48,785 nt of DNA from contig DAIDKV010000113.1 in NCBI GenBank assembly GCA_027449865.1, positions 1 through 48,785 of the forward strand, written 5' to 3'. Under the pieces are notes generated by a model. The model saw only the letters and a program-made list of their open reading frames with translations. It was not told the origin of the DNA and did not search any database. Each line of letters opens with the position of its first letter. Position 1 is the first letter of the stretch. Positions 1 to 48,785 of the stretch are shown here, piece after piece. The position numbers and the translations under genes are program-made. This stretch comes from Planctomycetales bacterium (GTDB lineage Bacteria; Planctomycetota; Planctomycetia; Isosphaerales; Isosphaeraceae).

Positions 1-6
1 CGCTCA

Positions 7-85
7 CTCGAAGGCCCCCTTTGTCCTGGAATGATGAGGATGTGTTCGTACCTCTATTATTCCAGAAACCTCGGGGGTCTTCGAG
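7..85. repeat. Nested imperfect inverted repeat (long hairpin)
   Basis: Positions 7-19 pair with 73-85 (12 of 13, the exception a G-T pair). Inside this, 26-32 pairs with 59-65 and 36-39 with 51-54, leaving a loop of about 11 bases. It lies 3' of the arginine dihydrolase gene, which is read on the minus strand. No T-run follows either arm, so it is not a classical intrinsic terminator. It could be a 3' UTR structure or a small mobile palindrome. Confidence 0.5.
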
Positions 86-136
86 CTTTTCCTCGAGAAT
101 CTTGCCCGTGGACTATATATCACGCTTGGTTAAGGG

Positions 137-949
137 CTAGATGGATTGCCAGGGTGGTTGACTCAGATAGAGCGTCAGGCACTTGGCGCTTCCGCCCGAT
201 TTGATGAACTCAGAGAATTCCAGTGGGTGGGCTTGGAAGCCGGCCTCGCGGAGCGCATCGGCAAGCTTCAACGCCCCGCGATTCAGAATCACCGACCGAC
301 CGACCACCACTGCGTTACAACTGAACGAGGCGGCCTCCTCGGGCGCCGCCTCGATGAGGTTCGGAATCCGGTCCCGCAGGACGGACCGACCGTACTCGTC
401 GAAGGCGCCCGGATAGTAGATCGCACAGCCGGGTGCGAGTGGGCAGAAGCAGGTGTCGAGGTGATAGTATCGTGGATCGACCAGCTCCATTGGCAGGACC
501 TCGACCCCGAGCCGATCGGCGACCCACTGGTGGCTCCGGACGTCGCTCCGGAACCGATAGCCGGCGAAAAGCGTCTCGCCGCAAAAGAGCGCGTCGCCGG
601 CACCCTCGAAGTGATATCCCGGCGGCATCCGCACGACCTCGAACCCGTGCGCGCTCGCCCACGCCGCGAAGTGCTCCGCCTCTCCCTGGCGCACCTCATA
701 CCGGAACTCTGAGCAAAGGAACGTGTTTCCATAGACTAGCCCCGCATTGGCCGTGAAGACCAGATCGGGAAGGCCGCGGACCGGCTCCATTTGCTCGATC
801 GTCGCTCCCAGTCGCTCCAGCTCGGCGACCAGATCTCCCCACTGCCGGCGCGATCGCTCCGTGTCGCTCCCCACCCGGACGTTCATCCAGGGGTTGATCT
901 CGTACTCAATGCCGAAATAATCCGGCGGACACATCAAGATTCTTGTCAT
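137..949 (-). CDS. Arginine dihydrolase-like amidinotransferase-fold enzyme (split N-half of ArgZ/AgrE)
   Basis: This 270-residue soluble protein matches the N-terminal catalytic half of cyanobacterial ArgZ/AgrE, which converts arginine to ornithine, CO2 and ammonia, and more distantly dimethylarginine dimethylaminohydrolases. Expected pentein-fold active-site positions are visible: Asn19 in INPWMN, Asn68 in FTANAGLV, Glu115 in HFEGAGDA, His163 in YYHLDTC and the nucleophile Cys257 in GGSAKCLTL. In ArgZ/AgrE this half is fused to a LOR/SDH (TIGR00300) domain; here that domain is the separate gene immediately upstream on the same strand, so the pair probably forms a two-gene arginine-to-proline or ornithine route. 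The arginine specificity is inferred from similarity and context; citrulline or a methylated arginine cannot be excluded. The recognition of family and catalytic residues is strong. Confidence 0.85.
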   Translation of the reverse strand: MTRILMCPPDYFGIEYEINPWMNVRVGSDTERSRRQWGDLVAELERLGATIEQMEPVRGLPDLVFTANAGLVYGNTFLCSEFRYEVRQGEAEHFAAWASAHGFEVVRMPPGYHFEGAGDALFCGETLFAGYRFRSDVRSHQWVADRLGVEVLPMELVDPRYYHLDTCFCPLAPGCAIYYPGAFDEYGRSVLRDRIPNLIEAAPEEAASFSCNAVVVGRSVILNRGALKLADALREAGFQAHPLEFSEFIKSGGSAKCLTLYLSQPPWQSI

Positions 950-960
950 TTATGATGACT

Positions 961-1050
961 TCATTTGTTATTTGTTTCTGGCGACTCGTCTCCGTGGGCG
1001 AGGACTGACCATGGGGCGGCCATGTTCGATAGCCCACCAATAACAAATGA
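961..1050. repeat. Inverted repeat of CATTTGTTAT-type words between the two arginine genes
   Basis: Positions 961-971 and 1040-1050 are perfect 11-base inverted copies. Related TTTGTTATTTG and ACAAAGAACAA words surround them. The 122-base gap between the two minus-strand genes is AT-rich compared with its neighbours. It could form a stem around the GC-rich centre or represent a decayed short-word intergenic repeat. Confidence 0.4.
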
Positions 1051-1071
1051 CAAAGAACAATTTGCAAGGAA

Positions 1072-2340
1072 CTATAACAAGGAACAGAGCGATCGAAGGA
1101 ATGGTTCGACGTCGGTCACCATGCCAATTGTCTGGAAGGTGCCGCGATCGGCCAGCTTGGTGACGGTCGCCGGGTTGATGTCGACGCAGACCACCTTCAC
1201 GTTGGCTGGCAGGAGGTTGCCGGTTGCGATCGAGTGCAGCGCCGTCGCGATCAAAAGGGCGAAGCCGACGTCGCGGATAGCGTCGCGCATTCGGTCCTGG
1301 GCGGCCAGGGTATCGGTGATGACTTCGGGGAGAGGGCCGTCGTCGCGGATTGAGCCGGCCAGAACCACGTCGATCCCAGCGCGGGTGGCCTCGTACATGA
1401 TCCCGGATTTCAGGACGCCCGACTCGATGGCCTGGGCGATCCCGCCGAGGCGGCGGATGGTATTGATGGCCCGAAGGTGATGCTCGTGACCGTGCTCGAT
1501 CGGCTCGCCGCGCGAGAGGGAGACGCCCAGGCTGGTCCCGTAGAGGGCCTGCTCGATGTCGTGAGTGGCGAGGGCATTCCCTGCAAAAAGGGTTTGAATC
1601 CATCCCTCGCGAATCAGCCGGGCGACGTGGGGCGCCGAGCCGGTATGCACGATCGCCGGCCCGCCGACGAGCAACACTTTTTTGCCCGCGGCTCGCGTCG
1701 ACCGGATCGTCTCGACAACGCCCTGCAAGCTCGCCGACTTCGGCTTCTCACTGGAAACGGTTGAGCCCATGAAACCAAAAGCGCCGACCTCGCGCGATCG
1801 CTCGATCGGCTGCACCCGGATTCCGGCGTGGCCGACCACGATCGGCATCCCGATCTCAACGTGGGTCATCGGAAGGCAGCGTGCCCGGCCGCCCGCCCGG
1901 TCCACGACGATCCCACAGTCCATCTCCTGGCTGTCGACGTTGACCCATCGCCCGCCAAGGCGAACCTCGGTCGGCTGGTTGGTCGTGCTGTAGAATCCGT
2001 CGGGGAAGGCACCCGCGACATCCGCCGCGACGACAGAGGCATTCTCCGGATGGACTGGCGAGGCTCCATGCTCGACCAGGTCGCCGAGGATCGCCGCCAG
2101 CGACTCCGGATCCGGCGCCCGAATCGCGATCCGGGCGTAGCTAGGGTCCGAGCGCCGGACCCCGATAATGCACTCGCGGATCTCGAAGTTCCCGCCCATC
2201 AAAAGGATGCGGTCGAGGATCTTCGGTAGGAGGAGCGAGTCCACGATGTGCCCGCGGACCTCAACCTCCTCGACCACCCCCGAAGCCGAAGTTGGCACGG
2301 TGACGGATACGGGGCCAGGATCGTCCCGGCGATGGCTCAT
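1072..2340 (-). CDS. LOR/SDH-domain protein, ornithine cyclodeaminase-like (TIGR00300 family)
   Basis: This 422-residue protein corresponds to the C-terminal half of ArgZ/AgrE and to stand-alone TIGR00300/COG1915 proteins, some of which deaminate ornithine to proline. The N-terminal part (about 15-110) has the LOR/SDH signature, including the HIVDSLLLPKILD and GGNFEI segments. The C-terminal part (about 195-422) is Rossmann-like, with VLLVGGPAIVHTG, the TLFAGNALATHD motif and DVVLAGSIRDDGPLPEV. The start is supported by GGAGG 7 bases upstream on the minus strand. It is the first gene of a pair with the arginine dihydrolase, 122 bases away. The name saccharopine dehydrogenase/lysine-ketoglutarate reductase that databases often attach is historical. 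Ornithine cyclodeaminase is inferred from pairing with the dihydrolase. Confidence 0.85.
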   Translation of the reverse strand: MSHRRDDPGPVSVTVPTSASGVVEEVEVRGHIVDSLLLPKILDRILLMGGNFEIRECIIGVRRSDPSYARIAIRAPDPESLAAILGDLVEHGASPVHPENASVVAADVAGAFPDGFYSTTNQPTEVRLGGRWVNVDSQEMDCGIVVDRAGGRARCLPMTHVEIGMPIVVGHAGIRVQPIERSREVGAFGFMGSTVSSEKPKSASLQGVVETIRSTRAAGKKVLLVGGPAIVHTGSAPHVARLIREGWIQTLFAGNALATHDIEQALYGTSLGVSLSRGEPIEHGHEHHLRAINTIRRLGGIAQAIESGVLKSGIMYEATRAGIDVVLAGSIRDDGPLPEVITDTLAAQDRMRDAIRDVGFALLIATALHSIATGNLLPANVKVVCVDINPATVTKLADRGTFQTIGMVTDVEPFLRSLCSLL

Positions 2341-2370
2341 GACGTGCCTCCCTCCTCGCCTGGTCCCCGT

Positions 2371-2376
2371 ATTATA
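2371..2376 (-). promoter_or_regulatory. Candidate -10 box for the LOR/SDH-arginine dihydrolase pair
   Basis: Reading the minus strand, a perfect TATAAT stands about 30 bases before the start codon, in very GC-rich DNA. No convincing TTGACA is seen at 16-18 bases spacing, so the call rests on the -10 alone. Confidence 0.35.
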
Positions 2377-2430
2377 GTCGAAGGACGCCCGATTTTCTCC
2401 TGTGCGGGCGAACTCTTTCCGCCGACCGGA

Positions 2431-3441
2431 TCAGGGATCAATGTGCAGAATTGCCGTCAGGTCGACCGGCGGCTCGTTGGGCAGATCGGTAAGCACGCGG
2501 AAGCTCCGTCGCAGGTCGCCACGAGAGCTTCCCTGCTCGGGTCGATACGTCACCGTGATCACATGCACCGTCTGTCGGGCGTTGGTCGGAGCCGTCGCGG
2601 TGAAACCATCGCCGTTCCCCTCGATCCCGACGATCGCGAACGGGTGCGCTCCCCGGACCACGAACCGCCCCTGAACACCACTGGCCGAATGCACCTGCCC
2701 CATCGAGAGGATCGACGGCGAGGCCGAGAGCTCGCCCCGGATCCAGGCCGTCACCATGACCGGGATGCTCGGCGTCTCCGGATCATTGCTCAGAATGCGG
2801 ATTTCGTCCCGGACAAGCCCAGCCGGTGCATTGGGCTTGAGGCCGACGGAGAGCTGGTAGCTCACCGCCCCGCCCTGCCTAGAAGTCTCAACGAGCTGCG
2901 CGTTCAGCACCCGCGACCCCGAGACCATCCGATGCACTCGCCAGCCCTCCAGGTTGATCCGGTCAATGGTCAGAGTCTGGGTCGGCGATTCCCCTTTCCG
3001 GACGGCGCCGAAGTCGATCGCGCCCGGGTTCAGAACGATGTCACTCAGGATCATCGAACTGACCCCCAGCCCGGTCTCCGCCTCGCGTCCGCTCGCCGTC
3101 ATCATCGAGACGTAAAGGACCGTGGACTTCTCCCCGACGAAGTTCCGTGTGTCCATCTGCGCCTCGATCACGGCCGACTGACCCGGTCCTACCACCGAGG
3201 CGCTCGCACGTCCGCTGGTGCAGCCGCACGACGGCCGGAGGCCCAGAATCGTGACCGGCTCCGGTAGGTGGTTGGTCATCAAGAAGTCGTGCTTGACCTT
3301 CGCACCTCGCGGCACAGGCCCGAAATTGTGTCGGTTCTCGGAGAACATCCGATCGGCCCAGGACGCCGCCTCGGCCACTCCCGCCGAGATCACCAGCACC
3401 ATCCAGACCCCGACCACGCCGCCCATCATCGCCCGTCTCAT
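2431..3441 (-). CDS. Exported DUF1573-domain protein
   Basis: The 336-residue protein starts with a signal peptide (hydrophobic stretch about 6-20, likely cleavage after AEA). A DUF1573 domain follows: an Ig-like fold with the sequence HNFGPVPRGAKVKHDFLMTNHL and the family's Cys pair in PSCGCTSG. The rest looks like two further beta-sandwich repeats, one beginning around IDFGAVRKGES. The start has GGAGG 7 bases upstream. DUF1573 proteins are abundant in Planctomycetes and presumed periplasmic or surface-associated; no activity is known. It is divergent from the Rieske oxygenase gene, with 183 bases between the starts. A second, shorter member of the family lies at 43970. Confidence 0.8.
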   Translation of the reverse strand: MRRAMMGGVVGVWMVLVISAGVAEAASWADRMFSENRHNFGPVPRGAKVKHDFLMTNHLPEPVTILGLRPSCGCTSGRASASVVGPGQSAVIEAQMDTRNFVGEKSTVLYVSMMTASGREAETGLGVSSMILSDIVLNPGAIDFGAVRKGESPTQTLTIDRINLEGWRVHRMVSGSRVLNAQLVETSRQGGAVSYQLSVGLKPNAPAGLVRDEIRILSNDPETPSIPVMVTAWIRGELSASPSILSMGQVHSASGVQGRFVVRGAHPFAIVGIEGNGDGFTATAPTNARQTVHVITVTYRPEQGSSRGDLRRSFRVLTDLPNEPPVDLTAILHIDP

Positions 3442-3624
3442 CCGTCGCCTCCTGCGATCTCTCGGCTGTGCTCGTCGTCGACGCGATCCGCCTTCGATGG
3501 GCGGCCGTCGCCTTCTCTATATCGGCCGAAGCCCCCGTGATTCTCAGATTTACCGGACGCCGCCAACGGGGCATCCCGCGCGGCCAGTACAGCTTCTCTA
3601 GTTTGTCGCCGCGGAAGGAATCGG

Positions 3625-4839
3625 ATGATGAAGAAGAGGTCATCTCCATGCTTGTGGGCGTTCCAGCGAGCGGATTACGATGTTCGAGCGGGGTCCGGCG
3701 ATGGCCTCCCACCGGAGATTTTACCGATGTCCGAGATGACCTCGATGGCAACCAGCCTACCGGCGCGCTACTATGTCGATCCGGCGTATTTCCGTGAGGA
3801 GCAGGAGTGGTTCTTTGGCTCCATGTGGTTCTACGCGAGTCGGGCCGAGGAGATCCCGTCGCGTGGGGATTACCTGCTTCGGGAGGTCGCTGGGGAGAGC
3901 CTGATCCTCGTTCGGGGAGACAGCGGCGCGATTCAGGCGTTTTACAACGTCTGCCGGCACCGGGGCACCCGGCTCTGCGAGGCACCCTCGGGTTCCACCG
4001 GATCGACGATCCGATGCCCCTATCACGCCTGGGCTTACAACCTCGACGGCCAGCTCGTCGGCGCGCCGCACATGGAGCGTGTCGAGGGTTTTCAGACCAG
4101 GGATTACCCGCTGATCGGCCTCTCGGTAGAGGTCTGGGACGGTCTCGTCTTCGTTCACTTCCACCAGCATCCGCCGGATTCACTCTGCGACCAGCTCGCC
4201 GGAATGGACGAGAAGTTCCGGGCCTGGGCGATGGGTGAGCTTCGCGTTGGTCAACGGATCATCTACGACGTTGCGGCCAACTGGAAGCTACTGATCCACA
4301 ATTATTCGGAATGCCTGCACTGTCCGGGAGTTCATCCCGCGCTCCAGAAGCTTTCGCATTATCTGAGCGGCGAGAACGAGCCGGCCGACGATGGGTATCT
4401 CGGCGGCCGGATGGCGCTTCGCGACGGAGTCGCGACGCTTTCAACCGATGGCCGGTCACGACGGGCCTGCCTGCCGGGACTTGGCCCCTCGGAGTGCCGG
4501 CACGTCTACTATTACGCGGTCCTGCCGAACCTGCTGCTGAGCTTGCACCCGGATTATGTGATGACTCACGCCCTCTGGCCCCGAGGGACCGGCCAGACGG
4601 AGGTTGTTTGCGAGTGGCTTTTCCATCCCGACGCACTCGCCGATCCGGACTTTGACCCCGCGGACGCCGTCGGCTTCTGGGACCTCACCAACCGGCAAGA
4701 CTGGCACGTCTGCGAGCAGATGCAACTTGGACTCGGCTCGCGAGCCTATCGGCCGGGTCCGTACTCGCACCGAGAGGATCTGCTTTCCGCCTTCGACCGG
4801 CTGATCCTCGATCGCGAGCGGTCGGCGCGATCGCGGTGA
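3625..4839 (+). CDS. Rieske non-heme iron oxygenase, alpha subunit-like
   Basis: The Rieske [2Fe-2S] motif is complete (CRHRG and CPYHAW, 17 residues between them). The catalytic domain shows the iron-binding His pair in ECLHCPGVHP and the bridging Asp in NRQDWHVCEQMQLG. The layout resembles the CntA/GbcA quaternary-amine and choline monooxygenase group more than large biphenyl-type dioxygenases, and no beta subunit is nearby. The substrate is unknown. Two starts are possible: ATG 3625 with AAGGA 5 bases upstream, or ATG 3727 with GGAG 9 bases upstream. The second removes 34 residues that do not look like the family, so the true protein may be 370 residues. A ferredoxin gene converges 9 bases downstream and is a plausible electron donor. 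Confidence 0.8.
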   Translation: MMKKRSSPCLWAFQRADYDVRAGSGDGLPPEILPMSEMTSMATSLPARYYVDPAYFREEQEWFFGSMWFYASRAEEIPSRGDYLLREVAGESLILVRGDSGAIQAFYNVCRHRGTRLCEAPSGSTGSTIRCPYHAWAYNLDGQLVGAPHMERVEGFQTRDYPLIGLSVEVWDGLVFVHFHQHPPDSLCDQLAGMDEKFRAWAMGELRVGQRIIYDVAANWKLLIHNYSECLHCPGVHPALQKLSHYLSGENEPADDGYLGGRMALRDGVATLSTDGRSRRACLPGLGPSECRHVYYYAVLPNLLLSLHPDYVMTHALWPRGTGQTEVVCEWLFHPDALADPDFDPADAVGFWDLTNRQDWHVCEQMQLGLGSRAYRPGPYSHREDLLSAFDRLILDRERSARSR

Positions 4840-4848
4840 GCGATCCGA

Positions 4849-5091
4849 TCAGGTGGCCTCTCCACCATCGCGACCGATCGCCTCGACCGGGCATTCCTCC
4901 ATCGCGGATCGGCAAGCCGCCTCCTCCTCGGAGCCTTCGGGCTGCCGGGTCACGAAGCTTCGACGGCTCTCCTCGTCGCGGCGGAAGTTATCGGGTGCGG
5001 TCTCGCGGCAGAGGTCGCAATCGATGCAAGTTTCGTCCACGTAGAACGGTCCAGGTGCATTCTCGGGGACCTTGATCGTGGGATCGGCCAT
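4849..5091 (-). CDS. Small single-cluster ferredoxin
   Basis: This 80-residue protein has one Fe-S cluster motif: Cys22, Cys25 and Cys28 (CIDCDLC) with Cys67 in ECPVEAIG. Cys60 could be a further ligand or part of a disulphide. All four standard ligands are present, which favours [4Fe-4S], though such short ferredoxins may carry [3Fe-4S]. The acidic surface suits electron transfer to an oxygenase. It is convergent with the Rieske oxygenase, so partnership is suggested by proximity only and the two are not co-transcribed. Confidence 0.8.
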   Translation of the reverse strand: MADPTIKVPENAPGPFYVDETCIDCDLCRETAPDNFRRDEESRRSFVTRQPEGSEEEAACRSAMEECPVEAIGRDGGEAT

Positions 5092-5306
5092 GATGGATCG
5101 ACTTCGCGGGGCTGGGGGACTCGGCTCATCTCTCGCGACCCAACCGGGCCATCGGGCGAGATCCGACTCCTTTCAGGGTAGCGTGAACCAGGAGTGGCGG
5201 GCCAGGGATCCTGACCGATCGGCGAGACGGACTGTGGTTCGGTCTTTCCCCCCAATGGGAGAAGCCATCGCGACTCGACCGAGAATTCCTCGGGCGCACC
5301 GGGCTC

Positions 5307-6317
5307 TCAACCGACAGATCGCCCAGCGGTCGCGGGCGCTGCTTCGTCAGGGACAGCGACCTCGCGAAGCTTCCGCAGAGCCCGGTCCTGGATCTGTCGG
5401 ATACGCTCCTTGGAGACGCCGAGGACCTCACCGATCTGGCTGAGCGAGTGTCGAGCGTTCCCCTCCAGGCCGTACCGGAGCTTGACGACCATTCGCTCCC
5501 GGGGATTCAGAGCGTCGAGGAGCGAATGGACCGACTCAACCTGATCGTTGGTGTCGCGCTCGTCATCGGAGGGAAAAGCGAGGATTTCGGCCAGCGGCGT
5601 CGAGTCTTCGCGACCGGAAGCGGCGTCGAGCGAGACCCTGGGCCGGATCGCGGCCAGTTCGTACCAGGCCGCCGCCGGCTCGACTTCCGAGGACAAGATT
5701 GGTTCGGCCGGGTCGTCAGGCGTGTTGGGCGAGGTTGTCGGCTCGTCGTGGTGATGGCTGGGCAACGACTGCGCCAGCCGGCGGACCTGCCGGGGTGTGA
5801 GCCGGACCGGGTAACTGCCATCGGCGATGGCTCGTTGAATCGCCTGGCGAATCCACCAGGAGGCGTAGGTCGCCAGCCTCGTCGTGTTCACCGGATCAAA
5901 GCGATCGATCGCCTCGAGCAACCCACAAAACCCCTCCTGGAGCAGGTCGGCCGGCGCGATGCCCCGGTTGAGGTAGCGCCGGGCGATGTACATGACCAGA
6001 CGTGCGTTGGCCATCGCGAGCCGGCCTCGGATCTCGTCGTATCGGCGGGCCAGATCCGGGAGCGGTTCGGTCCCGGTTGACTCGGGACTGTGGCCGAGCC
6101 CGCGAACCGCCCGGCGAAACTCGGCGTCGGGCCTGGAGAGATCCCAGGCCGATCCGTCAGGACGTCGGGTTGCGTGGAGTAAACCGCGTCGGCATTGATC
6201 CAGTTCGAGCAGCAATTCCCGCTCGCGGCCGGCGCTCAGGACCTGGGCCTCGGGTGTGTCGAGGAACCAGTGCCGTGCCCCTTCGGCACTCAGGAAGTCG
6301 TGGGGTCTCATCGCCAT
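5307..6317 (-). CDS. RNA polymerase sigma-70 family factor (RpoD/RpoS-like)
   Basis: The 336-residue protein has region 2 with NARLVMYIARRYLNRG, DLLQEGFCGLLEAIDRFD and TYASWWIRQAIQRAI. Region 3 follows, and region 4 contains the helix-turn-helix SLSQIGEVLGVSKERIRQIQDRALRKLR. The linker between regions 2 and 4 is enlarged by a Pro/Thr/Asp-rich segment (about 190-215). It lacks the long acidic region 1.1 of a primary sigma factor, so it is probably an alternative group 2/3 factor. ATG 6311, two codons in, has AGGAG at 8 bases and may be the real start, because the same AGGAG is too close to 6317. It is divergent from a second sigma factor across about 180-250 bases. Confidence 0.85.
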   Translation of the reverse strand: MAMRPHDFLSAEGARHWFLDTPEAQVLSAGRERELLLELDQCRRGLLHATRRPDGSAWDLSRPDAEFRRAVRGLGHSPESTGTEPLPDLARRYDEIRGRLAMANARLVMYIARRYLNRGIAPADLLQEGFCGLLEAIDRFDPVNTTRLATYASWWIRQAIQRAIADGSYPVRLTPRQVRRLAQSLPSHHHDEPTTSPNTPDDPAEPILSSEVEPAAAWYELAAIRPRVSLDAASGREDSTPLAEILAFPSDDERDTNDQVESVHSLLDALNPRERMVVKLRYGLEGNARHSLSQIGEVLGVSKERIRQIQDRALRKLREVAVPDEAAPATAGRSVG

Positions 6318-6568
6318 GGCTCCTCACGCGGCAAGGTCAGGATCGAGGCGGTCATGCGTCGGGCCGTCGGGGGCTTTCATTGCCCCGGGGCCGACCTCCT
6401 TCGTTTTCTCCTACGGGCGATTGCATGGACTGTCTGCCGGGGAGACGAATTTTTTCGAGGCGCGGGTTTTCGCAACCGGGCGGGCCATCGGTTAAGATGA
6501 GTAAGAGGCCCGGCACCGGCCGGGGCGTGCGACGATGGGACGGGCCAGGGGCCCGGGAGGCGGTCGCC

Positions 6569-7318
6569 GTGGAGAAGGTCGAGGCCGAGCCGCGCCTCTC
6601 AGACCTGTCCACCCAGTGGAACCTGGTCTTCGAGGCGAAGTCCGGGACACCGGAACAGGTCAGCCTGGCAATGTCACAGTTGATGTGCCGATATGCGGGC
6701 GCCGTCCATCGGTACCTGCTCAAGGCCCTCAAGGATCCCGACGCCGCCGAGGAACTCGATCAGGAGTTCGCCGTCCGGTTCCTCCGCGGCGACTTCCGCC
6801 ACGGCGATCCCAGCCGCGGGCGGTTCCGCGACTACGTCAAGCGGGCCGTCCAGAATCTGATGAAGGATTACTATCGCAAGCGGCGCCGGGACGGTGCCTC
6901 GGCGATCGTCCCGGGTCAGAACGAGCCCTCCGCCGTCGATGAGGGACTCGAGCAATTCGACCGCCAGTTCCTCCTGAGCTGGCGGGCCGACCTTCTGGAT
7001 CGCGCCTGGGCCGCCCTCGATGAGATGGAACGCCGGACCGGACAGCCCCATCACACGATTCTTCGGCTCCGCGTCGACGAGCCCGGGCTCACCTCGAAGG
7101 AGTGGGCCGAACGTCTCGCCGAGCGACTCAAGCGGCCCATCTCTCCGGGCGCCTTCCGCCAGGCACTCCAGCGCGCCCGGCGCGAGTTTGCCCTCCGACT
7201 CATCGGCGAGGTTCGCGCCAGCCTGCTGGAAAAGCCGTCGCGGCACTCTCTCGAGCAGGAACTGGCCGATCTGGAATTGCTCGAATACTGTCGCCCCTAC
7301 CTCGATCTCGACGACTGA
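6569..7318 (+). CDS. Short planctomycete ECF-like sigma factor
   Basis: A sigma-70 region 2-like segment is present: GAVHRYLLKALKDPDAAEELDQEF, read in shorter pieces as the core-binding helix, followed by GDPSRGRFRDYVKRAVQNL and a basic KRRR patch. The C-terminal half resembles region 4 poorly (SKEWAERLAERL and FRQALQRARREF). Such sigma-like proteins are common in Planctomycetes, often near Ser/Thr kinases, though none is near here. GTG 6569 is chosen because GGGAGG stands 8 bases before it; the in-frame ATG at 6497 has no visible ribosome site and would add 24 residues. The 3' end overlaps the convergent AlgX-like gene by 22 bases. Confidence 0.65.
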   Translation: MEKVEAEPRLSDLSTQWNLVFEAKSGTPEQVSLAMSQLMCRYAGAVHRYLLKALKDPDAAEELDQEFAVRFLRGDFRHGDPSRGRFRDYVKRAVQNLMKDYYRKRRRDGASAIVPGQNEPSAVDEGLEQFDRQFLLSWRADLLDRAWAALDEMERRTGQPHHTILRLRVDEPGLTSKEWAERLAERLKRPISPGAFRQALQRARREFALRLIGEVRASLLEKPSRHSLEQELADLELLEYCRPYLDLDD

Positions 7319-8580
7319 TCCCGTCGATCCGGCCCCAGCCAGACCTGGGTGAGGTTCGGTTTGTCGTCGTCGCGGAACTCGGGGAGATTCCACATCAGCG
7401 ATCGCTCGACCAGTTCCTGGATCACCACGTCCGGATGCTCGCGCTCGATGACCTCGCGGTCGAGCGTGTACTTCCAGACACAGGCGAGCCGGCGGAAGTG
7501 CTCTGGCAGGAACTGGGCCAGTGCCACATTGAACGAGTCGTGGAACAAAACTCCACGCGGGAGTCCCGGAGCCTCGTGCTCGATCGCGAACGGCCGTTGG
7601 AGCTCGGTCGACCCTCGCGGCATCCGGCATTCCAGTGGAAGCCTCTGGACCACCGGTGCCGCTCGGTCGACCAGCTCGTCAGCGGTGTCGACGAGCCGAT
7701 CCGAGAGGCCAAGAATTCCCGCCAGGTCGAAACCAGGATGCGGGATAGAGACCGATTCATAATCCGATCGCGGACGAGGTTTCATCGCCGGGAACCACGC
7801 CGAGAGCGCCCGGACAATCTCCACGCTTCCGAGGTAAGCCCCTCGGCCGTTCCAGTGGGTGTCCGTTCGGTAGTAGAGCTGTTCCTTCGTCTTCTCGCGA
7901 AGGAAGGACGCTCGCATGTCGAGAATCTGGACATCCGTGTGCAAGTTCAGGTGTTCCAGGATCTCGTCGAAACGCGATCGATGGCCGACTCGGTTCGCGG
8001 AGGCGGGCAAGTATTCCGGATAGATCGTCGCCTTGTTCGGGACGATCACGACGAGGTAACGAATCCCTCGCGAGGCGAGCCAGTCGTGCCGTTCCTGGAA
8101 CATCCGCGACCATCGCTCGAGATGTTCGGGACGAAAGGGCTCGGTGGCGCGGAGGTATTCTCTCGCACCGAGGCCCGCGAAGAAAAGCCATCCCTCTCGG
8201 CCGATAATGACCTGCGGCGACGACGAGACCCCCAGCCCCTCGACCTCGGCCCGGCTGAGCCACTGGATCAGCGTTTCGCGGAATCCGAAGCTGTCATTAA
8301 AGAAGCTCTCAAACCGGCGCGGGAATGCGGACAGGGTTCTCAAGTTTCGGGGCCACGACGGTGGCCTGACCCGTTGACGGTTCTCGTGCAAGTTTGTCCC
8401 GGCATCCAGGCCGAGCAGCATCGCCAGCACCGGCGTCGAGATCGCCGCCAGGAACCCGGTGATAAGAAGCCGATCCGCCCAGCGAACTCGGCGCCCTCGG
8501 CAAACCGTGTCGACAACCCTCCGATAAACGCGAGCGGGCCGTCGACGGGTGCTGGGCTCGGTGTGTCGGGTTGGATTCAT
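7297..8580 (-). CDS. AlgX/AlgJ-like SGNH O-acetyltransferase, membrane-anchored
   Basis: The 427-residue protein has a basic N-terminus and one transmembrane segment (about 39-60), then an extracytoplasmic SGNH-hydrolase-like domain of the AlgX/AlgJ type. Visible landmarks are the FNDSFGFRE segment, VIIGREGWLFF, the TDTHWNGRGAYLG motif (the Asp-x-His pair of the family) and LFHDSFN, which would carry the nucleophilic Ser. Such proteins pass acetyl groups, brought across the membrane by an MBOAT partner, onto an exopolysaccharide. The MBOAT gene lies 38 bases upstream on the same strand, matching the AlgI-AlgJ/X pairing. GGAGG is 8 bases before the start. The glycan is not known; alginate is not implied. 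Confidence 0.8.
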   Translation of the reverse strand: MNPTRHTEPSTRRRPARVYRRVVDTVCRGRRVRWADRLLITGFLAAISTPVLAMLLGLDAGTNLHENRQRVRPPSWPRNLRTLSAFPRRFESFFNDSFGFRETLIQWLSRAEVEGLGVSSSPQVIIGREGWLFFAGLGAREYLRATEPFRPEHLERWSRMFQERHDWLASRGIRYLVVIVPNKATIYPEYLPASANRVGHRSRFDEILEHLNLHTDVQILDMRASFLREKTKEQLYYRTDTHWNGRGAYLGSVEIVRALSAWFPAMKPRPRSDYESVSIPHPGFDLAGILGLSDRLVDTADELVDRAAPVVQRLPLECRMPRGSTELQRPFAIEHEAPGLPRGVLFHDSFNVALAQFLPEHFRRLACVWKYTLDREVIEREHPDVVIQELVERSLMWNLPEFRDDDKPNLTQVWLGPDRRDQSSRSR

Positions 8581-8618
8581 CCGGGCGCCTCCACCGGGGC
8601 CTCGGTTCGGATCTCGGA

Positions 8619-10067
8619 TCAGAACCGGAAATAGATAAACGGATTATGCGTTCCGGCGGCCAGGAACATCGACGAGGCCAGGAACATCAGCCCCAGGGAG
8701 CCCAGTTCGATCATGTCGAGCGTTCCCCGCAAGACTGGCCGAAGCGAGACCCAGGCCGTCTCGACCATCCGTTCCCTCGCCCGGACCATCCAGGCAGCAA
8801 CCGGCATGGAGCCGATCACGCCCGCCGTCATCGCCAGCATCACGAGGGGGTCGAGGTACACGGACGGGTGATACTCCACGCCCGTTCCCGTCCCGAATCC
8901 GGCCATCGATCGCAGGATGCCGAATGCCTCCCCAACGCTCTCCGCGCGGAAGAAGACCCAGCCGATCATCACCGCGAGCATCGTCTGGACGTGACCAACC
9001 ACCGGGGATTGCCTCTCCAGCCAACGCCCGAGCCCCATCCGCTCGGCCACCAGCAGGACGCCGTGAAAGAGGCCCCAGACCAAGAAATTCCAGCTCGCGC
9101 CGTGCCACATCCCGCAGAGCGCGAAGACGATTAACAGATTGGCGTAGGTCCGCAACGGGCCCCTTCGATTGCCGCCGAGAGGGATATACACATAATCGCG
9201 AAACCAAGTCGAGAGCGAGATGTGCCAGCGGCGCCAGAACTCCGTGACCGATCGGGCGATGTAGGGACGATCGAAGTTCTCGCGGAAGTCGATCCCGAAC
9301 ATGGCCGCCAGGCCGATCGCCATGTCGGAATATCCCGAGAAGTCGAAGTAAATTTGCAAGGTGTAGCTGACAACGCCCAGCCAGGCGACCGAGGCGGTTA
9401 GATCGCTCGTGGGCGCCTGGAAGACGGCCTCGGCGACCGTCGCAACCGGATTGGCGATCAGCATCTTCTTCGCGAGTCCGATGACGAACCGCCGCACGCC
9501 GCGCGCGAATGCCTCCGTTGTGATCGCCGGATCGACGAGCTGGCCGGCGATGTCGCCGTATCGGACGATCGGGCCGGCGATCGAATGCGGGAAGAAGGTC
9601 ATGTAGAGGGCGAACGTGAGAGGCCCTCCCGCCCTCGCCTGGCCCCGATGGATGTCGACCAGGTATGAGATCGCGTGGAATGTGAAGAACGAGATGCCCA
9701 GTGGCAGGTGAACCGGGCCCAGGTGAATCTGGTACGATCCAAAGACGCCGAGCATCGAGTCGACGTTGTCGACCAGGAAATTCGCGTACTTGAACGCGAT
9801 CAGTCCGATCAGATCGACCGCAATGGTCGCCGCGAGCAGGAACCGCTTTCGTGCCGGGCTCGGCAGCCATTCCAGTCGTCGGGCTGCCGCGTAGTTGACT
9901 GCGATGATCGCGGCCATGACCAGCACGTAGCGTCCCTCGCCCCAGGCGTAGAAGCCCAGGCTGGCGACGAGCAGGACCATATTCCGGCCAGTGCCCCGAG
10001 CGAGGAAAAACATCGCCAGGACCAGAGGCAGGAACAGAAACAGGAACAGGGGTGAGCTAAAGAGCAT
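8619..10067 (-). CDS. MBOAT O-acyltransferase, AlgI-like
   Basis: A polytopic membrane protein of 482 residues when started at ATG 10067. The reading frame extends upstream to 10283, but those 72 residues are Arg/Pro-rich and non-membrane, while 10067 begins directly with the hydrophobic MLFSSPLFLFLFLPL typical of AlgI. MBOAT landmarks follow: YLVDIHRG, FFPHSIAGPIVRY, the LQIYFDFSGYSDMAIG segment, the FWRRWHISLSTWFRDYVY block and the active-site His in CGMWHGASWNFLVWG. It moves acetyl groups across the inner membrane for polysaccharide acetylation. It is followed by its AlgX-like partner and is divergent from two glycosyltransferases, so a surface-polysaccharide role is likely. Confidence 0.88.
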   Translation of the reverse strand: MLFSSPLFLFLFLPLVLAMFFLARGTGRNMVLLVASLGFYAWGEGRYVLVMAAIIAVNYAAARRLEWLPSPARKRFLLAATIAVDLIGLIAFKYANFLVDNVDSMLGVFGSYQIHLGPVHLPLGISFFTFHAISYLVDIHRGQARAGGPLTFALYMTFFPHSIAGPIVRYGDIAGQLVDPAITTEAFARGVRRFVIGLAKKMLIANPVATVAEAVFQAPTSDLTASVAWLGVVSYTLQIYFDFSGYSDMAIGLAAMFGIDFRENFDRPYIARSVTEFWRRWHISLSTWFRDYVYIPLGGNRRGPLRTYANLLIVFALCGMWHGASWNFLVWGLFHGVLLVAERMGLGRWLERQSPVVGHVQTMLAVMIGWVFFRAESVGEAFGILRSMAGFGTGTGVEYHPSVYLDPLVMLAMTAGVIGSMPVAAWMVRARERMVETAWVSLRPVLRGTLDMIELGSLGLMFLASSMFLAAGTHNPFIYFRF

Positions 10068-10546
10068 GAGGCGATCGGTCTCCTCGGCGGCGCGAGGCGG
10101 CGGTTCGGCCGCTCGTCCCGCGCGGCGGGCACGATTTGTGATCGGCGATGTGAGGGCATCTCCTCTGCGAATGACAGAGGTTTCTTGACGGATTACCGGG
10201 CCGACGCCGAATGCGCCGCCCATTCGGCTCCAAGGACTCGCGTCTTTTCCTTCAGGAGGGGTCGGGGGACGGCCGAAACACAACAGGCCCGGCCTTGTCC
10301 GGACAGTGTCGGCAAGATCGCGACCCTGCGGTGGCCGCGTTGACAGAGGAAAGGGTTCCGGCTACATTCCCGCCGCACGTCGCGACAGTATAGCGACGAT
10401 GCGGCCGAGATCCAGGCTGCTCGACGAGAACGCGGCGAGGTGATCGCCCCGCTCCGTCGCTGTAGGTCGCGGGCGCGTGTTCGGGCGATCCCAAGGACGG
10501 AGACGCATTCCGGCACGTGGCCCGTTCTGACGGGCGAGGGTGAATC
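10068..10546. other. Divergent intergenic region, no gene seen
   Basis: This stretch separates the acetylation pair (minus) from the glycosyltransferases (plus). It should hold both promoters, but no convincing -35/-10 pair was found. A small hairpin, 10206-10213 with 10221-10228, has 8 pairs and a 7-base loop. The upstream extension of the MBOAT frame covers 10068-10283 but looks non-coding. Confidence 0.5.
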
Positions 10547-11722
10547 ATGGACGATGTCCCCGCCGGTCCGGCGAGCCCGGGGCCGCGGAGGCCGTCGCTC
10601 TCGGTGGTGGTCCCCGTCCGCGACGGTGGCCGCGACTTCGAGCGGTGCCTCCGTCGGCTTCGCGACTCGAGCGCGGCCGATTTTGAGTTGATTGTCGTGG
10701 ACGATGGCTCGACCGACGATTCCTTCGGCGTTGCGGAGCGAGCCGGGGCGGTCGTTGTTCGACTCGACCGGCCACAGGGTCCGGCCGCGGCCCGCAACCT
10801 CGGCGCCCAGCGAGCCTCAGCCCCCCTGATCTTCTTCCTGGACGCCGACGTCGCCGTACATCCCGAGGCGATAACCCGGGCACTGGCCCGCTTTCACGCG
10901 GATCCCGACCTCGCGGCCCTGTTCGGCTCGTACGATGACGATCCCGCCGCGCCGGGTATCGTGAGTCAGTACCGAAATCTGCTCCACCATTTCGTCCACC
11001 AGCAAGGGCGGTTCCACGGAGAAGTCCGACCGGTCCACACCTTCTGGACCGGCTGCGGGATGATCCGCCGCGACCTCTTCCTCGACTTCGGGGGCTTCGA
11101 CCCGCGGCTTTATCCGAGGCCTGCGATCGAGGACATCGAGCTGGGGTATCGCCTCACACGCGCGGGATATCGGATCGTTCTGGCTCGCGATGTCCTGGCG
11201 ACCCACATGAAACGGTGGACCCTCGCCGAGATGGTCCGCACCGACATTTTCCGACGGGGTGTCCCCTGGATGCTCCTCATCAAGCGGACGGGGATTGTCG
11301 AGACCGACCTGAACGTTCGCGCGACCCAGAAACTCTGCGTCGCGCTCACTGGTCTCTCGGGGATCGCCGCGTCCCTGGTCCCGCTCGCCCCGACCGTGGC
11401 CTCGGCGGCCGTTGCCGGGACGATCGCCATCGGGGGCCTCGCGGCGATCGCCGGACTGAATCGGGCGTTCTTCGCGTTCCTCGCCCGACGCAAGGGGTGG
11501 GCTTTCGCCGCGGCGGGCCTGGCCTTGCAACAGGTGTATTACATGAGCTGCGGGCTCTCCGTCGTGATTGCAATGACCTACTGGCAGTTTGGTCGCCTTG
11601 GCCGTCGGGCCACTCGACCCGGCCGTGCCTCGGTTCCCGCGCCGCACCTTCAGGGCAGCCGCGAGGCCAGCGCGGCCCCACGACGCGCCGGCCGCGCGAC
11701 CCGACCGGGAGACCGGTCATGA
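10547..11722 (+). CDS. Family 2 glycosyltransferase, membrane-associated
   Basis: A GT-A fold domain opens with LSVVVPVRDGG and ELIVVDDGSTDDS. The metal-binding DxD-like motif is FFLDADVAV and the acceptor-side motif is EDIELGYRL, preceded by the FWTGCGMIRRDLF segment. A hydrophobic C-terminal part (about 265-350) gives two or three membrane segments, followed by a basic, Pro-rich tail. It would extend or start a surface glycan at the cytoplasmic face of the membrane. Its stop codon overlaps the next start as ATGA at 11719-11722, so the two glycosyltransferases are translationally coupled. Donor and acceptor cannot be told from sequence. Confidence 0.85.
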   Translation: MDDVPAGPASPGPRRPSLSVVVPVRDGGRDFERCLRRLRDSSAADFELIVVDDGSTDDSFGVAERAGAVVVRLDRPQGPAAARNLGAQRASAPLIFFLDADVAVHPEAITRALARFHADPDLAALFGSYDDDPAAPGIVSQYRNLLHHFVHQQGRFHGEVRPVHTFWTGCGMIRRDLFLDFGGFDPRLYPRPAIEDIELGYRLTRAGYRIVLARDVLATHMKRWTLAEMVRTDIFRRGVPWMLLIKRTGIVETDLNVRATQKLCVALTGLSGIAASLVPLAPTVASAAVAGTIAIGGLAAIAGLNRAFFAFLARRKGWAFAAAGLALQQVYYMSCGLSVVIAMTYWQFGRLGRRATRPGRASVPAPHLQGSREASAAPRRAGRATRPGDRS

Positions 11723-12912
11723 TGAGGATCGGGATCGACGGGAGCTGCCTCTCCAACCGACGCGGCTTCGGTCGGTTTGCTCGCCAACTGGTCGATGCGG
11801 TCGCTCGGCAGGAGACGCCCCACCGCTTCACCATCTTCATCGACGCCCCTTCAGCTCCGTCGGTTGAGATCCCGCCGGGCTTCGATTGGATCAAGGTCGA
11901 GGTCGGCGAGGCACCCAGCCGGGCGGCCTCGGCCCAGGGACGCCGTCGTCTCGGCGACATGCTCGCGATGGGGCGGGCTGTCGCGCGGCTGGGCCTCGAC
12001 GCGATGTACTTCCCGGCCACATACAGCTTCTTCCCGGTCTGGAACTGCGGCCGGCTGATTGTGACGATGCACGACACACTTCCGCTGGAACATCCCGAGC
12101 TGGTCTTCCCGAGATTGGCCGGTCGGATCGCCTGGCAACTCAAGGAGACGGCCGCCGCGCGGTGGGCTGACCGGATTGTCACGGTATCTGAGGCGTCCAG
12201 GCGCTCGATTGAAGGCTGGCTCGGCCGCCCCGACCCGAGGATTCGCCTGATCACCGAGGGGCCTGACCCGATCTTCGGCCCGCGCCCCGAGGGCTCCGAA
12301 TCCGCCGAGATTCTTGGAAGATACGGCCTTTCACCGGGCGAGCGGTTCTTGCTCTATGTTGGCGGCCTGAGCCCGCACAAGAATCTTCCGAGGCTGATTG
12401 AGGCATTCGCACGGTCGGCGTCCAATGACGTCCGGCTGGTTCTCACCGGCGACATCCACGACGTCTTTCATACCGGGATTCCGATGATCCGAGAGGCGAT
12501 CGCCCGCCACGGACTGGCCGCCCGGGTGATCCTCACCGGATTCGTCCCCGACGCGGAGCTCGCTTTTCTGTATTCGAGGGCCTACGCGCTGGTTCAGCCC
12601 TCGCTGCTGGAGGGCTTCGGCCTCCCGGCCGTCGAGGCGATGGCCTGTGGGACCCCGGTCATGGCCAGCCGGGCCGGTTCGCTCCCCGAGGTCGTCGGTG
12701 AGGCCGGTCTGTTCTTCGACCCGACCGACGTCGAACAGATTGCCCGCACGATCACGGAACTTCTGGCCAATTCCGCCCGCCGCGATCAACTCGCTGGACG
12801 GGCCATCGCTCGATCTTCGCGGTTCACCTGGGACGCTGCTGCTCGAGCACTTCTTGACTGCTTCGATGAGTTTGACCCCGCCCGCGCCCCTGCCCTGGCT
12901 CGGGGCGCCTGA
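11719..12912 (+). CDS. Family 4 glycosyltransferase
   Basis: This 397-residue GT-B enzyme has the N-terminal acceptor domain beginning RIGIDGSCLSNRRGFGRF and the C-terminal donor domain with VGGLSPHKNLPRLIEAF. The E-x7-E sugar-nucleotide motif is EGFGLPAVEAMACGTPV, followed by GSLPEVVGEAG. ATG 11719 is chosen over far upstream starts because it begins at the family's first strand and overlaps the GT2 stop by 4 bases. A second ATG follows directly. It probably acts with the GT2 gene on the glycan that the divergent AlgI/AlgX-like pair acetylates. That link is inference from position. Confidence 0.87.
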   Translation: MMRIGIDGSCLSNRRGFGRFARQLVDAVARQETPHRFTIFIDAPSAPSVEIPPGFDWIKVEVGEAPSRAASAQGRRRLGDMLAMGRAVARLGLDAMYFPATYSFFPVWNCGRLIVTMHDTLPLEHPELVFPRLAGRIAWQLKETAAARWADRIVTVSEASRRSIEGWLGRPDPRIRLITEGPDPIFGPRPEGSESAEILGRYGLSPGERFLLYVGGLSPHKNLPRLIEAFARSASNDVRLVLTGDIHDVFHTGIPMIREAIARHGLAARVILTGFVPDAELAFLYSRAYALVQPSLLEGFGLPAVEAMACGTPVMASRAGSLPEVVGEAGLFFDPTDVEQIARTITELLANSARRDQLAGRAIARSSRFTWDAAARALLDCFDEFDPARAPALARGA

Positions 12913-13021
12913 ACGTCGCCCGTTGCCCCGCTGCTCCGCGCCGGATAACCTCTGGGGAACTGGCTGGAAGCCGCGAGGGCCCCGGCCGTTGGACCCATCC
13001 CCAGGACCCGGACCCGCACCC

Positions 13022-14059
13022 ATGAAACCGCAATACTTTGCAGGGCCGTCGACCATCGGCGCCCTCGCCCTGATCGTCCTCGGACTGAATACCCCGGCCC
13101 GCGCCCAGGCCCAGAAGGCCGACCGGCCGACACTCGGCACGATCGAGCGGCTCGACCCGCGTTTCGATTCCCTCGTCCCGAAGGACTCCTGGGTCGAGCG
13201 AATTGCCGAGGGCTTCGACTGGTCCGAGGGCCCCGTCTGGGATCACTCGGAGGGCCGCCTGCTGTTCTCCGACGTCCCGATGAACACGGTCTTCCAGTGG
13301 CGAGACGGCAAGGGAGTCAGCGTCTTCCTCAAGCCGAGCGGATACACCGGCAAGACGCCCCGCGGCGGTGAGCCAGGCTCCAACGGCCTGATCATGGACG
13401 CGAAGGGCCGGCTTGTCCTCTGCCAGCACGGCGACCGCCGCGTCGCCCGACTCGACGGCCAGACCTTCACCACTCTTGCCGATCGCTACCAGGGAAAACG
13501 GTTCAATAGCCCCAACGACGGCGTTTACCGGTCGAACGGCGATCTCTACTTCACCGACCCGCCTTACGGCCTCCTCGGTAATAACAACGATCCGGCGAAG
13601 GAACTGGACTTCAACGGAGTCTATCGCCTCTCAACCGATGGCGCGGTGACTCTTCTCACAAAAGAGATGACGTTTCCCAATGGCATCGCCTTTTCGCCGG
13701 ACGAGAAAACGCTTTACGTCGCCAACTCCGATCCGCGCCGGGCGATCTGGAAGGCCTTCCCAGTGAAGGAAGATGGTACGCTCGGCGAGGGCCGCGTCTT
13801 CGCCGATGTGACGAGTTCGGTCTCGCCCCAGAAGAAGGGGCTGCCAGATGGGATGAAGGTGGACGCCTCGGGGAACCTGTTCGCGACCGGCCCAGGCGGC
13901 GTGCTTGTCTTCTCCCCCGACGGGACCCACCTGGGAACCTTCGCCACCGGAGAGGCCACCGCGAACTGTGGTTGGGGTGAGGATGGCTCGACCCTCTTCA
14001 TCACGGCCGACATGTACGTGGGCCGCGTCCGGCTCACGACAAAGGGGAAGGGCTTCTGA
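13022..14059 (+). CDS. Exported SMP-30/gluconolactonase-like beta-propeller hydrolase
   Basis: The 345-residue product has a signal peptide (hydrophobic about 10-24, likely cleavage after ARA). It then has the six-bladed SMP-30/LRE fold. Family metal-site residues are visible: Glu in SEGPVWDH, Asn in FNSPNDGVY and Asp in FSPDEKTLYVANSD. Members open sugar lactones such as gluconolactone in the periplasm. ATG 13022 is taken because it starts the signal peptide; the frame runs further upstream, inside the GT4 gene, without family similarity. The gap to GT4 is 109 bases, so it may be a separate transcript. Confidence 0.85.
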   Translation: MKPQYFAGPSTIGALALIVLGLNTPARAQAQKADRPTLGTIERLDPRFDSLVPKDSWVERIAEGFDWSEGPVWDHSEGRLLFSDVPMNTVFQWRDGKGVSVFLKPSGYTGKTPRGGEPGSNGLIMDAKGRLVLCQHGDRRVARLDGQTFTTLADRYQGKRFNSPNDGVYRSNGDLYFTDPPYGLLGNNNDPAKELDFNGVYRLSTDGAVTLLTKEMTFPNGIAFSPDEKTLYVANSDPRRAIWKAFPVKEDGTLGEGRVFADVTSSVSPQKKGLPDGMKVDASGNLFATGPGGVLVFSPDGTHLGTFATGEATANCGWGEDGSTLFITADMYVGRVRLTTKGKGF

Positions 14060-14106
14060 TTCCGAGCGGATTGTCCGCCGTCGCCCCAGAAACGGAGGCT
14101 GCCGAG

Positions 14107-14475
14107 ATGAGTGACCCGAAGGAGAAGCCGAAAACCTACTCCGACGAGGAGGTGACGGCAAAAATCCGAGAGCATGGCCTCTCGGAATGGTATCTCGAAG
14201 ACGGCTGGCTCCGGCGGAAATACAGTACGGACGGATGGCCGACGACATTGATGCTGGTCAATGCCGTCGGCTTTCTTTGCGAGGCCGCCTACCACCATGC
14301 CGACCTCTCGGTGACCTGGGCGAAAGTCTGGGTGAAACTCAAGACGCACTCCGCCGGAGGAATCACCGACCTCGACTTCGCCCTCGCCCGAAAGATCGAA
14401 GAACTTGCCCTCTGGCGACCCGAACCCGGCGGACCACTCGAAGGAACGCCCAACCCGTTCGTCAAACGGTCCTGA
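14107..14475 (+). CDS. Pterin-4a-carbinolamine dehydratase-like protein
   Basis: The 122-residue protein matches 4a-hydroxytetrahydrobiopterin dehydratases, which dehydrate the carbinolamine formed by pterin-dependent aromatic amino acid hydroxylases. The core motif is EAAYHHADLSVTWAKVW followed by THSAGGITDLD, with Ala where Pro or Ser is usual after the His pair. ATG 14107 has GGAGG 8 bases upstream; an in-frame TTG at 14071 has none. No aromatic hydroxylase is in the window, so it may act elsewhere or have another role. Confidence 0.82.
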   Translation: MSDPKEKPKTYSDEEVTAKIREHGLSEWYLEDGWLRRKYSTDGWPTTLMLVNAVGFLCEAAYHHADLSVTWAKVWVKLKTHSAGGITDLDFALARKIEELALWRPEPGGPLEGTPNPFVKRS

Positions 14476-14589
14476 GCCAGAGCCGGCGAGCCAGCCGATG
14501 GAATCCAGTCGCCCTTGACACTCGAACGCTTCGACTCTACCTTAATCATGGTCGCCGTTTGGCTCCATGCGCCTCATCGGCCGACGCCT

Positions 14590-14662
14590 GCCACCTTAGC
14601 TCAGTTGGTAGAGCGCAGCTTTCGTAAAGCTGAAGTCCAGGGTTCGAGTCCCTGAGGTGGCT
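14590..14662 (+). tRNA. tRNA-Thr (anticodon CGT)
   Basis: A complete cloverleaf is visible. The acceptor stem pairs 14590-14596 with 14655-14661, the D stem pairs 14599-14602 with 14611-14614, and the anticodon stem pairs 14616-14620 with 14628-14632. The loop is TTCGTAA (anticodon CGT at 14623-14625, reading ACG). The T stem pairs 14638-14642 with 14650-14654 around TTCGAGT. No CCA is encoded. Confidence 0.97.
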
Positions 14663-14675
14663 CTCACACCACCAG

Positions 14676-14708
14676 GCCGCAGTCCAAATCCAGGACTGCG
14701 GCTTTTTT
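14676..14708 (+). terminator. Intrinsic terminator of tRNA-Thr
   Basis: A perfect 10-base stem (14676-14685 with 14693-14702), a 7-base loop and six T residues follow the tRNA by 13 bases. Confidence 0.93.
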
Positions 14709-15548
14709 ATTTCGAACGTCGCCTCCCCATCGGCGTATCTTCTTTCTGCCGAAAGGTTCTCCGATCATGATCCTTCAACCCACGGTCCGCAGTTCACCCA
14801 GAACGTGGAAGGCCCTCATCCCGGAAATTTCGCCAGAACGCCCTTGAAGCCTGGCCAGGGGCCTGCCTATGGTGTTAGAGACGTGTAACGGATTCCTCAG
14901 GGATGGGTTCGTTTCCAAGGACGGTCGACATCGTCCACGACCCTCCCGGCGCACGCCGCCGGAACCTCGCTCCCGAGCGGGCCGCACCTTCCAGGCAGCG
15001 CGCTCAGCCGGCCTCGAAGGATCGTGCCGGATCGCGTGGTGGTTCATGGAACCAATAGGATCGACTGGAAGCTCGGGCTCGTGAAGGTCCGAAAGGGTAC
15101 AGCGTCGATTCAGGCCGATGCCTCGCGTCGTGTGAAGGCGTCCGCGGGATCGAGAGGCAGGAAAAGTCATTCTCCCACGGAAATCAGAGTCTGAACCGGC
15201 CAATAATCCGTCCGGTGATCGTTCGCGCCTCGTCGCCTCAGCGGCTCGAGCGAGGTTCCTCAGCCTCACCCCGTCCACCCGTCATCCCACCTGTATTCGG
15301 CTCGGACTTGTTTTCCTAAATGCCTGGGATTTCAACCTCTTGTGCCTATAAATATTGTTCTTTCTGTTGCTTGATCTCACAAAATCATGAAGGAATGGAT
15401 TTTCGAGGATCTGGTATTTGAATTGCAGGGGTAATGGGGCCCAAGGTTTTTCGGCCCATGAGATGTGAGCCGCTGTCGACAGACGATCGGCGGCGAGGTG
15501 AGTCGAGGGCCTGCGACGTCGGGCATCGGCCCCCGGAAGGAGACCGCG
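14709..15548. other. Long non-coding stretch upstream of the lipopeptide locus
   Basis: No recognisable gene in about 840 bases. The open frames on both strands read as Arg/Pro-rich low-complexity protein and have no family features. Base composition changes: 15300-15435 is clearly AT-rich against a GC-rich background, including a TATAAA at 15347-15352 without a good -35. This is the likeliest place for the locus promoter. Confidence 0.5.
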
Positions 15549-15755
15549 ATGACGAGCGACGATCAGGGGCGTTACAAGGTGGTTGTGAATCCGGAGGGAC
15601 AGTACTCGATCTGGTTCGCCGATCGCGAGAATCCGCCCGGCTGGGAAGACGCGGGCCGAGAAGGCCCCAGGGAGGAATGCCTGACGTACATCGAGGAGGT
15701 CTGGACGGACATGCGACCGCTCAGCCTCAGGAAGCGGATGGAAGAGGCGAAGTGA
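15549..15755 (+). CDS. MbtH-like NRPS accessory protein
   Basis: A 68-residue MbtH-family protein with the diagnostic segments YKVVVNPEGQYSIWFADRE, PPGWEDAG and the block YIEEVWTDMRPLSLRKRM. These proteins bind adenylation domains and are needed for their folding or activity. AAGGAG 6 bases before ATG 15549 fixes the start over an in-frame ATG at 15465. The next gene begins 4 bases after its stop, so it leads the lipopeptide operon. Its likely partners are the four adenylation domains downstream. Confidence 0.95.
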   Translation: MTSDDQGRYKVVVNPEGQYSIWFADRENPPGWEDAGREGPREECLTYIEEVWTDMRPLSLRKRMEEAK

Positions 15756-15759
15756 TCTC

Positions 15760-18700
15760 ATGGATCGACCACCCGACGCGACGATCGACGGCGCGGAGAC
15801 CTTGGTCTCGCTCCTGCGACGATCCGCGGCCGAGAATCCAGCCGCCGAACTGTTCTCCTTCCTTCCCGACGGTGAGCCGACCGGCGCCCTTGCGATGACT
15901 CGCGGCGATCTCGATCGAGTCGTCCGGGAACTGGCCGCCCGGCTTCAGTCGCGGGGTCTTGCCGGCGAGCGGGCGCTGCTGGTTTACCCGCCGGGGCTGG
16001 ATTTTCTCGTCGCGTTTTTCGGCTGCCTGTATGCGGGGGTGGTGGCCGTTCCCGCCTATCCACCGCGTCCCAACCGGCCGATGACCCGCCTGATTTCAAT
16101 CGTCGAGGATGCCCGGCCCGCGGTCGTTCTGACCTGCGATTTGCTCCAGAACGAATCGGTCCGATGGTCGGGCGGCATCCCGGAACTCTCGGGGGTCGAG
16201 GTCCTGGTTTCCGATGAGTCGGGCCCCGCCGGTACCGGCTGGAAAGATCCCGGCGCCTCGGCCGAGACCCTGGCCTTCCTGCAATACACCTCCGGGTCGA
16301 CGGCCGCACCCAGGGGTGTGATGATCTCGCACGGCAACCTGATGGACAACTCCAGGCGCATTCAGGCCATCTTCGGCTCAAGAGCCGGCGAGCGGGGCGT
16401 GTTCTGGCTACCGCTCTTCCACGACATGGGGCTGATTGGCGGCGTGATTCAGACCCTCTACTGCGGCGGGTCGAGCACGCTGATGTCCCCCGTCTCCTTC
16501 CTCCAGCGCCCGCTCCGTTGGCTGGAGGCGATCAGCCGGACCGGCGCGACGATCAGCGGGGCGCCGAACTTCGCGTATGACCTCTGCGTCGAGAAATCGA
16601 CGCACGAACAACGAGCTGCGCTCGATCTCTCGCAGTGGAAGGTCGCCTTCAACGGGGCCGAACCCGTCCGTGCCGAGACCCTGGAGCGATTCGCCGAGGC
16701 GTTCGAGCCGGCCGGCTTTCGTGCCGAGGCTTTTCTCCCCTGTTACGGTCTGGCCGAGGCCACGTTACTTGTCTCGGGCCATCCATCTGGCCAGCGTCCG
16801 GTGATCCTCTCCCTCGACGCCGCCGCGCTGGGACGCGGTCTGGCCTCCGATCCCGGCGAGGACGCGACGATCGCCCGACTCGTGAGCAGCGGGCGCCCCG
16901 CGGAGGGCCACCTCGTCGCAATCGTCGACCCGGCCGCAGGGATCGAACGGTCCGAGGACCAGATTGGCGAAATCTGGGTTTCCGGGCCGAGTGTCGCCCA
17001 GGGCTACTGGGGACGTCCCGAGGAGTCTGGCCGAACGATGGGCGCGAGCCTTCACGGACGGGAAGGCGCGACGTTTCTCCGGACCGGAGACCTCGGCTTC
17101 CTCCGTGGCGGCGAGGTTTTCGTCGCGGGGCGAATCAAGGATCTGATCATTCTCCACGGGCGGAACATCTATCCGCAGGACGTGGAGTGGGCGGCCGAGC
17201 GTTCGCATCCCGCGCTCCGGGCGGCCGGTGCCTCAGCGTTTGCCGTCGAAATCCACGGCGAGGAGCGGCTCGCGGTCGTCGCCGAGATCGAGCGAAGACT
17301 CCCGTCGGGCGCCAGTGCCGAGATCTTCGGGGCGATCCGAAGGGCCGTCGCCGAGGCGGTCGACGTCGAGGTTTCTGCGATCCGGATCATCCGACCCGCA
17401 ACCCTCCCGCGCACCTCGAGCGGGAAGGTTCAGCGACACCTCTGCCGCGAGGCCTTCCTCGCCGGTTCGCTTGAGACCCTTGCCGAGTGGAACCTCCCCG
17501 CGCCAGGAACGAAGGTCGCCACAAAAGGGCCCGTCGTCGAAGCCACAGAGGATCGCCCCGCGGCTTCCGGGCGATCCCGGCGCGAGATTGCCGCCTGGCT
17601 GGCGGACCGTGTCGCCAGGTCGCTCGGGATTCGTCCCGACGAGATCGACCCGCGCGCCCCGCTCTCGGGCTTTGGAATCGGTTCCATGCAGGCGGTTCGG
17701 CTGGCGTCCGAACTGGAGGAATGGCTCGGCCGGAAAGTCGCGCCGACCCTGGTTTACGATTACCCGACCATTCTCGCGATCGCCGGCCATCTCTCGGGTG
17801 GAATCCTGGACGCCCGGGGCGCCGCGGCGGTCCAGACCCTCGACCCAGGCAAACGCGAACGCGAGCCGATCGCGATCGTCGGGATCGGCTGCCGGTTCCC
17901 CGGCGCCCGTGGACCGGTCGCCTTCTGGAACCTTCTTTGCGACGGGGTCGAGGCGATCGGCGAGGTTCCCGACGCCCGATGGACTCCCGACGATCTCGAC
18001 GGCCTGGACTTCCCAGCGCGGAGTGGATTTCTCCAGGGGATCGACCTCTTCGACGCGTCTTTCTTCGAGATCACCCGCCGCGAGGCGACGTTCCTCGACC
18101 CACAGCAACGAATGCTTCTGGAGGTCACCTGGGAGGCCCTTGAGGATGCCGGCCAGCCTCCCGACCGGCTCGCTGGTGCCCCCGTCGGTGTGTTCATCGG
18201 GATTTCCACGAGCGATTACGCATTTATTCAGATGAGTCGAGGCGGCGATCCGATCGGCCACCGGATTACCGGCGGCTCGGCGAGTATCGCGGCTAACCGG
18301 ATCTCGCACTTTCTTGACCTGCGCGGCCCGAGTCTGGCGATCGACACGGCCTGCTCGAGCTCGCTCGTCGCGACTTTGACCGCCTGCCGGAGCCTGTGGG
18401 AAGGCGAATCGGAGATGGCTCTGGCCGGCGGGGCGAACGTGCTGCTCCAGCCGCAGGTTTTCGAGGGTTTTGCGAGAGGCGGATTCCTTTCGCCGGATGG
18501 CCGCTGTCGGGCCTTCGACGCCGGTGCGAATGGCTACGTCCGGGGCGAAGGCGTCGGGGTGGTTGTCCTCAAGCCGCTTTCCCGGGCCCTGGCCGACGGC
18601 GATCGTATCTACGCCCTGATCCGGGGTGGCGCCGTCAACCAGGATGGCCGGACCATCGGCCTGACCGCTCCCAGCGGCCCCGCTCAGCAGTCCGTCCTTC

Positions 18701-21700
18701 GCGCGGCTTATCGAGAGGCTGGGATTGAGCCGGGGCAGGTCGATTACATCGAGGCGCATGGCACCGGGACGCCACTTGGAGATCCGATTGAGCTCGCCTC
18801 GCTCGGCTCGGTTCTCGGCGAGGGCCGAGCGGCCGGCGGCCGATGCGCCCTCGGATCGGTCAAGACGAACATTGGTCACCTGGAGGCCGCGGCCGGAATC
18901 GCTGGGCTGATCAAGACCGCGCTGGCGCTCCACCATCAGACGATCCCCGCCAGCCTCCACTACACCCGGCCCAATCCGCATGTCGACTTCGATGCCCTTC
19001 CGCTTCAGGTCGTCGAGCGAACGCAGCCCTGGCCCTCGAAATCCGGCCCCGCTCGCGCCGGTGTCAGCGCGTTTGGCTTCGGCGGGACCAACGCTCACCT
19101 CGTTCTCGAAGAGGCCCCATCGCCTCCCTTCGAGCCGCCTTGGAAACCGAACTCGCCCGACTCCGCCGACCTGGCAATCCCGATCTCCGCGCGGACGCCC
19201 GAGGCGCTCGCCGATCTCGCCCGATCGCTCGGAGACTTCCTTCGCCAGGCCCATGAGGCGATCGACCTCCGCGACGTCGCCTTCACCGCGGGAGCCCGGC
19301 GGGCTCACCTGGAGCACCGGCTCGCGATCGTCGCGGCCGACCGGGACGAGGCCATCGGAGCGCTCTCCGCCTTTCTCCGCGGCGAGCCTCATCCCTCGGT
19401 GATGACGGGCCGCCGCCGCTTTGGGCCTGGCAATGGGCCCGTGCTGGTCTTCCCCGATCAAGTGGCCATTCCCCCAGCCGAGGCGCTTGCCTCGTTCCGT
19501 GACGACCCCGCCTTCCGCGCGACAATCGAGCGGGTCGAGGCGGTACTTCCCGATCCGGCGGCTCCCGATGCCCAGCGCTTCGCGATCCAGCTTGCGATGG
19601 CGGCTCTCTGGGAATCGTGGGGGATCGTCCCCGGCTTCTGGATGGGCGAGGGCCTCGGCGCACTGGCCGCATCGGTCGCCTCGCGACGGATCACGCTCGA
19701 CGAGGCGGCCCGAATCCTCGACGGGCAGGCGAAGCGTCCGGAGTCGATGGACATTGCCGACGAGCTGGCACGAGCCGCCGCTCAGGACCCCGAGGCCATC
19801 CTCGCGATCGGTACTCGCCCCGGTCTCGCCTCGGTGATCCGATCGGCTTGTGTCCAGGCAGGTGTGGCTCCGGTCGTGGTCGAGTCGCTACGAGTCGGCG
19901 ATCGTGGGCTCCAATCTCTCTCCTGGGCGGTCGCCGCGCTCCACGCAGGGGGGCTCGACCTGGAGTGGTCTCGCCTGCCGACGGCCGGGCGATTCGTTCG
20001 ATTGCCAAGCTATCCGTGGCAGCACCAGCGCTACTGGTTCGATCAGGAGACTCCGCTGCCTCGGTCCTCCGACATCGGAAGCACGGCTCCGCTCGATCTC
20101 GCCCCAGTCGAGCCCGCGACGACACACCCCTCCCTCCTCGACTACCTGCGGGAGAAGGTTGGCGGCCTGCTCGGACTCTCGCTGAACGAGGTGGACCTCG
20201 ACCGCTCGCTCATGGCAATGGGGATGGATTCCATCTTTGCGATGGAGTTGAAGCTCGATCTCGACGCCCACCTCGGCGCGAAGCTTCCGCTCTCCATTCT
20301 GATCGAGGGATCCTCCATTCGAGAGATCGCCGAACGAGCGGGTCAGTACCTCGCGGAGGAAACCGAGGAGCCAATGGGCGAGGTCCGCGAGGGAACGCCG
20401 CCAACGGCCGGGCCTCAACTCTCGCACGGCCAGCGAATGCTCTGGTCTGCCTTGAAGCTCTCACCAACGGGCGCGGCCTACCACATCGCCGGCGCCGGGC
20501 TGATCCAGACCGCGGTCGACATCGAGGGACTGCGGCGCGCCCTTCTGAGAGCGATCGACCGGCACGAGGCACTCCGCTGCATTTTCCCGGCCGACTCCGA
20601 AGGGCCATCGCTCCGCCTCCTCGACGCCGAAGACCTCGCCGCTCTGGAGACGAACTGGTTCCGCATTGAGGACGCCTCGGCGCTCGATCTCGACGCGATC
20701 CCAGCCCGGTTGACCGAGCTGGTCCACATTCCGATCGAGCTCGAGAGCGGCCCCCTGTTCCGCGTCCACCTACTGAATCGGGCGGACTCCAGGCGGATCG
20801 TCCTTCTGGTCTTCCACCATATCATCTCGGATTTCCTCTCGGCGGCGGTCTTCCTTGATGACCTGGCGCGGGCCTACATGGAGGAGATCGGCGGTCCCGC
20901 CAGTGACTGGCCTTCGCCGATCCCGTTTGGTGAGTTCGTTCGATGGCAAGAGTCGCAGTTCCAGGGCGAGACCGGCGATCGGCTCTGGTCGTACTGGCGC
21001 CGACAGCTTGAGGGCCCGCTCCCGGTCCTCGACCTGCCTACCGACTTTCCCCGCCCCGCTGTCCGGGGTGAACGAGCCCGGACCTTCCACGACGAGCTCG
21101 ACCCGGACCTGACCGCTGCCCTCATCGCGCTGGCCGAGGTGCACGGAGCGAGCCTCTACACCACCCTGCTCGCCGCCCTTCAGGCGTTTCTCGCGCGATG
21201 GTCGGGCCAGGATGAAGTGATCGTCGGTACGCCCGTCTCCGGACGGACGCGACCCGGTCTCGAGGGATCGTTCGGCTACTTCGTCAACATGCTCCCGATG
21301 CGGGCCGACCTCCGCGGCGGCCCGACGTTCGCCGAGTTTCTGGCGCGGGTCCGGCGCACGGTCGCCGAGGCGCTGGAACACCAGGATTTCCCCTTCGCCC
21401 TGATGTTCGAGCGACTCCGGATTCCCTCCGACCCCAGCCGAACGCCAATCTTTCAGGCGATGTACGCCCACCAGCGCTCGCACCGGCTCGACGAGCGCGG
21501 CCTGGCGCCTTTCGCGCTAGGGGTCGGCGGCGCCCGGCTCGACCTGCATGGCTTACCGGTTCAGTCGATCGCCCTCGATCGGGGGACGACACAGTTCGAG
21601 CTGAACCTCCTTAGCGTTCGCGATGGCGACCGCCTCCGCCTCGCGTGGGAGTATCGCTCGGACCTCTACGCGGAGCGGACGATCGAGTCGATGGCCGAGG

Positions 21701-21876
21701 GCTTCCGCGCCCTGCTCGCGGCGATCATCTTCGAGCCCGACCGGCCGATCGGTCTGCTCCCGATGCTGGACGAGGACGAGCGCCGGCTCGTCCTGGACGG
21801 ATGGGGCGAGGGCCGGATGCCCGATGATGACGGCGAGGATCTCGTCGCGCTCCTGGATCAGGTCTCCCCATGCTAA
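15760..21876 (+). CDS. Hybrid loading/PKS/NRPS protein: FAAL-ACP-KS-(eroded AT)-ACP-C
   Basis: 2038 residues. A fatty acyl-AMP ligase (about 1-575; VPAYPPRP, YTSGSTAAPRG, LFHDMGLIGGV) activates a free fatty acid and loads ACP1 (Ser642 in GIGSMQ). A ketosynthase follows (about 695-1110) with intact Cys865 (DTACSSS), His1000 (EAHGTGT) and His1040 (KTNIGHLE). The next about 300 residues align with the KS-AT linker and an acyltransferase. The usual GHSxGE reads WMGEGLG near 1294-1300, the GQG loop reads FPDQVA, and the domain is roughly 100 or more residues short, although the post-AT YPWQHQRYWF motif remains. ACP2 carries Ser1491 (GMDSI). A condensation domain ends the protein (HHIISDF, His1687 and Asp1691; Phe replaces the usual Gly). 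No KR or DH is present, so an extended chain would stay 3-oxo. The acidic C-terminus may dock the next protein. Confidence 0.92.
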   Translation: MDRPPDATIDGAETLVSLLRRSAAENPAAELFSFLPDGEPTGALAMTRGDLDRVVRELAARLQSRGLAGERALLVYPPGLDFLVAFFGCLYAGVVAVPAYPPRPNRPMTRLISIVEDARPAVVLTCDLLQNESVRWSGGIPELSGVEVLVSDESGPAGTGWKDPGASAETLAFLQYTSGSTAAPRGVMISHGNLMDNSRRIQAIFGSRAGERGVFWLPLFHDMGLIGGVIQTLYCGGSSTLMSPVSFLQRPLRWLEAISRTGATISGAPNFAYDLCVEKSTHEQRAALDLSQWKVAFNGAEPVRAETLERFAEAFEPAGFRAEAFLPCYGLAEATLLVSGHPSGQRPVILSLDAAALGRGLASDPGEDATIARLVSSGRPAEGHLVAIVDPAAGIERSEDQIGEIWVSGPSVAQGYWGRPEESGRTMGASLHGREGATFLRTGDLGFLRGGEVFVAGRIKDLIILHGRNIYPQDVEWAAERSHPALRAAGASAFAVEIHGEERLAVVAEIERRLPSGASAEIFGAIRRAVAEAVDVEVSAIRIIRPATLPRTSSGKVQRHLCREAFLAGSLETLAEWNLPAPGTKVATKGPVVEATEDRPAASGRSRREIAAWLADRVARSLGIRPDEIDPRAPLSGFGIGSMQAVRLASELEEWLGRKVAPTLVYDYPTILAIAGHLSGGILDARGAAAVQTLDPGKREREPIAIVGIGCRFPGARGPVAFWNLLCDGVEAIGEVPDARWTPDDLDGLDFPARSGFLQGIDLFDASFFEITRREATFLDPQQRMLLEVTWEALEDAGQPPDRLAGAPVGVFIGISTSDYAFIQMSRGGDPIGHRITGGSASIAANRISHFLDLRGPSLAIDTACSSSLVATLTACRSLWEGESEMALAGGANVLLQPQVFEGFARGGFLSPDGRCRAFDAGANGYVRGEGVGVVVLKPLSRALADGDRIYALIRGGAVNQDGRTIGLTAPSGPAQQSVLRAAYREAGIEPGQVDYIEAHGTGTPLGDPIELASLGSVLGEGRAAGGRCALGSVKTNIGHLEAAAGIAGLIKTALALHHQTIPASLHYTRPNPHVDFDALPLQVVERTQPWPSKSGPARAGVSAFGFGGTNAHLVLEEAPSPPFEPPWKPNSPDSADLAIPISARTPEALADLARSLGDFLRQAHEAIDLRDVAFTAGARRAHLEHRLAIVAADRDEAIGALSAFLRGEPHPSVMTGRRRFGPGNGPVLVFPDQVAIPPAEALASFRDDPAFRATIERVEAVLPDPAAPDAQRFAIQLAMAALWESWGIVPGFWMGEGLGALAASVASRRITLDEAARILDGQAKRPESMDIADELARAAAQDPEAILAIGTRPGLASVIRSACVQAGVAPVVVESLRVGDRGLQSLSWAVAALHAGGLDLEWSRLPTAGRFVRLPSYPWQHQRYWFDQETPLPRSSDIGSTAPLDLAPVEPATTHPSLLDYLREKVGGLLGLSLNEVDLDRSLMAMGMDSIFAMELKLDLDAHLGAKLPLSILIEGSSIREIAERAGQYLAEETEEPMGEVREGTPPTAGPQLSHGQRMLWSALKLSPTGAAYHIAGAGLIQTAVDIEGLRRALLRAIDRHEALRCIFPADSEGPSLRLLDAEDLAALETNWFRIEDASALDLDAIPARLTELVHIPIELESGPLFRVHLLNRADSRRIVLLVFHHIISDFLSAAVFLDDLARAYMEEIGGPASDWPSPIPFGEFVRWQESQFQGETGDRLWSYWRRQLEGPLPVLDLPTDFPRPAVRGERARTFHDELDPDLTAALIALAEVHGASLYTTLLAALQAFLARWSGQDEVIVGTPVSGRTRPGLEGSFGYFVNMLPMRADLRGGPTFAEFLARVRRTVAEALEHQDFPFALMFERLRIPSDPSRTPIFQAMYAHQRSHRLDERGLAPFALGVGGARLDLHGLPVQSIALDRGTTQFELNLLSVRDGDRLRLAWEYRSDLYAERTIESMAEGFRALLAAIIFEPDRPIGLLPMLDEDERRLVLDGWGEGRMPDDDGEDLVALLDQVSPC

Positions 21877-22219
21877 ACGGCCGATACGATGAATTCGACA
21901 ACCATGATGGGACGGACGCGAAAAGACACGCCCGAGAGGGCACCAGCGATGGACCTCCACACTCGGTGTACATTCGCGGCACGATCTCCTTCCGATCGAG
22001 CCATGGACGGCCCGGAGCCGGCCTGGGATTTGCTCGAGGTGGAGCCCCTGCGCGGGTGGACCGGTCCCATTCCGGCGAGGGCACGTTCGACAACCTGATC
22101 GGGCGGGAGCCTCGGTTGGTCGTCGATCCCAGACCCCTCGGGCCGGCTCGACGGCCCCATCGCAGTCATCCGCGAAATACCGGGACAGAAGCCAGGCCAT
22201 CGCGAGTGAGGACCGAAGG
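21877..22219. other. Gap between first and second megasynthase genes
   Basis: 343 bases without a recognisable gene, unusual in an otherwise tightly packed operon. Its first about 40 bases resemble the DNA after the second megasynthase gene (compare 21866-21908 with 25516-25558), the mark of an old duplication. GAGGA at 22208-22212 serves as ribosome site for the next gene. Confidence 0.6.
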
Positions 22220-25200
22220 ATGAGTCAGTTGAAGGAACCCCGCGCCGAACTGACGCTCGAACAGAAACGGGCCCTGGTCGCCAGACTCCTGAAGGAAAAG
22301 GCGGATCGATCGGCCTCCGTCCCGGTCCACCGTCGCATCGAGGAGCAGGTGGTTCGGACCCCGGACACACCGGCTGTCCGCGATGGCTCACGCGCCTTGA
22401 CTTATCGCCAGCTCAATGCCAGGGCCAATCAGATCGCCCGACGCCTCCGCGAACTCGGGGTCGGCCCCGAGGTCCTCGTCGGCATCGGAACCGGGCGGAC
22501 GGTCGACATGGTCGCCGCCGTCCTCGCCGTGTTGAAGGCTGGCGGAGCGTATGTCCCGCTCGATCCCTCCTATCCGGACGATCGGCTCGCCTTCATGCTC
22601 GCCGATTCCGGCGCCGCCATCCTGATTACCGAGGAAACGCTCCGCGATCGCTGGACGTTCGCCGAGTCCGGAATCCTGCTCCTCGACTCGGATGAAACCG
22701 GCGACGAGACCGATCTCGAGATCCAGCCCGATCCGGCGAATCTGGCTTATGTGATCTACACCTCGGGCTCGACGGGCCAGCCGAAGGGCGTTCAAATACC
22801 ACACGCGGCGTTGTCGAACCTGCTTGGCTCGATGCGGACGATTCTGGGGATTGCGTCTCACGACGCGGTGCTGGCCGTGACGACGCTCTCCTTCGACATT
22901 GCCGTGTTGGAGTTGCTGCTGCCGCTGGTTTCGGGTGGCCGAGTCGAGTTGCTGGACCGAGAGAGCGCCGCGGATGGGTCGCGGCTGATCGAGCGGCTGG
23001 ATCATCCGGAGATCACGTACTTTCAGGCGACGCCAGCGACGTGGCGGATGGTTCTGGAAGCGGGCTGGCGAGGCAAGCCTGGCCTGAAGATGCTCTGCGG
23101 AGGCGAGGCGATGCCGAGGGGGCTGGCCGATCGGCTTGTCGGCCAGGGGGCAGCCCTCTGGAATCTGTACGGACCGACGGAGACGACGATCTGGTCGAGC
23201 GTCTGGCGGGTCGAGCCAGGTGAAGGACCGATCTCCATCGGCAAGCCGATCAGCGATACGCAGATTTATGTGCTTGATCGTAGAATGCGGCCCGCGCCGC
23301 CCGGAGTGACGGGCGAGCTCTATATCGGGGGATTGGGCCTGGCCCGCGGGTACCGGGGCCGACCGGCGCTGACGGCGGAGCGGTTTGTGCCCGATCCCTT
23401 CGCCCGGCGTCCCGGCGCGCGGCTGTACCGGACAGGAGACCTCGCCCGATGGCGGCCGGATGGCACGCTCGAATGCCTTGGTCGGGTAGACCACCAGGTG
23501 AAGATTCGTGGCTTCCGCATCGAGCTGGGAGAGATTGAATCGGCCCTCTCGTCGCATCCCGCCATTCGAGAGGCCGCGGTTGTGACGCATCCGGATGCCT
23601 CGGGTGAGATGGGACTGGCCGCTTATCTGGTCCCGCGCGCTGGCGAGGCAACTCCAGCACACGCCGATCTTCGGGCCTGGCTCCATTCAAAGCTTCCTGA
23701 ATACATGATACCGTCGGTATTCTTGACGCTCGAATCGATGCCGATGACACCCAACGGCAAGATCGACCGCAACGCCCTCCCCGAACCGGCTCGCGCCCGG
23801 CAGTCCGAGGGTCCAGGGTTTGTCCCGCCGCGTGGGCCGATCGAGGAAGCGCTGGCCGAAACCTGGGCCGACCTCCTTGGAGCCCGGAGGATCGGGGCGC
23901 ACGACAGTTTCTTCGACATCGGCGGCCACTCGCTGATGGTCATGAAGATGCTCGCGAGAGTTCGAGCCCTCTTCGAGATCGAGGTCCCACTTAAGGACTT
24001 CATTGAGGGACCAACGCTGGCGAACCTTGCCCGGCTGGTCGAGCGAGCGCTGGTGAACGACGGAGGGTCGATCGCTCCCCCGATCGAGCGCGTCGATCGC
24101 TCTCAGCCGCTCCCCGCCTCCTTCGCCCAACATCGACTCTGGTTCCTGGATCAATGGCAGCCAGGGAGCCCGGCCTACAACATCCCGATCGCCGTTCGAC
24201 TCGACGGCCCGCTCGATGTTGATACCTTCCGTCGAGCCCTTCACGAGATCGTCCGGCGCCACGAGATCCTCCGCTCGAGCCTCACCGACGACGAGGGAGA
24301 ACCTCGTCTGGTCATCGCCGAGGCCATCGAACTGCCCATGCCCGTCGACGATCTCTCGATGCTTGCCGACGACCAACGCGAGAAGCGTATCATTCAGGCC
24401 ATTCGAGACGAGGCGACCCGCCCGTTCGACCTGGCGCATGGACCGCTCGTGCGAGCCCAGATGATTCGGCTGAGTGAGGAGCGGCACATCGTCCAGGTCA
24501 CGATGCACCACATTGTTTCCGATGGATGGTCGCTGCGCCTCTTGATCCGAGAGCTATCCGCGCTCTACGAGGCGTTCCGCGCCGGCGAGCCCTCGCCTCT
24601 GCCTGAATTACCGATCCAGTACGCCGACTTCGCGTCCTGGCAGCGGGCGTGGCTCCAGGGCGACGTGCTGGAACAGCAACTCGCTTACTGGAAAGAACAG
24701 CTAACCGGGATCGCGCCCATCGAACTGCCGACCGACCGGCCGCGTCCCGCGGCTCCCTCCAGGCGCGGCGACTTCCGAAGGACGGTCGTTGCGCGAACCG
24801 CTATCGATGCCGTTCGGGCCCTCGGCCGCGAGGAGGGCGCGACACTCTACATGACCCTCCTGGCTGCCTTCCAGACACTCCTGCACCGGTATTCCGGCGA
24901 TGAGGACATCGCCGTTGGCTCTCCGATCGCCGGCCGGAACCGGCCCGAGCTGGAGGGCCTTATCGGTTTCTTCGCCAACACGCTGGTCCTGCGCGGAAAC
25001 CTCAGCGGCGACCCCGGCTTCCGCGAATTGCTCCGCCGAACTCGACGAGCCGCGATCGACGCCTACGCCCATCAGGAGATCCCCTTCGAGCGGGTCGTCA
25101 CGGCGATGCACACGGATCGTGACTCGGGACGATCTCCGCTCTTTCAGGTCATGTTCGTCTACCAGAACGATCCGCTTCCGACCCCTGGCTCCTCGGACCT

Positions 25201-25525
25201 AACGATCACACCCCTGGAGACCCCGCTCGGTACGGCGAAGTTCGACCTGACCCTCTTCGCCGATGAGTCGCCCGAGGGGCTCGGTCTGGTGATGGAGTAC
25301 AGTACCGACCTGTTTGATCCGGCGACCATCGATCGGATGCTGGCCCACTTCCGCGCTCTGCTGGAAGCAATCGTCGCCGAGCCGGACCGGCCGATCGGTC
25401 TGCTCCCGATGCTCGCTGAAGACGAGCGCCAACTCGTCATGGGCGGATGGGCCGAGGGCGAGATGCCCGACGCCGATCACGGCGAGGATCTCGATGCGAT
25501 CCTGGACCAACTCTCCCCACGCTGA
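22220..25525 (+). CDS. NRPS module A-PCP-C, predicted glycine
   Basis: 1101 residues. The adenylation domain (about 35-520) has TSGSTGQPKG, LYGPTE, YRTGDLARW and NGKIDR. Aligning to GrsA by eye gives the code DILQLGLIWK, a pattern associated with glycine. The carrier domain has Ser571 (GGHSLM). The condensation domain (about 625-1060) has an intact HHIVSDG (His763, His764, Asp768). No epimerase is present. The protein begins at A and ends after C, so its A domain serves the C domain of the previous protein and its own C domain serves the next. The N-terminal region is rich in Lys/Arg and Leu (LEQKRALVARLLKEK) and the C-terminus is acidic, which suits docking. Part of the A domain has a near copy in the fourth megasynthase gene. 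Confidence 0.92.
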   Translation: MSQLKEPRAELTLEQKRALVARLLKEKADRSASVPVHRRIEEQVVRTPDTPAVRDGSRALTYRQLNARANQIARRLRELGVGPEVLVGIGTGRTVDMVAAVLAVLKAGGAYVPLDPSYPDDRLAFMLADSGAAILITEETLRDRWTFAESGILLLDSDETGDETDLEIQPDPANLAYVIYTSGSTGQPKGVQIPHAALSNLLGSMRTILGIASHDAVLAVTTLSFDIAVLELLLPLVSGGRVELLDRESAADGSRLIERLDHPEITYFQATPATWRMVLEAGWRGKPGLKMLCGGEAMPRGLADRLVGQGAALWNLYGPTETTIWSSVWRVEPGEGPISIGKPISDTQIYVLDRRMRPAPPGVTGELYIGGLGLARGYRGRPALTAERFVPDPFARRPGARLYRTGDLARWRPDGTLECLGRVDHQVKIRGFRIELGEIESALSSHPAIREAAVVTHPDASGEMGLAAYLVPRAGEATPAHADLRAWLHSKLPEYMIPSVFLTLESMPMTPNGKIDRNALPEPARARQSEGPGFVPPRGPIEEALAETWADLLGARRIGAHDSFFDIGGHSLMVMKMLARVRALFEIEVPLKDFIEGPTLANLARLVERALVNDGGSIAPPIERVDRSQPLPASFAQHRLWFLDQWQPGSPAYNIPIAVRLDGPLDVDTFRRALHEIVRRHEILRSSLTDDEGEPRLVIAEAIELPMPVDDLSMLADDQREKRIIQAIRDEATRPFDLAHGPLVRAQMIRLSEERHIVQVTMHHIVSDGWSLRLLIRELSALYEAFRAGEPSPLPELPIQYADFASWQRAWLQGDVLEQQLAYWKEQLTGIAPIELPTDRPRPAAPSRRGDFRRTVVARTAIDAVRALGREEGATLYMTLLAAFQTLLHRYSGDEDIAVGSPIAGRNRPELEGLIGFFANTLVLRGNLSGDPGFRELLRRTRRAAIDAYAHQEIPFERVVTAMHTDRDSGRSPLFQVMFVYQNDPLPTPGSSDLTITPLETPLGTAKFDLTLFADESPEGLGLVMEYSTDLFDPATIDRMLAHFRALLEAIVAEPDRPIGLLPMLAEDERQLVMGGWAEGEMPDADHGEDLDAILDQLSPR

Positions 25526-25537
25526 GCGGCCGATATC

Positions 25538-28500
25538 ATGAGATCGACAATTAAACTGGAGTCAATGAAAAAGAGCGGGGCCGACGAGTCCTCGACCACC
25601 GGTACGAGGCTTGTGGCTCGATTGCGTCCCGTTCACCGATGGATCGAGGCCCAGGCGGCACGTTCCCCCAGCGCCCTCGCCGTGACGGCCCCGGGGGATT
25701 CCCTCACCTTCGCCGAGCTCGACGCCCGGGCCAACCGCCTCGGGCGCCGACTCCGCGACCTGGGAGTCGGGCCGGAGGTCCTTGTCGGGATCTCTCTGCC
25801 GCGATCGACCGAGATGGTCGTTTCGTTGCTGGCCGTGTTGAAGGCAGGCGGGGCGTATGTGCCGATGGACCCCTCCTACCCGCCCGATCGGCTCGCTTAT
25901 CTCGTCGAGGACTCCCGCGTTCCCGTCTTGCTGACTCACTCCACCCTGATCGACCGCCTGCCGACAGGATCGGCCGAGCGTGTCGCGCTCGATCGCGATC
26001 GCCGATGGGTCGACGACGGCCCGGACGAGGCTCTCCATCACGATGATGACCTCGACCGCCTGGCCTATGTGATTTATACCTCGGGATCGACCGGACGTCC
26101 CAAGGGAGCGATGATCCACCATCGGGGCCTCGCGAATTACCTCGCCTGGGCGGCCCGCGCCTACACGATTCCGAAGGGCGAGGGCGCGCCGGTTCATTCC
26201 TCGATCGCCTTCGATTTGACCGTCACCTCGATGCTGGCCCCGCTCGTCGCCGGTCGTCGGGTCGACCTGCTCGACGAGGGCCTAGGAATCGAGCAACTGG
26301 GCGGGGCACTCCTGCGATCGAAGGGCTACAGCCTGGTCAAGATCACCCCGGCGCACCTTCGGGCCCTCGGTGACCAGTTCGACCCCGACGAGGTTGCCGG
26401 GCGCACTCGCGCCTTCATTATTGGCGGCGAGCAACTGACCGCCGAACACGTCGCCTTCTGGCGTGAAAACGCCCCCGAGACCGACCTGATCAATGAGTAT
26501 GGTCCGACCGAGACCGTCGTCGGCTGCTGTGTCTACAAGATCCCGCCCGGCGAGCCGATCGAGGGCGCGATCCCGATTGGCCGGCCAATCGCTGGAACCC
26601 GACTCTACGTCCTTGACAGACAGATGCAGCCGGTCCCGGTCGGAGCCCAGGGTGAGCTTTACATCGGCGGGATCGGCGTGGCCCGCGGCTACCTCAATCG
26701 CCCCGGTCTGACCGCTGAGCGCTTCGTTCCCGATCCACACTCGGGCGAGCCGGGCGCGCGGCTCTACCGGACGGGCGACCTCGCCCGGTGGCGGGCCGAT
26801 GGCCAGCTCGAATACCTCGGTCGGCTCGATCATCAGGTGAAGATCCGCGGTTACCGAGTCGAGTTGGGCGAGGTCGAGGCCTTCCTCTCCTCGCATCCGG
26901 CCGTCACCGGCGCCGTCGTGATCGCCCGCGAGTATGGAACTGACGATCGACGGCTCGTCGCCTACGTCACCGGCGCAGGCGCCCCCCGACCGTCAGAGCT
27001 ACGCGGATGGCTCCTGGAGCGGCTCCCCGACTACATGGTCCCCTCGGCGATCGTTGCTATGGAGGACCTGCCACTGACCCCCAACGGCAAGGTCGACCGT
27101 GAGGCCCTCCCTGACCCCGGCCGATTGACCAACCCGAACGGGATCATCCCTCCGCGAGGGCCGGTCGAAGAGGCGCTCGCCGAGGCCTGGGCCGATCTGA
27201 TCGGCGGCGGTCCGGTCGGCGTCTACGACAACTTCTTCGAGGTCGGCGGCCACTCCCTGATGGCCTTGCAACTCCTGGCGAGAGCCCGGCAGGTCTTCGA
27301 GGTTGAGGTCTCACCCCGCGACTTCATCGAGGCTCCAACACTCGCCAATCTCGCCCGACTGGTCGAGCGCGCTCTCGCCGAGGGGAGCACGCCGGCTCCT
27401 CCAATCCTGCACGTGGATCGCTCGGAACCTGTCCCCGCCTCCTTCGCCCAGCAACGCCTCTGGTTCCTCGACCGGTTGCAACCGGGCGCCTCCGCCTACA
27501 ACGTCCCGATCGCGGTCCGGCTCGACGGCCGGCTGGACGCCGAGGCCCTCCGCCGCGCCGTCGAGGAGGTCATCCGTCGGCACGAAATCCTTCGCACCAC
27601 CTTCTTTGACGACGGCGGCATCCCTCATCAGGTCATCGGCGAGCCCAGGGTTCTCGAACTTCCCCTGGATGACCTCTCGACGCTCACCGAGACGGACAAG
27701 GCGACCGCCCTGGCGATGGCGAGCGTGCTGGAGGAAGCCGCCCGTCCATTCGACCTGGCGCGTGGACCGCTCGTGCGAGCCCGGCTGATCCGGCTGAGTG
27801 AGGAGCGGCACATTGTCCAGGTCACGATGCACCACATTGTTTCCGATGGATGGTCGATGGGCGTCCTGATCCGAGAGGTTTCCACACTCTACGAGGCGTT
27901 CCGCGCCGGCGAGCCCTCACCGTTGCCGGAGCCCTCGATCCAGTACGCCGACTTCGCGGCCTGGCAGCGGGAATGGCTCCGGGGCGAAGTACTTGAAGAG
28001 CAACTCTCCTACTGGAAGCGACAGCTTGCCGGGATTACGCCGCTGGAGCTACCGACCGACCGCCCCCGTCCGGCCGTCCTTTCCGGCCGTGGCGACGAGC
28101 GGACAGTCACCCTCCCGCACAGCGTGATCGAGGCCCTCCGCCCGATCGCTCGCGAGGAGGGCGCGACGCTCTACATGGCCCTGCTCACCGCCTTCCAGGC
28201 GCTCCTGCACCGCTACTCCGGGCAGGAAGACATCGCCGTGGGCTCGCCGGTGGCAGGCCGGTCGCGATCCGAGACCGAGAACCTGATCGGTTTCTTTGTC
28301 AACACTCTGGTCCTGCGCGGCGATCTCGGCGGCGATCCTGGCTTCCGCGAAGCCCTCCGCCGGACCCGTCGTACCGCCATCGACGCCTATGCTCATCAGG
28401 ACCTCCCCTTCGAGCGGCTCGTCACGGCGCTTCATCCCGATCGAGAACTGGGACGGTCGCCGCTCTTCCAGGTCATGTTCGCCCTTCAGAATGCCCCGCT

Positions 28501-28909
28501 CCCGGCCCTCCGGTCGTCCGAGCTCACCCTCATTCCGCTCCAGGCACCCAGCGGGACAGCGAAGTTCGACCTGACCCTCTCGGCGATGGAATGGCCCGAG
28601 GGACTGGTCCTGACGATGGAGTACAGCACCGACCTGTTCGACGCGGCGACCATCGACCGCATGCTGGCCCACTTCCGTATTCTGATCGAAGCCGCGACCG
28701 CCGAGCCCGATCGACCGATCAGTTCGCTGCCGATGCTGACCGAGGAGGAACGACAGCAAGTTCTCGCCGGCTGGGGCGCCGGTGCGACCGACGACGGCTG
28801 GGACGCCGACGACCTCGACGACCTGATGGCGGACCTCGACGCGGCAGACCAGGCTGGCGTCGACGCTCTGCCCGAAGCAACCACCGGAGAGCGAGCGTTC
28901 GAGCCATGA
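25538..28909 (+). CDS. NRPS module A-PCP-C, predicted asparagine
   Basis: 1123 residues. The A domain has TSGSTGRPKG, EYGPTE and NGKVDR, and by-eye pocket residues DLTKIGEVGK, very close to known Asn codes. The carrier Ser is 573 and the condensation motif HHIVSDG is intact (His765, His766, Asp770). The C domain is nearly the same as that of the preceding gene over long runs of DNA. The start is uncertain: ATG 25538 has no ribosome site, while ATG 25565 has GGAG 3 bases away. The gene starts 12 bases after the previous stop and overlaps the next start by ATGA. The C-terminus has an Asp-rich tail (residues about 1085-1100) longer than that of its siblings. Confidence 0.92.
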   Translation: MRSTIKLESMKKSGADESSTTGTRLVARLRPVHRWIEAQAARSPSALAVTAPGDSLTFAELDARANRLGRRLRDLGVGPEVLVGISLPRSTEMVVSLLAVLKAGGAYVPMDPSYPPDRLAYLVEDSRVPVLLTHSTLIDRLPTGSAERVALDRDRRWVDDGPDEALHHDDDLDRLAYVIYTSGSTGRPKGAMIHHRGLANYLAWAARAYTIPKGEGAPVHSSIAFDLTVTSMLAPLVAGRRVDLLDEGLGIEQLGGALLRSKGYSLVKITPAHLRALGDQFDPDEVAGRTRAFIIGGEQLTAEHVAFWRENAPETDLINEYGPTETVVGCCVYKIPPGEPIEGAIPIGRPIAGTRLYVLDRQMQPVPVGAQGELYIGGIGVARGYLNRPGLTAERFVPDPHSGEPGARLYRTGDLARWRADGQLEYLGRLDHQVKIRGYRVELGEVEAFLSSHPAVTGAVVIAREYGTDDRRLVAYVTGAGAPRPSELRGWLLERLPDYMVPSAIVAMEDLPLTPNGKVDREALPDPGRLTNPNGIIPPRGPVEEALAEAWADLIGGGPVGVYDNFFEVGGHSLMALQLLARARQVFEVEVSPRDFIEAPTLANLARLVERALAEGSTPAPPILHVDRSEPVPASFAQQRLWFLDRLQPGASAYNVPIAVRLDGRLDAEALRRAVEEVIRRHEILRTTFFDDGGIPHQVIGEPRVLELPLDDLSTLTETDKATALAMASVLEEAARPFDLARGPLVRARLIRLSEERHIVQVTMHHIVSDGWSMGVLIREVSTLYEAFRAGEPSPLPEPSIQYADFAAWQREWLRGEVLEEQLSYWKRQLAGITPLELPTDRPRPAVLSGRGDERTVTLPHSVIEALRPIAREEGATLYMALLTAFQALLHRYSGQEDIAVGSPVAGRSRSETENLIGFFVNTLVLRGDLGGDPGFREALRRTRRTAIDAYAHQDLPFERLVTALHPDRELGRSPLFQVMFALQNAPLPALRSSELTLIPLQAPSGTAKFDLTLSAMEWPEGLVLTMEYSTDLFDAATIDRMLAHFRILIEAATAEPDRPISSLPMLTEEERQQVLAGWGAGATDDGWDADDLDDLMADLDAADQAGVDALPEATTGERAFEP

Positions 28910-31900
28910 GCAGCACGATCCGAGAAGCGGCGGGCCTCGCGGTCGGAATCCCGGCCGGACGGCTCCCCGAGATGCCCCGAAAGTCCGCTTCCAAGCCGAG
29001 GTGCGTCCACCGATGGTTCGAGGCCCAGGCGGCCCGAACCCCCGACGCCCCCGCCGTTGCCGACACCACTCGAGCCCTCTCCTACCGTCAGCTCAACGCG
29101 AAGGCCAACCGGATCGCACGCCAGCTTCGCGACCTCGGTGTCGGCCCCGAGGTTCTTGTTGGCCTCTATCTCCACCGCTCGGTCGACATGCTCGCCGCGC
29201 TGCTGGGAATCCTGAAGGCCGGCGGAGCCTATGTCCCGCTCGACCCAGCCTACCCGCTCGACCGACTCACCATGATGCTTGACGACGCCCGCCCCGCCGT
29301 CGTCGTCACCGAAGAGGCTCTTCGCAACCACCTGCCCGCCACCGACTCCACCCGGCTTGTCCTCGACGGTAGCCATCTCTCGTCGACCTCCATCCCCGAC
29401 GACGACCTACCCGATGGCGCTAACCTGGCGAACCTGGCTTATGTGATCTACACCTCGGGCTCGACGGGCCAGCCGAAGGGCGTTCAAATACCGCACGCGG
29501 CGTTGTCGAACCTGCTGGTCTCGATGCGGACGATTCTGGGGATTGGGAGTCACGACGCCATGCTGGCGGTGACGACGCTGTCCTTTGACATAGCCGCGTT
29601 GGAGTTACTGCTGCCGCTGGTTTCGGGTGGCCGTGTCGAGTTGTTGGACCGTGAGAGTGCGGCGGATGGAACCCGGCTGATCGAGCGGCTGGATGACCCG
29701 GGGATCCGCTATTTTCAGGCGACGCCGGCGACGTGGCGGATGGTTTTGGAGGCGGGCTGGGGTGGGAAGCCGGGTTTGACGATGCTCTGCGGCGGCGAGG
29801 CGATGCCGAGGGTACTGGCCGACCGGCTGGTTGGCCAGGGGGCGGCCCTCTGGAATCTGTACGGACCGACGGAGACAACGATCTGGTCGAGCGCCTGGCG
29901 GGTCGAGCCAGGTGAAGGACCGATCTCCATCGGTAAACCGATCGCAAATACACAACTCTATGTCTTAAATCAAGCGATGGAGCCGGTCCCACCTGGTGTG
30001 ACGGGAGAGCTCTATATCGGGGGATTGGGCCTGGCCCGCGGGTACCGTGGCCGACCGGCCCTGACGGCCGAGCGGTTTGTGCCCGATCCCTTTGCCCGAC
30101 GCCCCGGCGCTCGGCTTTACCGGACCGGTGACCTCGCGCGATGGCGGCCGGATGGGACGCTGGAATGCCTTGGGCGGGTTGACCACCAGGTGAAGATTCG
30201 TGGTTTTCGCATTGAGCTGGGCGAGATCGAATCGGCTCTCTCCGCGCATCCGGTGGTTCGACAGGCCGTGGTGGTCACTCGCGAGTACGCTCCCGACGAC
30301 TTCCGCCTGGTCGCCTACCTGACCGCCCATACCGAGGCTCCGACTGTCGCCGAACTCCGCCGACATCTAAAAACACTCCTGCCTGAATATATGATTCCGT
30401 CGGCATTTGTAATGCTCGAATCGATTCCGAAGACCCCCAACGGCAAGGTCGACCGTGCCTCGCTCCCCGCGCCCGATTCTGACCGATCGGGCTCGGTGGC
30501 GTTTGTTTCGCCGCGAACGCCGATTGAGGAGTTACTCGCGGGCGTCTGGTCGTCGGTACTGGGGGTCGAGCGGGTGGGGGCGTTCGACAACTTCTTCGAG
30601 CTCGGCGGCCACTCGCTGCTGGCGACTCAGGTGGCGTCTCGCGTCCGCGACGCGATCGGCCTGGACCTCCCACTCCGCGAGTTCTTCGGCGATCCGAGCA
30701 TTGCCGGAGTCGCGCGTCGGATCGAGGACCGCACGAGGGCCGAGGCCGGTCTGGAGGTACCACCGCTTCTCCCGGTCCAGCCAGACGGCCCTGTTCCAAC
30801 CTCGTTCTCGCAGCAGGCTCTCTGGTTCCTCGATCAGCTTGCACCGGGGCAACCGACGTTTAACATCACCCTCGCCGGAAGGGTCCGCGGTCCGCTCGAT
30901 CGGGAACTCCTGGGCCGATGCTTCGCCGAGATCATTCGACGGCACGGTACGCTTCGGACCACCTTCGCGAGCGTCGACGGCGAACCGGTCCAGATCGTCG
31001 CCGATGCGATCGACCTGCCCATCAGCATGACCGACCTGCGGGCGTTCGACCTCTCGACACGAGAGCCGGAGGCTCGCCGTCTGGCCGTTCAGGAGGCTCG
31101 ACGACCGTTCGACCTCGCCCAGGGCCCGCTGGCGCGCGTTCACATCGTCGCGATTTCCGACGACGACCACGTCGTCCTTTTGACGATGCACCACATCATC
31201 GGCGATGGCTGGTCGCTAGGTGTCGCGGCACGCGAGCTGACGACCCTTTACCAGGCGCTTCGCCGCGGTGAGTCGTCGCCCCTCGAACCGCTTCCGATCC
31301 AGTACACCGACTATTCTCGGTGGCAGCACCGCCTGCTCGAAGGCGACCGGCTCGCTCGGCTGGTCGGCTACTGGACGAGGCAACTCGCGGGCGTTTCGCC
31401 GCTGGAACTGCCGACCGACCGGCCTCGTCCTCCGATCCGGTCCAACCGCGGCGACTTCCTTCCATTCGCGATCCCGATGGAGATCGCCGCCCAGTTGCGT
31501 GACCTCGGCCGGCGCGCCGGTGCCACGCCGTTCATGGTCCTGCTCGCCGCGCTCCAGGTGATATTGCACCGCTACTCGGGCCAGGATGACATTGTCGTCG
31601 GCTCGCCGATCGCGAATCGCAATCGATCAGAGGTCGAGGGTCTGATCGGTTACTTTGTGAACATGCTGGCGCTTCGAACGGATCTATCGGGCGATCCGAG
31701 CTTTTTGACGCTGGTCCGCCGGGTGCGGAATGTCGCCCTGGCCGCCTACGAGCACCAGGACCTCCCGCTCGAGAAGGTTGTCGAGGCGATCCGTCCTCCG
31801 CGCGACTCAAGCCGGTCCCCGCTCTTTCAGGCGATGTTCGTCCTCCAGAACAATCAGATCCCTGAGCTATCGCATGCCGAGCTGGCCATCGCCCCGCTCG

Positions 31901-34900
31901 ACCTCGACGAGGGAACCGGCACCGCCAAGTTCGATCTGACCGTCTCGATGGCCGAGGCCGGCGCGGGGATGTCGGGCGGATTCGAATTCAACACCGACCT
32001 CTTCGATCGATCGACAATCAAACGTATGATCGATCACTATTGTACCTTGCTTGCGGGGATCGCCGCTGACCCCCGCCGCCGGATCTCGGCCCTGCCGATG
32101 GTCGACCGGATCGAGCGAGCGCGGCTTCTCGCCCTTGGCGAAGGACCCTGGGTCGAGATCGATCCAACCGTCTGCGTCCACCGCCGGATCGAGGCCCAGG
32201 CCGCGCGCACGCCCGACGCGCTCGCGGTCGAGGCCGGCGATCGCAGGATGACCTATCGCGAGTTGAACGAGCGAGCCAATCAGCTTGCTCGAGAGCTGAA
32301 GATCCGGGGGATTGGTCCCGATCGTCGGGTTGGCGTCGGCCTGCTCCGTTCGACCGAGCTGGCTGTCGCGCTGCTGGCGACGCTCAAGGCCGGCGGTGCC
32401 TTCGTCCCGCTCGATCCTGAGTACCCACCCGACCGCCTCGCCGCAATGCTTGAAGACGCGCGCGCCGCCGTCCTGCTCACGCAGGAGGCCCTCATCGACC
32501 GATGGCCCCCGACGGCCGCGAACATTCTTTGCCTCGACGTCGACCGAGCCTCGATCGACGGCCATCCGACAGGCGACATCCACGACGGTCCGACCGCTGA
32601 CGAGGCCGCTTACGTCATTTACACCTCGGGCTCGACCGGCGAGCCGCGCGGGGTGGTTGTCCGGCACGGCGGGCTCCTCCATCACAACCTCGCGGTCGCA
32701 CATCTGTTCGGCCTTCGGCCCGAGGACCGCGTCCTGCAATTTTCCTCGCTCAGCTTCGACATCGCGATCGAGGAACTCTTTCCCGCCTGGATCGTCGGGG
32801 CCTCGGTCGTCTTCCTCGACGAGGGACCGCTTCCTGGACCCTCCGAGTTCGCCGCCGATCTTGAGGCGCGTCGGATCACGGTCCTCGACCTGCCGACTGT
32901 CTTCTGGCATGCCTGGGTCGAGGGCCTGGCGACCCTCGGCGAAACGCTTCCCACCTCGCTTCGTCTGGTGGTCGTTGGTGGTGAGAAGGCGTCGGCTCGC
33001 CGGTTTGCCGACTGGTCGGCCATCGGCGGCGATCGTGTCCGATGGATCAATACTTATGGTCCAACCGAGGCGACCGTCGTGGCGACCTCGTTCGAGCCCA
33101 GCCCTGGCTCGGCGCCCGCGGAGATGCCGATCGGCCGGCCGATCGCCGGAACACGAATTTACCTCCTCGATCGACATCTGGAGCCAGTTCCTCAGGGCCT
33201 TCCGGGCGAGCTCTACATCGGCGGCGAGGGCGTGGCCCGCGGCTACCTGGGCCGGCCGTCGTTGACCGCCGATCGGTTCCTTCCCGACCCCTTCGCCGAT
33301 CGCCCCGGCGCCCGGATGTTCCGGACCGGCGATCGCGCCCGGTGGCGGCCCGACGGCCAGCTCGAATTTCTCGGACGCGTGGATCATCAGGTGAAGATCC
33401 GCGGATTTCGGGTCGAGCCGGGCGAGGTCGAGTCCGTCCTTCGCCGGCATCCGACCGTCGGCGATGCCATGGTCGTCGCCCGCGATGTCCCTGGCGGCGG
33501 CCGTCGCCTCGCCGCCTACGTCGTCCCAAGAACCTCAACCAGGCCCGACGTCGACGAACTTCGCCGATGGGTCCGGTCAGCTCTCCCGGATTACATGGTT
33601 CCCTCGGCGATCGCAACGCTCGACGCCTGGCCGCTCTCGCCCAACGGCAAGATCGATCGCCGGGCCCTTCCCGATCCCGGTCCTCTCGCTGCCGAATCGG
33701 CCGCCGGGTATGTCGCGCCTCGGACTCCGATCGAGGAGATCATGGCCCGGGTCTGGGCCGAGGTCATGGAGCGGGATCGTGTCGGCATTCACGACAACTT
33801 CTTCGATCTTGGCGGCCACTCGTTGCAGTCGGTCCAGCTTGTCTCGCGGCTTTCCGCCGCTCTTGGGCAGCCGATCCAGGTCAAGACGGTCTTCCAGGCC
33901 CCAACCATCGCCGAGATGGCCGCCATCCTCGAGCGCGAGTCAAAAGCCCTGGCCGGTCCCGACGTCGCCACGCTCACCCGGTGGCTGCTCGACGCGCCGG
34001 CTCCCAGGCTCCCTGATCATGTCGAGATCGAGGGTCGGCCGTTCGACTCGCTGTTTGCCTCAGGCGAGCTGGCGGCCATCGATGCGGCGGCGATCAGCTA
34101 TTTCCCGGCCTCACTCCTGCACGGCCTGGGCCTCGACCGCGAGACCATCACGCGCGACTGGTGCCGCGATCGTCCCGTGATCGCCGACGTCCGCCAGGCC
34201 CCGATGGGGCGGATCGCGACGATTCTTATCCCTCGGTTCGAGGACCAGCTTTACCTCGACCGCGCGGATCTCCTCGCCCGGTTGATCGACGCGGTCCGCC
34301 TGGCCGGTTCGATCGGGGCGAGCACGGTCTCGCTCACCGGCCTGCTCCCCTCGGCGAGCGACTACGGCCGGGACCTGGCCTCGGCGCTCGGCGGTCGCGG
34401 CCTTCCCCGGATCACGACCGGCCACGCGACCACCACCTCGGCCGTGGTCCTGGCGATCCGTAGGGCCATCGAGGAGGCCGGGCGCGATCTGGCCGGCGAG
34501 CACGTTGGGTTCGTCGGAGTCGGCTCGGTCGGCCTCGCGACTCTCCGGCTGATGCTCTCCAGCCTGCCGCATCCACCGAAGCTCACCCTCTGCGACGTCT
34601 TCTCTCGACGGCCCGCCCTCGAATTGCTCCGCCGAGAACTGGCCGAGGAACTGGGCTATCGAGGCGAGGTCCAGATCCTCGCCTCGAGCCACGAGGTTCC
34701 GGCCGAGATGTACCAGGCAAGCCTGATCGTCGGCGCGACGAACGTGGCCGAGATCCTCGACATCCACCGCGTCTCGCCGGGAACGATCGTGGTCGACGAC
34801 TCGGCGCCTCATGTCTTCCGCCCGGATCTGGCGTTTCGCCGATTGGAGGAGCAGGGTGATATCCTGGTCACCGAGGGTGGCCTGCTCCGGGCGCCTCAGC

Positions 34901-35232
34901 CTCTCCCAGTGTTCGCCTATGTCCCCGACGGACTGGAGCCCTGGCTCCAGGCCGGGCTCCGTCAGCTCGTGGCTCGCACCGACCCGGGGTTGATCACCGG
35001 CTGTGTCCTCTCGGGCCTGCTCTCCGCTCGGTTCGAGCACCTTATGCCGACAATCGGCCTGGTCGACCGTCGGACGGCCCTCGATCACTACGAAACCCTC
35101 GACGCGATGGGCTTCCGATCGCCCGACCTCCAGCTTGGCGGTACGCCCATCGATCCGGCGACGATCTCCGGGTTCCGGGCGCGGTTCGGCCGCGAACCGG
35201 CCGACGATGGGAGCGACCGACGATGGGGTTGA
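28906..35232 (+). CDS. Two-module NRPS with acyl-ACP-reductase-like release domain: A-PCP-C-A-PCP-R
   Basis: 2108 residues. A1 gives the same by-eye code as the second megasynthase, DILQLGLIWK (Gly); PCP1 has Ser570. C has HHIIGDG (His762, His763, Asp767). A2 gives DIEDVGTVVK; the acidic residues at pocket positions 239 and 278 favour a basic side chain, Lys being the best guess. PCP2 has Ser1639. The last about 420 residues are neither a thioesterase nor a standard NAD_binding_4 reductase. They resemble cyanobacterial acyl-ACP reductase: TTGHATTTSAVVLAIR, the nucleotide loop GVGSVG at 1871-1876, and Cys2033 in TGCVLSG, which lines up by eye with the nucleophilic Cys of that enzyme. Reductive release to a peptide aldehyde is inferred. 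ATG 28906 overlaps the previous stop as ATGA. Confidence 0.9.
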   Translation: MSSTIREAAGLAVGIPAGRLPEMPRKSASKPRCVHRWFEAQAARTPDAPAVADTTRALSYRQLNAKANRIARQLRDLGVGPEVLVGLYLHRSVDMLAALLGILKAGGAYVPLDPAYPLDRLTMMLDDARPAVVVTEEALRNHLPATDSTRLVLDGSHLSSTSIPDDDLPDGANLANLAYVIYTSGSTGQPKGVQIPHAALSNLLVSMRTILGIGSHDAMLAVTTLSFDIAALELLLPLVSGGRVELLDRESAADGTRLIERLDDPGIRYFQATPATWRMVLEAGWGGKPGLTMLCGGEAMPRVLADRLVGQGAALWNLYGPTETTIWSSAWRVEPGEGPISIGKPIANTQLYVLNQAMEPVPPGVTGELYIGGLGLARGYRGRPALTAERFVPDPFARRPGARLYRTGDLARWRPDGTLECLGRVDHQVKIRGFRIELGEIESALSAHPVVRQAVVVTREYAPDDFRLVAYLTAHTEAPTVAELRRHLKTLLPEYMIPSAFVMLESIPKTPNGKVDRASLPAPDSDRSGSVAFVSPRTPIEELLAGVWSSVLGVERVGAFDNFFELGGHSLLATQVASRVRDAIGLDLPLREFFGDPSIAGVARRIEDRTRAEAGLEVPPLLPVQPDGPVPTSFSQQALWFLDQLAPGQPTFNITLAGRVRGPLDRELLGRCFAEIIRRHGTLRTTFASVDGEPVQIVADAIDLPISMTDLRAFDLSTREPEARRLAVQEARRPFDLAQGPLARVHIVAISDDDHVVLLTMHHIIGDGWSLGVAARELTTLYQALRRGESSPLEPLPIQYTDYSRWQHRLLEGDRLARLVGYWTRQLAGVSPLELPTDRPRPPIRSNRGDFLPFAIPMEIAAQLRDLGRRAGATPFMVLLAALQVILHRYSGQDDIVVGSPIANRNRSEVEGLIGYFVNMLALRTDLSGDPSFLTLVRRVRNVALAAYEHQDLPLEKVVEAIRPPRDSSRSPLFQAMFVLQNNQIPELSHAELAIAPLDLDEGTGTAKFDLTVSMAEAGAGMSGGFEFNTDLFDRSTIKRMIDHYCTLLAGIAADPRRRISALPMVDRIERARLLALGEGPWVEIDPTVCVHRRIEAQAARTPDALAVEAGDRRMTYRELNERANQLARELKIRGIGPDRRVGVGLLRSTELAVALLATLKAGGAFVPLDPEYPPDRLAAMLEDARAAVLLTQEALIDRWPPTAANILCLDVDRASIDGHPTGDIHDGPTADEAAYVIYTSGSTGEPRGVVVRHGGLLHHNLAVAHLFGLRPEDRVLQFSSLSFDIAIEELFPAWIVGASVVFLDEGPLPGPSEFAADLEARRITVLDLPTVFWHAWVEGLATLGETLPTSLRLVVVGGEKASARRFADWSAIGGDRVRWINTYGPTEATVVATSFEPSPGSAPAEMPIGRPIAGTRIYLLDRHLEPVPQGLPGELYIGGEGVARGYLGRPSLTADRFLPDPFADRPGARMFRTGDRARWRPDGQLEFLGRVDHQVKIRGFRVEPGEVESVLRRHPTVGDAMVVARDVPGGGRRLAAYVVPRTSTRPDVDELRRWVRSALPDYMVPSAIATLDAWPLSPNGKIDRRALPDPGPLAAESAAGYVAPRTPIEEIMARVWAEVMERDRVGIHDNFFDLGGHSLQSVQLVSRLSAALGQPIQVKTVFQAPTIAEMAAILERESKALAGPDVATLTRWLLDAPAPRLPDHVEIEGRPFDSLFASGELAAIDAAAISYFPASLLHGLGLDRETITRDWCRDRPVIADVRQAPMGRIATILIPRFEDQLYLDRADLLARLIDAVRLAGSIGASTVSLTGLLPSASDYGRDLASALGGRGLPRITTGHATTTSAVVLAIRRAIEEAGRDLAGEHVGFVGVGSVGLATLRLMLSSLPHPPKLTLCDVFSRRPALELLRRELAEELGYRGEVQILASSHEVPAEMYQASLIVGATNVAEILDIHRVSPGTIVVDDSAPHVFRPDLAFRRLEEQGDILVTEGGLLRAPQPLPVFAYVPDGLEPWLQAGLRQLVARTDPGLITGCVLSGLLSARFEHLMPTIGLVDRRTALDHYETLDAMGFRSPDLQLGGTPIDPATISGFRARFGREPADDGSDRRWG

Positions 35233-36878
35233 TCGCCTTTCTGGTCCGTGCCTCGCGGGGCGCGATCCTGCTGTCGACTCTCGCGGGTCTGACCGCCGGG
35301 ATAACCGGGGTCGGCCTGATCGCGATGATCCAGCGAGAGCTGGCCGGATCCGACGGTCCGACGTTGGGCGAGTCGAGGGCCTGGGCCTTTTTCGCGGGGC
35401 TTTGTGCCCTGGCGGCGATCCTGCGCGTGGTGGCCCAGCTTGCGATGATCCGCCTGGCGCAGGGGGCGGTCGCCGGGCTAGGCGTTCACCTGGTCCGCCG
35501 GACGCTGGGCCTTCCGCTCCGTGACTTCGAGGCCATCGACGCGTCGGCCTTGCTCGCGGCGCTCACGGAGGATATCGCCATCCTTGCCGGCTCGCTGGTC
35601 GGGCTGCCGCATCTCTGCATCAACATCCCGATCGTGTTCGCATGCTTTGCCTATGTGGGTTGGCTCTCGCCGCCAGTCTTCCTGGCCGGACTGGTCTTCG
35701 CCGCGGCGGCGATCGGAGCCTATGTCGCGATCTCAACGAGTGGAGTTCGCGGCCTTCGACGGGCGAGAACGCGGCAGGACGCGGTCGTCGGCCACTTCCG
35801 AACCGCGATCGGCGGATTCCGCGAGCTGAAGCAGCACGGCGGACGCCGAGGCGCTTTTCTCGATGGATCGCTCGCGCCTGATGTCGCCTCCGCGCGCGAC
35901 GAAACGATCGCGGCCCTCGGCCGGTTCGCGATCGCCGACGGATGGAGTCAACTCGCGTTCTTCGGCTTCATCGGGTTCCTGCTCTTCGGGCTTCCCACCC
36001 TCTCGACGATCGATCGCCCGACCCAGGTCTCGACCGTCCTCATCGTCCTCTACCTCATGAGCCCACTCGACGTGATCCTCAACTGGGTGCCGGTCCTGAG
36101 CCGGGCCCGCGCCTCGCTCGCGAAGATCGAGGCGATGCTTCCCGAGATCGAGCGCCTCTCCGAGGACGTCGCCCGTCCAATGGCCGGCTGGGATCCCGAG
36201 ACCATCGAATCGGTCGTTCTTGACGGTGCCTCATTTCACTACGAGGATCCGTCCGGAGGTGCGGGCTTCGCGCTCGGCCCGCTCGAACTGTCGCTCCGTC
36301 GCGGGGAGATTGTCGTTCTGGCAGGCGGAAACGGAAGCGGCAAGACCACGCTGGTCAAGGTTCTCTCCGGCCTCTATCGGCCCGATTCAGGTCTGGTCCG
36401 GGTCGACGGCCGACCTGTCTCCGACGCCGAGGCCGAGGCGTACCGCCAGCTCTTCACCGTGGTCTTCGCCGACGGTCATCTCTTCGACGATTTACGCGGC
36501 GTTGGCCACGAACCAATCGATGACCGCGCCCGAGCCGGCCTGGAACGGCTCGGCCTCTCGCACAGGGTCGCGGTCGAAGCCGGGCGGTTCTCCACGCTTG
36601 ACCTCTCCCAGGGGCAGCGTCGTCGGCTGGCTCTGCTCTCCGCCTGGTTGGAGGACAGGCCGTTCTGCATTCTCGACGAGTGGGCGGCCAACCAGGATCC
36701 GGCTTTCAAGCAGATCTTCTACGCCCGACTACTCCCCGAGATGCGAGCGGCCGGCAAGGGGCTTCTGGTCATCAGCCACGACGAGGACTACTTCGACGCC
36801 GCCGACCGAGTCATCCATCTCTCCGACGGGCGGGTCCGGGACGAATCGCCCTCGGGCGTCGGCGGAGTCTGGACCTGA
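35223..36878 (+). CDS. Cyclic-peptide-type ABC exporter, SyrD/PvdE-like
   Basis: 551 residues: a fused membrane domain with about six transmembrane segments (roughly 10-300) and one ATPase domain (about 330-551). Walker A is GGNGSGKTT (Lys374), the signature is LSQGQRRRL and Walker B is CILDEW with Glu486. The low-complexity of the switch region and the ANQDP after Walker B are typical of the TIGR01194 group, which moves siderophore and lipopeptide precursors to the periplasm. It overlaps the NRPS gene by 10 bases and so is almost certainly co-translated. Its substrate is inferred to be the lipopeptide of this locus. Confidence 0.9.
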   Translation: MGLIAFLVRASRGAILLSTLAGLTAGITGVGLIAMIQRELAGSDGPTLGESRAWAFFAGLCALAAILRVVAQLAMIRLAQGAVAGLGVHLVRRTLGLPLRDFEAIDASALLAALTEDIAILAGSLVGLPHLCINIPIVFACFAYVGWLSPPVFLAGLVFAAAAIGAYVAISTSGVRGLRRARTRQDAVVGHFRTAIGGFRELKQHGGRRGAFLDGSLAPDVASARDETIAALGRFAIADGWSQLAFFGFIGFLLFGLPTLSTIDRPTQVSTVLIVLYLMSPLDVILNWVPVLSRARASLAKIEAMLPEIERLSEDVARPMAGWDPETIESVVLDGASFHYEDPSGGAGFALGPLELSLRRGEIVVLAGGNGSGKTTLVKVLSGLYRPDSGLVRVDGRPVSDAEAEAYRQLFTVVFADGHLFDDLRGVGHEPIDDRARAGLERLGLSHRVAVEAGRFSTLDLSQGQRRRLALLSAWLEDRPFCILDEWAANQDPAFKQIFYARLLPEMRAAGKGLLVISHDEDYFDAADRVIHLSDGRVRDESPSGVGGVWT

Positions 36879-36903
36879 CGATTACCAGAGGGATCCACCG
36901 TCC

Positions 36904-38199
36904 ATGAAGAAGCTTCTGCTGATGATCGCCCTTCTCTGGGGCGGCGGCGCCCTGGGCGTTTGGTACTGGAACGACGCGCACGCGCAGAAGATCAGCTATC
37001 GAACGGTCGCGGCCCGCAAGGGCGACCTGCGATCGACCATCAACGCGACCGGGACAATCGAGCCGGTCGAGGTGGTGGAGGTCGGCGCCCAGGTGCCGGG
37101 CCAGGTGCAGGTTTTCGGCGAGGATCTGGCCGACCCGAAAAAAACCATTAGCTTCGGCTCTCGAGTCGAGCCGCGGACGATCCTCGCCAAGCTCGACGAT
37201 GCGCTTTATCGGACCCGGGTTGACCAGGCCCGCGGCCGGCTGGCGAAGGCCGAGGCCGACGTCCAGCAGGCCGAGGTCAAGCTTGGCCAGGCCGAACGCG
37301 AGCGAGACCGAACGCAGAAGCTCCGCTCTCACGACACCAGGATCGTCCCCGTCCAGGAATACGATGCCGCGCTGACAAACCACGAATCGGCTCGCGCCAC
37401 GCTCTCCGTCGCGCGTGCGGCGTTCGCCGTGGCAAGGGCCGACCTGGCCGAAGCCGAGGTCAATCTTGATTACACCACGATCCGGTCCCCCGTCCGCGGC
37501 GTGATCCTCGACCGACGCGTGAACCTCGGCCAGACCGTCGCCGCCGGCCCCGGCGTCCCCAGCCTCTTTCTCATCGCCAGAGACCTTCAGCGGCTGGAAA
37601 TCTGGTCGTCCGTGAACGAGGCCGACATCGGCTCGATCCACCAGGGCCAACTCGTCCGGTTCACTGTGAGCTCGCTCCCGCGCGAGACGTTCGAGGGAAA
37701 GGTCTCGCAGATCCGCCTCAACGCGAGCATGAATCAGAATGTTGTCACATATACAGTTGTTGTTTCTGTGGACAATACCGGCGGCAAGTTGCTCCCCTAT
37801 TTGACGGCCCGGCTAACATTCGAGGTCGAGGTGAGGCGCGACGTGATGCTCGTTCCCAACGCGGCGATCCGGTGGCAGCCGAGAGTTCAGAACGTGGTCC
37901 CCGAGGCGCGTGAAGCTTACGCCCTGCACCTCCGCCGTCGCGCTCCCGATCGATCCGACCCCTCCCGACCTGACCGCGACCTTCCCGACGAACCAAATGG
38001 CACGGTCTGGCTCCGCGAGGGAGATCTCGTCCGTCCGGTTGAGGTCCAGATCGGTCTTTCCGACGGCGTCCTCACCGAGATCCACGCGGAGGGTCTGGAC
38101 GAGGGGACCCAGGTGGTCGTCGGTGCTAGCAAGGTCGATTCCGACGCCGATGCTTCCTCAATCCTCACCTACACCCGAAGCGAGCCGGCGAAGAAGTGA
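36904..38199 (+). CDS. MacA-like periplasmic adaptor
   Basis: The 431-residue protein has an N-terminal membrane anchor (about 4-20) and a lipoyl half-motif around VEVGAQVPGQVQ. An alpha-helical hairpin follows (about 100-170, Ala/Glu/Arg-rich coiled coil), then the second lipoyl part TTIRSPVRGVILDR and a beta-barrel with LEIWSSVNEADIG. A basic insert (about 340-365) precedes the last domain. ATG 36904 is used because it begins the anchor; the frame runs upstream inside the exporter gene. It would link an inner-membrane MacB pump to an outer-membrane TolC-like channel. No channel gene is in the window. The MacB-like partner is 3.5 kb downstream, separated by inserted genes. Confidence 0.88.
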   Translation: MKKLLLMIALLWGGGALGVWYWNDAHAQKISYRTVAARKGDLRSTINATGTIEPVEVVEVGAQVPGQVQVFGEDLADPKKTISFGSRVEPRTILAKLDDALYRTRVDQARGRLAKAEADVQQAEVKLGQAERERDRTQKLRSHDTRIVPVQEYDAALTNHESARATLSVARAAFAVARADLAEAEVNLDYTTIRSPVRGVILDRRVNLGQTVAAGPGVPSLFLIARDLQRLEIWSSVNEADIGSIHQGQLVRFTVSSLPRETFEGKVSQIRLNASMNQNVVTYTVVVSVDNTGGKLLPYLTARLTFEVEVRRDVMLVPNAAIRWQPRVQNVVPEAREAYALHLRRRAPDRSDPSRPDRDLPDEPNGTVWLREGDLVRPVEVQIGLSDGVLTEIHAEGLDEGTQVVVGASKVDSDADASSILTYTRSEPAKK

Positions 38200-38229
38200 A
38201 GGAAGTGAATCGACGGAAGTCGTTTCCCT

Positions 38230-38258
38230 TGACAGATCCGTCTCTCGATCTTTATGCC
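38230..38258 (+). promoter_or_regulatory. Weak candidate promoter
   Basis: Perfect TTGACA at 38230-38235, 17-base spacer, then TTATGC. The -10 fits poorly. It could drive the DUF1559 gene 400 bases on. Confidence 0.25.
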
Positions 38259-38306
38259 TCATTTCAAAATCCCTTGAATACCATGAGGGGAAATCGTAGC
38301 TTGAAG

Positions 38307-38346
38307 AACAGGAGCAGGGCCGCGAGCCATCACGGCCCTCCCTGTT
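38307..38346. terminator. Hairpin, possible end of lipopeptide operon
   Basis: Outer arms 38307-38312 and 38341-38346 pair perfectly, and inner arms 38316-38322 and 38333-38339 pair perfectly, with a small asymmetric bulge. Only three T residues follow on the plus strand, so it is an imperfect intrinsic terminator or a stabilising 3' structure. Confidence 0.4.
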
Positions 38347-38660
38347 TGGTCGACCGGACCGTCTTTCTGAGAGGCGCCGGTCAGGCTGATGGAAAGCTGG
38401 AGGGCGGCTGACAGGCTTTCTTCGCATCCGAGTCGAACCTGCCTGAACCGCCTTCCTCCCTGGAGCCCCTTCTTCCGGGGTGCAGGGGTGTCGTGTATCG
38501 TATCCCATTCTTCTCATCGAACCGGCGGGGATCATCCGCGCGATCGCCGTTCTCCCCATTCGGGGCGAGCCGAACTTGGACCCTTCTCGCAAGCCGTACG
38601 ATCCGCGATCTTCGCCCCACTTCCCCACGAACGCGGGCCGACGGCCCGCTGGGAGGCCTG

Positions 38661-39764
<1,104 letters not shown>

Positions 39765-40057
39765 TTCGACTGGTGGCGAAACCAACATCGATACCTCGCG
39801 GCAAGCGACTTTCAACCGTCCGCAAGGTTCGCCATCCAGGCCAGGCCGACCGAGACGACCCCGCCAGACGTCGGCGCCGGGAAGCTCCAACCCAACGCCG
39901 ACGTCTTCTCGAATCTTGCCTACTCCTGAAATGAGACGCTGGTGAACCGAACCACAAGGCCCAGAGTCCTCAGGCCCACGTCCCCATAAACGGCTTGTCC
40001 TTGCTGGAACAGCAGTTACAATTTCCTCATCCAATCCGGCCCAACGGAGAGTGTGAC

Positions 40058-40579
40058 ATGGCAAGTCGGAAACCAAGACTGAGTAAAGAGTTGCCCCAGC
40101 CAGAGGTTCCTGATACGCCCCAGCAATCGTTGACGGTCCGATCCGTATCAGGCCTGGGAGCGGATTTGATTGAGGATTACCTTGCGATCGTGAGCACCAG
40201 GGCCCAGGAATTCGCCAAACAGAATACCTCCGCGGAATTTCCAGCGAGAATTTGTCCTGGCAGAATCGAGCAAAGAACTCTTCTGCATTCCATTAGGAAC
40301 CACTTGATTTCCTCGCAATTAAGGGAGAGATTGGCGCTCGATGAATTGGTGGAGCTTTTCTATATCGTTCTCGATCAGGCTCCCGTTGAGCAGGAACCTT
40401 TGCCACTCCGGGATCGTTCCACTCTGGAGTTGGCGAACGACGTTCTGGAGAAACCTGGGCTCTGGCTGAGAACGCCAAACCCGCGACTCGGCGACCGGAA
40501 GCCGATCGATCTCCTGGATACGGATGAAGAACACAGGGTCCGCGACATCCTGATCGCAGTCGATCAGGGCCTCTTCTGA
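40058..40579 (+). CDS. Antitoxin of the Xre/MbcA/ParS type (DUF2384)
   Basis: The 173-residue protein has a C-terminal toxin-binding DUF2384 domain (about 115-173), with LANDVLEKPGLWLRTPNP and RKPIDLLDTDEEHRVRDIL. The N-terminal half is predicted helical and may bind DNA, as in Xre-type antitoxins. ATG 40058 has GGAG 8 bases upstream; a longer frame begins at 39995. Its stop overlaps the toxin start (TGATG at 40577-40581), the usual antitoxin-first order. It should neutralise the RES toxin and repress its own promoter. Confidence 0.82.
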   Translation: MASRKPRLSKELPQPEVPDTPQQSLTVRSVSGLGADLIEDYLAIVSTRAQEFAKQNTSAEFPARICPGRIEQRTLLHSIRNHLISSQLRERLALDELVELFYIVLDQAPVEQEPLPLRDRSTLELANDVLEKPGLWLRTPNPRLGDRKPIDLLDTDEEHRVRDILIAVDQGLF

Positions 40580-41139
40580 TGAGGGTAAACCATGCTGAGC
40601 GACTCACCCGTCAACCGCTCACCGGGACATGGTTCCGCGTCATCCGCCTGAAGCATTGGCGCACGCGTCTCTCAAGTAACCATTCCAAGAACTCGAGCTC
40701 GCGGTACAGCTCGGCGACACCCTCCAATCCCCAATATCGGATCGTCTATCTCGGAGTGAACCATCAAGTCGTCATTCATGAAGCCCGGGCTCTCCTCGGC
40801 GATCCCAATTCCCCAGTCGCGAACCCTGAAGGTTCCTGGGCCATCTTGGGTCTCCGAGTCGTTCTCGATCATGTCGTCAACCTGACCGATCCCGGGCAGC
40901 AGAGAATTATCTCCACCAATCATGCAGAACTGACCGGCAATTGGACCAATCACCCTGGCGTCGCGCCGACCCAGATGCTAGGGAAGGCCCTTGACGACTT
41001 GTCCGACCTCGAAGGCTTCCTTTATCCCTCTTCCGTCCTCAACGGTACATGCCTGGGTATCTTCCCTGACAAGTTGGGGCCTCGCAGTTCGATCACCTTC
41101 CTTAACGAAATGACCGGCCAGCAGGAACGGCTTTTGTAG
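40579..41139 (+). CDS. RES-domain toxin (NAD+-degrading family)
   Basis: 186 residues covering a RES domain. Features typical of the family are Arg20 in GTWFRV, Arg42 in SRYSS, Tyr57 in VYLG, Glu68 in IHEARALL, the VVLDHVVNLTD strand and EGFLYPSSV near the end. Characterised RES toxins (MbcT, ParT-like) destroy NAD+ or modify targets by ADP-ribosylation. The gene overlaps its antitoxin by one base. Codon use is less GC-biased than in the flanking megasynthase and MacB-like genes, which fits an acquired module. The exact chemistry is not determined by the sequence. Confidence 0.8.
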   Translation: MRVNHAERLTRQPLTGTWFRVIRLKHWRTRLSSNHSKNSSSRYSSATPSNPQYRIVYLGVNHQVVIHEARALLGDPNSPVANPEGSWAILGLRVVLDHVVNLTDPGQQRIISTNHAELTGNWTNHPGVAPTQMLGKALDDLSDLEGFLYPSSVLNGTCLGIFPDKLGPRSSITFLNEMTGQQERLL

Positions 41140-41688
41140 CAGGTCGAATTGCCCGCCCTGGGAGGATCCGTTTTCCCTCGAAAATACAAACAATTTGCAT
41201 TTTCAGAATTCTATGCCAGACTTCATTCGTAGAAATTCGCGCCACGACATCCGACGCGTTTTATGGCCTGACATGTAGACCCAAAGAGAGCAAACAGGCC
41301 GGGCCCAGGCCGCCCAATGTCGCCAGCGATCCCGAATGAGGGCGTCTCATCTTGCACGAACGAACCTGAACACCGGCGGCCTCGACCGCGAATCCGCGCG
41401 AACGAACCCAAACTCCGGCATCTTCGACCTCGAATTCGCGCGAACGAACCCATCGAGGTGCCGTGGAATCATCCCCATCGTTTCTGTCGTCAGACTCAGA
41501 ATATCCGGGAAAACCGGTCGACAACGGTTCTTGACGGTCGTTCCATTGCTGCCGGCAGGGCGACCTGTCCTGATCGATGGGGTTCTCGGGGATGCACCGG
41601 TCGTCTGAGCTCTGGTAATTTTGATGCGGACGATCAGGGCACGGACGCCGGCCTGAGAACGCGACCGACCACACCGGGAGGCGACTCC
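41140..41688. other. Intergenic region with AT-rich patch and minisatellite
   Basis: 549 bases between the toxin and the MacB-like gene. The first 100 bases are AT-rich. A 42-base tandem repeat (41354-41451) follows. Open frames through it read as short repeating peptides on either strand and are not thought to be genes. Confidence 0.5.
41354..41451. repeat. 42-base tandem repeat, about 2.3 copies
   Basis: Copies at 41354-41395 and 41396-41437, plus 14 bases of a third. The conserved core is GAACGAACC followed by a variable middle and CTCGA. The period is a multiple of three, so both strands give periodic peptides. Confidence 0.75.
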
Positions 41689-43827
41689 GTGGACTTCATC
41701 CGACTCCAGGACATCCATAAGACTTATCGACGCGGGGCGATCGAGGTCCCCGTCCTGCGCGGGGTTTCGCTGGCGATCTCGCCTGGTGAGATGGTCGCAT
41801 TGATGGGGCAATCGGGATCGGGAAAGACGACGCTGATCAACCTGCTTGGGTTCCTGGATCGGCCGACTTCTGGCCGGCAGGAGATGGACGGCCGTGACGT
41901 CGCCGGTCTTCCGGAGTCGGAGCGAGCCCGGCTTCGCAGTCATCGGATCGGCTTTGTCTTTCAGAGCTTTAATCTGCTTCCGCGGCTCACGGCTCTTGAG
42001 AACGTGATGATGCCCTTTGCCTACGGGGCGCACGAGTCGTCGGAGCGCTCGGCTCGGGAGCGGGCGATCGCGCTTTTGCGGCGGGTCGGTCTTGGAGATC
42101 GGCTCGACCACGAGCCCTCTCGGCTTTCCGGCGGCGAGCAGCAACGGGTCGCGATCGCCCGGGCGCTGATCAACCAGTGTTCGCTCCTGATCGCCGACGA
42201 GCCGACCGGAAACCTCGACTCCCGGACCGGCGAGGAGATCCTCGCCCTCTTCCGCCAGCTCAACCGCGAGGACGGCCTGACGATCGTCCTGGTCACTCAC
42301 GACGCGCACGTCGCCTCGCACGCCGACCGGATCGTCCGGATCCGGGACGGCCTGATCCACCACGACGAGCGCACGGAGTCGGAAGGAGCCGAGATTGCCC
42401 CGACGACCGACCAACCGCCCCTGGTCCAGCCCGTGCGCCGACGGTCGCTTCGCGATGACGCCCGGTTCCTTGTCCGTACATCCTCGACGGCTTTCCGCTC
42501 GCTCCGCCGGAACGCGCTCCGATCGGCGCTGACGACGCTGGGAATCATCATCGGCGTCGGCTCGCTCCTGGCGATCGCTGAGATCGGCACCGGCGCCTGG
42601 TCAGCGATACGAGTCCTGCTCACGAAAACCGGCGTGGATAACATCGTCATTCAGGCCGGCGCGGCCTCACGGAATGGAGTTAGCCTCGGGAGCGGGAGTA
42701 TCAAGACGCTGACGCCCGAGGACGCCGAGGCGATCCAGCACGAATGCCCAAGTGTCGATAGCCTCTCACCGCTGGTCTTCACTCGTCGTCAACTCGTCTA
42801 CGGCAATCGAAACTGGGTCCCCAGCACGTTTGTGGGCACAAACCCGGGCTACCTTCGGGTCCGCGAGTGGGAGGATCTGGAGGAAGGTCAGCCGTTCAGT
42901 GATCGCGACGTCCGCGATGTGGCGATGGTCTGTCTGCTCGGCCAGACGGTCGCCCGCGAGCTCTTTGGCGAGGGCTCGCCTGTCGGCAAGGAAGTCTACG
43001 CCAACGATGTCCCCTTGCGAGTGCTCGGCGTCCTGAGCCGGAAGGGAGCCGATATCATTGGCCAGGATCAGGACGACCTTGTCATCGCCCCCTGGACCAC
43101 GATCAAGTTTCGGATCAGTTCGGGCGGGTCGGGCGAGGCCACGGCGGCCTCGTCCGTACCGAGTTCGCTCGACTCCGACGGTAGGCGCTATCCCGGCGGC
43201 CATCACGAGACGTATCCGACGCCCTCGCCCACACAAAGCCTCGCGACGCCCCGGCTCCATCGTTTATCGAACGTCGACTCGATCCTCGTCCGATCGGTCT
43301 CGACCGACGAGATCCCCGAGGCAATGGCCGAGATCACACGCGTCCTCAGGCAACGACACGGGATCAAGTCCGGCCAGCCCGACGACTTCGCCGTTCGCGA
43401 CTTCACCCAGGTCGTCCAGGCCGTCAAGGGGACCGTCGGGCTGGTCGCCGGGCTTTTGCTCTGCGTCGCGATGATCGCGCTCGTGGTCGGCGGGATCGGG
43501 ATCATGAACATCATGCTGGTGACCGTCACCGAACGATACCGCGAGATCGGCCTGCGGATGGCCGTCGGCGCCCGGTCCAGCGACATCCTCCGCCAGTTTC
43601 TCGTCGAGGCGGTCGTCCTCTGCCTGATGGGGGGCGCCGTCGGGATCGCCCTGGGTCGGACTGCCTCGGTCCTGGTCCGGATACTCGCCCGATGGCCGAC
43701 CGAGCCTTCCATTGTGGCGATCGTGGCTTCGGTCTCGATCTCGGCGACGGTCGGCATCATTTTCGGCTATTATCCCGCGTGGAAAGCCTCGCGGCTCGAT
43801 CCGATTGAGGCCCTGCGATCAGAGTAA
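41689..43827 (+). CDS. MacB-like ABC transporter (ATPase-permease fusion)
   Basis: 712 residues. The ATPase comes first, with Walker A GQSGSGKTT (Lys46), Q-loop FQSFNLLPRL, signature LSGGEQQRVAIARAL and Walker B LLIADEPTGNLDS. A linker leads to the permease with its first transmembrane segment in TTLGIIIGVGSLLAIAEIG, a large periplasmic domain, and three C-terminal segments around VGGIGIMNIMLVTVTERYREIG. The periplasmic domain has a Ser/Gly/Pro-rich insert (about 480-530). GTG 41689 is chosen because GGGAGG stands 7 bases upstream; the open frame reaches back to 41317 through the minisatellite. It is the expected partner of the MacA-like gene, together forming a PvdRT-type exporter. Confidence 0.9.
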   Translation: MDFIRLQDIHKTYRRGAIEVPVLRGVSLAISPGEMVALMGQSGSGKTTLINLLGFLDRPTSGRQEMDGRDVAGLPESERARLRSHRIGFVFQSFNLLPRLTALENVMMPFAYGAHESSERSARERAIALLRRVGLGDRLDHEPSRLSGGEQQRVAIARALINQCSLLIADEPTGNLDSRTGEEILALFRQLNREDGLTIVLVTHDAHVASHADRIVRIRDGLIHHDERTESEGAEIAPTTDQPPLVQPVRRRSLRDDARFLVRTSSTAFRSLRRNALRSALTTLGIIIGVGSLLAIAEIGTGAWSAIRVLLTKTGVDNIVIQAGAASRNGVSLGSGSIKTLTPEDAEAIQHECPSVDSLSPLVFTRRQLVYGNRNWVPSTFVGTNPGYLRVREWEDLEEGQPFSDRDVRDVAMVCLLGQTVARELFGEGSPVGKEVYANDVPLRVLGVLSRKGADIIGQDQDDLVIAPWTTIKFRISSGGSGEATAASSVPSSLDSDGRRYPGGHHETYPTPSPTQSLATPRLHRLSNVDSILVRSVSTDEIPEAMAEITRVLRQRHGIKSGQPDDFAVRDFTQVVQAVKGTVGLVAGLLLCVAMIALVVGGIGIMNIMLVTVTERYREIGLRMAVGARSSDILRQFLVEAVVLCLMGGAVGIALGRTASVLVRILARWPTEPSIVAIVASVSISATVGIIFGYYPAWKASRLDPIEALRSE

Positions 43828-43859
43828 CTTTTTTTCGAGTATTTCGAAAGTGGAAGCCC

Positions 43860-43888
43860 TTGACAATGGCGCATTGCGCACTTACAGT
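43860..43888 (+). promoter_or_regulatory. Candidate sigma-70 promoter for the short DUF1573 gene
   Basis: TTGACA at 43860-43865, a 17-base spacer and TACAGT at 43883-43888 (four of six to consensus). The transcript would start near 43895, about 30 bases before the ATG pair at 43924 and 43927. Confidence 0.5.
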
Positions 43889-43950
43889 CATCGTAGGTCT
43901 TACTCCGATTTAATTGCGGAGGCATGATGAGCCAATCCGAAACTTCATCG

Positions 43951-43970
43951 CCCAGCCCAGCCCAGCCCAG
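43951..43970. repeat. CCCAG pentanucleotide repeat, four copies
   Basis: Four perfect tandem copies lie just after ATG 43924/43927. Because the unit is 5 bases, gain or loss of copies changes the reading frame that enters the DUF1573 sequence. Confidence 0.9.
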
Positions 43971-44416
43971 TGAGAGGGGTCGTCTGGGAGCGAATCGTCC
44001 CGGGCTTTTGCGGGATCTCACTCGTCGTCGTCCTTGTCCTTTCGTGGTCGATCGGAGAGTTCGGGTCGTTGCGGCATGCCTGGCTTTTCGCGAGCGGCCT
44101 GCGGCTCATCATTGATGATCCTGAGGTTCGCCTCGCCGACGGGAAGCCCGGAGAGTCTCGCGACGCGGCGTTCCTGGCCCACAACCTTTCCGACCATCCC
44201 ATCCGCATCTTCGGCGTGACGACATCTTGCAGTTGTGTCGCTACCGACAATCTTCCCGCAACGGTCCCGCCCAAGGGAATCAAGGAACTTCGCCTGACAC
44301 TCCACCTCGGGCAGGCGGCCTCGGGAACAGTCAATCAAACGGCCGTTTACCATACCGACGATCCGACCGCTCCGAGCCTCGGGGTAAAGGTCTCGTGTCG
44401 GGTAGTCAATCCGTGA
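43970..44416 (+). CDS. Short membrane-anchored DUF1573-like protein
   Basis: 148 residues from GTG 43970: one transmembrane segment (about 11-27) and a single DUF1573-like domain with AHNLSDHPIRIFGVTTSCSCV and a closing VKVSCRVV strand. The GTG has no ribosome site. A better-supported start, ATG 43924/43927 with GGAGG at 43918-43922, lies upstream in a different frame, and that frame ends at 44115. One extra CCCAG unit in the intervening repeat would join that start to this domain and add a Ser/Pro-rich cytoplasmic tail. The gene is therefore either GTG-started, frameshifted, or switchable. Function unknown. Confidence 0.65.
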   Translation: MRGVVWERIVPGFCGISLVVVLVLSWSIGEFGSLRHAWLFASGLRLIIDDPEVRLADGKPGESRDAAFLAHNLSDHPIRIFGVTTSCSCVATDNLPATVPPKGIKELRLTLHLGQAASGTVNQTAVYHTDDPTAPSLGVKVSCRVVNP

Positions 44417-44518
44417 CGGAGGCCTCTGTTGCCCGAGCGCATTCGCGGCGGTCGGGGTAGGATCCGGTGTCGTTCAATCTGTCTTCCTTGTTTCATCCAA
44501 GTTCAAGCGGGGTATCCA

Positions 44519-44806
44519 ATGCGTCGAGTTCTGGTGTTCGCGTCCAGAACTTTCTTGGCTGTGTTTGTGACATTTTTGATGCTCGCCTTGGCGGTATTAG
44601 GGACACCCATGTTGGCGGACGAGCCACTGCTTGGGGCCTGTACCAACGACTGCAATCCGATCCAGGGAGACGGAGCTTGTCCCGGGAATAACAATTGTGA
44701 ATGCTGTTGCTGCCCCTGCTATTCGGATTTTGGAGGCCCGATATCCTGCGATTGTGTCAACGATGATCCCTGTCCTGATTACCCTTGCACACCGGTTGCC
44801 ACATAA
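44519..44806 (+). CDS. Small secreted cysteine-rich protein, unrecognised
   Basis: 95 residues. A signal peptide (hydrophobic about 11-28, likely cleavage after MLA) is followed by a mature part of about 60 residues with 13 cysteines, including a CECCCCPC cluster, and many Asp, Asn and Pro. It could be a disulphide-rich or metal-binding extracytoplasmic miniprotein. I do not recognise a family. The frame extends upstream to 44429, but ATG 44519 begins the signal peptide. The neighbours are all exported or membrane proteins. Confidence 0.6.
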   Translation: MRRVLVFASRTFLAVFVTFLMLALAVLGTPMLADEPLLGACTNDCNPIQGDGACPGNNNCECCCCPCYSDFGGPISCDCVNDDPCPDYPCTPVAT

Positions 44807-44913
44807 CTCCGCCACACCCCACCCCAGAAAGATCTGACCCCGTTCGATCGTGGACGAATGCCCTGCTCTCAAGCATCGGATGTATCCCGTGGTATCGTGG
44901 GGAGAATCATCTC

Positions 44914-45963
44914 ATGAAGTCGATCATGACAGGGATAGTGGGAGCCTTTCTCGTCGGCGTGGCATGGGGACAAGAAGGGGATGGTTCCCTTGAGAAGAGG
45001 TTCTTATCCGAGTTCCCTCTCGCTCTCCAAGCTTGGGAGAAGCGAATGGCGGTTGCCGAGGGCAAGGTCAGGTGCGTGACGGACGAGATGGCGACCGGAA
45101 CAGCCAAGCATTCGGATGTAACTTATAGTTTTAAATGTAAATTACCCGAAATGGCCGTAATAACATCGGTGGCGGATGTGAAAGGACGGGCATTATATCG
45201 CGCGATGGGATTTAACACGGAATACTCGTTTTCCCTGAAGAAGGCAGAGGATCGCAATGATTACTCCGTCGAGGCACTACACCACGGGCCCGACAGGACG
45301 GCGGCATATAGACGCCTTGGGCCGCTCCTGGAAGCACCCTATCTGATCCGCCCCTCCAGCATGAAAATGTTCTCTTCGCCGCGTTTTTCGGTTCGGTCCG
45401 TGAGGCCCGTCGTCCGGGGCGATAAGAACCTCCTCGAAATCGCCTTCGATTTGCCGGCCGACCCTCAGATTCGGCCGAGGAAGGGAGCCATCGACATCGG
45501 CGGATACGAGGGCTCCTTCGTCGTGTCTCCTGATGAGCAATGGGTAATTTATGGATACGAGTGCCAGCCGAAGAAAGGCATCCTTCGCCGGTTCCGGGGC
45601 AGCATCAGCTACAGGGCATCGTCCGACGGTTCGCCTGTACCCAAGACAGTGCTGGCACAGACCCTGTCGATGCCGGAAAACAACGTTATTAGAACAGATT
45701 CCTATGATTTTCAGGATTTCGGGTTCTCGGATCGCGTCAAAGAGAAGGATTTCACTCTGTCCGCCTTCGGCATTCCCGAATCCGTCTCCCAACGGCCCCA
45801 GAGGGCCCTATCCGGCGGTGCGGCCTTTTGGTTATTCGGTCTGGCGCTGCTGGCGCTCGCCGCGGCGATAGCATTCAAGGCGGCATCCTCCCGCACGAGC
45901 AAGGCATCCGAGGGCTTGGATGGCGGAGGCGTGAAGAACGGGGACGCAACGCCACGGCAATAG
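44914..45963 (+). CDS. Unrecognised exported protein with C-terminal membrane anchor
   Basis: 349 residues with a signal peptide (about 1-19, cleavage near AWG), a predicted beta-rich central part, and a C-terminal transmembrane segment (about 307-326) followed by a short polar tail. This gives a periplasmic or surface domain anchored at its end. ATG 44914 has GGGGAG about 10 bases upstream. Parts of the gene, notably around 45115-45180, are AT-rich and use codons rare elsewhere in the window, suggesting transfer or weak expression. No family recognised; the link to the cysteine-rich protein 107 bases upstream is position only. Confidence 0.6.
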   Translation: MKSIMTGIVGAFLVGVAWGQEGDGSLEKRFLSEFPLALQAWEKRMAVAEGKVRCVTDEMATGTAKHSDVTYSFKCKLPEMAVITSVADVKGRALYRAMGFNTEYSFSLKKAEDRNDYSVEALHHGPDRTAAYRRLGPLLEAPYLIRPSSMKMFSSPRFSVRSVRPVVRGDKNLLEIAFDLPADPQIRPRKGAIDIGGYEGSFVVSPDEQWVIYGYECQPKKGILRRFRGSISYRASSDGSPVPKTVLAQTLSMPENNVIRTDSYDFQDFGFSDRVKEKDFTLSAFGIPESVSQRPQRALSGGAAFWLFGLALLALAAAIAFKAASSRTSKASEGLDGGGVKNGDATPRQ

Positions 45964-46307
45964 GTGTCGATATTGCGGCACTCCTCGCCTCACTTCACAG
46001 GCGTACGAATCGCATGCACACGACCATATCCCGCAGCTTCTTGGCGATTCCGATCAGGAAGCGGGGATGGCCGGTCATCCCCGACGTAACCGCCCGTCGG
46101 ATGCCGAGAACGACCATGAGGGACCTGCCCACGGGAAGGCCACGGCGAATTGGCTTCGGTGGTGTCGAGCGAAGAGTACCAATTCTCGCGGGCGGGGACG
46201 CCAGAAAGCCTGATCCGCGTGAGATATTTACCTGCATTAATAACGATCGATCTTGCGGCCGGGCGCCAGTCCAAGCCCATCAAGAACATATACATAATGA
46301 TATAAAA

Positions 46308-46313
46308 TATAAT
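46308..46313 (+). promoter_or_regulatory. TATAAT box, possibly giving a leaderless transcript
   Basis: A perfect TATAAT within a 40-base AT-rich tract. Counting the normal distance, transcription would begin at 46320, the first base of the DUF1559 ATG. No ribosome site precedes this ATG. No good -35 is seen. Confidence 0.4.
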
Positions 46314-46319
46314 ACACAT

Positions 46320-47375
46320 ATGGATTTGATTAGGGCCTTCACCCTGATCGAAGCCCTGGTCTCGATCTCGATCATGTCTCTCTTGATCGCTATGCTACTC
46401 CCCGCCGTCCAGTCCGCTCGCGAAGCGGCCCGCCGAGCCCGGTGTACTAATAGCCTCAAGCAATTCGGCCTGGCCCTCCAGAGCTATCACGGTGCCTTCG
46501 ATTCGCTCCCTCCAGGCCGGATGAAGTCCTACGATCGGCGCTATTCGGGCTCGAAGCCGCCCTGCACATCAACCATCGTCGACAAGAGCCTGGAGGTCTC
46601 CGTGCTGGCGTTCATGGAGCAGTCGAACCTCTACAACGCGATCAACCAGGATCTCGCGATCATCGGCTCCGAGAACAGCACAATTCACGCGATCACGATT
46701 TCCACCTTGGCTTGTCCGAGCGATCCGATAGCGGTCTCGCCGAGCAACCTCGTCCCGGGCTCCCTGCGGAAGTACGGTGTGACTGACCCGGCGCTCATGG
46801 GCTTCACAAGCTACGCGGGCATGATCGGATCGACACCCGTCCTGGCCCAGCCGCTCCTCAGCACGGGCTGCAAGGTGGCACCATCTCTGATCGCGCAGTG
46901 CAACGGCGTTTTCAACGACATCTCGCCGGTTCGCCTGGCCTCCGTCACCGACGGGCTGAGCAACACGATTTTCATGGCCGAGAAGGCGACGACGATCCTC
47001 CAGCAGTTGAACGCCCTCAATCCCCGGTTTGCCGCCCAGCATGGCTGGTGGATCACCGGTAACTGGGGCGATACGCTGGTCACGACGCTCTACCCGCCGA
47101 ATGCCTTCGACAAGGTCACGATGGCATCGATGACGGCCTGGGCCAACTCAGCATCGAGCATGCACCCCGGCGGGCTCAACGTCCTGATGGGCGACGGGTC
47201 GGTCCGGTTCGTCAAGGACACGATCCAGACATGGCCGTACCAGCCGGTCTCCGGCAATCCCGCGGGCGCCTCCCGGAATGGGCAAGGGGCGTGGGTCAAC
47301 CTACCACCCTCCGGCGTCTGGCAGGCCCTCTCGACCCGTTCCGGCGGCGAGATGGTTATGAGCGATTCGTATTAG
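46320..47375 (+). CDS. DUF1559 pseudopilin-like protein
   Basis: 351 residues. The N-terminus has the pilin-like AFTLIEALVSISIMSLLIA, slightly divergent from the usual GFTLIELLV since Ala replaces the Gly before the cleavage site. Then comes [15 protein letters not shown] and the rest of the DUF1559 domain, with LACPSDP, the DGLSNTIFMAE block and MGDGSVRFV, ending in SDSY. The frame runs upstream to 45828, overlapping the previous gene, but ATG 46320 begins the pilin motif. The Ala may affect prepilin peptidase processing. It is a paralogue of the gene at 38661. The ISL3 transposase gene lies just downstream on the other strand. Confidence 0.87.
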   Translation: MDLIRAFTLIEALVSISIMSLLIAMLLPAVQSAREAARRARCTNSLKQFGLALQSYHGAFDSLPPGRMKSYDRRYSGSKPPCTSTIVDKSLEVSVLAFMEQSNLYNAINQDLAIIGSENSTIHAITISTLACPSDPIAVSPSNLVPGSLRKYGVTDPALMGFTSYAGMIGSTPVLAQPLLSTGCKVAPSLIAQCNGVFNDISPVRLASVTDGLSNTIFMAEKATTILQQLNALNPRFAAQHGWWITGNWGDTLVTTLYPPNAFDKVTMASMTAWANSASSMHPGGLNVLMGDGSVRFVKDTIQTWPYQPVSGNPAGASRNGQGAWVNLPPSGVWQALSTRSGGEMVMSDSY

Positions 47376-48785
47376 TTACACCTTGCACGCTTGCGCGCCG
47401 AACTCAACATCGTGGACCTGCCTCCAACCGATGCGATCTCGGGCAATCATTCAGACGCTGCGATCCTTTTTCCGGCTCCTCAGCAGAATTTGTGGGTGCG
47501 TTCCGGCTCTGGCAGCCGTCCGAGATTGTGCAACAGAGCCAATCTCGCCACCTTGGCCGTCCGGAAGCCGTACGACTTTCTCGTCACCAATTTCACCTTG
47601 TTGTTCAGACCCTCCACTGCACCCGACGACATCTCGCCCTTGGCCCGGAACCAGTTCAGGATCAACGGCTGATGACCCCGGATCGTCCGCGCCACCTTCT
47701 TCATCGGCTCCAGCCGCGATCGCATCACTTGCCGCGTCCACTCGTCGAGGAACTTCTCCGCCCACGACGGGCGGCTGTACTCCCAGAATCGCTGGAAATC
47801 CTCCCGCAGCAGGTACGCCCGCACCGTCCTCAAGTTGTACTTGAGCACCTCCGCCAGCCTCACCGTCTGCTTCTCGGTCAGGTTCTCCGGCCGCTTCAGC
47901 AGGCACCACCTCGACTTCTTGAGCACCGGCTCGTAGCCGTCCCGCTTCAGTCGCTTCGTCTCCTCGGCTCGGATCTCGTCCAGGGCCTTGCCGAACTGCT
48001 TCATGATGTGGAACCGATCGAGGACGTGGATCGCTTGTCCCATCCGCTCCCCGATCACCTTCAAATAGGGCTGCCACATATCACTACAGACGAACTCGAT
48101 CCTCGGGCAGAACTCGCGGCCCAACCCGTCCAGGCACGATCGCAGGCTCGTCTCGGTCCGGTGCTCGGCCACGGCCAGGAGTCGCTTCGTCCCCGCGCCG
48201 ATGTCGTAGAGCAGCGTCATGTAGGTATGCCCGCGTTGCCAGGCGACCTCGTCGATCCCGACCGCCTTGACCTGGCTCAGATCGCGGTGGGCCAGCCCCC
48301 ACTCGACAGCGTACTCCACCGCCCGGCTGACGCTGTCCCAGGAGGTCCGGAAGATCGACCCGACCTCGCCCCAACTCAGGCGCCTGGCCCAGCTCGCCAG
48401 GAACCAGCGATAGGTCGTCGTCAGTTGATTCTTGCCATCGCCCCACGGCACCATCTCCACCGTGACCCCGCACCGGGGGCAATCCACCCGTCGCATCCGG
48501 TAGACCAGGAACACCAGGATTCCCCAGAGTGGGACGAACTCGAATCGCCGCTCCTTAAGGAGGTCGTAAGGGCGACCCCGCCGGAGGCAGCCGGAACAGT
48601 ACGGCAGGCTGTTCTTGCGGGGCAGGATCCGAACGACCAGGGCCGGCCCGCCGTCCTGATCCTCGATGTGGGCCTCGCCGTAGACGAAGGACTTGAACTT
48701 CTCGACGCGATTGAGGATCGTCTGGATACGCATCCTGGGGCACTCCCGGTCTTGATGAAGTGTGGTAACTCCATCATGTCCCAGG
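47376..48785 (-). mobile_element. ISL3-type insertion sequence, ends not resolved
   Basis: The element is inferred from the intact transposase gene. It directly follows the DUF1559 stop codon by about 100 bases. Its boundaries are approximate and the right side may continue past the window. Confidence 0.6.
47480..48733 (-). CDS. ISL3-family transposase
   Basis: 417 residues, apparently full length. The N-terminal zinc-binding part has CSGCLRRGRPYD and DCPRCGVTVEM. A helix-turn-helix-like segment follows. The DDE catalytic residues are Asp in AVGIDEVAWQRG, Asp in FVCSDMWQPY and Glu in GAVEGLNNKVK. The DRFHIMKQF motif is typical of ISL3 (DDE_Tnp_ISL3). There is no frameshift or stop, so the element may be active. 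The terminal repeats could not be defined: the right end lies at or beyond the window edge and no matching left end was found in 47376-47480. Confidence 0.93.
   Translation of the reverse strand: MRIQTILNRVEKFKSFVYGEAHIEDQDGGPALVVRILPRKNSLPYCSGCLRRGRPYDLLKERRFEFVPLWGILVFLVYRMRRVDCPRCGVTVEMVPWGDGKNQLTTTYRWFLASWARRLSWGEVGSIFRTSWDSVSRAVEYAVEWGLAHRDLSQVKAVGIDEVAWQRGHTYMTLLYDIGAGTKRLLAVAEHRTETSLRSCLDGLGREFCPRIEFVCSDMWQPYLKVIGERMGQAIHVLDRFHIMKQFGKALDEIRAEETKRLKRDGYEPVLKKSRWCLLKRPENLTEKQTVRLAEVLKYNLRTVRAYLLREDFQRFWEYSRPSWAEKFLDEWTRQVMRSRLEPMKKVARTIRGHQPLILNWFRAKGEMSSGAVEGLNNKVKLVTRKSYGFRTAKVARLALLHNLGRLPEPERTHKFC

Follow-up and report, generated by a model that had tools for sequence, protein, structure and literature searches.

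An eroded acyltransferase beside a conserved ketosynthase in a FAAL-initiated planctomycete lipopeptide synthase

The DNA analyzed here (the window) is one whole contig of 48,785 nucleotides from the 8.5-Mb draft genome of a planctomycete of the Isosphaeraceae. It encodes a hybrid synthase that combines a dead acyltransferase (AT) domain and a lost KR domain with a ketosynthase (KS) retaining all its catalytic residues, and the loss has a common ancestry in five genomes. We lean, with about even confidence, towards a cis-AT elongation module with a dead AT, in which the KS still condenses and ACP2 would be loaded with malonyl in trans by FabD.

The synthase is the first protein of a lipopeptide assembly line, whose FAAL-ACP start is followed by C-A-PCP modules as in FAAL-initiated lipopeptide synthetases. 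No aminotransferase domain was found in it, and the MbtH-like gene directly upstream holds the same position next to the orthologous synthase of eroded and intact relatives alike. The features of the locus are as follows.

15465..15755, + strand: MbtH-like protein, directly upstream of the synthase (Pfam MbtH, 3.9e-21)
15760..21876, + strand: hybrid synthase FAAL-ACP1-KS-linker-AT remnant-ACP2-C, 2038 aa (ORF and Pfam domains)
15817..17010, + strand: FAAL adenylate-forming domain (AMP-binding, aa 20-417; Pfam, NCBIfam FAAL models)
17596..17793, + strand: ACP1 (aa 613-678), serine motif GFGIGSM (Pfam, motif check)
17863..18963, + strand: ketosynthase (aa 702-1068), Cys/His/His intact (Pfam, motif check)
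18970..19383, + strand: KS-AT linker domain (aa 1071-1208; Pfam PF16197, PF22621 at 63.2 bits, PF22336 at 46.4 bits)
19438..19980, + strand: eroded AT remnant (about aa 1227-1407; alignment with intact relatives, structure models)
20011..20040, + strand: post-AT linker motif YPWQHQRYWF (aa 1418-1427; motif position)
20137..20340, + strand: ACP2 (aa 1460-1527), serine motif GMDSI (Pfam ACP_SdgA_C / PP-binding, motif check)
20419..21786, + strand: condensation domain (aa 1554-2009; Pfam)
22220..25525, + strand: NRPS module A-PCP-C (Pfam)
25538..28909, + strand: NRPS module A-PCP-C (Pfam)
28591..35232, + strand: NRPS A-PCP-C-A-PCP plus a C-terminal domain with a Rossmann-like stretch (Pfam; partial NCBIfam PigE match; PDB 9e4s match)
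35223..36878, + strand: cyclic peptide export ABC transporter (NCBIfam TIGR01194, 407.9 bits against a cut-off of 286.2)

Position 28591 falls inside the preceding ORF, and the true start of the last NRPS probably lies further downstream. Its C-terminal domain (33901-35229) has no significant Pfam match and a weak Rossmann match; it shows similarity to the solved chains 9e4s/9e4x (333 bits), which bear the name amino acid adenylation domain protein, and a weaker one to PigE, and among 59 relatives it is confined to G000-G003 (G000 being the window's genome) and G019. It is possibly an unusual reductive release domain. Further downstream, an HlyD/MacA-like adaptor (within 36220-38199) and a MacB-like ABC transporter (41317-43827) may form another export system for the product. 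A RES-domain protein of a toxin-like family (40579-41139) and the 194-aa ORF that ends at its start (39995-40579) make a possible toxin-antitoxin pair, and an ISL3-family transposase (47480-48733, - strand) lies at the contig end.

The AT remnant lacks the nucleophile serine, the GQG loop and the region of the catalytic histidine. A preliminary description of this DNA had read FPDQVA in place of the GQG loop, WMGEGLG in place of GHSxGE and YPWQHQRYWF after the AT, all of which proved exact (aa 1231-1236, 19450-19467; aa 1294-1300, 19639-19659, with GEGLG at aa 1296-1300; and aa 1418-1427, respectively). It had also judged the AT region too short, in agreement with the 201 aa from AT start to post-AT end vs 347-349 aa in intact-AT relatives; from the elbow to the last AT strand the synthase has 52 aa vs 177-179. 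The approximately 120 aa deleted between elbow and last strand correspond to the stretch that in relatives carries the small subdomain, a conserved RGRxM segment and the histidine of AFHxxQ, elements whose roles are known from FabD/AT structures in general. Pfam did not detect Acyl_transf_1 in the synthase at E<=0.001, and in a six-frame search PF00698 matched at model positions 67-113 only, with E=8e-4, below the cut-off. Structure models of middling confidence (mean pLDDT 68.6 and 69.2) present the remnant as a probable shortened AT fold (Z 26.1, rmsd 2.6, 276 residues vs 8ee1), a fold already implied by the sequence alignment and possibly favoured by the intact-AT rows in the model's input alignment. 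The KS retains its Cys/His/His (DTACSS, EAHGTGT, KTNIGH) and both ACPs their serine motifs, as described previously; the claim of an otherwise intact KS-ACP module holds for these residues but not for the KR, which relatives carry between AT and ACP2 and which is absent here. A 101-base stretch of the region shows nothing unusual in its RNA fold (z -0.05), and a plasmid collection returned only short generic KS matches for the region.

Homologues were surveyed in 99 relatives, then in 45 genomes of the family and then in 397 genomes sampled from the class, where the shortened form spans the greater part of the query only in G000, G001, G002, G003 and G008. These are four genomes of the window's genus and one of another genus; identity to the window protein over the searched region is 49% in G002 and 78-80% in G001 and G003. 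All five proteins share the internal deletion of approximately 120 aa and have lost both the serine and the entire KR; the GHSxGE elbow is replaced in each of them (GEGLG, GVGSG, GDGLG) and the catalytic-His motif is present in none, so that every shortened homologue found is devoid of both the serine and the His-carrying region. The G008 protein retains FVFSGQGG, its elbow serine has become glycine, and the N-terminal half of its AT is 0.50-0.57 identical to intact ATs, distant members of which are 0.48-0.53 identical among themselves. G002 and the window group no longer have the GQG loop, and another 21 aa before the elbow are missing from the latter. Judged from these sequences, G008 would represent an intermediate stage of AT loss. 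Homologues bear out the erosion of a once complete AT, as first proposed: there are relatives with an intact AT, five genomes carry one and the same deletion, and an intermediate kept GQG with Ser changed to Gly.

In a KS tree built without trans-AT reference KSs, the five eroded KSs form one clade (100/98) among the KSs of FAAL-ACP-KS-AT-KR-ACP-C proteins, which bears on the cis-AT side of the phylogenetic check that had been suggested: the KS nests with those of intact-AT proteins. Its best single-domain solved relative is CurL, a cis-AT KS (540.6 bits), and the best entry named AT-less, 4qyr, scores 424.9 bits. These data point to a single loss within a cis-AT lineage. The eroded clade is surrounded in the tree by intact proteins, which have a KR (identified by Pfam in G036 and G022 and by alignment in the others); the simplest reading is that the eroded line lost its KR, as it lost the AT activity. 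A separate case is the G007 protein (C180, L059:4632-9728), a FAAL-ACP-KS-AT protein that ends without ACP2 and whose full-length AT has GQGAGE for GHSxGE and ALHGPD for AFHxxQ; this is apparently a second, independent AT inactivation in the same family.

Rough pairwise dN/dS estimates (NG86 on short segments) between the window and G001/G003 are 0.15-0.16 for the KS, 0.15-0.17 for the condensation domain, 0.11-0.12 for ACP2 and 0.21-0.32 for the AT remnant, which would thus seem to be under relaxed, yet not absent, constraint; over the pairs compared, the KS gives 0.15-0.26. KS branches in the tree are no longer than those of intact relatives, and none of the six KS sites changed in the eroded clade only is catalytic. 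At a KS identity of 0.70-0.74, distant eroded pairs are 0.47-0.56 identical in the linker and 0.40-0.45 in the AT N-terminal half; intact pairs at KS 0.66-0.70 show 0.26-0.44 and 0.48-0.53, respectively. With three independent eroded lineages, this is suggestive of a KS-AT linker that may have gained constraint while the AT remnant lost it. CurL-like and RhiE-like linker models of Pfam both match this linker. A more elaborate variant, improbable in our estimation, would have the linker and AT remnant serve as a docking platform for FabD, i.e., a cis-AT module becoming trans-AT independently of the classical trans-AT lineages; the surviving stages would then be the intact AT, the form with GQG kept and Ser changed to Gly, the form that also lost GQG, and the one further shortened by 21 aa.

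With no working AT in the chain, either an enzyme acting in trans supplies ACP2 with malonyl or no extension by the KS takes place, the very choice that the preliminary description had left between FabD-like loading and mere transfer. The search for a free-standing AT that it had called for returned a single one in the genome, FabD, on contig C14 (77508-78419) adjoining plsX; G001, G002 and G008 likewise have one apiece. A PF00698 search of the whole genome and of the relatives' cluster contigs found no AT gene in the cluster, so FabD is named as the partner by elimination; any bacterium that makes fatty acids by the type II system should have this enzyme, so its presence discriminates nothing. 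We favour trans loading by FabD because the KS triad is intact, the KS branches are ordinary and FabD is the only free-standing AT. In this scheme, the FAAL would activate a fatty acid and load it onto ACP1, from which the KS would accept the acyl chain. The housekeeping FabD would most likely be the enzyme that places malonyl on ACP2 in trans, and the KS would condense the two. Since the module has no KR, a 3-oxoacyl chain would then go from ACP2 to the condensation domain, barring reduction by an enzyme acting in trans. What is left of the AT may persist as a spacer holding the KS-AT and post-AT linkers against the KS.

The KR loss is not predicted by trans loading, which keeps a non-extending module as a serious, if rather unlikely, rival: the KS would do no more than hand the ACP1-bound acyl chain over to ACP2, or would serve as a gate for chain length, and the AT and the KR would both have been lost once they had become useless. 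AT function and KR are indeed both missing from the five eroded proteins and both present in intact relatives, and the annotated genes around the synthase include no AT or KR. Non-elongating KSs of trans-AT systems, however, typically lose the HGTGT histidine needed for decarboxylation, which all five eroded proteins keep (EAHGTGT), so that the KS does not fall among the KS0 type, nor does it show acceleration. Another type I PKS in the same cell could also supply ACP2 with malonyl in trans through its AT, and the genome does have further PKS ATs (contigs C235, C58 with two, and C204); this source is very improbable, given that none lies in the cluster and that cis ATs as a rule serve their own ACP. 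The AT on C204 (G000:C204:18684-19535, L054), part of a 1754-aa frame and hit as two overlapping pieces that together score weakly, appears from its sequence to be a divergent AT of another PKS, and similar matches occur in G003 (C20, also 1754 aa) and G001 (C56).

That the synthase belongs to a decaying cluster without a product would fit the AT remnant being among the least conserved parts (0.26-0.45 between three lineages), but we regard it as scarcely probable: frames are open in all five genomes, the downstream NRPS and exporter are complete, and dN/dS is well below 1 in every domain, the remnant included (0.17-0.49). A recent pseudogene is ruled out by the open frames and dN/dS. The close genomes are all fragmented drafts, which might raise suspicion of an assembly or sequencing artefact; the likelihood of this is practically nil, refuted as it is by five separate assemblies that show the same deletion in proteins 49-80% identical to that of the window.

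Returning to trans loading by FabD, the module is cis-AT by descent, judging from the KS tree and the CurL match, and in its likely working resembles a trans-AT module. The functional AT of the cis-AT lineage (GHSxG, catalytic His, GQG loop) is missing; the synthase shares with trans-AT PKSs a module without a functional AT in the chain, but has no discrete AT gene in its cluster as they do, the only one found being FabD on another contig. We do not assign it to the trans-AT PKS class because the cluster has no AT gene and the KS tree has no trans-AT references. The direct relatives are the planctomycete FAAL-ACP-KS-AT-KR-ACP-C proteins (G036, G027, G022, G013, G030), with KSs 63-66% identical and MbtH upstream, which differ in having a complete AT with GHSxGE and AFHxxQ and a KR. 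The iturin/mycosubtilin starters (ItuA/MycA with ItuD/FenF) are likewise single chains with a fatty acyl ligase, an ACP, a KS and a second ACP, and the discrete transacylase ItuD loads the second ACP of ItuA (PMC11751314); unlike the synthase studied here, they have the transacylase gene in their cluster, whereas ours has none and carries an AT piece. PipC of the pseudotetraivprolide/detoxin/rimosamide pathways is a KS module without AT, whose ACP FabD of primary metabolism has been shown to load (PMC12828459). It differs in being equipped with an AT docking domain as well as a KR and in acting after an NRPS part; the synthase described here starts the lipopeptide, lacks a KR and has an AT remnant of cis-AT ancestry. 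According to the available part of the barnesin report (PMC13096860), FabD also serves BrnF, an AT-less PKS module of a lipopeptide that has DH and KR and follows the NRPS, with an AT remnant not mentioned in that part. Pepstatin pepC and pep-like clusters are comparable in having a PKS gene whose AT is truncated, in that a cis AT is present in some related clusters and absent from others, and in the lack of a KR, the ketone being reduced by a separate enzyme (PMC12081711); pepC differs as a free-standing actinobacterial module, and its authors call PepC a KS-AT-ACP module (PMC12081711).

FabD-served AT-less modules, a truncated AT (pepC) and an inactive AT (irumamycin module 12) are already known; a limited literature search found no description of a FAAL-started planctomycete case, of the joint KR loss or of the preserved intermediates. 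The path from cis-AT ancestors to AT-less modules usually has to be deduced from the end states, and one small family with intact, intermediate and strongly eroded forms makes the order of losses readable. For genome mining, the predicted chemistry of the lipid tail depends on whether the module extends the chain or passes it through: extension would add two carbons and leave a keto group, giving a 3-oxoacyl tail unless this is reduced in trans.
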